A DNA stretch of 43,045 bases from Ectothiorhodospiraceae bacterium (GTDB lineage Bacteria; Bacteroidota; Ignavibacteria; SZUA-365; GCA-2699105). The stretch's first letter is position 1. Every line of letters begins with the position of its first letter. The stretch spans positions 1 through 43,045 of the forward strand of contig PABJ01000003.1 in the NCBI GenBank assembly GCA_002699105.1. The letters run 5' to 3'. Below are positions 1 through 43,045 of the stretch, piece after piece. Both the position numbers and the translations under genes were made by a program. Under the pieces are notes generated by a model. It was not told the origin of the DNA and did not search any database. It saw only the letters and a program-made list of their open reading frames with translations.

Positions 1-172
1 CATAGCATTTGTTCTTTACATCGCATATGCGCATTCGCCGCTGGATTCAACCACTTTTGAATTGCACCATCTTGCCTTTCTTCTGATACCGGTGGTTGCC
101 TACTTCTATCGGCGCTGGTGGTACGCGAGTTCTGCGAAGGCACAGCAAATCCGGATGGAGTTTGGCGGATGA
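1..172 (+). CDS. C-terminal end of a membrane protein (partial, starts before window); paralogue of the next gene
   Basis: Open frame from nt 2 to TGA at 170-172: ...LLIPVVAYFYRRWWYASSAKAQQIRMEFGG*, nearly identical to the end of the 169..708 product. Confidence 0.65.
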   Translation, partial: IAFVLYIAYAHSPLDSTTFELHHLAFLLIPVVAYFYRRWWYASSAKAQQIRMEFGG

Positions 173-708
173 GTGGAACAGTACCAATCCATAAGACTGC
201 CGAACTCTCGTTCGATGCATACCGCGCCATGTACAACGAGAAGCTTGAGGAGCAAATACAGAAGGGACAGAAAGATCTCCTCATCGTCGGCTGTCTCATC
301 GCCTGTGTGCTGGCCTACCTTTTAAAAGATGGAGAGTTCTCGGCATCCGAAATGCAGTGGATTATTCCCGGCCTTATCATGTTTGCAGCTTGTGTTCCGG
401 GTATCTACTCGAACCCAAGCATACCGAATATTTTGCTGCGGATGAGATATATGGTGCTCCATGTGGAATTTCGAAAGGAAGTTCTGAACCGTGCCTTGGT
501 CTCCGGTTTCAGTCATGTCACCATGATAATGGCATCCTTTTTCTTGCCATTGATTTCTATTCCCACCGAACCAATCGCCTTCATTATTGCCGCTGCGCTT
601 CTACTGATTCCGCCGGTTGCCTACTTCTACCGGCGCTGGTGGTACGCGAGTTCTGCGAAGGCACATCAAATCCGGATGGAGTTTGGAAAGGGAGTGACAC
701 AGGAATAG
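169..708 (+). CDS. Hypothetical multi-TM membrane protein
   Basis: ORF 118..708; likely start ATG at 169 overlapping the upstream TGA (ATGA). Hydrophobic segments LLIVGCLIACVLAYLL, IAFIIAAALLLIPPVAYFY. Confidence 0.65.
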   Translation: MSGTVPIHKTAELSFDAYRAMYNEKLEEQIQKGQKDLLIVGCLIACVLAYLLKDGEFSASEMQWIIPGLIMFAACVPGIYSNPSIPNILLRMRYMVLHVEFRKEVLNRALVSGFSHVTMIMASFFLPLISIPTEPIAFIIAAALLLIPPVAYFYRRWWYASSAKAHQIRMEFGKGVTQE

Positions 709-709
709 T

Positions 710-1030
710 ATGTTTGGAAAGCAGCTACCGCGGTTTGGGGCGATGAAGTCGAATCCACCGGATTTCGTTGAGCCGCTGGACGAATACAAGAAGCAGCCGC
801 CTGCGACAAAGAAAAAGCGTGCACTTTACGTAGTAGCACTGCTCCTTGCGCTCAGTCCGTTATATATCGGCGCCGAACACGGGGAGGGCTGGCTGCGCGA
901 GGCATCACGAATTGGATTCTTTGTTTTGCTTATCGCTGCTGTTACCGTCTATGCAGTGCGCTCGTTCCAGAACCGGTTATATCGCCGGGGCCTGCTTCCG
1001 GAGCAACGTAACGAACAGGACGAATCATGA
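710..1030 (+). CDS. Hypothetical small membrane protein
   Basis: ATG one base after the upstream stop; two hydrophobic stretches (ALYVVALLLALSPLYIG, IGFFVLLIAAVTVYAV). Confidence 0.6.
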   Translation: MFGKQLPRFGAMKSNPPDFVEPLDEYKKQPPATKKKRALYVVALLLALSPLYIGAEHGEGWLREASRIGFFVLLIAAVTVYAVRSFQNRLYRRGLLPEQRNEQDES

Positions 1031-1159
1031 ACGAAAGCCAAGAGCTACTCTAGCGCATCAGGCTCGGAGACTCCGCTGGCAGAAGCTCCACGAGAAAATA
1101 TTGTTCAAGCATGCTACTCGTGAAATAACGGTTCAGCTCCTTATCGGACCGGTACAGCA

Positions 1160-1190
1160 AAGCCCCTTCGGAGTTTCTCCGAGGGGGCTT
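1160..1190. terminator. Bidirectional intrinsic terminator between convergent genes
   Basis: 14-bp stem AAGCCCCTTCGGAG-TTT-CTCCGAGGGGGCTT between + gene ending 1030 and - gene ending 1213. Confidence 0.7.
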
Positions 1191-1212
1191 GTTGTATTTG
1201 TGATATTACCGT

Positions 1213-3324
1213 CTAGTTCACTTTGACGACTCGCGACGTCTTGGCATTGCCCCCGCTCATCACCCGGATCATATAACGTCCAGCGGGGACAGACTGACCG
1301 CTCATGGATACACCATCCCAGGTGTAGTTGTGTGTTCCCGGGTTCAGCATACCGCTATGTACTACGGCGACTTCTCTCCCCAACGCATCAAAGACCGCAA
1401 CGTGAACCACATCACGCGAATCGAGGTGAACGTCAAAGTCCGTCGCGCTCACGAAAGGATTTGGGTACGCTGCTGAGACACTGAAGCTGCCTGCAGCTGA
1501 AGGGACTTCAGGCGTTCCGGTTATCGTCCCGGGATCGGTTAGCCAAATTCCGTCGAAATCGGTACTGGCCGCAAGCAGCCCATTGGGAAGTACGGTGAGG
1601 TCGCTTACCCAATGAGTGAGCTCTCCCATATGCTGGAGATTATCGTCCAACTTGTATGCCGCATACACTCCGTTATTTGTCCCATAGAAGGTGTTTCCCC
1701 TGAGATCGCTGACGATAGCGGTGATTTGGTCTGCCGGGACGTCGAATTGAAGATCCCGCTTTGCCCAGGTCAAGCCGTTATCGATTGATAGATAATCGCG
1801 GAACAGAATGACGCCCGGTTCATACTCGTACATTTCGGCGTCGTATGAGTACTCGAAGTCTGCTACCGCTTCCCACGATGCTCCTTGATCGGTCGATCGA
1901 TAAAACATGTTGTTCATTGCATCGGCGATAAACAGCACGCGGCCGCTCGTCAGGAACATGTACTCCGGAAGCAGTACCGGAGAGTTGTACCCACCCGCAG
2001 AGGAAGTCGAGGAATTGAAGTAATACAGTATACCTGCATCCGTACAGATGGCGAGGTCACGTGCGATGTGGCGCTGGACTGCGTAACTGGTGATATTTTC
2101 AGGGGCTACGTCGAATACCGTATTCCAAGTATCCCCCTGGTCGGTCGATAGCCAGAGTTGATTGTCGTGCGCCGAGTACCAGGCACCGAGGTGGTGCGCG
2201 TAGAACATCGGCATCGGCTCGGTGTCCGTCCACGGCTGAGGGCTCTGTTCCGGGTAGCGCATCCACGTATCACCGAAATCGGTGGTTATGTACCTTCCGC
2301 CGACGAGGATGTTATCGCCGATACCGTGAATGCTGGCAGCGCCTTTTTCCACCATGCTATGCATCGAGGTGTACCATGTTGCGCCCCAGTCAGTCGTCGC
2401 TGTAATTCCATCCGCATAATGAGAGCCCAGGAAATAGCCGTTGCCGAGGAAATGGAACCGCTCCATACGCGGACCTGCTGGGTAGGGATGCCACGATTGA
2501 CCGCCGTCGGTTGTATGATATATTTGCTGTGTTTCTGCCTCAAGTGCAAGCATACTTTCGCGGTCGAAGGCAAAGAAATCCAGCGCAGGCTGCCCCGATG
2601 TACCCGGATGAGGCAGCGCTTCCCATGTATCGCCGAGATCTTCCGATACGCGGATGCCGTTCTCTGTGTTGAGCAGTACGAGGGATTCGAAGCAATCCAC
2701 GCCGAGAATAGGGAAATCGTTGGGCCACACGTTATCCCATGTGGTACCAGCATCGTTGCTGCGGTAAAGGCCCTTACTGACCGTGCCCATGAACAGCGCT
2801 CCGCCAACAGACTGTGCAAGGTCCGCAGGGTTGAATTCGTAGCTGCTGCCTTTGTACAGCAGCTCCCACGACTGCGTTGCATCGCTGTACTTGTAAAGTC
2901 CGAGCACATCGCTATATGCGTACAGGTAAGGTGCGCCGAAAAACAAATGCATATCCCCGCCAGGTACGCTGGAATGGCGATACCATGTGCTGCCTTCGTC
3001 ATCGCACACGAAGACGGATGCATTGGAGGTAATTGCGTAGAGGATACGGTTGCTGCGGTCGTACTGAAGGGAGGTGATTCCGCCATCCGGAAGCCCTCCG
3101 CCGGCCTTCATCCAGGTAAAACCATGATCTGTGCTGCGGAACACACCGCCGGGGATCATCCCCGTAACGACGTTCGTTCCGCTCGTGTGTATAAATTCTG
3201 TCGTACCCGCAGCATGCATTGCACCGCTGATATTGCGCCACTCCAGCGTCTGCGCCGAGAGCGTTCCTGCGGCAAGCATGAGCAGGTAAACGACGATATT
3301 TGAACTCCGAAGTATGAAAGACAT
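1213..3324 (-). CDS. Secreted BNR/sortilin-type beta-propeller protein with T9SS type A sorting domain
   Basis: Signal peptide; repeated S.D.G.TW motifs (STDQGDTWNTV, STDHGFTWMKA); C-terminal AAYPNPF...GTHNYTWDG...PAGRYMIRV...SRVVKVN. Confidence 0.85.
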   Translation of the reverse strand: MSFILRSSNIVVYLLMLAAGTLSAQTLEWRNISGAMHAAGTTEFIHTSGTNVVTGMIPGGVFRSTDHGFTWMKAGGGLPDGGITSLQYDRSNRILYAITSNASVFVCDDEGSTWYRHSSVPGGDMHLFFGAPYLYAYSDVLGLYKYSDATQSWELLYKGSSYEFNPADLAQSVGGALFMGTVSKGLYRSNDAGTTWDNVWPNDFPILGVDCFESLVLLNTENGIRVSEDLGDTWEALPHPGTSGQPALDFFAFDRESMLALEAETQQIYHTTDGGQSWHPYPAGPRMERFHFLGNGYFLGSHYADGITATTDWGATWYTSMHSMVEKGAASIHGIGDNILVGGRYITTDFGDTWMRYPEQSPQPWTDTEPMPMFYAHHLGAWYSAHDNQLWLSTDQGDTWNTVFDVAPENITSYAVQRHIARDLAICTDAGILYYFNSSTSSAGGYNSPVLLPEYMFLTSGRVLFIADAMNNMFYRSTDQGASWEAVADFEYSYDAEMYEYEPGVILFRDYLSIDNGLTWAKRDLQFDVPADQITAIVSDLRGNTFYGTNNGVYAAYKLDDNLQHMGELTHWVSDLTVLPNGLLAASTDFDGIWLTDPGTITGTPEVPSAAGSFSVSAAYPNPFVSATDFDVHLDSRDVVHVAVFDALGREVAVVHSGMLNPGTHNYTWDGVSMSGQSVPAGRYMIRVMSGGNAKTSRVVKVN

Positions 3325-3558
3325 ACGTCATCCTTTCAAGCTGTAAGGTGTTTCCAGTCGTAACGACCGGGCTGTTTTGAACTGAAACTGAATGGCGATA
3401 TTACGGCCGGTGAAAATCGAAAGTTGCGGCCGTGCTTCTAATACAGTATTCGGATAACCTGGTATGGTGCAGCGGCGTGGAATTATTTCACGATTGAAGC
3501 AGCCTGTATTTCAGAAATGCGTTCTCTACAACGGATAAAGAATGCTGAAATACGGTAG

Positions 3559-3965
<407 letters not shown>

Positions 3966-4060
3966 CGGAGGCAGCATCAAGGCAGACTGCCGGAGAGCAT
4001 CCCGCTCAAGGAATGCCTGCCGGCACAGACGCCGCTGCGTATAGGATAGAAGCCGGCGAA

Positions 4061-6301
4061 CTAGCGCAGCTTGACGATGGTACCGCTCTCATGCCGGCCG
4101 CCAAAGCCGAGGCTATAGTAGTAGACGCCGGGAGGAATGGGCATACCATCGAGGGCGGTGCCGTCCCAGTCGAAGGTGTGGCTGCCGCGGGAGTAGTGTC
4201 CGGACTCGGCGAAGACCTGTCTGCCGTACACGTTGACAATGGAGAGAGAGAGCATCCCAGAGGAGCGGAGGTCCACATCGATGGAAGCCCTGTCCACGAA
4301 GGGGTTCGGATAGAAAGCGCCAAGCGTGAAGGAGCCCGCACCAGCAGGAACGTCCCCGATGCCAACGGACTTGCGGGCCTCAATGGCGACAGGTACAGGG
4401 ATGACCTGCCAGCCGTCGAGGAGATCGGTCTTGTACTCGATGTGAATAGTATCGACAACGTTGGCGCCCTCGGCGACCTTGTTCATAATGAGCAGCCACT
4501 CGAAGTACATGTCCTCGCCGGGGCCCAACTCGGGGAAGCCGTAGGAGCGCGGGTAGCCGTTGGCATTCGTGAAGTAGTTTTCGCTGAGGTCACGGAGCTG
4601 AACGAAGAGATTGGGATTTGTGGTATCGGTGCGGTTCTCGAGCTCGAATCTGAGCAGGAAGCGGTCGGGGACCCACTTGCGAGTAACGGGGTTGTAGCGG
4701 ATGCTGTCCAGGGATTCGTGGGAGGTGTGAATAGGCGGTCGGACGCCTTGAATGAACACGCGCTCGGTGCATTCGAGGATCTTCTGGTTACCGTGATCGA
4801 ACACCTCGAGGGAAACAGTCTCTTCACGGTCGTACTCGGAACGTAAGGGGCGCACGATCCAAAAGTCGTAGACATCATCCTTTCCGGGTATCTCACCGAT
4901 CTGCCAGTAGGTATCCTTCGTAGTCTCAAATGAAGCAGGGAGATTGAGCACGGCATGATGAACAGGCAGGGGATCGAAGCGGGGATTGATGATTCTGCTA
5001 TTGATGGTGAAGAGGGGATGGGTGAGTGCACCATCCTCGACAAGAATCTCATCCGGCACCGTCATGAAGCAGGCAGGATCTGGTGCCGGATCGGCGATAC
5101 GGATGGTAATGCATGTATCGCGGCCATCGGGATAGAGCTCAGTGGCATAGTGAATACAAACACGTTCCTCGGTATCGGAGATCGGAGAATCTGCGAGCGT
5201 GACTTTCCAAACAAGTTCTCGAGGGTGATCTTTCTGTAAAGCAAAGCTGCTTTGCTCCGCTTCGACGCCATCAACAAGGGCGAGATGAGGAGCCTGCGAT
5301 AAGTCGATTAAGGCAGTTGGCCAGCGGTGGGATGTATCAAGCGTGGACTCAAGACTCAATCGAATATCGAACGTATCCGGAGTCCACACTCCCGTTGAAA
5401 CATCGAAACTTATCAGTCCAGGGTAATATAGTTCTGAGAGTACACCATTTACGCCAGGTATATGGAACGAGCCGGCACATCCCGCTTGCTTGTAATTGAG
5501 TGTGTCGAACACCTCAATAGTGAACCGCACATCCCGATCGTACCAAAGTTTCTTGATGTTCACGCCCCAGGTCACGGTGATGGATTCGCCCGGCGGTATG
5601 GGATCGAAATAGAGGAACCGCGATCTATCGTCAGGGTGAATATCTGCCGACATGCCGCGGGCAAGGAAAATCTGAGCCTCTTTTGCGATGACGGGGACAG
5701 CACCGCGATTTTCAATGCGTGCCTCAACTTTGAATGTTGAGGTTGTATACCGATGATCATCGAACAGAATCATACCCGGGCCGCTGAGATTGGCGCATAC
5801 GATATCGAGATGTGGGATCGTCAACTCAATCATCTGTGCCGCAGGCCGCGAACATGAACCACTGATAGGGATGGCGGGATTCGTGATCTTCCGGTACCTG
5901 ATATCGGCCGTAAACGGATCTCCCAAGGCTATTGCGCTTTTGTTATCCGGAGCGAGCTGCCATTCGAATGTCGCCGTATCCCCGAGAGAAATAGTATCAG
6001 GCAGCTGCTGCCAGAGAGTCTGTGCAGAGGGCGCAAGGACGTACCCACGCGGAACAGTAATGCCTGCTTCCAGCCCGATTGCCGTGAAGGTTGGTTCCGT
6101 CCCTATCAAGTGAACCTTGAGGAGAAACTTTTCGGGAATGAACGTACGGCGATTGGTTTCGTATTCGATCTTCGAAGGGGCATCGATCACACATTCGACT
6201 GGATCTGTAGCTGATCGGGCACGGGTATTCTGTTGGGCTGTACCGGTGCATGTACAACACAAGAATAGGACTACAACAGCAGTGACGAGAAAGTAACGCA
6301 T
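4061..6301 (-). CDS. Secreted protein with T9SS type A sorting domain
   Basis: ORF 4061..6469; likely start ATG at 6301 giving MRYFLVTAVVVLFLCCTCTGTAQQ signal peptide; C-term GAFYPNPFVDRASIDVDL...GSHTFDWDGTALDGMPIPPGVYYYSL. Confidence 0.8.
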   Translation of the reverse strand: MRYFLVTAVVVLFLCCTCTGTAQQNTRARSATDPVECVIDAPSKIEYETNRRTFIPEKFLLKVHLIGTEPTFTAIGLEAGITVPRGYVLAPSAQTLWQQLPDTISLGDTATFEWQLAPDNKSAIALGDPFTADIRYRKITNPAIPISGSCSRPAAQMIELTIPHLDIVCANLSGPGMILFDDHRYTTSTFKVEARIENRGAVPVIAKEAQIFLARGMSADIHPDDRSRFLYFDPIPPGESITVTWGVNIKKLWYDRDVRFTIEVFDTLNYKQAGCAGSFHIPGVNGVLSELYYPGLISFDVSTGVWTPDTFDIRLSLESTLDTSHRWPTALIDLSQAPHLALVDGVEAEQSSFALQKDHPRELVWKVTLADSPISDTEERVCIHYATELYPDGRDTCITIRIADPAPDPACFMTVPDEILVEDGALTHPLFTINSRIINPRFDPLPVHHAVLNLPASFETTKDTYWQIGEIPGKDDVYDFWIVRPLRSEYDREETVSLEVFDHGNQKILECTERVFIQGVRPPIHTSHESLDSIRYNPVTRKWVPDRFLLRFELENRTDTTNPNLFVQLRDLSENYFTNANGYPRSYGFPELGPGEDMYFEWLLIMNKVAEGANVVDTIHIEYKTDLLDGWQVIPVPVAIEARKSVGIGDVPAGAGSFTLGAFYPNPFVDRASIDVDLRSSGMLSLSIVNVYGRQVFAESGHYSRGSHTFDWDGTALDGMPIPPGVYYYSLGFGGRHESGTIVKLR

Positions 6302-6423
6302 AGCATCCCTGTTGAGCATAAAGGGATTCGCGGTGATACCGCATGACTCAGAGTACCTGAAGAATGTAGCGAAGATTTCGGAAAGTGTAAAGGCAGTAAT
6401 GCGTCGCTGGTTGAACCCCGCCG

Positions 6424-9066
6424 TTACGGTCCGATATTGATGGTACACGGACGAATGGCGAAGACCCAATAGCCTTTCCCCGGCTCCACTTCCGAAGCGA
6501 TGGTAAACTGTCCGCCGTCAAATCCGAACAACCCTCCAATCGAATTCGCCGGTGTACTTGTGACCCGTGAAACGGGGATTGGCTCTGAAAGCGATCCGAC
6601 GAGATTCCAGGTATAGGCTTGGGAAACCGTATATGTCGCAGATTGTATCGGCGTACCGCCATTGATGATGGTTCTCGGCCCATTGAAATACACGAAATAG
6701 CCTTTGCCGCTCTCTGCTTGTGACACTGCCTGGTATTGCGCTCCGTCGAATTCCCAAACAGCGCCGGAGATGCCGCTAAATACGTAGTCAACGTCCCAGC
6801 GGGAAGGCATGACCGGCACAGAAACTATGTTCCACCCTTCATCTACGGTATGGACGATGGGCTTCGTCCATCTTGTGAAGCGTCCAGCTGTTTTATTTCC
6901 TGCGATCGTAAAGCTGCCACCCACATAGAATCCGCTATCTGTAGGAGCGAGAGAGTAAACTATATCATTTGTTCCGGAACCGAGTGTTTCCCACGTGGAG
7001 TCTGTCCATCGGCCGATATTGCCAGTGGATATCCCACCCGCCGTAGTGAATCCACCTGCCACATATACGTCGCCGTCGAACTCGGCGATGGAACGAACAG
7101 CTCCGTTGGTTCCAGACCCGAGAGGCTGCCAGGCCCCTCCATACCATTTCGCGATGCAGTTAGCTGCTGAACTACCAGCTGTGGTGAAGAATCCCCCGGC
7201 ATAGAGTGCAGTGTCGACGGAGGTTAGCGCTGTCACTGTGTAGTTCATTCCGCTACCAAGCGCTGAATAGCTCGTTCCATTCCAGGATGCAATACGGTTT
7301 GCGGAAGCACCGCCTGCCTGGGTGAAACTTCCTCCGACAAAGAGAGTCGTGCTGTCGCTCTCCAACGCATAGACGGCGGCATTCACGCCTGTACCTACAA
7401 CACTCCATGAAGTCCCGTTGAACTCGGCGATATTATGCGGTGGATTGGGAGCTCCAGCAACAGACAACAAGCCTCCTGCATAAAGCTTTCCTTGATGTGT
7501 CTGCAGCGCATTCACACCGCCGCTCAGTCCGAAACCCGCCTGCGACCAGGAACTGCCGTTCCATCGGGCGATACCGCTGACGGAAACTCCGCCGGCGTTT
7601 GTGAAGAATCCGCCCGCGTAGAGATATCCGTTGTACACTTCCATGTATTGAACAGCCTGGTTCGTGCCGCTGCCCAGAGGCATCCACTTGCCATTGACTT
7701 TGCGAGCGATATAATTGACCGCTGTTCCTCCAGCGTTCGTGAAATTACCGCAGATGTATATATCGCCGTTGTAAGTCTCAACGTCGAAGACGGTGTTGTT
7801 CATACCGTTGCCAAGTTGCCGCCAATTCACACCATTGAGTTCAATGATGCTGTTGCATACCACACCGGATAGAATAGTAAATGCTCCGCCGGCAACCAGC
7901 GATAAGCTGTCGGTGACTATCGTATGAACGGTACCGTTTGCACCGTTGCCTAGCGCCGCCCAGGTAACCCCGTTCCAGCGGGCAATATTGCTTACCGATA
8001 TTCCGCCGGCACTGGTGAAGTTCCCGCCTGCGTATATAGCATTGTTATACTTTGTAATCGATCGGACAGTATTGTTGATGCCGGACCCGAGCGAATTCCA
8101 GAAGAAGCCGTCCCATCTCGCAATTTTCGACATGGGAGTGGTTCCGTTGACAAAGTTGAAATTACCTCCGACGTAGAGATTCATTCCATCGGGATATATC
8201 GCATACACATCACCTGCAACACCGCCGCCAACAGTTGCCCATTGCTGGGCCGGAACGTCCCATTTCGCAAAATGACCGGTAAACTTGCCGCCGATATACA
8301 TCTCACCTATGTCGCTTATTGCAATATCAAGAACCTCGCCGTTGGTACCTGTTGCGAGTTGAACCCAGTTGACGCTGTTCCATTTGATGATGTTATTCGC
8401 GTTCATACCGGGAACACCGCCGCCGAAGAGACCGCCAACGTAGAACTGATTGCCATCCGGCACTATGATGTTCACCCGGCCATTGATGCCGGTTCCGATT
8501 GCCGACCAGTTCGGGCCACCGGTCCACTTTGCAATGCGGTTCACAGTAGTGGATCCGCTGTGTATGAATTCGCCCCCGGCATAGATATCATTCCCGACGA
8601 CAGCGATAGTATATACGGTGCTATCGAACCCATCGCCCATCGGGTACCAATTGTAGCCATCCCAGTACGCAATATTCTTTGCGGGGATGCCGCCTACCCT
8701 CGAGAATAAGCCGCCGACATAGATCTTATCATCATGCTGTAGAATGGCATGCACGATGCCGTTGGTTCCGGGCAGTCCATAGCCGTCATCCCACGCTACA
8801 TCAAATGGATCGGGAGTGCCGAGACTGTGTAATTGGGGCTTCTGGATCGGGGCGAACCGAGGTTCTTCACCTGGACGCGAGATCAACCGCAGTCCGCCTG
8901 TATTCGATGAATGATCCTGCGCTGGTACGGCCTTGAGGGTGCCGTCAGGATGAAGATACTCGAGGACACCACCATTCGATGGCGGAGTATAGCGATCCTG
9001 TGCCCGCAGCATTGTTATGCAAAGAGCGAACATCGAAATCAATGTGAGTAATACGACCCGCTTCAT
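6424..9066 (-). CDS. Secreted delta-60/kelch-like beta-propeller repeat protein with non-canonical C-terminal 'GWNIVSVP' module
   Basis: Signal peptide MKRVVLLTLISMFALCITMLRAQ; many ~46-aa repeats with YAGG.FT.AGG...IA.WNG..W..LG.G.N; no canonical T9SS CTD. Confidence 0.8.
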   Translation of the reverse strand: MKRVVLLTLISMFALCITMLRAQDRYTPPSNGGVLEYLHPDGTLKAVPAQDHSSNTGGLRLISRPGEEPRFAPIQKPQLHSLGTPDPFDVAWDDGYGLPGTNGIVHAILQHDDKIYVGGLFSRVGGIPAKNIAYWDGYNWYPMGDGFDSTVYTIAVVGNDIYAGGEFIHSGSTTVNRIAKWTGGPNWSAIGTGINGRVNIIVPDGNQFYVGGLFGGGVPGMNANNIIKWNSVNWVQLATGTNGEVLDIAISDIGEMYIGGKFTGHFAKWDVPAQQWATVGGGVAGDVYAIYPDGMNLYVGGNFNFVNGTTPMSKIARWDGFFWNSLGSGINNTVRSITKYNNAIYAGGNFTSAGGISVSNIARWNGVTWAALGNGANGTVHTIVTDSLSLVAGGAFTILSGVVCNSIIELNGVNWRQLGNGMNNTVFDVETYNGDIYICGNFTNAGGTAVNYIARKVNGKWMPLGSGTNQAVQYMEVYNGYLYAGGFFTNAGGVSVSGIARWNGSSWSQAGFGLSGGVNALQTHQGKLYAGGLLSVAGAPNPPHNIAEFNGTSWSVVGTGVNAAVYALESDSTTLFVGGSFTQAGGASANRIASWNGTSYSALGSGMNYTVTALTSVDTALYAGGFFTTAGSSAANCIAKWYGGAWQPLGSGTNGAVRSIAEFDGDVYVAGGFTTAGGISTGNIGRWTDSTWETLGSGTNDIVYSLAPTDSGFYVGGSFTIAGNKTAGRFTRWTKPIVHTVDEGWNIVSVPVMPSRWDVDYVFSGISGAVWEFDGAQYQAVSQAESGKGYFVYFNGPRTIINGGTPIQSATYTVSQAYTWNLVGSLSEPIPVSRVTSTPANSIGGLFGFDGGQFTIASEVEPGKGYWVFAIRPCTINIGP

Positions 9067-9088
9067 GGTGGTACCCGAGTAATAAAGG

Positions 9089-9865
9089 TTAACGGAGGAG
9101 CATCATCCGGCGTGTCTGAACGAATTCACCGCTGATTAACCGACAGTTATACATACCGCTCGCGACTTCATGCCCATCGTCGCTACGGCCATCCCAGCTT
9201 AGTGTGTGCGTGCCTGGTGCGATGTCGCCTGAATGCAGGGTTCGTATCTTCCGTCCGAGGGAATTGAAGATTTGGATCTCGGCAAAACCGCGCGTCTCGT
9301 TCGAAAACTGAATCGTGGTGGATGGGTTGAACGGGTTGGGGTAGTTCTGCTGCAAGGCAAAAGAGGACGGATTTACAACCTCATCTACATCGGATAAGAC
9401 CGAGAAATTGAGCGCCAATTCGTAATTGGTTATGGGTTGATTGTCTTTATCTGCTGCGACGATGTTCTTCACACGGAATCCGAATGGATCTTCTACCCAT
9501 ACACCATTGAGGACGAAGACGATTTGCTTTTGACCCGGCTTGACCGTCGTCCCGCCTGCATCGTACGCGAGGAGCACGAATACTTTGTCATGTTCACGGA
9601 TCTTCGGATTATTCGGGCCGGGGATCGGACCGAAAATCGTCTGAATTTTGTCTGCATCCTCGGGCAACTGATCGATACCCGTGAATTCGAATTGCAGGCC
9701 GCGGATTTGCACTTTGTTATCCATCCGGACAGCAATCTGCTGCTCGGAAACAAATACCTCCAGTTTCACGTCGCCCTGAGCGAGCGCCTGCGGTTGAATG
9801 TGCTGTATTGGCAATGCCGTAATGGCAATCATGATCGATAGAAATGCGAACTTCGCTGCGTTCAT
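9089..9865 (-). CDS. Secreted protein, cohesin-like domain + T9SS type A sorting domain
   Basis: Signal peptide; QIRGLQFEFTGI / KIREHDKVFVLLAYDAGG matches the C-terminal half of the 9927 product; C-term LQQNYPNPFNPSTTIQF...GTHTLSWDGRSDDG. Confidence 0.8.
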   Translation of the reverse strand: MNAAKFAFLSIMIAITALPIQHIQPQALAQGDVKLEVFVSEQQIAVRMDNKVQIRGLQFEFTGIDQLPEDADKIQTIFGPIPGPNNPKIREHDKVFVLLAYDAGGTTVKPGQKQIVFVLNGVWVEDPFGFRVKNIVAADKDNQPITNYELALNFSVLSDVDEVVNPSSFALQQNYPNPFNPSTTIQFSNETRGFAEIQIFNSLGRKIRTLHSGDIAPGTHTLSWDGRSDDGHEVASGMYNCRLISGEFVQTRRMMLLR

Positions 9866-9926
9866 GAAAAACTCCTTACCACTGGGTTGTTTCTATTCCG
9901 GTGTTATATAATATCTGTGTCGAACC

Positions 9927-12284
9927 CTATCGAATGAGGTTCATCTTTGTTGTTATAGAACCGCTGCTATGCGTGATTCGGCAGAAGTACGTCCCTTGAG
10001 GGAGCTGAAGGCCACTGTCATCGTTCCCATTCCAATCTATGCTATGGATGCCGGCATCGGCCGCATGTACGGTGAGGTCGCGTACCCGTCTTCCGTATGA
10101 ATCGAACACGGCAAGTTCAACGGGACCCGGATCGCGGACTTCGTACGTTATAGTCGTTGATGCGGCGAAGGGGTTAGGGAAGTTTTGATGCAAGGCGATG
10201 CCGCCCGCGACCGGCACTTCACCAATCGAAACCGCTGGCGGTGTCTGATTCAGTATTGCCACTCTCGGATTGATCTCGCGGTTTTTATTATCGGCAATGA
10301 CGATGTCCTCAATGCCGGCCTCATCATGCGATACTGTCCAGGAACAGGGGATTGTGATAAGGTGATTGCCGGAGCCAGCCGGAATTGAATTTCCGGAAGC
10401 GCTATAGAGCAGAGCGACGGTTGTCCTATCGTGTTCCCTGATTTTCACGGCGGGAGCATCCAGCAATTCGTTTCCACGAACGGAACCGGTGATTGATTCT
10501 ATGCCGTTGAACTCCAACTGCATGCCTTTCACACTTATCGAATTATCCATCATGACGGTGATCCCGCCCGGGTGGATGTAAAACTGAAGCTGGACGGAAT
10601 CGTTCGCAACGGCGTTCCTTTTGGAGAGCTCAATCGGCGGATTGTCGTTCGTAAGGGTTCGTTTGATTGCCTTACCATCGGGGTACTTTCCATCGAGAAT
10701 AACGGTGCCGATTAGCGCTAGATCACGGACGTTGACGCTACCATCGCCGGCAGACCACGAGGCGATATCCCCTCGGCTATAGCCTTCCGGGGTGAGGGGG
10801 CCTTCGCCAAGAATATGCCCGACGACATCGATGATGTCATTGAGATTGACGCGGTCATCGATATTTACATCACCTTTGTCGATCCGGTTTTCGACGTAAA
10901 TCACCTGCGGGGATCCCGGAATAATCAATGCATCTTCTCCGAAAGGTGTTGAACCGAGCACGTCCATGAACTTCATCGCCGTCGCGGGTACAGCCGATGT
11001 ACTTATGTTCACGACGTCGTACTCAATTTCGAACAGGTTGGGATATGTGCCGGGCTCCAGTTCCTCAGTAAGGCCGAGGATTACCACGCTAAATGTGTCG
11101 TTCCTGCTGCCATCGCTCTGCATCTCTCCCTCACGGAGCGGTGCGTCGGGGAAGAGCCATGCATCGGGATTTGCTATCGCACTGCCTCTGCGAAGGTCGC
11201 GGAACCTGATCTTACCATTCGTATTGACAATTTTGAATTGGAGCGACTTTAGCGGTTCGCCTGTGTATGCGTACAACCCGATAGAATCGATATAGCCGTT
11301 CGTGTTATCGAGGCGAAGCCGTTCGGAAGCGGCAAAGGCCAGGGTTCCACCCTGAGGGCCGCCTTGGTTGTAACCCGTCCCTGAGAGTTCTACAAAACTC
11401 GTATCCCCTTGTCCCGTGTGAACGATCGTTAATGTTCGAGAGTACACGATCTGGTCTATTGGGAAAAACTCTACATCGAATGATAGCTGATCTTGCGGAT
11501 CTATTACAACCGGAAGGAACGGCATATTCTGGATCGTGAATGCTCCGCCCGGTAACTCAATTTCATCGACGCGGATAGTATCACCTACGCTTGGATTGCT
11601 GAGTGTGAGCGTCATATTGGCCTTCGTTCCTGTGAGAACATTGCCAAATGCTAGCGGATTCGGGGCTGCATTCAAGGCAGGGGAACTGCCCCCGCTGCCG
11701 GAACCGAAGGCTCCGGTCTTGATAATGACGACTTGATATTCGGTCAGGAACTGCGGATTTATGGTAATCTGGCCCACACCAAGCATATCACTGGCAGGGA
11801 AGGCATTTCCACCAAGCGGTTTGATCACCCACTGACTTGCGTATTGATTTATAACCGACGGCCAAACGATGGTCACGGTATTCGATTCAATGAGTGCCCC
11901 CGATATTTCAATTCGAAACGAATCTACCTGAGCTGCATCGCTGAAGCCTCTGAAATCGGTGTTCGTTCCAGTACCGAGACCGGTCGGGTAGGCTGAGGCT
12001 CTTCCCGGCAGGGTCGTAAATCTGACATCCAGAGGATACGGGGCAGGCGGTTTTGGGGGCAACTGGAGTTCGCGCCATATTCCAAACGATGTATCGACAT
12101 CAACGCCGATCGTATTATCGAGTATGATGCCGCCGGTTCCGTCCCCACTGACGCCAAGTTCGAGTGTTCTTGATGCGGTGTCGCATAGTACAGTCACAGG
12201 GACCTTGAACTGCGCTTGTGCATGCGCTGAGAGCGGAATAATTGCCGATATAAGGAGTGCTGTAAGGAGAGTTTTAATTTTCAT
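9927..12284 (-). CDS. Secreted modular protein: shared N-terminal domain + choice-of-anchor-D (HYDIN)-like + cohesin-like + dockerin-like + T9SS CTD
   Basis: Start at 12284 gives MKIKTLLTALLISAIIPLSAHAQ; FGNVLTGTKANMTLTLSNPSVGD; KGDVNIDDRVNLNDIIDVVGHILG...GDGSVNVRDLALIG; LHQNFPNPFAASTTITYEV. Confidence 0.8.
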   Translation of the reverse strand: MKIKTLLTALLISAIIPLSAHAQAQFKVPVTVLCDTASRTLELGVSGDGTGGIILDNTIGVDVDTSFGIWRELQLPPKPPAPYPLDVRFTTLPGRASAYPTGLGTGTNTDFRGFSDAAQVDSFRIEISGALIESNTVTIVWPSVINQYASQWVIKPLGGNAFPASDMLGVGQITINPQFLTEYQVVIIKTGAFGSGSGGSSPALNAAPNPLAFGNVLTGTKANMTLTLSNPSVGDTIRVDEIELPGGAFTIQNMPFLPVVIDPQDQLSFDVEFFPIDQIVYSRTLTIVHTGQGDTSFVELSGTGYNQGGPQGGTLAFAASERLRLDNTNGYIDSIGLYAYTGEPLKSLQFKIVNTNGKIRFRDLRRGSAIANPDAWLFPDAPLREGEMQSDGSRNDTFSVVILGLTEELEPGTYPNLFEIEYDVVNISTSAVPATAMKFMDVLGSTPFGEDALIIPGSPQVIYVENRIDKGDVNIDDRVNLNDIIDVVGHILGEGPLTPEGYSRGDIASWSAGDGSVNVRDLALIGTVILDGKYPDGKAIKRTLTNDNPPIELSKRNAVANDSVQLQFYIHPGGITVMMDNSISVKGMQLEFNGIESITGSVRGNELLDAPAVKIREHDRTTVALLYSASGNSIPAGSGNHLITIPCSWTVSHDEAGIEDIVIADNKNREINPRVAILNQTPPAVSIGEVPVAGGIALHQNFPNPFAASTTITYEVRDPGPVELAVFDSYGRRVRDLTVHAADAGIHSIDWNGNDDSGLQLPQGTYFCRITHSSGSITTKMNLIR

Positions 12285-12348
12285 CTGACTGCCTCGCAAT
12301 GCTGTTCCATCGTCCATTGTTGTTTGGTCCAATACCTGCCAATCGTTG

Positions 12349-12918
12349 CTATCTTTTTACCTTCGGCTCGCGAACCAATACTCCATTAAGGATGATTCGC
12401 AACATCTTCACTTTGTTGTCATCAATGGCGAGAGAGCCAGTCGAGAGCATATCGATCGATCGCATCCCGCTATCCGTTTCATACTCCAGATCGACGTACT
12501 TAAAGCGGTCGGACTTTACACCGCGCCATGTAAATCGCATCGGCCAATTGTCCATGGAGGGCTGAAACCGAACTTGGAATGTGTCTGTCTGTTCAATGCT
12601 GTGGAATTTTCTCATATCGAGATAACAGCCGTCGCTTGGATCTCGCGGCATATTCGGCAGATCGATGAGGCGTAGGTCGAACGCCCCTTGCATTGGCACC
12701 GGAGGAGTCGGAAACTCTCCGAGGTCGTAGTTATAGTAGTAGGTAGCTTCCTCGTGCACTCCGAAGTGCACTGCGTTCTTGTGCCCTGCCGCATCTATCC
12801 CGACGAATTCGATTGTTATTGCATCGACAGGATAGTCTGCGGCAGCAGGCTGAGCGCAGAGTGGGACTGCGCTCAGTACTGACAAGAGTATTGCGGCGAC
12901 GATGTTCCGCTTGATCAT
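12349..12918 (-). CDS. Secreted protein, divergent stand-alone copy of the shared N-terminal domain, no CTD
   Basis: Signal peptide MIKRNIVAAILLSVLSAVPLCAQ; FPTPPVPMQGAFDLRLIDLPNMP...TFQVRF matches QLPPTPPPPYDFDVRFTTLPGR...SFRV of neighbours. Confidence 0.65.
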   Translation of the reverse strand: MIKRNIVAAILLSVLSAVPLCAQPAAADYPVDAITIEFVGIDAAGHKNAVHFGVHEEATYYYNYDLGEFPTPPVPMQGAFDLRLIDLPNMPRDPSDGCYLDMRKFHSIEQTDTFQVRFQPSMDNWPMRFTWRGVKSDRFKYVDLEYETDSGMRSIDMLSTGSLAIDDNKVKMLRIILNGVLVREPKVKR

Positions 12919-12945
12919 GCTGAAATCCGTACAATAACCGGTGTG

Positions 12946-13815
12946 TTACTTAACCAGAACCATCGATTTGGATTCCGAGTAGTCGCCGCTTTGAATCCGG
13001 TAGAAGTAGCGTCCGCTAGGCAGATGCGAACCGTCGATACTATACGTATACGTTCCTGCATTTTGCGATTCGTTGATCAGCGTACGCACAACTTCGCCTG
13101 CTGCATTTGAGAGTACTACGGTGACATTTGCGCGTTCAGGTATGCTGTACGAGAACGTAGTTGTTGGGTTGAACGGATTCGGGTAGTTCTGAGATAGCGA
13201 ATACCCCTCAGGGATCGTGGCGTCATAGTCTTCGATGCCAACCGTCGGATCTTTTGCGCCGACCTTAATGATGAGTGCCTGCAGCGGTCCGAATGCTGCG
13301 GGGAGCACTGCTTCGGTGTTCGCAATCATATCGACCGGACCCCAGGAACCCGGCCCCAATGGCTGGATAACCCAGGAATCGGCGTATTTATCTAGATTAT
13401 CGGGCCATGTAATGGTCGCACCATTGTTCTCGATCGATGAACCGCTCATATATACACGGAAGGAATCTACCTGCGTAGAACCAAAGAAATGGCGGAAGTC
13501 GTTCTGAAGTCCGGTGCCGAAACCCAGTGGAACTGCAGACGGGCGACCCGGCAAGGTTGTGAAACGCACGTCGAAATCGTACGGCGGCGGAGGGGTGGGA
13601 GGAAGCTGTGCTTCGTAGTAATCGGGATCGATGCCCGGATTGGTATCGAAGTCGTCGATACCGTAATTCGCATCAGGATGAATCCCGATGGAAAGCGTGT
13701 TAGAGAATGATGTTGAGGTTATCTCAATTGGGAGTTTCCACGCTGGTGCCTCCTGCGCAGAAACGGCGGCTGTAAACAACAGTACCAGCGTAGAAACGAG
13801 TACAACGTTCTTCAT
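12946..13815 (-). CDS. Secreted protein: shared N-terminal domain fused directly to T9SS CTD
   Basis: MKNVVLVSTLVLLFTAAVSAQ; QLPPTPPPPYDFDVRFTTLPGRPS; LSQNYPNPFNPTTTFSYSI...SGRYFYRIQSGDYSESKSMVLVK. Confidence 0.85.
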   Translation of the reverse strand: MKNVVLVSTLVLLFTAAVSAQEAPAWKLPIEITSTSFSNTLSIGIHPDANYGIDDFDTNPGIDPDYYEAQLPPTPPPPYDFDVRFTTLPGRPSAVPLGFGTGLQNDFRHFFGSTQVDSFRVYMSGSSIENNGATITWPDNLDKYADSWVIQPLGPGSWGPVDMIANTEAVLPAAFGPLQALIIKVGAKDPTVGIEDYDATIPEGYSLSQNYPNPFNPTTTFSYSIPERANVTVVLSNAAGEVVRTLINESQNAGTYTYSIDGSHLPSGRYFYRIQSGDYSESKSMVLVK

Positions 13816-14099
13816 GAGTTCTCACCTGTAGAAGTATCTATTGTAGTTTGGTTGATTGTGCACTATGTAGTTTCGAAATATAGCCAAGCCGCGTGCTCTA
13901 TACAATGGATGTAAGGTCACGAAAATAGAGTTAACACAATGATAACCGGTTCGTGCGACCTATTGGATTCGCAACAATAACATAACAGAATGCGAATAGG
14001 TATGTTATTGTTATATAACATATCGCACCAATGCACCGCTGCTGGTAACACTTGCATAATGAAATATTGAACCCGCCGTAATCTACGGGGGAACCAAAA

Positions 14100-14130
14100 A
14101 AGCACGAAGTGATTATAATTATCCGTGCTT
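14100..14130 (-). terminator. Putative intrinsic terminator after the 14140..16440 gene
   Basis: AAGCACG...CGTGCTT stem followed on the minus strand by a T-run. Confidence 0.5.
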
Positions 14131-14139
14131 AAAATCGGC

Positions 14140-16440
14140 CTATTGTACGATGGTCAGCAGCCTTGACTGTACGGTGCTACCCGCTTCCAATCTGTAGATA
14201 TACGTGCCCGCCGGCAGCGATTTGCCAGCATCATCTGTTCCGTTCCAACTGATGTTTTGGATGCCTGCCCTGGACGGTTGGAACGGGAACGTAGCCAACC
14301 GTTCGCCAAGAAGGCTATACACCGATACGGTCCCGGTAACATTCGTTGACTGAGTTATAGTGAATATTGTTCGATCGCGGAATGGGTTCGGGTGATTCTG
14401 CAGCAGCTGGATGTTATCTGCCGCGTTGATGGGCCTGGCCGAGCTTATCTGGACGTCGAGTGCGAGGTTCCGCATATCCGCCGCAATAACTTTCGATACG
14501 GCATGATGGCCGTCAACAGGAATCCGTGCTACTGTGTGTATTCCGGCCTTTAACGCTTGCCCATCGGTGTTGTACAGTACCGCATGAAGGTTCGAACCGT
14601 CTGTATTCGATACGGCAATATCGAAAGGTGAGTCAAGAATATCTCCACAGTTTTCAGCCATCATTTCAATCTCGAAGCCGCGCACCGGGACTTCACAGGA
14701 TGCCTGAATATACAAGAATCCATCCCGGACTTCGGTGAACACTTCAATGCGATTCGAAGATTTACTCAATGATCCGTCTAGTAGTGAAAGTAGGGTCCCA
14801 TTCGGATACTGTCCATCTACAATAATTGTTTGAAGCAACGCTAGATCACCCGCATCGACAGATTGGTCGCCGATCGGGCCGCTGTTTGGCCAAGGAGCAA
14901 CATCGGCACGTTGAAATGCCTCTCCCTCCAATTCTTGAATCTGCAGGATATGATCGATAATTGTCAAAATGTCGAGGATATTAACGGTGCCGTCGAGATT
15001 TGCGTCGCCTTTCGTGATCCCGGCGTTGTTCAGAATGCAGATGGTCTGACCGTCCCCTGGATTTATGCCTAAGTTTTGACCGTTACGGTTCGCACCAACA
15101 ACGTTTATTATTTCAAGTCTTCCCAGAGCGGTATCTCCGGGAATATCAACAGTTTGATAATACAGGTCGACAAGGCTTCCAGTGTGGACGCCGCTGGAAT
15201 AGACATTCTGCCCGAAGCCCAGAAGAACGCACTTCAGGGTATCCTGTGTGCTAAAATCGGGATTGGGCTGGCCGTTCACGATGACATAACTGAATCCCCA
15301 TTTGCTGGGATCCTGAATCTCCGCTCCTCGCTTCACCCGCGTCATGAGTAATCCACCCTTTGTTGACACGACGAAGAATTGTAATGCGGAGAGGTTACCA
15401 TTCGATGTATCATGGTTCGCAAGACTTATCTGGGCAACATTGCCTACAGATTTGTCATTAACATATACCAGTGTATCGTCGAAGGTTAGCTGGTTTTGTG
15501 CAACGGTTGTTGCGTTCCCTTCGAGTGCAATGTTCATCGTCGTCCCGGGATTGGGATCGTTGTGAGTGATCGTGAGCGTTCCTTGCTCAAGACCGGCTGT
15601 TGCAGGGGCATCAAATTTGACGGTATAGGTCTCGGTAGCCTGAGGCGCTATAACTACCGGAAAGCTGCCTGGCGCGTTGACTATAGAGAAGCTCGCGCTT
15701 CCATTCAACGACATAGCGCTGATTTCCAGGTTGTTTGTCGCACCGCCGTTTTTGATCGTCAAGGTTTTCGTCGTGGATTGACCGATTTGCACATTGCCAA
15801 AGCTCATCGTCGTGGGATTGGCAAGGAAAGTCGGTCCCGGTGGGGGAGGTGCGCTGTATTCCGTTACAATAACGAGGAAATTGATAGGACCGAACTGTGC
15901 ACCGACTGTGACGCTAGTCGAACTCGTCATGTCGGTTGCGCTAAAAGTCGGCGGTCCGAGTGGTTTAATCGTCCACGAACTTGCCAGGCTGCTGAGATCG
16001 CTCGGCCAGCTTATTATCACACCGTTGTTGTCAACATCGCTTCCTTGGCATTGAACCCGGAATGTATCAATCTGATTGAGCGAAGAGAAACCCCGATAGT
16101 CCTCCCCGAATCCTGTACCGAAACCTGTTGGGAATGTGGATACGCGGCCCGGGGGCGTAAGAAGGCGAATATCGAAGGCAAACGGCGGGGGCGGAGTTGG
16201 CGGCAATTGGGATTCATCCCAATCGGGTGCGTAGGCTGGGTCGGTATCGGCGCTTACGGTATTATCGAGGATAGCACCTCCTGGTCCATCCCCGTTTACG
16301 CCAAGAGTAAACGTGTTAGAATTTGTTTGCGATCCATCCGAAACGGTGATGATCCGTTTAAATGAAACCGATTGTGCATGCCCAACCGCACTGAGTATTA
16401 GCAGCGCGAGGAAGCAAAACAGTATCCCTCTTCTTCTCAT
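14140..16440 (-). CDS. Secreted modular protein: shared N-terminal domain + HYDIN-like + cohesin-like + dockerin-like + cohesin-like + T9SS CTD
   Basis: Start at 16440 gives MRRRGILFCFLALLILSAVGHAQ; QLPPTPPPPFAFDIRLLTPPGR; KGDANLDGTVNILDILTIIDHIL...VDAGDLALLQTII; LLQNHPNPFRDRTIF. Confidence 0.8.
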   Translation of the reverse strand: MRRRGILFCFLALLILSAVGHAQSVSFKRIITVSDGSQTNSNTFTLGVNGDGPGGAILDNTVSADTDPAYAPDWDESQLPPTPPPPFAFDIRLLTPPGRVSTFPTGFGTGFGEDYRGFSSLNQIDTFRVQCQGSDVDNNGVIISWPSDLSSLASSWTIKPLGPPTFSATDMTSSTSVTVGAQFGPINFLVIVTEYSAPPPPGPTFLANPTTMSFGNVQIGQSTTKTLTIKNGGATNNLEISAMSLNGSASFSIVNAPGSFPVVIAPQATETYTVKFDAPATAGLEQGTLTITHNDPNPGTTMNIALEGNATTVAQNQLTFDDTLVYVNDKSVGNVAQISLANHDTSNGNLSALQFFVVSTKGGLLMTRVKRGAEIQDPSKWGFSYVIVNGQPNPDFSTQDTLKCVLLGFGQNVYSSGVHTGSLVDLYYQTVDIPGDTALGRLEIINVVGANRNGQNLGINPGDGQTICILNNAGITKGDANLDGTVNILDILTIIDHILQIQELEGEAFQRADVAPWPNSGPIGDQSVDAGDLALLQTIIVDGQYPNGTLLSLLDGSLSKSSNRIEVFTEVRDGFLYIQASCEVPVRGFEIEMMAENCGDILDSPFDIAVSNTDGSNLHAVLYNTDGQALKAGIHTVARIPVDGHHAVSKVIAADMRNLALDVQISSARPINAADNIQLLQNHPNPFRDRTIFTITQSTNVTGTVSVYSLLGERLATFPFQPSRAGIQNISWNGTDDAGKSLPAGTYIYRLEAGSTVQSRLLTIVQ

Positions 16441-16649
16441 TCCAGTCCCCTGGATAGGTAATAAAATGTAGTTATGATGGAAGGTTGTACAGCGTATGCG
16501 GCGAGAGACCGAATACAACACAGATGCAGGCGCCGTCAAGCGCTTTGCATACCTATAACGACATTATGGAGACGGGTACAAAAAGGTGTGTAGCGGCTCC
16601 AAGTTCTCAATACCAAAATGTAACAGATTGGGAAGGATAATTCCAAAAA

Positions 16650-16674
16650 AACGCCGACTATTTGAGTCGGCGTT
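16650..16674 (-). terminator. Intrinsic terminator after the orphan CTD ORF
   Basis: 10-bp stem AACGCCGACT-ATTTG-AGTCGGCGTT with T-run on the minus strand. Confidence 0.75.
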
Positions 16675-16697
16675 GGATGGCAAATTTATACGGTGAG

Positions 16698-17006
16698 CTA
16701 TTTTGCGAGGACCATCGTCCTGGTCGCGTGAAACTCGCCTGCGCTCATCTTGTAGATGTACACCCCGGAAGAAGCTTCCACATTGTCCTGCGTTCGGGCG
16801 TCCCAATAAAAGTTATGAGTACCTGCCTCCAAATGTCCTTCGTACAGCGTGCGGATACGCTGACCGAGCTGATCGTAGACTTCCACGATCACATCCTGCT
16901 CCTCTGGCAAAATGACCGGTATCGCTGTGACAGGATGAAAAGGGTTCGGGTAGTTCGCGCCGAGGTCGTACCCGCCGCTCGCTGTATTTTCTGAATTCAA
17001 GGGCAT
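16698..17006 (-). CDS. Orphan T9SS type A sorting domain without signal peptide
   Basis: 102 aa, essentially only the CTD: LGANYPNPFHPVTAIPVIL...GTHNFYWDARTQDNVEASSGVYIYKMSAGEFHATRTMVLAK; AAAGGA upstream of ATG at 17006. Confidence 0.6.
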   Translation of the reverse strand: MPLNSENTASGGYDLGANYPNPFHPVTAIPVILPEEQDVIVEVYDQLGQRIRTLYEGHLEAGTHNFYWDARTQDNVEASSGVYIYKMSAGEFHATRTMVLAK

Positions 17007-17084
17007 AGTCTCATCCTTTCATTCATTTGTTGTTCTACTAGGAGGCGTTCAGTCTCTTCATATTCGCCGGATCAAGTCTCTGGT

Positions 17085-17753
17085 CTATCGCAGCGAAAGC
17101 TCGGCGAGAAGATTCAAGACATCGTATTCGGCAGTGATTAAGCTGGATGCATTGTTTCGCTCTGGTGTGGGGCGAACATCCATTTTTGTTCTCACTTCAA
17201 TCTGCTTTCCCGATTCAAGCGCTATCCTCTTGCCAGAGGCTGTGATTGCGTAGGCATTCAAGATTTTGAATTCCTCCGGAAGTATTGCACTGCCTTGTGA
17301 ACTCACACACCCTAGGTGTAGGAGCGAACGCAACTTCTCGCTTGCTGCGTCGGAATCTGTATCGACTCGGTATATCACACAGCGAACGATATTCTGGTGT
17401 TTCCCATCATTTGTTAGCTCTTGATCGACACTGGCGGCGAAATGCCAGCTGTCAATATCGCCCGTGATACTCGTCGGCATGACATCTTCAATCTTCACAT
17501 TCGAATTCTCACAAGAGAGGTAAAACTGAACGGTCGAAATAGGATCGGAAGCATCAGACACTGTGAGTTCAACCGTCATATTGTGCATCGATTGCGCTGC
17601 AGGTGCAGCTTCTCGTGTCTGATCTGTTTGCGTCCATGGAGATGTGCTTGCGGCAATCAATGCGTCAACCGATAGGTTTTGCGCACCGGCAGAACCAAGC
17701 ATAAGTGTCGCCAGGGCGAGCACTGAGATGATAAAGCTATTTCGAATTTTCAT
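17085..17753 (-). CDS. Secreted protein with cohesin-like domain, lacking its own CTD
   Basis: MKIRNSFIISVLALATLMLGSAGAQ signal peptide; ORF 17085..17828; stops ~80 nt before the same-frame orphan CTD ORF. Confidence 0.65.
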   Translation of the reverse strand: MKIRNSFIISVLALATLMLGSAGAQNLSVDALIAASTSPWTQTDQTREAAPAAQSMHNMTVELTVSDASDPISTVQFYLSCENSNVKIEDVMPTSITGDIDSWHFAASVDQELTNDGKHQNIVRCVIYRVDTDSDAASEKLRSLLHLGCVSSQGSAILPEEFKILNAYAITASGKRIALESGKQIEVRTKMDVRPTPERNNASSLITAEYDVLNLLAELSLR

Positions 17754-17946
17754 GTTCATTGTCATCGAATTGTTGCGATACGATGGATGTAGTACATTCA
17801 CACGTTTTAGATGCAATATCCAGGCCAAGACGTCACGTAGGAACTAACTCCTTGTGTATCAAGGACTTGTGTTATTTACGGTCCGGAAGTTCTATTGAAG
17901 TGTCATGAAAATCTTACACCTTATCGCGATTCCTGCATAAAAAGAA

Positions 17947-17972
17947 CCAGCCTCCCAAGTACGGGAGGCTGG
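17947..17972 (-). terminator. Intrinsic terminator after 18007..20310
   Basis: CCAGCCTCCC-AAGTAC-GGGAGGCTGG, then a T-rich tract on the minus strand. Confidence 0.75.
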
Positions 17973-18006
17973 CTATTTCGAGTAGCGTATCCGCTACATT
18001 GGATGC

Positions 18007-20310
18007 TTACTTGGAGAGAAGCATCGTCCGGGTAGCGGAGAAGCCATCGGCTGCCATGCGATAGACGTAGACGCCGGAAGAAACGGCGTTGCCGTTATCA
18101 TCCATGCCGTTCCACGTCACGACGTTGTTTCCGGCTTCCATGGTGCCATTGACGAGCGTGCGAACCTTCATACCGAGGCTGTTGTACACTTCGATCGTCA
18201 CGTTGCTTGTGTAAGGAACGTTGACGGAGAAGCTTGTGCTTGGGTTAAAAGGATTCGGGTAGTTGCTGCCAAGTGCGAATTCGGCTGGCGTGCTGCCGAG
18301 ACCCTGCTTCGTGACCTTCACGTTGAGAGCATTGTTGTTCTCATCTGCGACGGTAACGTTTGCGAATGCGAAGTTGAAGCCTTCGACTGGGATTTCTGCG
18401 ATAACCGTCTGGCCTGCCGGGATGACAGAACCTTCGACATCGTAGATAACCGTGCGGAGTGCGCCATCAACATAACCCGTGTGGGCATCGCCGAAGCTGC
18501 TGTTGATAGTACCTGCGAGGGCTGCACCCTTGATATCGAACTGAAGACCCTTGATTGCGGCTTCGCTATTGACGGAAACCGTCACGATACCGTTATCAAC
18601 CGAGTAGAGAAGCTCGACGTTGCCTTCGGCTTTGCTGAGGCTGCCGCCGGTAAGCGAAAGGAGCGTTCCATTCGGGTACTGACCATCAGTGATAACCTTC
18701 TGGATGAGTGCGAGATCCTGAGCGTTCACGGCACCATCACCGGAGAGAGACGGTGTGACGTTGTTCCACGGAGCGATGTCCGCGCGCTCGAAGTCCGGGC
18801 TGACGAGAGGATCGACGCCGAGGATGTGATCGATAACTTCGAGGATATCAAGGATGTTGATGGTACCGTCGCTGTTAGCGTCACCCTTGGTGATACCAGC
18901 CTGGTTGAAGATCTTCACAACCTGGTCTGCATCCGGCGTAATGGTAAGAGCGTCACCATCGGCATTGGAAGCGACAAGCGCTGCAATGTGAAGGTTGGCG
19001 GTAACCGAGTCGGCTGAGATGTCGGTCGAACGGTATGTGAAGTCGATAAGCGAACCAGGATAGAGACCCGTGGTGAGCGACTGGGTAAGGCCCCAAAGCA
19101 CGACCTTAATGGTATCGTTCGAACTGAGGTCGGCATTGACCGGACCGTTTGCAATCGTGTAGCTGAAACCCCACTCTGCTGGATTCGACACTTCGCTACC
19201 GCGGCTGACGCCTGTAAGGCTGAGTCCGCCGGCATTGCTGATGACGAATACCTGAAGTGCTGCGAGGTCGCCGCCAGCGGAAGAAGCATCGAAGTTACCG
19301 ATAGAAAGAGATTCGGTAAGACCGATGGTGTTGTCGTTCACGGCAACTTCATCGGCGGAGAATGCGAGTTCGTTCTGGTTTGCAGCTGCAACAGTTGCGG
19401 TCAGGTTGATGGTGCTCACCGTACCCGCAGTCGGGTCGTTGTGCGTGAAGTCGATCGTTGCATTGACAGGTCCGCCGACGCCAGGTGCGGTGAACTCGAT
19501 ATCAACGGTAATGGAGCCGCCGTTGGCAGGAACGGTTGCCGGAAGGGTCGGGGAACTGGTAACCGTGTAAGCTGCATCGGTCGGGGTGCCGATCGCCGTG
19601 ATTTCGAGATCGTTGCTCGTACCGGGGTTCGTGATCGTAAGGGTCTTGGTGACAGTGTTGAGAGAAGTGACATTACCGAAATCAAGCGGGTTGTCGCTCG
19701 GGGAAAATGTCGGGCCAGGGCTTGCCGGTGCGTTGTAGTTCGTCACGATGATGAGGAACTGGATCGGACCGAACGTCGAGGGAATGGTGAGGCTCGACTG
19801 CGTGGTCATGTTGGCGCTTGCTGCACCGCCGAGCTGCTGGATTGTCCAGCTGGAAGCGGCATTCGTGATCGTGGAAGGCCAGCTTACGATAACGCCATTG
19901 CTCGCGACTGCATCACCTGTACAGGAAACGCGGAAGGAGTCAATCTGGCTTGTGCTGGTGTAACCGCGGTAGTCGGAACCGAGACCCGTACCGAGACCGG
20001 TCGGCCATGTGGAGACGCGACCCGGAAGAGTCGTGAAGCGCACATCGAAATCGTACGGCGGGGGAGGGGTCGGGGGAAGCTGTGATTCTTCGTATGCGCC
20101 GAAAGCTGCGCCAACGTCGCCGCCAACAGTGTTGTCGGTGACCGAGCCGCCTGCACCATCGCCGCTAACGCCGAGGTTCAGTGTATTCGAGAAGGTCGAG
20201 TTGCCATCTTCGATCGTTATAGGAATCGAGAATTGCGGAAGAGTCTGCGCAAAGGAAACGCCTGCGAGAACCACAAGCAATGCTGCAGTCGTGAGAATGT
20301 TCTTTCGCAT
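18007..20310 (-). CDS. Secreted modular protein: shared N-terminal domain + HYDIN-like + cohesin-like + dockerin-like + cohesin-like + T9SS CTD
   Basis: Start at 20310 gives MRKNILTTAALLVVLAGVSFAQ; QLPPTPPPPYDFDVRFTTLPGR; KGDANSDGTINILDILEVIDHILG...VNAQDLALIQKVI; LGSNYPNPFNPSTSFSV...SATRTMLLSK. Confidence 0.85.
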   Translation of the reverse strand: MRKNILTTAALLVVLAGVSFAQTLPQFSIPITIEDGNSTFSNTLNLGVSGDGAGGSVTDNTVGGDVGAAFGAYEESQLPPTPPPPYDFDVRFTTLPGRVSTWPTGLGTGLGSDYRGYTSTSQIDSFRVSCTGDAVASNGVIVSWPSTITNAASSWTIQQLGGAASANMTTQSSLTIPSTFGPIQFLIIVTNYNAPASPGPTFSPSDNPLDFGNVTSLNTVTKTLTITNPGTSNDLEITAIGTPTDAAYTVTSSPTLPATVPANGGSITVDIEFTAPGVGGPVNATIDFTHNDPTAGTVSTINLTATVAAANQNELAFSADEVAVNDNTIGLTESLSIGNFDASSAGGDLAALQVFVISNAGGLSLTGVSRGSEVSNPAEWGFSYTIANGPVNADLSSNDTIKVVLWGLTQSLTTGLYPGSLIDFTYRSTDISADSVTANLHIAALVASNADGDALTITPDADQVVKIFNQAGITKGDANSDGTINILDILEVIDHILGVDPLVSPDFERADIAPWNNVTPSLSGDGAVNAQDLALIQKVITDGQYPNGTLLSLTGGSLSKAEGNVELLYSVDNGIVTVSVNSEAAIKGLQFDIKGAALAGTINSSFGDAHTGYVDGALRTVIYDVEGSVIPAGQTVIAEIPVEGFNFAFANVTVADENNNALNVKVTKQGLGSTPAEFALGSNYPNPFNPSTSFSVNVPYTSNVTIEVYNSLGMKVRTLVNGTMEAGNNVVTWNGMDDNGNAVSSGVYVYRMAADGFSATRTMLLSK

Positions 20311-20347
20311 TGTGTATAAATCTCCGTGAAAAATTGTTGTGTTCATG

Positions 20348-23300
20348 TTATTGGGCAATGGTCAACGTGGTCGAACCGGTTACGAATACCCAGTAGGCTT
20401 CGAACGGCTGGAGGACGGTAACTGCTTCGTAACCCGAACCGGTGTAGCGGAAGAAGGATCCTGAGATGCTTCCCGGGCCGGAGCTGGTAACATTCGAGGT
20501 CGGAATGGCGCGGCAGAGACCGCCAACGAGGACCCACTGTGCGCCAGGCACGGTGATCTGTGCGGACTCGACGCAGTCGCCGGTGACCTGTACTTCATCG
20601 TCGCTTGAGTAGAAGGTCCAGTAACCGAGACCCGGTGTGGCAAAATCGACTGCGGAGTAGCCTGCACCCGTAAACGAGAACACGCTGCCGCCGTTCGGCC
20701 ATACCGTGCGGACGTCCTTGTTGTACGCATCACGAGGAAGCGAAACGAGGTTCCATCCTCCGCGGACGTTGGAGATAGTTGCGTTCGGGGTCGAGTTGCA
20801 GATCAAGTAGTTCTGCGGATCGAATTGTGCCCACTTCGCTGTCCACTGCTCATCCATCGACTTGGCGGGATCGAAAGCACCGCGGTAGCTCGTGCTCTGG
20901 AAGAATGCTGCGCTGAGGTTCGTCGATGCGGAGAAGTCCGTACCGGCCGTTGCAGGCTCGGAAGCGATGCCCGGGCGCGGATCGGGATTGTTGAGGTTGC
21001 TCATATCGACGAGGCCGACAGCACTCGGGACGCGGACGCCTGTGCCGCCATCGTTGTTGTAGGAAGCAGTGTTGAACCAGGTGCTGGCCGTGAAGCCTGC
21101 TGGATCTGCACCGGAGCTATGGACAACCGGGAAGACCGTACCGCTGGCGGAATCATTGACTGCCAAGCTGATATTGCGTGCCTGGAGCGTATCGCCCTGG
21201 GCTGCTGTCTTCGTTTGCGGATCGCGGATGGAGTATCCGCCTTGGAAACCGACGAGTACAGAGTTGTGGATCGACTGCTGCGTACCGCGACGGCTCACGA
21301 CTGCATACTGATGACGTGCTTGAGCATCGGGGTTCGGAAGCGTGATACCTGCAACGCGGCGCGGACCGACGAGGGTGATGTTCGAGAATTTCGGCTTCGT
21401 ACGCGGAACGTCATAGGAAGCGGAACCTTCGTTATCAGATTCGAAACCATTGGTCTGACCGGCGAGATCCCACACGTTCGGGTCCTTAAGACCGAATGCG
21501 AACTGGATGTTGCCGCTGAAACCGAAGTCGGTATCGAATTCGTCATCGGTGCCGCCGAAGTTGATGATGTTGCGAGCATTGACGGTACCGCCAAAGAACT
21601 CGAAGCCGTCGTCGAAGGAATAGCTGACCTGGACGTTTTCGATCGTCGTACCGGCACCAATGCCGCCCATGGTGAGGCCGTTGATTTCGTTATCGAGATG
21701 GAAGCGGTAGCCCGGGAATTCGATACGGACATACTTCACAATACCGCTGTTGTCGTTCGGATTGCTGCCGCCGTAGGAACCAGGAACGATACCGCCTTCG
21801 ATCTGCGGGTTGACCTGGTTGGTCGGAGCTTCACCAAGGATAACGACACCACCCCAGTCGCCGCGGCCACGAAGACCAGGCGCTTTGCGGCCGGCCATGA
21901 TGATCGGCTGCTCGGGGGTACCCTGTGCAAATATCTTGCCGCCACGGGAAACGACGAGCGTTGCAGCCGTATCGCCTTTAATGACAGTACCCGGCTCGAT
22001 GGAAATCGAGTAGGTGGAATCGATGAGGTAAAGACCGGTGAGGATGTAGGTGGTATCGCTGCTGAGAACGCGATCCCAATCCTGATGATAGACCGTACGG
22101 CCTGTGCCGAGTCCCGGTCCCATAACGACTTCCGGAGCAGCAATACCAGCCGTGTAGGATGTATTCTGCGGATCGAAGTTCGACCAGCCGGCTGCCCACT
22201 GGTTACCGACCGTGCTCACATCGAATGCGCCACGATAGGAGGTGGAATCAAAGTAGCCGAGATCGAGATTCGTACCGGTGAAGAGCGTACCTGCCGTCAA
22301 CGGCTCGCTGCCCGGGGTCGGACGCGGATCCGGTGCGGTAAGGCTCGACATGTTGTTAAGGCCGACTGCACTCGGGGCGCGGACGCCTGTGCCGCCATCG
22401 TTGTTGTAGGATGCGGTGTTGAACCATGTGCTGGCGGTGAAGCCTGCCGGGTCTGCACCGGAGCTGTGAACAACCGGGAAGATGGTACCGCTGGCGGAAT
22501 CATCGACTGCGAGGCTGATGTTGCGTGCCTGGAGCGTATCTCCCTGGGCGGCCGTCTTCGTCTGCGGATCGCGGATGGAGTAACCGCCCTGGAAACCGAC
22601 GAGCACGGAATTGTGGATCGACTGCTGCGTACCGCGACGGCTGATCACGGCGTACTGATGGCGACCCTGAGCATCGGGGCTCGGAAGGGTGATACCAGCA
22701 ACGCGGCGCGGACCGACGAGCGTAATGTTCGAGAATTTCGGCTGTGTACGGGGGATATCGTAGGAAGCAGAACCCTCGTTATCGGATTCGAAGCCGTTCG
22801 TCTGACCGGCGAGATCCCAGATGTCCGGGTTCTTGAGGCCGAATGCATACTGGATGCGACCGCTGTATCCGAAGTCGGTATCAAAGTCGTCATCGGTACC
22901 GCTGTAATTGATGAGGTGCTTCGCGTCGACGGTACCGCCGAAGAATTCGAAGCCGTCATCGAACGAGTAGCTAACCTGAACGTATTCGATGGTCGTACCG
23001 CGACCGACGCCGCCCATGGTAAGACCGTTGATTTCGTTATCGAGCTGGAAGCGGTAGCCCGGGAACTCGATACGAACGTAGCGGAGGATACCGCTGTTAT
23101 CGTTCGGCTTGTTGCCGCCGTAGGAACCAGGAACGATACCGCCTTCGATCTGCGGGTTAACCTGGTTCGTCGGTGCTTCACCGAGGATGACGACGCCGCC
23201 CCAGTCGCCGCGTCCGCGGGAACCGGCCGGTTGATTGGAAGTAAAGACGATGGGACGATCCTGCGTACCGTTGGCGATAAGCTTACCGCCGCGGGAAACA

Positions 23301-23545
23301 ACGAGCGTCGAGGCGGTATCGCCCTTGATGAGCGTACCAGGCTGAATCGTCATCGTGACGTTCGAGTCAATAAGAAACAGACCAGTAAGGGTATACACCG
23401 TATCGGAATACAGGGTAATATCCTTATCCTGGTGGTAGACGGTACGGCCTGTGTTCAGACCAGGACCAAGAATACGCGTCTGCGAAATCGCGGGGCTTGC
23501 GAGCACTGCTGCAAGCAAGGCGACAACCAGAAGAGTTTTCTTCAT
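20348..23545 (-). CDS. Large secreted protein with two tandem ~449-aa repeats and a C-terminal 'GWNLVSLP' module
   Basis: Start at 23545 gives MKKTLLVVALLAAVLASPAISQ; GPGLNTGRTVYHQD... and GPGLGTGRTVYHQD... repeated 1347 nt apart; GDWGGVVILGEAPTNQVNPQIEGG present in both. Confidence 0.8.
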   Translation of the reverse strand: MKKTLLVVALLAAVLASPAISQTRILGPGLNTGRTVYHQDKDITLYSDTVYTLTGLFLIDSNVTMTIQPGTLIKGDTASTLVVSRGGKLIANGTQDRPIVFTSNQPAGSRGRGDWGGVVILGEAPTNQVNPQIEGGIVPGSYGGNKPNDNSGILRYVRIEFPGYRFQLDNEINGLTMGGVGRGTTIEYVQVSYSFDDGFEFFGGTVDAKHLINYSGTDDDFDTDFGYSGRIQYAFGLKNPDIWDLAGQTNGFESDNEGSASYDIPRTQPKFSNITLVGPRRVAGITLPSPDAQGRHQYAVISRRGTQQSIHNSVLVGFQGGYSIRDPQTKTAAQGDTLQARNISLAVDDSASGTIFPVVHSSGADPAGFTASTWFNTASYNNDGGTGVRAPSAVGLNNMSSLTAPDPRPTPGSEPLTAGTLFTGTNLDLGYFDSTSYRGAFDVSTVGNQWAAGWSNFDPQNTSYTAGIAAPEVVMGPGLGTGRTVYHQDWDRVLSSDTTYILTGLYLIDSTYSISIEPGTVIKGDTAATLVVSRGGKIFAQGTPEQPIIMAGRKAPGLRGRGDWGGVVILGEAPTNQVNPQIEGGIVPGSYGGSNPNDNSGIVKYVRIEFPGYRFHLDNEINGLTMGGIGAGTTIENVQVSYSFDDGFEFFGGTVNARNIINFGGTDDEFDTDFGFSGNIQFAFGLKDPNVWDLAGQTNGFESDNEGSASYDVPRTKPKFSNITLVGPRRVAGITLPNPDAQARHQYAVVSRRGTQQSIHNSVLVGFQGGYSIRDPQTKTAAQGDTLQARNISLAVNDSASGTVFPVVHSSGADPAGFTASTWFNTASYNNDGGTGVRVPSAVGLVDMSNLNNPDPRPGIASEPATAGTDFSASTNLSAAFFQSTSYRGAFDPAKSMDEQWTAKWAQFDPQNYLICNSTPNATISNVRGGWNLVSLPRDAYNKDVRTVWPNGGSVFSFTGAGYSAVDFATPGLGYWTFYSSDDEVQVTGDCVESAQITVPGAQWVLVGGLCRAIPTSNVTSSGPGSISGSFFRYTGSGYEAVTVLQPFEAYWVFVTGSTTLTIAQ

Positions 23546-23740
23546 TAGTAAACTCCGTTTGTTTGGAATTGGAAATAGTTTGTTGTGATGCCTCCCAGGG
23601 CATCGGATTAGCATCGCAGGTGTCAGGCCTGCATCATCGTTCCGCCTTGCGGCGGAGAGGTAGTCCAAACCTCACGAACGGAGTGTTGTATATATTCATG
23701 CGCTGGAAATGATCCTTGGCGGGAACATACAAACCGCATC

Positions 23741-23813
23741 CACGTAGCGAAGTTTTCCAAGTTCTCGATGTATATAATCTTTGTCTGGCACTATCCGGTG
23801 CGTCAACACCGGG
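23741..23813. repeat. Dispersed hairpin element, copy 1 (degenerate)
   Basis: CACGTAGCGAAGTTTTCCAAGTTCTC ... CCGGTG-CGTCAA-CACCGG, same motifs and hairpin loop as copy 2. Confidence 0.6.
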
Positions 23814-24141
23814 CATTCACTAGCGTTTCCACCCACCTTATCTATTAGGCGGATGTATCTATTGTTATACTGTTATTCGGGTTGAATTGAAAGCGTGATA
23901 CTCTTGCGATAAAACTCTGATAACCGTGCTCGCGTTGCGTATGTCTGCGGAATGGCTTTGTCAAGATTGCACAGTTACGAAAATACAGATTGAATATTAC
24001 CTCAGTAAAACCGGGCTGTGCATTTCTGTTTAACTTCAACTTACAAATTCGGAAGCGACGTATCCACTTAATACATAGCAACGGTTTACAGGCGGGAACT
24101 CACGTTCCGTATCAATAAAAAAGAGCAAACTGTTGTGCTGT

Positions 24142-24209
24142 ATGAACCTGGCTGCCTGCGGGATACGTACGCTTCATGAACCTGGCTGCCTGCGGGATAC
24201 GTACGCTTC
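24142..24209. repeat. 34-bp perfect tandem duplication
   Basis: ATGAACCTGGCTGCCTGCGGGATACGTACGCTTC at 24142-24175 and 24176-24209. Confidence 0.95.
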
Positions 24210-24250
24210 GGAAAGTTCCGAGTCGGTAATACATATTCGTAACTACCATG

Positions 24251-26986
24251 TTAAATGATTGTATAGGAAACCGACAGTGAGTAGCTGGTTCCTCTGTACA
24301 GACGCCGCCACGGATCGCCGACTCTCGTCTGGAATACCTGCGGTTGGGCGTTGAGGTCTTTGATCGTGAACTTCGCATTAAGCGTACCCATGATCTGCTG
24401 TGAGACCGATAGGTCGATAACGGGGCGCGGTTGCTCGTAAATATCGAAAGTGCGTTCATCGCCGACGGCGTACAACCGCTCGCCGAATTCGTTGTAGAGC
24501 ACGGTAAATGTCGTCCCCCACGTCGGCTCGTTAAACGTGAACACAAAGTTGATAGTGTAGGGCGACTGTCCCGCCATCTCGCGGGTAGCGGTGAACATAC
24601 TGTCGGTGAAGACACCGCCGCCTTCATCGACTTTGACAGCATCCGTGTAGCTGATTTCTGAGAAAATTCGTGAGTAGTTACCTGCGATCGAGAAGTTCCG
24701 TCCGTAGTCGCCGAAGAAATCGAATGTCTTCCTGATCTCGAGTTCCAATCCATAATTTTCGCCGAACGGGGAATTAAACCATGTCCGCTCTGGATTCGAG
24801 GAAGGGATAATCCGCAGTTCGATAGGATTGATGATTGCCTTACGGAAGTAGCTTAACGCGATCACTTCACCCAGCTGCGGGAAGTACTCGATCCTTGCAT
24901 CATAATTCTCGGCAATAGCTCGTTCGAGCAGAGGATTCCCGAAAACGCCCTCGTACAGGTTATAGTCGTAGAAATAGAACGCCGCTAGTTCGCGGAATTC
25001 CGGTCTGTTTACAGACTTTCCGTATGCGAGTCTAAAATTGATATCGTCAGTGATGAGATACGTGAAGTTAAACGAAGGCAGCCAATCATCTTCCTTCACC
25101 TGCGCCACGAAATCAGCGCCGGTCTCAAACGGACTGACGGTTTCAACTTGCTGATCTGAGTTCTCCCTTCGCACGCCGCCGACAAACCTGAATTGTTGAT
25201 CGAGGAGGGAGAAACGGTAATCGAACATCACGTATCCGGCCCAAAGATCCTGGATCGCTGTATATTCGTCTTCGGGTCGCGAAAGCCGGTCGTAGTAAAA
25301 CTCTCCCGGCCCGTTGAAATTGTCTGCAACAAAGATCGTATCGAGCGTTTGGGAGGTTAGCGCATAGCCAACGTTGTCCCTGTTGATGAGGAAGAACGTC
25401 TGCTGGAACGACCTGTTCTTTGTCTCGCGGTGCACACCTAGCTTGAACTTGAGATTGTTCGTAACCGGATAGGAAAGGTTGATGCTTGCTGTTCGACTGA
25501 ATTCTGCAAGCCGTGACCAGGAGCGATCTGCATGCTTCATAATCTGCCGATCGTACGGGAAGCGTACGTTCCGCGAGCGGATGAACACTTTGCGGTCGGG
25601 CTCGTTTGCGATAGAGGATGCATAGGATCCCTGCCAATCGAGTTCCAGGTTGCCGAGTTGCGGGAACATGTGCTGGCCGGCGAGTTGCCCGACATAGGTT
25701 GACCGCTGCGACCACTCCGTCACGACGACGGAATCAACGTCTTCGTTCTCGTCCAAAGTCACGGTCGTGCGGATATCGTCTTCAGCGTTTTGATTGAAGT
25801 TGTTGCTCAGTTTGATCTTGTTGAACTCATCGGGTTGATAGGAGAGGTTCAACAACGATCCCCAGAGAACTGAATACTCATCTATGGTTCCCGTACCCGT
25901 ACGTACCGGAGCTTCGTTCTTCGTGAAGTTCAGCGTGTCGTTTGTATGCTTATAGCCGTTCTTATAGGAAAGCGCTGCAACGTAACCGAGCTGCTGGTTA
26001 TCGCCAAGGGTAAATCTATCTCCAGCGCTAAGGCTCAACGACCCGTTGAACGGCGCAGATTCCGCATTAGGTTTCCAGTTGTTGTTGAGCAGGGGAGGGA
26101 GCTCGCTGTCATCTTCCACATTTGGGAGCTCACGGAAGCCGTCGTCGAATCCGATGTGATCTGTTCCGCTGCTCTGCGATTTCAGAATCTCCTCACCTGT
26201 TGTGATCTCGTTGTACGAACTCGAGAGGCTGAGCTTTAGCGTTTGCTGGTCGGGAAAATCCAGAGTGTTGACTTGCACAAGGCCCCCCGTGAAATCTCCC
26301 GGCAGATCCGGTGTGACAGTCTTGACGACGTTCAGATTCGTTAACAGATTCGATGGGATCATGTCGAATGCGAAGCTCTTCTTATCGACGTCGGTATCCG
26401 TACTGGTAACGTTGACTCCGTTGAGCGTGGCGCTGTTGTAGCGGTCGGTCACGCCTCGTACGAATACAAATTTGTTATCGACGATGGAGACGCCTGTAAC
26501 GCGCTTCAATGCATCTGCCGAGTTCGCATCAGGACTCCGTTTTACGGTTTCGATTGAAATCCCGTCGCCGATTGTTGCAGCCTTCTTCCGGGCAGCTAGA
26601 AGGGCGCTTTCGGTTGCAATGACTCGATCTGCAGACACGACGACCTCACCCAGTTCGAACGCATCCGAGACAAGATCGATATCCAGTTTTAGAGATTCGC
26701 CAGGGTGTAGAGTGATACCCTCGACAGTTACGTCCGAGTAACCGACGTAACTTGCTTTCATGTTGTAAGATCCGGGGGGGACTCCGTTGAGTCGGTACTT
26801 CCCACTAAGGTTACTGGCGGCACCATGATCGGTCCCGACGAGCACAACATTAGCGCCGATCAATTCCTCGCCGGTTTCGGAATCGCGAACGGTTCCGTAG
26901 ATATTACCTTTTTGCTGAGAATAAAGGGGGGAAACCAGAAAACTCACTAGCAAGAGCGGTAGAAGCAGAAGAAATGTGCGTTGCAT
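24251..26986 (-). CDS. TonB-dependent receptor with N-terminal carboxypeptidase-regulatory-like domain
   Basis: GNIYGTVRDSETGEELIGANVVLVGT...; TBDR plug (ADALKRVTGVSIVDNKFVFVRGVTDRYNSATLNG) and C-terminal beta-barrel strands ending YSLSVSYTII. Confidence 0.9.
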   Translation of the reverse strand: MQRTFLLLLPLLLVSFLVSPLYSQQKGNIYGTVRDSETGEELIGANVVLVGTDHGAASNLSGKYRLNGVPPGSYNMKASYVGYSDVTVEGITLHPGESLKLDIDLVSDAFELGEVVVSADRVIATESALLAARKKAATIGDGISIETVKRSPDANSADALKRVTGVSIVDNKFVFVRGVTDRYNSATLNGVNVTSTDTDVDKKSFAFDMIPSNLLTNLNVVKTVTPDLPGDFTGGLVQVNTLDFPDQQTLKLSLSSSYNEITTGEEILKSQSSGTDHIGFDDGFRELPNVEDDSELPPLLNNNWKPNAESAPFNGSLSLSAGDRFTLGDNQQLGYVAALSYKNGYKHTNDTLNFTKNEAPVRTGTGTIDEYSVLWGSLLNLSYQPDEFNKIKLSNNFNQNAEDDIRTTVTLDENEDVDSVVVTEWSQRSTYVGQLAGQHMFPQLGNLELDWQGSYASSIANEPDRKVFIRSRNVRFPYDRQIMKHADRSWSRLAEFSRTASINLSYPVTNNLKFKLGVHRETKNRSFQQTFFLINRDNVGYALTSQTLDTIFVADNFNGPGEFYYDRLSRPEDEYTAIQDLWAGYVMFDYRFSLLDQQFRFVGGVRRENSDQQVETVSPFETGADFVAQVKEDDWLPSFNFTYLITDDINFRLAYGKSVNRPEFRELAAFYFYDYNLYEGVFGNPLLERAIAENYDARIEYFPQLGEVIALSYFRKAIINPIELRIIPSSNPERTWFNSPFGENYGLELEIRKTFDFFGDYGRNFSIAGNYSRIFSEISYTDAVKVDEGGGVFTDSMFTATREMAGQSPYTINFVFTFNEPTWGTTFTVLYNEFGERLYAVGDERTFDIYEQPRPVIDLSVSQQIMGTLNAKFTIKDLNAQPQVFQTRVGDPWRRLYRGTSYSLSVSYTII

Positions 26987-27080
26987 GTGTTCTCACCTGT
27001 TGCCTGAAGCTTTAAATGGCATCGCGGTACCGTCAAATACCGTTTCCTCAACACGAAATCAATTCATTCGTGTGTGTCTC

Positions 27081-27117
27081 CAAATCTATCAAGCCTTGCT
27101 GTCGTACTCAAACAAAA
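27081..27117 (-). promoter_or_regulatory. Bacteroidota-type -33/-7 promoter for the TonB-dependent receptor
   Basis: Minus strand reads TTTTGTTTG-N20-TAGATTTG, matching TTTG-N19..21-TAnnTTTG, ~95 nt upstream of the ATG. Confidence 0.6.
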
Positions 27118-27500
27118 GGGGTTATGAAACCATTATGAAATCGCTGGCCTCCGTAATACAATCTTAATACGTGGTGATAAATGAGCTGCATGGCGATAAC
27201 GCATTATACAGCAATGGGTTATGCGCGCCCCCTTAAAGTGCCGTCCTCTATACATACAAAGTGGTTACATGAGTTTGTTTCCAGTATTATTGCATAACGG
27301 TTTCGTCACAATGGAGTTTTTGTGCTGCTGCGGCATAACTGATGAGAATATGTTCCCGGTAAGCATCGGGCTTGTTACTTCTAGCAGCAACATACATCGG
27401 TAAGTCTGCGGTGTAAGGAGGAGTCTATATGGTGTGAGATTTTTACACTGCAAACACTCAAAATGTTTGTCCTAAACAGCTTAAAATGGTACTATGGAAA

Positions 27501-27588
27501 TGCAAACAGCAAACCCTCCGCGTAGCGGAGTTTTCCAAGTTCTCACCTGTTTGCAGGGGCTGTGCGTCAACACAGCCCCACTTTTTTT
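27501..27588 (+). repeat. Dispersed hairpin element, copy 2 (intact), ending in a terminator-like hairpin
   Basis: TGCAAACAG/CTGTTTGCA outer stem (27501-27509/27547-27555), CTCCGC-GTA-GCGGAG hairpin (27516-27530), GGGGCTGTG-CGTCAA-CACAGCCCC hairpin (27556-27579) followed by T7. Confidence 0.65.
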
Positions 27589-27844
27589 CGTTGGGTTCGC
27601 GGGATCGAAATCTGAACTGATCCTTCGACATCTCGGTAGGATCTACCAAGAGGGAAGCTCTGGAAAATGGAACCTTGAGTCTCTCCTACAGTCTATCAAT
27701 TCGTGATCCTCTAAAACCTTCGTTCAATACTAAAAACCCGTGTTTGAGTTTGTCTCCCTGTGTCGTAGTCGGCATCTCCACTGTAATACCCGGAAGGACA
27801 AGCCTATGATAGGGTACCTGCTCCAAAACTAGATGCAATAAAAA

Positions 27845-27862
27845 AGCCCCGCAAGCGGGGCT
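27845..27862 (-). terminator. Intrinsic terminator downstream of the DUF72 gene
   Basis: AGCCCCGC-AA-GCGGGGCT with T-run on the minus strand. Confidence 0.7.
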
Positions 27863-28049
27863 GTGGAATTCGCAGAGCAAAGCAGTCTGGCGGTGTCGGG
27901 CGCTTTGATGTGACCTGTCCGAGGTCGGTAGGAGGGTGTTAGTAAAGAGGTCGAGGTTTGCGCTGACTGTTCCCGACGTACCCGCCATCCTGTTCTGCCT
28001 TGCGCTGTGGTGGTTGTGGAAATCTGTGCTGTTCTATGCAGATGCGAGT

Positions 28050-28958
28050 CTACGCTCGAGCGAACTGCGGCGTTCGAGCCTGCACCCTCGCTGTCGGTCG
28101 AACTGCATCCACTTCAATGAGCGAGAGAAGCGCTTCTGAAAGGCGTATGCCTGTTTCAACGGAAGCAGCGCCAGCATTATTGTTCGCATAGACATAGACG
28201 CTCCCTGAACGGAGCCAAAGCCGGATAACATTTTGTGCGATTTGCTGTATTTCATCGTTGGAATACCTGTATGAATAGGGATTACTGTTTTCATCAAAAC
28301 GGAGAGTCGATGCGTCCCTGCCGAGGAGCCGGTACACGCTGAACGTATCCGACGGCAAGATGGCCTTGGATACGGCGTTGCGGGTTGCCGGGGCATCGAT
28401 AGAAGCGATGGTGATATTGCGGTGCTGGAAGTACTTCAGGATTGCGTTTGTAATCCAGCTTGCATTGCGGAATTCAAACGTAATCGGAAAATCGGCGAAG
28501 AAGTCGAGAAGCTCGAGCAGGTAGTTGAAGTGCTCGTCGGACTTCTCGAATTGCAGAGGAAACTGGAAGACGATAGTCGCAAGTTGACCGGCGTCATCCA
28601 GAATCCTCATTGCGTCCCCAAATTGTTGCCATTCTTGGTAGACCCTGGTTCGCTCGTTCGTAAGCGATCTGTATGCTTTGACCGCGAACCGCATGTTCGG
28701 TGCCTTATTACGCATCTTATAGAGTGCGCTTGGCTGTGGTAAGTGGTAATAGGTATAGTTCAACTCAACGGTTGGGAAAAAATGCTGATAGAATTCAAGC
28801 ATCTGCTGCTTCGGCGTGCGCCAGGGATAGAATTCCCCCTCCCAATCGTCGTAGGAATACCCGCTCGTACCGATGTATATGTTATGCCTGCGGAGCCTCC
28901 AAAGCGTCCGGGTCGGCAATAATCGCGGTTTTTGGTCCTGAAATAGCGTTTCCTGCAT
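28050..28958 (-). CDS. DUF72 (YecE-like) family protein
   Basis: IYIGTSGYSYDDWEGEFYPWRTPKQQMLEFYQHFFPTVELNYTYYHLP...FAVKAYRSLTNE...FPITFEFRNASWI; ORF to 29021, start could be 28958 or 29021. Confidence 0.85.
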   Translation of the reverse strand: MQETLFQDQKPRLLPTRTLWRLRRHNIYIGTSGYSYDDWEGEFYPWRTPKQQMLEFYQHFFPTVELNYTYYHLPQPSALYKMRNKAPNMRFAVKAYRSLTNERTRVYQEWQQFGDAMRILDDAGQLATIVFQFPLQFEKSDEHFNYLLELLDFFADFPITFEFRNASWITNAILKYFQHRNITIASIDAPATRNAVSKAILPSDTFSVYRLLGRDASTLRFDENSNPYSYRYSNDEIQQIAQNVIRLWLRSGSVYVYANNNAGAASVETGIRLSEALLSLIEVDAVRPTARVQARTPQFARA

Positions 28959-28971
28959 CGTAGCACCGTGA

Positions 28972-29056
28972 GTTAGTAGAATGTCTAACCCCAATGTACG
29001 ACGCGAATTCATCGAAGTCAAGAGTTTTAGTGAAAAAAGTTAGCGCAATGTCTAAC
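28972..29056. promoter_or_regulatory. Two operator-like dyads GTTAG-N8-CTAAC in a divergent promoter region
   Basis: GTTAGTAGAATGTCTAAC (28972-28989) and GTTAGCGCAATGTCTAAC (29039-29056). Confidence 0.5.
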
Positions 29057-29120
29057 TTTGCGGATTTCGGCTCAAAATCGGCATTTTTTCGCATTGTACG
29101 GCAGGGCTGAACTCTATAAC

Positions 29121-29867
29121 TTGACCCTGTGCAGCTGTTCATCTCATTCGGAGTACACGACGAAACGCGTATTCGATCTCATATTGGCAGTCACGGCGGT
29201 TATTATCCTATCACCGGTGTTCCTGTTTGCGGCAATCGGTATCAAGCTTGCGAGCAAAGGACCTGTGTTCTATAGGGCGGTGCGCGCTGGAAAGGATGGT
29301 ATGCCGTTCACAATCGTCAAGTTCAGGACGATGCATATCCTCAAAGATGGAGGCAGCAGGATAACGGCCGGCAAAGATCCGCGGATATTCGGATGGGGGA
29401 GTTTTCTGCGGAAGACAAAGATTGACGAGCTGCCCCAGCTTATGAACATCCTCAAGGGTGAGATGAGCTTTGTTGGGCCGCGGCCTGAAGATATGGACAT
29501 TGTGCGTGAGCGCTATACGCCGCTGTTCATGAAGACCCTTGATCTTAAACCGGGGCTTTCTAGTCCGGGAAGCGTATATTATTATACGCACCTCGAAGAT
29601 GGTATCGATAGCGAAGACCCGGAGAGGTATTACGTAGAAAAGCTGCTTCCATTCAAGCTCGCCTTCGAGCTCGTGTATATCGACAGGCAGTCATTGGTGT
29701 ACGATCTACGCATCATGTTCAGAACCGCGCTTACAGTGTTGCGGATTGCGCTCGGGAAGAAAGAGTTCAAACTGCCGCCTGAATACGATGCAGCCATGCA
29801 ATATCTCGAACGGATGCGCAGTGAGACTGCTGATATGCCTGAAGAAACGAAAGGAGTTACTTTGTGA
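29121..29867 (+). CDS. Bacterial sugar transferase (undecaprenyl-phosphate sugar phosphotransferase type)
   Basis: KRVFDLILAVTAVIILSPVFLFAAIGIKLASKGPVFYRAVRAGKDGMPFTIVKFRTMH...KTKIDELPQLMNILKGEMSFVGPRPE; start codon uncertain (ORF from 29058). Confidence 0.85.
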   Translation: MTLCSCSSHSEYTTKRVFDLILAVTAVIILSPVFLFAAIGIKLASKGPVFYRAVRAGKDGMPFTIVKFRTMHILKDGGSRITAGKDPRIFGWGSFLRKTKIDELPQLMNILKGEMSFVGPRPEDMDIVRERYTPLFMKTLDLKPGLSSPGSVYYYTHLEDGIDSEDPERYYVEKLLPFKLAFELVYIDRQSLVYDLRIMFRTALTVLRIALGKKEFKLPPEYDAAMQYLERMRSETADMPEETKGVTL

Positions 29868-30190
29868 GTGATTCACAAACACCGCAACCTGTGCCGGTAG
29901 AAGTAAATGTCTGGAAACGGCTCGGGTTGGCGTTGCTGGTACTTATCGATTCGTTGTTCCTCGGCGCGATGATAGCCAAACTGATGAGCGTGATTCGTGG
30001 TACGATGGGTTGGGATGCACTTGCCGACGGATTGGGGATCGTGGGAGCGTTTATCATCATGGGGCTTATCTTGGCGCTAGTCGTCCTGGTGAAGGTGAAG
30101 GACCGTGCACTCTTTACAAGGCTGTTGATCGCCTTTACGGTGTTATTTGTAGCAGGGATCGTCTACATTGGCGTCATGCAGCTGTTTTAA
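29864..30190 (+). CDS. Hypothetical three-TM membrane protein
   Basis: GTG start overlapping the upstream stop by 4 nt; hydrophobic helices. Confidence 0.65.
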   Translation: MSDSQTPQPVPVEVNVWKRLGLALLVLIDSLFLGAMIAKLMSVIRGTMGWDALADGLGIVGAFIIMGLILALVVLVKVKDRALFTRLLIAFTVLFVAGIVYIGVMQLF

Positions 30191-30201
30191 GAGGATTCGA
30201 G

Positions 30202-30609
30202 ATGGCGAAGGAAACTGAGATTCCGAAACAATCCCGCTTGGGGATGTGGCTTATCCTTGTGCTGGCTGTGGCATCCGTTGCGGTTGGTGCATACAACTAC
30301 ATATTCACGCCTGTTTCGATTGAACTTTCGGTGGACGAGTATGTGATTTTCGCCGACGGTCAGAGTGAATCTCGCATCCGCATCGTTATGACGAATCGCC
30401 TGGGATGGGAAGTCCCGATGGCTGAGCGACCGATGAGCTTCAGTGTGTTGGAAGGTGAGGACCTTGTTGAAATTGAGATGAACGAGGCACGCAGCGAAAT
30501 CACCGTAACAGCAGGGAGAAGAATGGGGACGCTCCAGATGATTGTCGAAGCTGAGGGACTTGGTATGCCGCAGCTCGTGGAAATCAGGATTGTGGAACCG
30601 GTGGCGTAA
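30202..30609 (+). CDS. Hypothetical single-TM anchored beta-rich (Ig/invasin-like) protein
   Basis: MAKETEIPKQSRLGMWLILVLAVASVAVGAYNYIF then IELSVDEYVIFADGQSESRIRIVMTNRLG..., Ig-like pattern. Confidence 0.6.
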   Translation: MAKETEIPKQSRLGMWLILVLAVASVAVGAYNYIFTPVSIELSVDEYVIFADGQSESRIRIVMTNRLGWEVPMAERPMSFSVLEGEDLVEIEMNEARSEITVTAGRRMGTLQMIVEAEGLGMPQLVEIRIVEPVA

Positions 30610-30614
30610 GCCCT

Positions 30615-31256
30615 CTAGTTCAACAGCCTCCGGAATTCTTCAGGCAAGCCTTCTTTGTAAACCGCTGCATCCTGAAGCCAGTGCAATTCATGCAGATATG
30701 CCTGCCGGGAGCCATGTATCCATGTGATGGATGTATTGGACTTCAATGCTGTAATTGTACCTCCAATAGCGCCAAATGATGTCCCTAAGAAAATGCTCAA
30801 TATCATGACTCCTCGCACAAGGTCCTCTTCCTCACGCTGATTTTCGATATTCCCTGCTACAATTTGATAGATAGCAATACCTAAGACCAATCCTATCCCA
30901 GTATACGCACCAATTCGAAATCCCGACCCGAAAGACCCGCCCTCCGTGAGTTCGACGACACCAGCCAGTCTTTTCGCTGGTACGTACCATACCTTAGTCG
31001 ATTCATCTTCCTCGAAGAAGAGATACGGCGAATTGCCTAGGTAGAGCCCACTTGAATCTGCAGCAAGGACAGAAGCATTTGCGAATACAAACTCCTCGCC
31101 ATCCATCCAGATAAAGGACTTATCGTACAGTGCGTTCTCGAGATCGTAATCGTCCAGATCCAGGTCCGCAAGGGATTTGAATCGATGCACTTCCTGTGCG
31201 GTACTGACCGTGCCGCATCCGATAAACAGCAGTATGACAGTCAGGACGCGCATCAT
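30615..31256 (-). CDS. Glycine-zipper membrane protein, divergent member of the local paralogous family
   Basis: Signal peptide; two Gly-rich TM segments (IGAYTGIGLVLGIAIYQIV; GVMILSIFLGTSFGAIGGTI); C-term YKEGLPEEFRRLLN. Confidence 0.6.
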   Translation of the reverse strand: MMRVLTVILLFIGCGTVSTAQEVHRFKSLADLDLDDYDLENALYDKSFIWMDGEEFVFANASVLAADSSGLYLGNSPYLFFEEDESTKVWYVPAKRLAGVVELTEGGSFGSGFRIGAYTGIGLVLGIAIYQIVAGNIENQREEEDLVRGVMILSIFLGTSFGAIGGTITALKSNTSITWIHGSRQAYLHELHWLQDAAVYKEGLPEEFRRLLN

Positions 31257-32158
31257 TTATAGATGTACCTGTATAATTCGGGAGGGAGGCCGTATCTGTA
31301 GTACATGAGCTCGCGCAATCGGCTGATTTCATCTTCACCGGAGTTGTCACCATCTGAAGTATCTACCGAAATCAGTCCGTCATCGGCCGCTCCGATAATA
31401 GCACCGATACCGGCTCCCGCAAGTCCAGAAACCAATCCTACTGCGAGGCTGATCGAATATGTACGTAGGTCCTCGTTGGGTGCGCCGGCGCTCGGATCGA
31501 TGATCGCGATTGTAGCGATTCCGCCAACCCCGCCGATAAGAAAACCATACAACGCTGATGAAGTGATTGGCTTTGGTTCATCCACAGAAAGGAAGGTAAT
31601 GTCATCTGTCTCGGCGATATAGAGATCGGAAATATCCGGGATATCGCTATACAGGTGATTTAACGGGCCAAGAACGATATGCTTGGAATTCACATGCAGT
31701 AGTTTTCCATAATACTCATCTCCCTGCTTCGTACGGACTTGAACATCCTGCAGACTGTAGTCCAAATACCCGCCAAAGATGCCGGTCTTCCAGATGCTAT
31801 TGATAGGATATTTTTTTGTATAGAACCGGTCGTACGAAGATCGGTAGTCGTTGGTCGTGTAGCGGATCTCCTCGTAGTTCTGTATCACGGTGGAAAATGC
31901 TTCCCACTGCTCCTCTGTTAGTACCCAACGCTTCTCTTCCCTATTGTCTCTGTAGGCGATAAGGAGATAGTAGCCAGTATTCATACGAAACGCACGAGCC
32001 TCTCGAAACCCGGAGAGTTTAGGGAATAGCTGAAAATACGCGCGCTCGTACGGTTCGATGCTCTCTCCGAGACGATCAGATATGACCACCGCATCAAATT
32101 GTGCATTTGCGAAGAAGAAAGGGAAAACGATTACAATGAGGAAGACTGACTGTTTCAT
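31253..32158 (-). CDS. Paralogous family member: signal peptide, 'RLGESIEPYERAYFQLFPKLSGF', two Gly-zipper TM, 'YYRYGLPPELYRYIYK'
   Basis: 4-nt overlaps with both neighbours; shared motifs with 32155, 33069 and 35449 products. Confidence 0.75.
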   Translation of the reverse strand: MKQSVFLIVIVFPFFFANAQFDAVVISDRLGESIEPYERAYFQLFPKLSGFREARAFRMNTGYYLLIAYRDNREEKRWVLTEEQWEAFSTVIQNYEEIRYTTNDYRSSYDRFYTKKYPINSIWKTGIFGGYLDYSLQDVQVRTKQGDEYYGKLLHVNSKHIVLGPLNHLYSDIPDISDLYIAETDDITFLSVDEPKPITSSALYGFLIGGVGGIATIAIIDPSAGAPNEDLRTYSISLAVGLVSGLAGAGIGAIIGAADDGLISVDTSDGDNSGEDEISRLRELMYYRYGLPPELYRYIYK

Positions 32159-33072
32159 CGATCCATCCCGGCTATCTCCTTCCGGAGTTCTGGTGGCAGC
32201 CCGTTGATGTAATACATGAGTTCTGATAACTCGTTAGTGAGGTCAGAGGATTGCAGATCGAACTCATCCGATGTATAACGATCGACTCCATCGTTCATCG
32301 CTGCAGCAAGTGCGCCTATACCAGCACCGACAAATGCACCGCCAACTCCGATGACAAAATCCACGCCTAGCATGTAGCCGAAGTCATGGCCTGTCGCTGG
32401 CCCTAATATTCCGCTGGATATGGCTATAGAGGCAATACCGCCAATTCCAAGCCCCCACAGAATGTTTTTGAACACCGGCTTCGGGCGTGAGACCTGTATG
32501 GCGGTTACCGAATCCCGCTGAATAATGAAAATTTGCTGCAGAGAAGGAGGATGGTTGTAGTTGTAGTTTGGCAGACCAATGAAGATTCTATCCGGATCTA
32601 TGTAAAGGAGGATTCCATCGTAGTATCCGGAGCCATTAGTCTCGACGGCAACGCGTTCAAATGGGTAACTAAGATCTGTGTCAATAACTCCGCATTCCCA
32701 CAGATAATCCTCCGATTGTCTGGCACCAGGTCGTATACCGCGACGAAAGGCATCTCCATCAATTGAGAAGCGCAGTGAATCGTAATTATCAATCACCCAT
32801 TGCAGTCTACGAAAATCACGATATGGAAGTACCCAGCTTCGGTTCTCGCCGAGTTCTGATGATCTTGATTGTATAAGAACGGAATCGGTTGAGTGCTTAC
32901 AAATGGTACCAACCACAAATCCTTCGATCCGCGGGAAGAGTCCGAAGTACTCCCGTTCGTATGGCTCAATAGTCGGTCCTATTCGCTCAGAAAGCACGAG
33001 CGTATCCGGCTGTGCGATGGCAGAAGCAGCGAAGGCAATGATGAACGATATAAGGGCTACAGGTCGGATCAT
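32155..33072 (-). CDS. Paralogous family member: 'RIGPTIEPYEREYFGLFPRIEGF', Gly-zipper TM, 'YYINGLPPELRKEI'
   Basis: 4-nt overlaps; shared motifs. Confidence 0.75.
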   Translation of the reverse strand: MIRPVALISFIIAFAASAIAQPDTLVLSERIGPTIEPYEREYFGLFPRIEGFVVGTICKHSTDSVLIQSRSSELGENRSWVLPYRDFRRLQWVIDNYDSLRFSIDGDAFRRGIRPGARQSEDYLWECGVIDTDLSYPFERVAVETNGSGYYDGILLYIDPDRIFIGLPNYNYNHPPSLQQIFIIQRDSVTAIQVSRPKPVFKNILWGLGIGGIASIAISSGILGPATGHDFGYMLGVDFVIGVGGAFVGAGIGALAAAMNDGVDRYTSDEFDLQSSDLTNELSELMYYINGLPPELRKEIAGMDR

Positions 33073-33986
33073 TTGTATACCTTCCTGTACAATTCGGGCG
33101 GGAGGCCGTTCTTATAGTAGGAGAACGGACGTAGCGTGTCTCTGGTCTTCGGGGCAAAAGGGATATCAATGCCGCGTTTATATGTTCTGATGTTGTCGGA
33201 GGTACTCGCCACGAGATACCCTATACCAGCCCCGATGCCGCCACCCAATAGCCCAACCATGGCAGCACCAAGATGAAGCGATGCTTCATCATATGTACCA
33301 GCAGAATTAGGCTCCGAAGCTTCCCTAAGCACAAATATGTAACCGGCAAGGAAACCGCTTAACAGTCCGATTTGAATTTCGTCTCTCGCATCTGTCGGGA
33401 GAGTGATTGAGAATAAAGCAATGTCTTCGGTATGTACTATGCGGAGAGCATCGACTGCAGGTACCTGACTGTAGTCGAATTCGCGAGGTCCAAGTATGAG
33501 AACATCCGTTGTGATGTATAACAAAATCCCGTCGTGCTGATATCCATCAGCAGTTAAGACTCGTACCATCCTATAGCCATATCTGAAGTCAGAACCCATG
33601 ATCTCAGATGGCCAACGCGGAATCAGGAACGCCTTACCCCGCTCTCGCCTGTCAGGGTAGATGTAATCATTTGTATAATACCGTATCGAATCGTATCTCG
33701 CTATGAACCAGCGGACCGATTCATATTCATCGAAAGCTAGCTTATAGGTGGTTACCTCAGCAGTTGGCCTGTGTCGCCGAACGCGCGCGGTGACTGTGTC
33801 TACGCTCTCTGTAAGAAACACTGCCGCTTCAAAACCCTCAATCCACGGGAAGAGCCCGAAATACGCCCGTTCATGTGGTTCAACGGTTGGTCCTATTCGC
33901 TCAGAAAGCACGAGCGTATCCGGCTGTGCGATGAGTGATGCACAGAGGATGTGGGTAATCGTTATAAGGAGCAATGCTGACCGCAT
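33069..33986 (-). CDS. Paralogous family member: 'RIGPTVEPHERAYFGLFPWIEGF', Gly-zipper TM, 'YYKNGLPPELYRKVYK'
   Basis: 4-nt overlap with next gene; shared motifs; first gene of the minus-strand operon. Confidence 0.75.
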   Translation of the reverse strand: MRSALLLITITHILCASLIAQPDTLVLSERIGPTVEPHERAYFGLFPWIEGFEAAVFLTESVDTVTARVRRHRPTAEVTTYKLAFDEYESVRWFIARYDSIRYYTNDYIYPDRRERGKAFLIPRWPSEIMGSDFRYGYRMVRVLTADGYQHDGILLYITTDVLILGPREFDYSQVPAVDALRIVHTEDIALFSITLPTDARDEIQIGLLSGFLAGYIFVLREASEPNSAGTYDEASLHLGAAMVGLLGGGIGAGIGYLVASTSDNIRTYKRGIDIPFAPKTRDTLRPFSYYKNGLPPELYRKVYK

Positions 33987-34068
33987 AGTGCTAAGTGGGA
34001 ATCTCCGAATTCCTTAGCATAGAATCAAGGTTGGAATTTGTCCCCTCTGCTTCTATTTTGAAGTCCTT

Positions 34069-34341
34069 ATGGAATCTATCTACGTCGTCATATCTGGATC
34101 TGTGCAAGGGGTGGGATTTCGCCACTTTGCCAGAGAAAACGCCCGCGGACTCGGTCTTGTAGGCTATGTGAAAAACCTCCAGAACGGAAAGGTCGAGGTG
34201 TTCGCACAGGGCGAGAGCAGTGATCTGGAAAAGTATGTCTCTCAATTGAAAGCCGGCCCCATCTCTGCGCACGTTACCGATACGCAGATAACCTGGAAGG
34301 AGATCGGGAAGAAATACGACGAATTCAAGGTGGCATTTTGA
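34069..34341 (+). CDS. acyP: Acylphosphatase
   Basis: VVISGSVQGVGFRHFARENARGLGLVGYVKNLQNGKVEVFAQGE, classic acylphosphatase signatures. Confidence 0.9.
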   Translation: MESIYVVISGSVQGVGFRHFARENARGLGLVGYVKNLQNGKVEVFAQGESSDLEKYVSQLKAGPISAHVTDTQITWKEIGKKYDEFKVAF

Positions 34342-34823
34342 GTGATTTCCGAATAGGATACGGATACGATGTCCACAAGCTGATCGAGGACAAAACGCTT
34401 GTTCTTGGCGGCGTTAAGATTTCGGAAGAGATCGGACCGGTTGCGCATTCGGATGGCGATGTGCTGCTGCATGCAATTTGCGACGCAATCTTCGGCGCTG
34501 CAGCAATGGGGGATATCGGCGAGCATTTCCCGAACACCGATGACCGCTATATGGATATCTCAAGCATCGTATTGTTGCAAGAAACCCTGCGGCTCGTTCA
34601 GGCACATGGTTTTTCTCTCGTCAATATCGACGCCACTATCGTGCTCGAACGCCCGAAAATCCTGCCACACCGCGATGAAATACGCGAATCCATCGCCAAA
34701 TCTGCACTCCTACCTCTGGAACATGTCTCTTTGAAGGCCACCACATCTGAGGGACTTGGCTTCGTGGGAGAGGGACGCGGTATTGTGGCGCACGCCGTTG
34801 CGCTTCTTCAGCGTACCACCTAA
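34338..34823 (+). CDS. ispF: 2-C-methyl-D-erythritol 2,4-cyclodiphosphate synthase
   Basis: RIGYGYDVHKL...LGGVKI...GPVAHSDGDVLLHAICDAIFGAAAMGDIGEHFPNTD...LKATTSEGLGFVGEGRGI. Confidence 0.93.
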   Translation: MSDFRIGYGYDVHKLIEDKTLVLGGVKISEEIGPVAHSDGDVLLHAICDAIFGAAAMGDIGEHFPNTDDRYMDISSIVLLQETLRLVQAHGFSLVNIDATIVLERPKILPHRDEIRESIAKSALLPLEHVSLKATTSEGLGFVGEGRGIVAHAVALLQRTT

Positions 34824-34834
34824 CCGTACCGGCC

Positions 34835-35452
34835 GTGGAAGACATCGTATCATTCGTCACATCGCTCGACCCCAATTACATCTACCTGGCGGTATTTCTC
34901 ATATCCTATATCGAGAACGTCTTTCCGCCGTTTCCCTCGGATGTAATCATCGTGTTTGCCGGGTCGCTTATCGGGATGGGGGAGAATAGTGCAGCTATAA
35001 CGTTGGCTCTCGGGACAGCAGGCTCAACCCTCGGATTTATGACGATGTATTACATCGGGGCTAGCTTTGGTAAGAAGGTCATCGGCGGCGGAAAGATAAA
35101 GTTCATCTCACCGGAGATGCTGAATACCGTCGATAGGTGGTTCAGCAAGTACGGGTATTCGGTGATCATAGCAAACAGGTTCCTGGCGGGTACCAGGGCA
35201 GTTGTAAGCTTCTTTGCCGGAATGGCGAAGATGAGTCTGTGGAAGACAACAGTGCTCTCCCTCCTGAGTGCTCTTGCATGGCATTCCATCCTCGTATATG
35301 CAGGCGTGAAGCTCGGCGAGAACTGGCGGGAGATTAGCGGGTTGCTGCAGAATTACAGTATTGCTGTCACCATCATTATCACTGTAGTTATCGTAGGGTA
35401 TCTTCTCGGTAAGTATGTGATCTTCAAGAAAAGCGAGAAAGAAGAATCCTAG
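34835..35452 (+). CDS. DedA family membrane protein
   Basis: FPPFPSDVIIVFAGSLIG...RWFSKYGYSVIIANRFLAGTRAVVSFFAGMAKMS, DedA/SNARE-associated signatures; GTG start. Confidence 0.9.
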   Translation: MEDIVSFVTSLDPNYIYLAVFLISYIENVFPPFPSDVIIVFAGSLIGMGENSAAITLALGTAGSTLGFMTMYYIGASFGKKVIGGGKIKFISPEMLNTVDRWFSKYGYSVIIANRFLAGTRAVVSFFAGMAKMSLWKTTVLSLLSALAWHSILVYAGVKLGENWREISGLLQNYSIAVTIIITVVIVGYLLGKYVIFKKSEKEES

Positions 35453-36324
35453 CGGAACCACGCCCCCGGCGGCGGATGCGGGAGGAGCATGCGGGATTTG
35501 AGCTTGGGGAGGATTTTCTCATACGCCTCAGGGGAACCAGAGATTTCCACAGTTGTGCTGCCATCGAAAAGCAGACCAATACCCAATCCAACTGGCAGCA
35601 TCACTATGCTTGAAACAAGACCTACTAAAACTCCAGAAGGATACTCGTCTTTATACTTCGCACTATTGCGGAGTTGTGTACCGACGATAGTACCGTAGAC
35701 GAATCCAAACCCCATGCTGATTAATGCGCCTGTTCCCATAGCCGTTCCCTCTGCATAAGTGAAGTGCAGAGTATTCTGAACGGGAATTTGTGTGAGCATA
35801 TCCATCTCCTCAGGGTGAGTTATGAAAACGGCATCTTCAGCAGCGTGTATGACAATGCCAGATTGTTGCTCCTTTTCCAGCGTTGTGATAGTTAGTTCCC
35901 ATGGCTTGGTCTCGGGTAGACGACCGATTAGCTTTTTACTCCGAAAGAAGGAAAGATGATAGTCCCACAGTTCGCGCGTTTCTTCATCATTACAGGAATA
36001 GAGAACCTCCTCGTACCTGGATAGATACACTCTCAGCCGTTCCAGTGCTCCTTCAGGTATTCTTATGGTAACGTCATTCGGTTCCGCTGTTGTAGTGATG
36101 CACAAGGTATACTCGCCTTCTAAACCGCTACGAGGTATACAAACGGCCGACTCAAAACCATCCAAGTTCGGAAACAGATTGAAATACAACCGTTCTTCCT
36201 TATCGATCGTGTCTCCTACACGCTCCTGGATGATGATTGGCCGTGATAAGCATACATCACCATCTTGGGCAGAGGCAAGTGCGGCGAATGCGAACAAGTA
36301 TACTATGGCAGTACGTATGGGCAT
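35449..36324 (-). CDS. Fifth, separated member of the local paralogous family
   Basis: Signal peptide; IIIQERVGDTIDKEERLYFNLFPNLDGFESAVC; two Gly-rich TM segments (GTGALISMGFGFVYGTIVGT; GVLVGLVSSIVMLPVGLGIGLLF). Confidence 0.7.
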   Translation of the reverse strand: MPIRTAIVYLFAFAALASAQDGDVCLSRPIIIQERVGDTIDKEERLYFNLFPNLDGFESAVCIPRSGLEGEYTLCITTTAEPNDVTIRIPEGALERLRVYLSRYEEVLYSCNDEETRELWDYHLSFFRSKKLIGRLPETKPWELTITTLEKEQQSGIVIHAAEDAVFITHPEEMDMLTQIPVQNTLHFTYAEGTAMGTGALISMGFGFVYGTIVGTQLRNSAKYKDEYPSGVLVGLVSSIVMLPVGLGIGLLFDGSTTVEISGSPEAYEKILPKLKSRMLLPHPPPGAWFR

Positions 36325-36470
36325 ACATGAAAACTAGATGATCGGGGCATGAGATTCAAGGCATTTATTCGTCCATCCAGAATTGCCCTGCACCTGAAAC
36401 AATGCTAGTTTAGTCCTGCCATGATCCACGAATATCAAGTAATCGCATAATAAACCAGGTTGGAAGAACA

Positions 36471-37331
36471 TTGAAAAAGGCATCCACTGAAACGGTAATG
36501 AAAGGAGTATTTCTCACCATAATCCTCGGAACAGTTGTGCTGATATATGCATGTTCCGACGACGATCCTGGTACTATCATAAATCCACCGGTCACAGTGC
36601 CATCCGATACTGTCGGGTTGCATCTGCAGTTTGGTACGCCGGAGGATGGAGATCCGTCGGACGACTATCTGCTGAAGCGCTCGCAATTCGTGATATCATA
36701 TAACAAGAACCGCAACGTCGCGAATTGGGTCTCATGGAACTTGAACGCGCAATGGTTTGGCGATGAACCGCGGTTCTCGGGAAGTTTTATCCGCGATACC
36801 TTGTTACCGGATGGATGGTACCGGGTCAATCACAGCGACTACACGAATACCGGCTTCAACCGCGGGCACATGGTTCGCAGCGAGGAACGCACACGGAATG
36901 CACTGGATAACCGCACGACCTTTTTCATGACGAACGTGCTTCCGCAGACGCCGGATCTGAACCAGGGCGTGTGGCTGGATTTCGAATACTGGTGCGAAGA
37001 TATGTGCAAGGAACAGGGGATGGAGCTCTACATCATCGCCGGAGGGATATTCCATCCGCCGCATGATATGCTGAAGGGTGTCGTAGCGGTGCCAGATTCG
37101 TGTTTCAAGATTGTAGTGATGATGAACCACGGAGAGCGATTGGGCGATGCCACTGCTCAAACATCGGTCATCGCCGTTTCCATGCCGAACATAGACGGCA
37201 TCCGGTCGCACGATTGGGAGATGTACACGACCACGGTAGATGCAATCGAATTGGCAACGGGGTACGACTTCCTAGATCTGTTGCCGGACGGCATTGAGGA
37301 CGCGCTTGAAGCGCAGCGGCATCCAATCTAG
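36471..37331 (+). CDS. DNA/RNA non-specific endonuclease, lipoprotein
   Basis: Lipobox-like VVLIYAC; NWVSWNLNAQWFG, TGFNRGHMVRSEERT, FFMTNVLPQTPDLNQGVW; start TTG 36471 or ATG 36498. Confidence 0.85.
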   Translation: MKKASTETVMKGVFLTIILGTVVLIYACSDDDPGTIINPPVTVPSDTVGLHLQFGTPEDGDPSDDYLLKRSQFVISYNKNRNVANWVSWNLNAQWFGDEPRFSGSFIRDTLLPDGWYRVNHSDYTNTGFNRGHMVRSEERTRNALDNRTTFFMTNVLPQTPDLNQGVWLDFEYWCEDMCKEQGMELYIIAGGIFHPPHDMLKGVVAVPDSCFKIVVMMNHGERLGDATAQTSVIAVSMPNIDGIRSHDWEMYTTTVDAIELATGYDFLDLLPDGIEDALEAQRHPI

Positions 37332-37359
37332 CGGCAGCGAGTGATCGTCAAATACGAAA

Positions 37360-37384
37360 AACCCCGGTTTTTGACCGGGGTTTC
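37360..37384 (+). terminator. Intrinsic terminator
   Basis: AAACCCCGG-TTTTTGA-CCGGGGTTT then T-rich. Confidence 0.75.
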
Positions 37385-37387
37385 TTG

Positions 37388-37462
37388 TGGACGTTACTGG
37401 ATTTGAACCAGTGACCTCACGCGTGTGAAGCGTGCGCTCTAGACCAGCTGAGCTAAACGTCC
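37388..37462 (-). tRNA. tRNA-Val (CAC)
   Basis: Minus strand GGACGTT-TA-GCTC-AGCTGGTCTA-GAGC-G-CACGC-TTCACAC-GCGTG-AGGTC-ACTGG-TTCAAAT-CCAGT-AACGTCC-A; anticodon CAC. Confidence 0.92.
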
Positions 37463-37511
37463 GAGCGCACTAAAATACGCGATACAGTGCATCAAAGGCA
37501 AACAAATCCGT

Positions 37512-38174
37512 TTAATTTGTCAGCCTGAACGTGATCGTAATCGATGTCTTCACGGGGACAGGGACACCGCGCTGCTTGCCGGGCACCCATTGGCTTTCTA
37601 TGATAGCCTTTGCCGCTGCCTCATCGCAACCGCCGCCAATGCCTTTTACAACCTCTGTGGCGACGACTTTCCCCGTCGCATCAACATACGCGAAGATGAC
37701 CACCTTGCCCTCAATTCCGGCGCGTCTTGCAAGTGCGGGGTATTCGAGGCGCTCATACACGGATTTCATTCCGCCTACGATTTCCGGATAGTCTTCAACG
37801 ACCTCGAACCATGTCGGGTCTTCATTGGCATCTTCCGGCGGAGCGACATCTGCGGGCGGCCCCGTGGGGGCTGTCAGGTCATCGTCGAGATTCAATTCGC
37901 CGATTTCGATATCAGGCATGGCTTCATCTGTGGGTGCTTCTATGGGAATTGCAGGCCGGGGCGGCGGCGGAGGTTTATTGAACTGCTTCGTGATCGCAAC
38001 GTCGTCGATCTTTATGACTTCGGTATTGGCTTCTGCGATATTCGCCGCGACTTCCACATCAGGGAAAAACCTGAATGCAGCGATGATAAGAAGCAGAGCT
38101 GCCATAAGGGAAAATTCGAAATATCTCCGTGTTTTGCTTTTCACATCGGCCTTGCGCGTCTTCTGGACTGCCAT
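37512..38174 (-). CDS. Energy transducer TonB
   Basis: N-terminal TM, PPPPPRPAIPIEAP, C-terminal YPEIVGGMKSVYERLEYPALARRAGIEGKVVIFAYVDATGKV...VPVKTSITITFRL. Confidence 0.9.
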   Translation of the reverse strand: MAVQKTRKADVKSKTRRYFEFSLMAALLLIIAAFRFFPDVEVAANIAEANTEVIKIDDVAITKQFNKPPPPPRPAIPIEAPTDEAMPDIEIGELNLDDDLTAPTGPPADVAPPEDANEDPTWFEVVEDYPEIVGGMKSVYERLEYPALARRAGIEGKVVIFAYVDATGKVVATEVVKGIGGGCDEAAAKAIIESQWVPGKQRGVPVPVKTSITITFRLTN

Positions 38175-38285
38175 GATGCACCTCTATGTTGTAATGAGAC
38201 TTACCTATTATACTCGTTAAATCCGCTGAGGTTTCAAAAGAGTGACAGATCGCCAATTGGAAGAGTTACATCCACTAGGGAATAA

Positions 38286-38311
38286 AAAAGCCCGGCTATT
38301 GCCGGGCTTTT
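38286..38311. terminator. Intrinsic terminator downstream of ssb
   Basis: AAAAGCCCGGC-TATT-GCCGGGCTTTT. Confidence 0.8.
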
Positions 38312-38331
38312 GAAAGATGCGCTTATAGAAT

Positions 38332-38757
38332 CTAGAAGGGGAGGTCGTCGTCACCGCTCTGGTCGGTATCTGGCGGTGCGTCTTGTTGGGGCGGCGGGGC
38401 AGAGGGACCAGAATCACCTCCGCTTCCTCGCGAGTCGAGGAAGACGAATTCATCCACAACGATCTCGGTGCGGTAGTGCGTCTGGCCCTCTTTCTCGTAA
38501 TTACGGGTTTGCAGTTTGCCTTCGATATACACCTTCGATCCCTTTTTCAAATACTCGGCAAGGATCTCGGCCAGCCGTCGCCATGCAACGACGTTATGCC
38601 ACTCTGTCCTATCAACCAGGTTTCCGTCCTGTCCTTTGTAGCTCTCGTTTGTAGCGACAGAGAACGTTGCGACCGGCACGCCCGACTGCGTCATCCTCAA
38701 CTCGGGATCGCGGCCGACGTTACCGATGATTTGTACTTTGTTCAGTCCGTATGCCAT
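38332..38757 (-). CDS. ssb: Single-stranded DNA-binding protein
   Basis: [40 protein letters not shown]...[15 protein letters not shown]; acidic tail ending DDDLPF. Confidence 0.95.
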
Positions 38758-38789
38758 AAGTCTCTAATATCTATAACAGAATTGATGGA

Positions 38790-39662
38790 TTATTTCTTCT
38801 GGAGTGGAAGCACAATAATACTTCTCTCACATAAAAGCAACAAACGGTCTTTGTGGACAGCGATATCGCGAAACTCGCCAGGATCGGAGGCGAAAACGAA
38901 GTTCTCCTTCTTCCAGGTACTCCGCAATTCTCCCGATACGGTGTACAGATAAAGCTCAACCGGCGTAACAACGAAAATGCTCTTGCCGATGGCGCGGATT
39001 CCCTGGCCGAGGGAGAGCTTTCCCTCAGCGAATATTTTCTGGTACTCGCCGAAGACATCGAATTCGATAATGCGGTTCGGTTCGAGGACGAATACCTGGT
39101 TCTCGCTGCCGATATCTATAGCAACAGGGGATGTAAGCGCTCCTGCGCCGGCATCGATACCGCCAAAGATAAACTCCACATTTGCGAACCCGCTCGTGTA
39201 CAAGCCGCGCCGGTTCTCCTCATCGAGGATGAATAAGTCGCCCAGCGGAGAGACGACGACATCGACAGGGTAGGCGAACTGGGCAGATACTGCCGACGGA
39301 ATATCGCCTTCAAAACTGCCGAGAAAATTCAGCTCCTTATCGAATCGCTGAATACGGTTATTACCGTAATCCGCCACGTACACCGCGACCCCCAGGGACG
39401 CATCGATGCCCGATGGCTGATCGAATTCCGTGTTACCCCATCCAGGCCCGCCTATCTCAGCAAGCTTATTTCCCTTCATGTCGTACTTGTACACCATTGA
39501 TGCATCGCGGTCGGTCACATAAATATGATCGAACGGATCGACATCGATTGACGAGGCAGAGACGAACTCACCGATACGGTAGTCTTCTACGAACGTTTTT
39601 TGTGCGAGAGCGGGAGGGAGTACAAGTAGGAAGAAAATGGCAAACCAATGACAGCGCAGCAT
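38790..39662 (-). CDS. Secreted NHL-repeat / six-bladed beta-propeller protein
   Basis: Signal peptide; NTEFDQPSGIDASLGVAVYVADYGNNRIQRFDKE, FAYPVDVVVSPLGDLFILDEENRRG. Confidence 0.8.
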   Translation of the reverse strand: MLRCHWFAIFFLLVLPPALAQKTFVEDYRIGEFVSASSIDVDPFDHIYVTDRDASMVYKYDMKGNKLAEIGGPGWGNTEFDQPSGIDASLGVAVYVADYGNNRIQRFDKELNFLGSFEGDIPSAVSAQFAYPVDVVVSPLGDLFILDEENRRGLYTSGFANVEFIFGGIDAGAGALTSPVAIDIGSENQVFVLEPNRIIEFDVFGEYQKIFAEGKLSLGQGIRAIGKSIFVVTPVELYLYTVSGELRSTWKKENFVFASDPGEFRDIAVHKDRLLLLCERSIIVLPLQKK

Positions 39663-39673
39663 AGATATGCCTC

Positions 39674-40165
39674 CTACTGCGTTTTGAGAACGTCGATTGG
39701 CAGGGTATCGAAGATATATTCGCGCTTGGTCTTTGTGCGCAGACCTATTGAAAAGATCACCTGCGGGTAGCGGTTGATATCGAACGGTTCGATACCTACA
39801 GGAGTTTTCAGCGTGAGTTCGTGCGTCAATCCGGGCATGAGTTCAATCGACTTCAGCGACTTATCATCCTGCATCATCTCACAGTTGAAACGGCGGAAGG
39901 GATTCCTGCCGAGCGTATCGCTCAACGCACCGAAGGCGTTGGTAAGGATGACCGTCGAATCTGTGACATTGACGATGTTGATACGAACCATCGCATAAGC
40001 ACGATGCTTTGCACCGGGCATGAAATCCACCCAGACGGATTCCTCAAGCACCCGGACATCAAACAAGGGAGGGGGTTCGCTTGCAGCCTCCTGCGGGACG
40101 CGCATGGCACATCCCGCAACGAGGAGCAAAAGTACCAACGATATGTGGCTATTTAACCTGAACAT
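39674..40165 (-). CDS. Lipoprotein, paralogue of the following one
   Basis: Lipobox LLLVAGC; GIEPFDINRYPQVIFSIGLRT matches LYGFNPNKHRQVLVQVNIGTT. Confidence 0.65.
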   Translation of the reverse strand: MFRLNSHISLVLLLLVAGCAMRVPQEAASEPPPLFDVRVLEESVWVDFMPGAKHRAYAMVRINIVNVTDSTVILTNAFGALSDTLGRNPFRRFNCEMMQDDKSLKSIELMPGLTHELTLKTPVGIEPFDINRYPQVIFSIGLRTKTKREYIFDTLPIDVLKTQ

Positions 40166-40622
40166 TAATTGGTTGGCTGATTGCCGAAGTCCTGTAACCG
40201 GTGGTGCCGATATTTACTTGTACGAGCACCTGGCGATGTTTGTTCGGATTGAAGCCGTAGAGATCCAGTGGGGTGACGATGGGAATCTCGATCGTCTGCC
40301 GTGAGAGGATCTCAACGGTGGAAAGCGCGCCATGGGCCTGCGGAATGATGGGACGGAAGCGCACGAGCGCGTTCATCGTCTCAGGATCCAGAATGGTTGC
40401 TTCCTGGAATTGCAGGTTCATCGCTCGGTCGGTCCGATTCTGCACGATCACGGAAATCTCGCCGGAGCAGGTGTATTTGGATTCGGATTCCTTCTCGACC
40501 GTGATCGAGACGTCCTCGCCATAGGTCACTGCCAACGCATCGGTGACAGCATCCGAACTGCAGCCGATAACAAACAGCGCAGCGATAAGGCAGGAAGCGA
40601 TAGGAAGAATGGCGTTCTTCAT
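40149..40622 (-). CDS. Lipoprotein
   Basis: Lipobox LFVIGC; ORF 40149..40637, likely start 40622; overlaps next gene by 17 nt. Confidence 0.65.
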   Translation of the reverse strand: MKNAILPIASCLIAALFVIGCSSDAVTDALAVTYGEDVSITVEKESESKYTCSGEISVIVQNRTDRAMNLQFQEATILDPETMNALVRFRPIIPQAHGALSTVEILSRQTIEIPIVTPLDLYGFNPNKHRQVLVQVNIGTTGYRTSAISQPINVQVK

Positions 40623-40789
40623 GTGTAATGCCCGCATAAAGTGTGAAACAGATACAATTTGAAAGTTCGATGGGAGAGAGGGGCAGGCGGATTCAGAGCG
40701 GAAATACCGTCTTGTAACACCCCTTCAAACGAAAGAGGGAGGAACGCTCGCTTGCGTTCCAATCCCTCGTTACGTTCGTCAATACAATC

Positions 40790-41446
40790 TTAGTTCAGGC
40801 GGAAACGGATCGGGATAGCGACCTTCACGTTCACCGGCTTTCCGCGCTGCATACCAGGCTTAAAGTTGTTCTTCATGACAGCTTCAACTGCAGCTTCATC
40901 GCAGCCGCCGCCGATACCTTTCGCAACTTCGGCGCGTGTGACCTTACCGGTCTTATCCACATAAGCGATCACAACGACGGTGCCTTCGATTCCTGCACGC
41001 TTCGCAAGCTCTGGATACACCACATCGTCCTGAATTGCCTTCAAACCGCCGACGATTTCTGGCGGATCTTCCACGACCTCGAAGAAGATTTCTTCTTCTT
41101 CCTCAGGCGGTTTTTCCATTGCAGGCGGTTCTTTCGGCGCGGAGACTTCTTCGGTGAGATCGAACTCACTCGAAATATCTATATCCTCCAGTGCATCATC
41201 CGACGGTGCCTCAATGGGAATCGGCGGACGGGGCGGTGGAGGAGGACGGTTTTCCTGCCTCGTATTCTCGATATCCTCGATCTTCACTATTTCTTCGTCT
41301 GCCTTAATTTCGAGCTGTTCCTGCTCGAAATCGGGAAAGAACTTGAACGCTCCTACAAGAAGAAGCAGCGAAAGCGCAAGGGAAACCTCGAAATAGAACC
41401 GGGATTTTCCTTTAATGTCTGCTTTTTTTGTTTTTTCGATAGCCAT
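40790..41446 (-). CDS. Energy transducer TonB (paralogue of 37512..38174)
   Basis: MAIEKTKKADIKGKSRFYFEVSLALSLLLLVGAFKFFPDF..., PPPPPRPPIPIEAP, PPEIVGGLKAIQDDVVYPELAKRAGIEGTVVVIAYVDKTGKV. Confidence 0.9.
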   Translation of the reverse strand: MAIEKTKKADIKGKSRFYFEVSLALSLLLLVGAFKFFPDFEQEQLEIKADEEIVKIEDIENTRQENRPPPPPRPPIPIEAPSDDALEDIDISSEFDLTEEVSAPKEPPAMEKPPEEEEEIFFEVVEDPPEIVGGLKAIQDDVVYPELAKRAGIEGTVVVIAYVDKTGKVTRAEVAKGIGGGCDEAAVEAVMKNNFKPGMQRGKPVNVKVAIPIRFRLN

Positions 41447-41595
41447 GTATTTCTCCGAATTGAAACCTATTCAATATAGCCATTCGCACATACTTCTCAA
41501 ATTAAACGCCCGCAACGCAAGCATGTTTCCCGCAGAAATACTGCGAATATCGAGAATTTGTTTTTAGAGTAACACTGACGTAATTTTGGAGTCTT

Positions 41596-41679
41596 GCCTG
41601 GATGGCGGAATAGGCAGACGCGCTACATTCAGGATGTAGTGTCCGAAAGGGCGTGCAGGTTCGACTCCTGTTCCAGGCA
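41596..41679 (+). tRNA. tRNA-Leu (CAG)
   Basis: GCCTGGA...CTACA-TTCAGGA-TGTAG (anticodon CAG), variable arm TGTCCGAAAGGGCG, GCAGG-TTCGACT-CCTGT, TCCAGGC-A. Confidence 0.93.
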
Positions 41680-41699
41680 CATCAGCAAAGAGACATCGA

Positions 41700-42464
41700 T
41701 CACGGTGTCTCTTTCGTGTTATTGGCCCTGGATCCAACGACGAGAAGGTGTCCCATCCACTTCCTTCCACCTTGGCGTAGGTAGACGTCCATCTCGTGCT
41801 TGAATGCCTTCGCCAGCGCTTTTTGATGCTTCATTCCCTCGTATCCCGAGTTCGCAAGGCCTTTCATGTCTTCGCTGAATTGCTTATAGAAGGGCTCCAA
41901 CTGCTTTGATAGATTCCCAGTATCGATCTCAGTAAATCCGCCTTGCTCAAGCATCTTCCGCCATGCCTCGACATTCATGATGTTTGCATCGTCAATCTCC
42001 CACACGTCCTTGACGAACGTTGGGACGCCCTCGCCCAGCCAGGATGGCTCCATGATGATGAGGGTACCGGATTCGTTGAGGAATTCGAAAATCGCGCCCA
42101 GCGTGCTTGCTGTTTGCTGTGTCAGCATGCAGTCGGAAACAACGTAGTCGTACCCTGCTCCCACCATCCTGAATTTGTTCGGATCGGCGACTTTGAAATT
42201 GACACGCTTCCCGTAGCCAAGAGCATCCGCAGCAAACTTGCCGTAGAGAATTCCTTCGGTGTCCTCATCGATCCCGAGGATGGTTCCCTCGAAATCCTTC
42301 GCGAGCCGCAGCGGTGCTTCGCCATGGCGGCTGCCGATGTAGAGCAGGGACTTGTCTTCGGTGTTCGTGAATTCCAGGCCGAGGAGATCGAAGGCACGCC
42401 GGACACCTTTCGCACCGGCCGGGGTGTAGGAAAACGGGTACAGGTCTTTGATGTTTTGGGTCAT
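41700..42464 (-). CDS. Class I SAM-dependent methyltransferase-like protein
   Basis: LLYIGSRHGEAPLRLAKDFEGTILGIDEDTEGILYGKFAADALGYGKRVNFKVADPN...YDYVVSDCMLTQQ; likely start MTQNIKDL at 42464. Confidence 0.7.
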   Translation of the reverse strand: MTQNIKDLYPFSYTPAGAKGVRRAFDLLGLEFTNTEDKSLLYIGSRHGEAPLRLAKDFEGTILGIDEDTEGILYGKFAADALGYGKRVNFKVADPNKFRMVGAGYDYVVSDCMLTQQTASTLGAIFEFLNESGTLIIMEPSWLGEGVPTFVKDVWEIDDANIMNVEAWRKMLEQGGFTEIDTGNLSKQLEPFYKQFSEDMKGLANSGYEGMKHQKALAKAFKHEMDVYLRQGGRKWMGHLLVVGSRANNTKETP

Positions 42465-42465
42465 A

Positions 42466-43045
42466 TCAGGTACCGGCAACAACTGTTTCTTTCAAGAAAT
42501 GGCCGACTGAGAATATGCTTCCAAGCAGGCCGAGTACGCACCCCATGCCGGTAAGGAATACGTAAAATGTGAAGTCGAGACTTATGTGAACAAGCAGATC
42601 GTCGGATAGGGGCTGGATGAACATCACGAAGGCAATACCGATCAAGATAGATGCGAACACGCCGCCGATCAGCCCGTGAAAAAGGCCCTCTAAAAGGAAC
42701 GGCAGCCGTATGAACATGGAGGTTGCCCCCACTAGCTTCATGGTACGAATAAGCTCTCTCTTAGCGTAAATAGTGAGTTTGATCGTATTGGCGACCAGAA
42801 TAATAGCCGAAATAGACAGCACAATACCAATGAACAACGTTGCGAATTGAAATGCTTTCGCGCGGCGGTCGATGAGACTAAGGAACTGTTTTCGGTACAC
42901 CACATCGTCGACTGTCCATATTTGTTTTGCACGTTTGGCGATCACTTCTACGCTATCGGCATTGCTGTGGGCCTCCATCTTATTATCTTTCATTGAAGGA
43001 TTTACAGCTATGATAATCATGACCCTGGTACAAACGCACCTTACG
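42466..43045 (-). CDS. ftsX: FtsX-like permease (partial, runs off the window)
   Basis: FQFATLFIGIVLSISAIILVANTIKLTIYAKRELIRTMKLVGATSMFIRLPFLLEGLFHGLIGG, typical FtsX C-terminal half; frame open to the window end. Confidence 0.8.
   Translation of the reverse strand, partial: VRCVCTRVMIIIAVNPSMKDNKMEAHSNADSVEVIAKRAKQIWTVDDVVYRKQFLSLIDRRAKAFQFATLFIGIVLSISAIILVANTIKLTIYAKRELIRTMKLVGATSMFIRLPFLLEGLFHGLIGGVFASILIGIAFVMFIQPLSDDLLVHISLDFTFYVFLTGMGCVLGLLGSIFSVGHFLKETVVAGT

Follow-up and report, generated by a model that had tools for sequence, protein, structure and literature searches.

To our knowledge, the T9SS has so far been described as requiring a CTD on the cargo itself. Because prediction of T9SS cargo relies on CTD matches, CTD-less surface proteins like the two considered here, P0001 and P0002, would go unnoticed. 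The type A CTD (TIGR04183 and PF18962; FlgD_ig, PF13860, also scores) folds as a seven-strand Ig-like sandwich according to excerpts of PMC12618676. Alternative T9SS signals unlike type A are the type B CTD (TIGR04131) and, as described in part of PMC10202324, the type C CTD (ChiA type, cl41395). The gene for a type B substrate often has that of its cognate shuttle as a neighbour, again according to excerpts of PMC12618676. Two further systems invite comparison: dockerin-cohesin pairing, where a C-terminal domain joins a protein to an anchor-bearing partner, and the surface lipoproteins of Bacteroidota.

The window analysed here is a 43,045-nucleotide stretch of a Bacteroidota genome (74% complete) in which P0001 and P0002 end in the same domain of about 140 aa, hereafter the module, found only twice in this genome and both times in the window. 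Like the type A CTD, the module is C-terminal in window proteins and occurs on exported proteins of T9SS-positive Bacteroidota, and the two interchange within a family. Unlike that CTD, it consists of two repeats, has about double the length, lies mostly internally ahead of a type A CTD, and has no profile or sequence similarity to 51 type A CTDs (hhalign probability 0.1%). TIGR04131 and CHU_C, for type B, found no match in the modules, and no ChiA-type match came from Pfam or NCBIfam, which may hold no type C model; the module's neighbours are exported LPP-CTD proteins (LPP being a domain of the form LPPxPP...FDVRF) rather than recognised PorP/SprF-like shuttles. The likeness to dockerin-cohesin pairs is one of proposed principle, and one propeller homologue of P0001 is dockerin-like at its end; however, the module has no match to dockerin models, the LPP domain has none to cohesin, and module-LPP binding is so far a proposal. 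Surface lipoproteins offer a parallel in that about 20 helix-family homologues of P0002 carry a lipobox in place of a CTD, whereas the N-termini of P0001, P0002 and their orthologues in the window's order, as read, have no lipobox cysteine at the signal-peptide end.

P0001 (6424..9066, minus strand; 880 aa) is exported, with the N-terminus MKRVVLLTLISMFALCITMLRAQ, and consists of a Rax2/DUF5122-type beta-propeller followed by the module. The two repeats of the latter, with approximate boundaries, lie at 6637..6849 (about residues 740-810, GWNIVSVPV...GKGYFVYF) and 6427..6636 (about residue 811 to the last residue, 880; WNLVGSL...GKGYWVF), both on the minus strand. P0002 (minus strand) spans 20348..23545 when counted from its ATG, the open frame continuing to 23668. 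It too is exported (N-terminus MKKTLLVVALLAAVLASPAISQ) and carries two helix-family repeats of about 450 aa, identical at 349 of 449 aligned residues, ahead of module repeats at approximately 20564..20773 (GWNLVSLPR...GLGYWTFY) and 20351..20563 (WVLVGGL...EAYWVFVTGSTTLTI), again on the minus strand. The N-terminal region of each protein resembles a signal peptide. Neither protein matches TIGR04183 or PF18962, as the original prediction had held, and nor does any of 20 aligned modules.

The other large secreted proteins of the window do have a CTD, also in line with that prediction: P0003, P0004, P0005, P0006 and P0008 carry one, together with the shorter ORFs 12946..13815 and 9089..9865, the latter a 258-aa exported protein (minus strand; type A CTD) directly upstream of P0001. 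Two smaller ORFs, 12349..12918 and 17085..17828, have neither CTD nor module. By eye, the products of 9089-9865 and 17085-17828 look cohesin-like, for which Pfam gave no confirmation. P0009 (24251-26986, minus strand), upstream of P0002, is a TonB-dependent receptor, and large ORFs with barrel-like ends occupy the equivalent place in three related loci (L071, L075 and L077). Farther along, 31253-33986 (minus strand) encodes three tandem paralogues of about 305 aa that are some 31-33% identical, with a shorter, diverged fourth at 30615-31256; this group has no Pfam match at E 0.001.

The modules of P0001 and P0002 are 37% identical and align with a Smith-Waterman score of 199; the best of 2000 shuffles reached 79. 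Each is made of two homologous repeats of about 65-70 aa: half-against-half scores within and between the two proteins range from 61 to 105, all above every shuffle, and a profile-profile comparison of first with second halves gave 99% probability (E 1.7e-18). The homology and the internal repeat of about 65 aa claimed at the outset are thus borne out. Residues W6, N7, P12, G50, Y51, G65, W81, Y127 and W128 (P0001 module numbering) are invariant in a 20-member alignment. Searches of Pfam, NCBIfam and PDB sequences returned no match to the module, and it is described in no title or abstract that our literature search found. A weak AF2 model (pLDDT 72.7, pTM 0.59) is all-beta with two similar halves, and found nothing in the PDB at E 0.001 or better (best E 0.18). 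For neither of these two widespread domains, the module and the LPP domain, do the searched copies of Pfam and NCBIfam contain a model.

A search started from the two window modules matches 156 of 296 genomes of the class; the 20-member alignment matches 104 of 396 phylum genomes and all 16 genomes of the window's order. First-look candidates reach about 90-140 per genome in some families. SprA is nearly universal in the class (293 of 296 genomes), so the class is uninformative on T9SS dependence. In the phylum sample of 396, where the lists of module-positive and SprA-positive genomes were cross-matched by reading, the module occurs in 104 of 304 SprA-positive genomes versus none of 92 SprA-negative ones. 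The Fisher p of 8.7e-15 ignores phylogeny and is overstated, since the genomes share ancestry and one family supplies many of the listed negatives. The module is tied to the T9SS in that this sample has it in SprA-positive genomes only; its presence in genomes lacking the T9SS, which the original prediction had named as evidence against a link, was not seen in any of the 92. The window's own genome has SprA (C34) and two PorU-like ORFs that score below the cut-off of the PorU model and have no module match. The order's proteins of about 1700 aa, which are PorU-sized, had suggested a module on PorU, but the one at L068 is a metallopeptidase with a HEIGH motif.

To place the module within its proteins, loci were scanned with locally built profiles for the module, the LPP domain and the CTD; the resulting counts are descriptive, not unbiased rates, because the loci are best-scoring matches and the profiles were partly built from the same sequences. 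Of 75 distinct modules from outside the window's order, 57 precede an LPP domain and a CTD, 10 precede a CTD without an LPP match and 7 are terminal, with one other case. Hence 67 of these 75 are internal with a type A CTD downstream in the same chain, and in 57 of the 67 the LPP domain lies between module and CTD. Within the order the 47 modules comprise 28 terminal ones, 18 internal ones followed by LPP and CTD, and one other (terminal, with a broken match); the 18 all belong to the metallopeptidase type of about 1700 aa, with module, LPP domain and CTD in one chain. In the order's proteins 1-45 aa, proline-rich in some, trail the module. The carriers are unrelated to one another, including propeller, helix, LamG, subtilase and metallopeptidase proteins. 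The expectation that the module is always C-terminal therefore fails, and because most modules outside the order are internal with a type A CTD after them, the module is no sorting signal as a rule.

Its terminal position in the order is a different matter. The helix domain of P0002 is present in 197 of 297 phylum genomes. Among distinct helix-family loci with a visible C-terminus, 32 have a CTD, 16 lack one but show a lipobox by pattern, five have the module and six scored as having none of these. Of those six, L161, L233 and L236, and less surely L232, are lipoproteins by eye, which gives about 20 lipoproteins together with those found by pattern; L240 and L241 lack both signals. The five loci with the module all fall in the window's order (G000, G042, G032, G061 and G095), and none combines module and CTD in one protein. 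A tandem-repeat homologue from G013, L227, is 60% identical to P0002, yet has a CTD at its end. The propeller family of P0001 behaves alike, with 17 CTDs, one dockerin-like end by reading (L214) and five modules, all of the latter again in the order. More distant helix paralogues within the order (L177-L181) end in CTDs, so the order has not given up this signal. In both families, then, the terminal module occupies the site of the homologues' surface-delivery signal, be it CTD or lipid anchor. A link between module and surface delivery is credible, given this position and the lack of the module in SprA-negative genomes. What stands of the proposal that the module is an alternative sorting or anchoring signal is its restriction to SprA-positive genomes and, in this order, its replacement of the signal; its usual internal position ahead of a CTD speaks against the rest.

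Some 37 bp separate the stop codon of P0002 from the ATG of P0006 (18007..20310, minus strand), which is preceded by GGAG. P0006, the next gene after P0002, has its own signal peptide, an N-terminal LPP domain (19735..20250), ASH and dockerin-like regions and a type A CTD, and is a candidate docking partner. Further LPP domains, all on the minus strand, lie in P0005 (15856..16377), a 289-aa LPP-CTD protein (13255..13758), a 189-aa protein without CTD (12379..12828) and P0004 (11709..12227). P0004, P0005 and P0006 (9927-20358, minus strand) are three paralogues, each with an LPP domain, an ASH/HYDIN-type Ig domain, a dockerin-like stretch and a CTD. There is moderate evidence that their LPP domain and the one that follows internal modules form one family: hhalign gives a probability of 78% (E 1.8e-5), and both profiles overlap on the same neighbour ORFs. 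A weak structure model of the LPP domain (pLDDT 72.6) had no PDB match better than E 0.3.

Two gene orders recur. In one, a metallopeptidase of about 1700 aa that contains an internal module, an LPP domain and a CTD comes first, then an LPP-domain/CTD protein of 366-559 aa and then a LamG protein of about 940-1030 aa with a terminal module. The other, seen in the window and in L071, L075 and L077, runs from the helix-module gene through LPP...CTD proteins, an LPP-only protein and a CTD protein to the propeller-module gene. Altogether, 19 of the order's 23 terminal-module ORFs adjoin an LPP ORF on the same strand; leaving out a frameshifted metallopeptidase (L085 3323-5191), 18 of 22 intact terminal-module genes stand beside an LPP-domain/CTD gene, often overlapping it or only a few bp away. 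The four exceptions are P0001 and its three orthologues, where a CTD gene adjoins and LPP genes are at least two genes off. Across eight genomes of the order, the LPP profile (A4), which was built from sequences of module clusters and is biased toward finding them, marked 38 sites, all in module clusters except one ORF of about 1590 aa in six genomes; the same eight genomes have at least 120 CTD matches each. That ORF (L135 301-5070, L136 986-5743 and equivalents in four other genomes of the order), the sole LPP ORF there outside module clusters, has an N-terminal LPP domain and a C-terminal CTD. G013, from another order, has a single module, at the end of a subtilase encoded 3 bp downstream of an LPP-domain gene in which no CTD was detected. 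No LPP gene was found near the terminal modules of L021/L140, L138 and L141 in the stretch read. Among the module neighbours scanned, none matched a PorP/SprF-like shuttle; an ORF downstream of the LamG-module gene (L068 10923-12386) had a barrel-like look but no Pfam or NCBIfam match, and was dropped as a dedicated shuttle.

A pair of domains usually fused in one chain and elsewhere split over adjacent genes is a classic hint of interaction. Module and LPP domain show this pattern, which, added to the replacement of surface signals in two families, suggests docking. The module would be an independent extracellular domain of T9SS cargo. Across most of the phylum it would belong to a fixed tail of module, LPP domain and type A CTD; the window's order appears to have this tail partly split between neighbouring genes, so that one protein stops at the module and the product of the adjacent gene starts with the LPP domain and ends with the CTD. 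The CTD-less protein would reach the periplasm via Sec, its terminal module would then bind the LPP domain on the CTD protein encoded next to it, and this partner would carry it to the cell surface or retain it there. We consider it quite possible, if short of probable, that CTD-less terminal-module proteins dock in this way onto LPP-CTD partners, which deliver or hold them at the surface; what we infer from sequence and gene context is that they lie at the surface, that module and LPP domain touch directly, and that the proteins are exported together or captured at the surface. The propeller homologue L214, with its dockerin-like end, offers a parallel for a C-terminal docking domain. Against docking, consecutive domains of one chain need not touch, the P0001 group sits beside a CTD gene and not an LPP gene, L021/L140, L138 and L141 have no LPP gene nearby, and the LPP neighbour in G013 is without a detected CTD.

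Could the terminal module instead be a sorting signal in this lineage, a further CTD type read by the translocon with a shuttle protein? It takes the CTD position in two families and never stands there with a CTD, SprA is found in every module-bearing genome of the phylum sample, and signals other than type A, types B and C, do exist (excerpts of PMC10202324 and PMC12618676). We nevertheless regard this as unlikely: the module is mostly internal with an ordinary CTD after it, resembles neither type A CTDs nor any CTD family in the libraries, is trailed by up to 45 residues, sometimes proline-rich, in the order's proteins, and has no recognised shuttle-like gene next to it. Gene context is at least as favourable to docking onto a CTD-bearing partner as to the secretion system recognising the module directly.

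A plainer account makes the module a general-purpose spacer outside the cell, or a domain that binds a ligand; proteins without a CTD would stay in the periplasm or arrive at the surface by another route, and the clustering would be no more than that of a shared surface-protein locus. The all-beta prediction, the unrelated catalytic and binding domains to which the module is joined and its high candidate numbers in some families all agree with this account, which is conceivable though doubtful, as it leaves unexplained both the tight pairing with LPP-domain genes and why, in this order alone, the module has taken the place of CTD or lipid anchor in the two families. Degeneration, by which a stop codon would have removed the LPP-CTD tail and left pseudogenes in the making, is very improbable for P0001, P0002 and the LamG proteins: several genera of the order share their terminal form, the ORFs are intact and the genes keep their order. 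Tail loss is nevertheless a possible origin of the terminal architecture, and may account for the 7 terminal cases, few and isolated, among the 75 modules elsewhere.

Returning to docking, its stronger form is more tentative: module and LPP domain may be a split docking pair through which the T9SS delivers or retains, in trans via a CTD-bearing neighbour, proteins without a signal of their own. If docking holds, the T9SS handles complexes in which one member only bears the signal. Since CTD, lipid anchor and module replace one another naturally within one family, there is a direct route to test this. Absent from others of the order, a proline-rich tail such as LPPPPPPME, recalling LPPxPP, ends many of the LamG-type terminal-module proteins (L041, L043, L045, L046, L048, L055, L062, L068, L073, L080 and L085).
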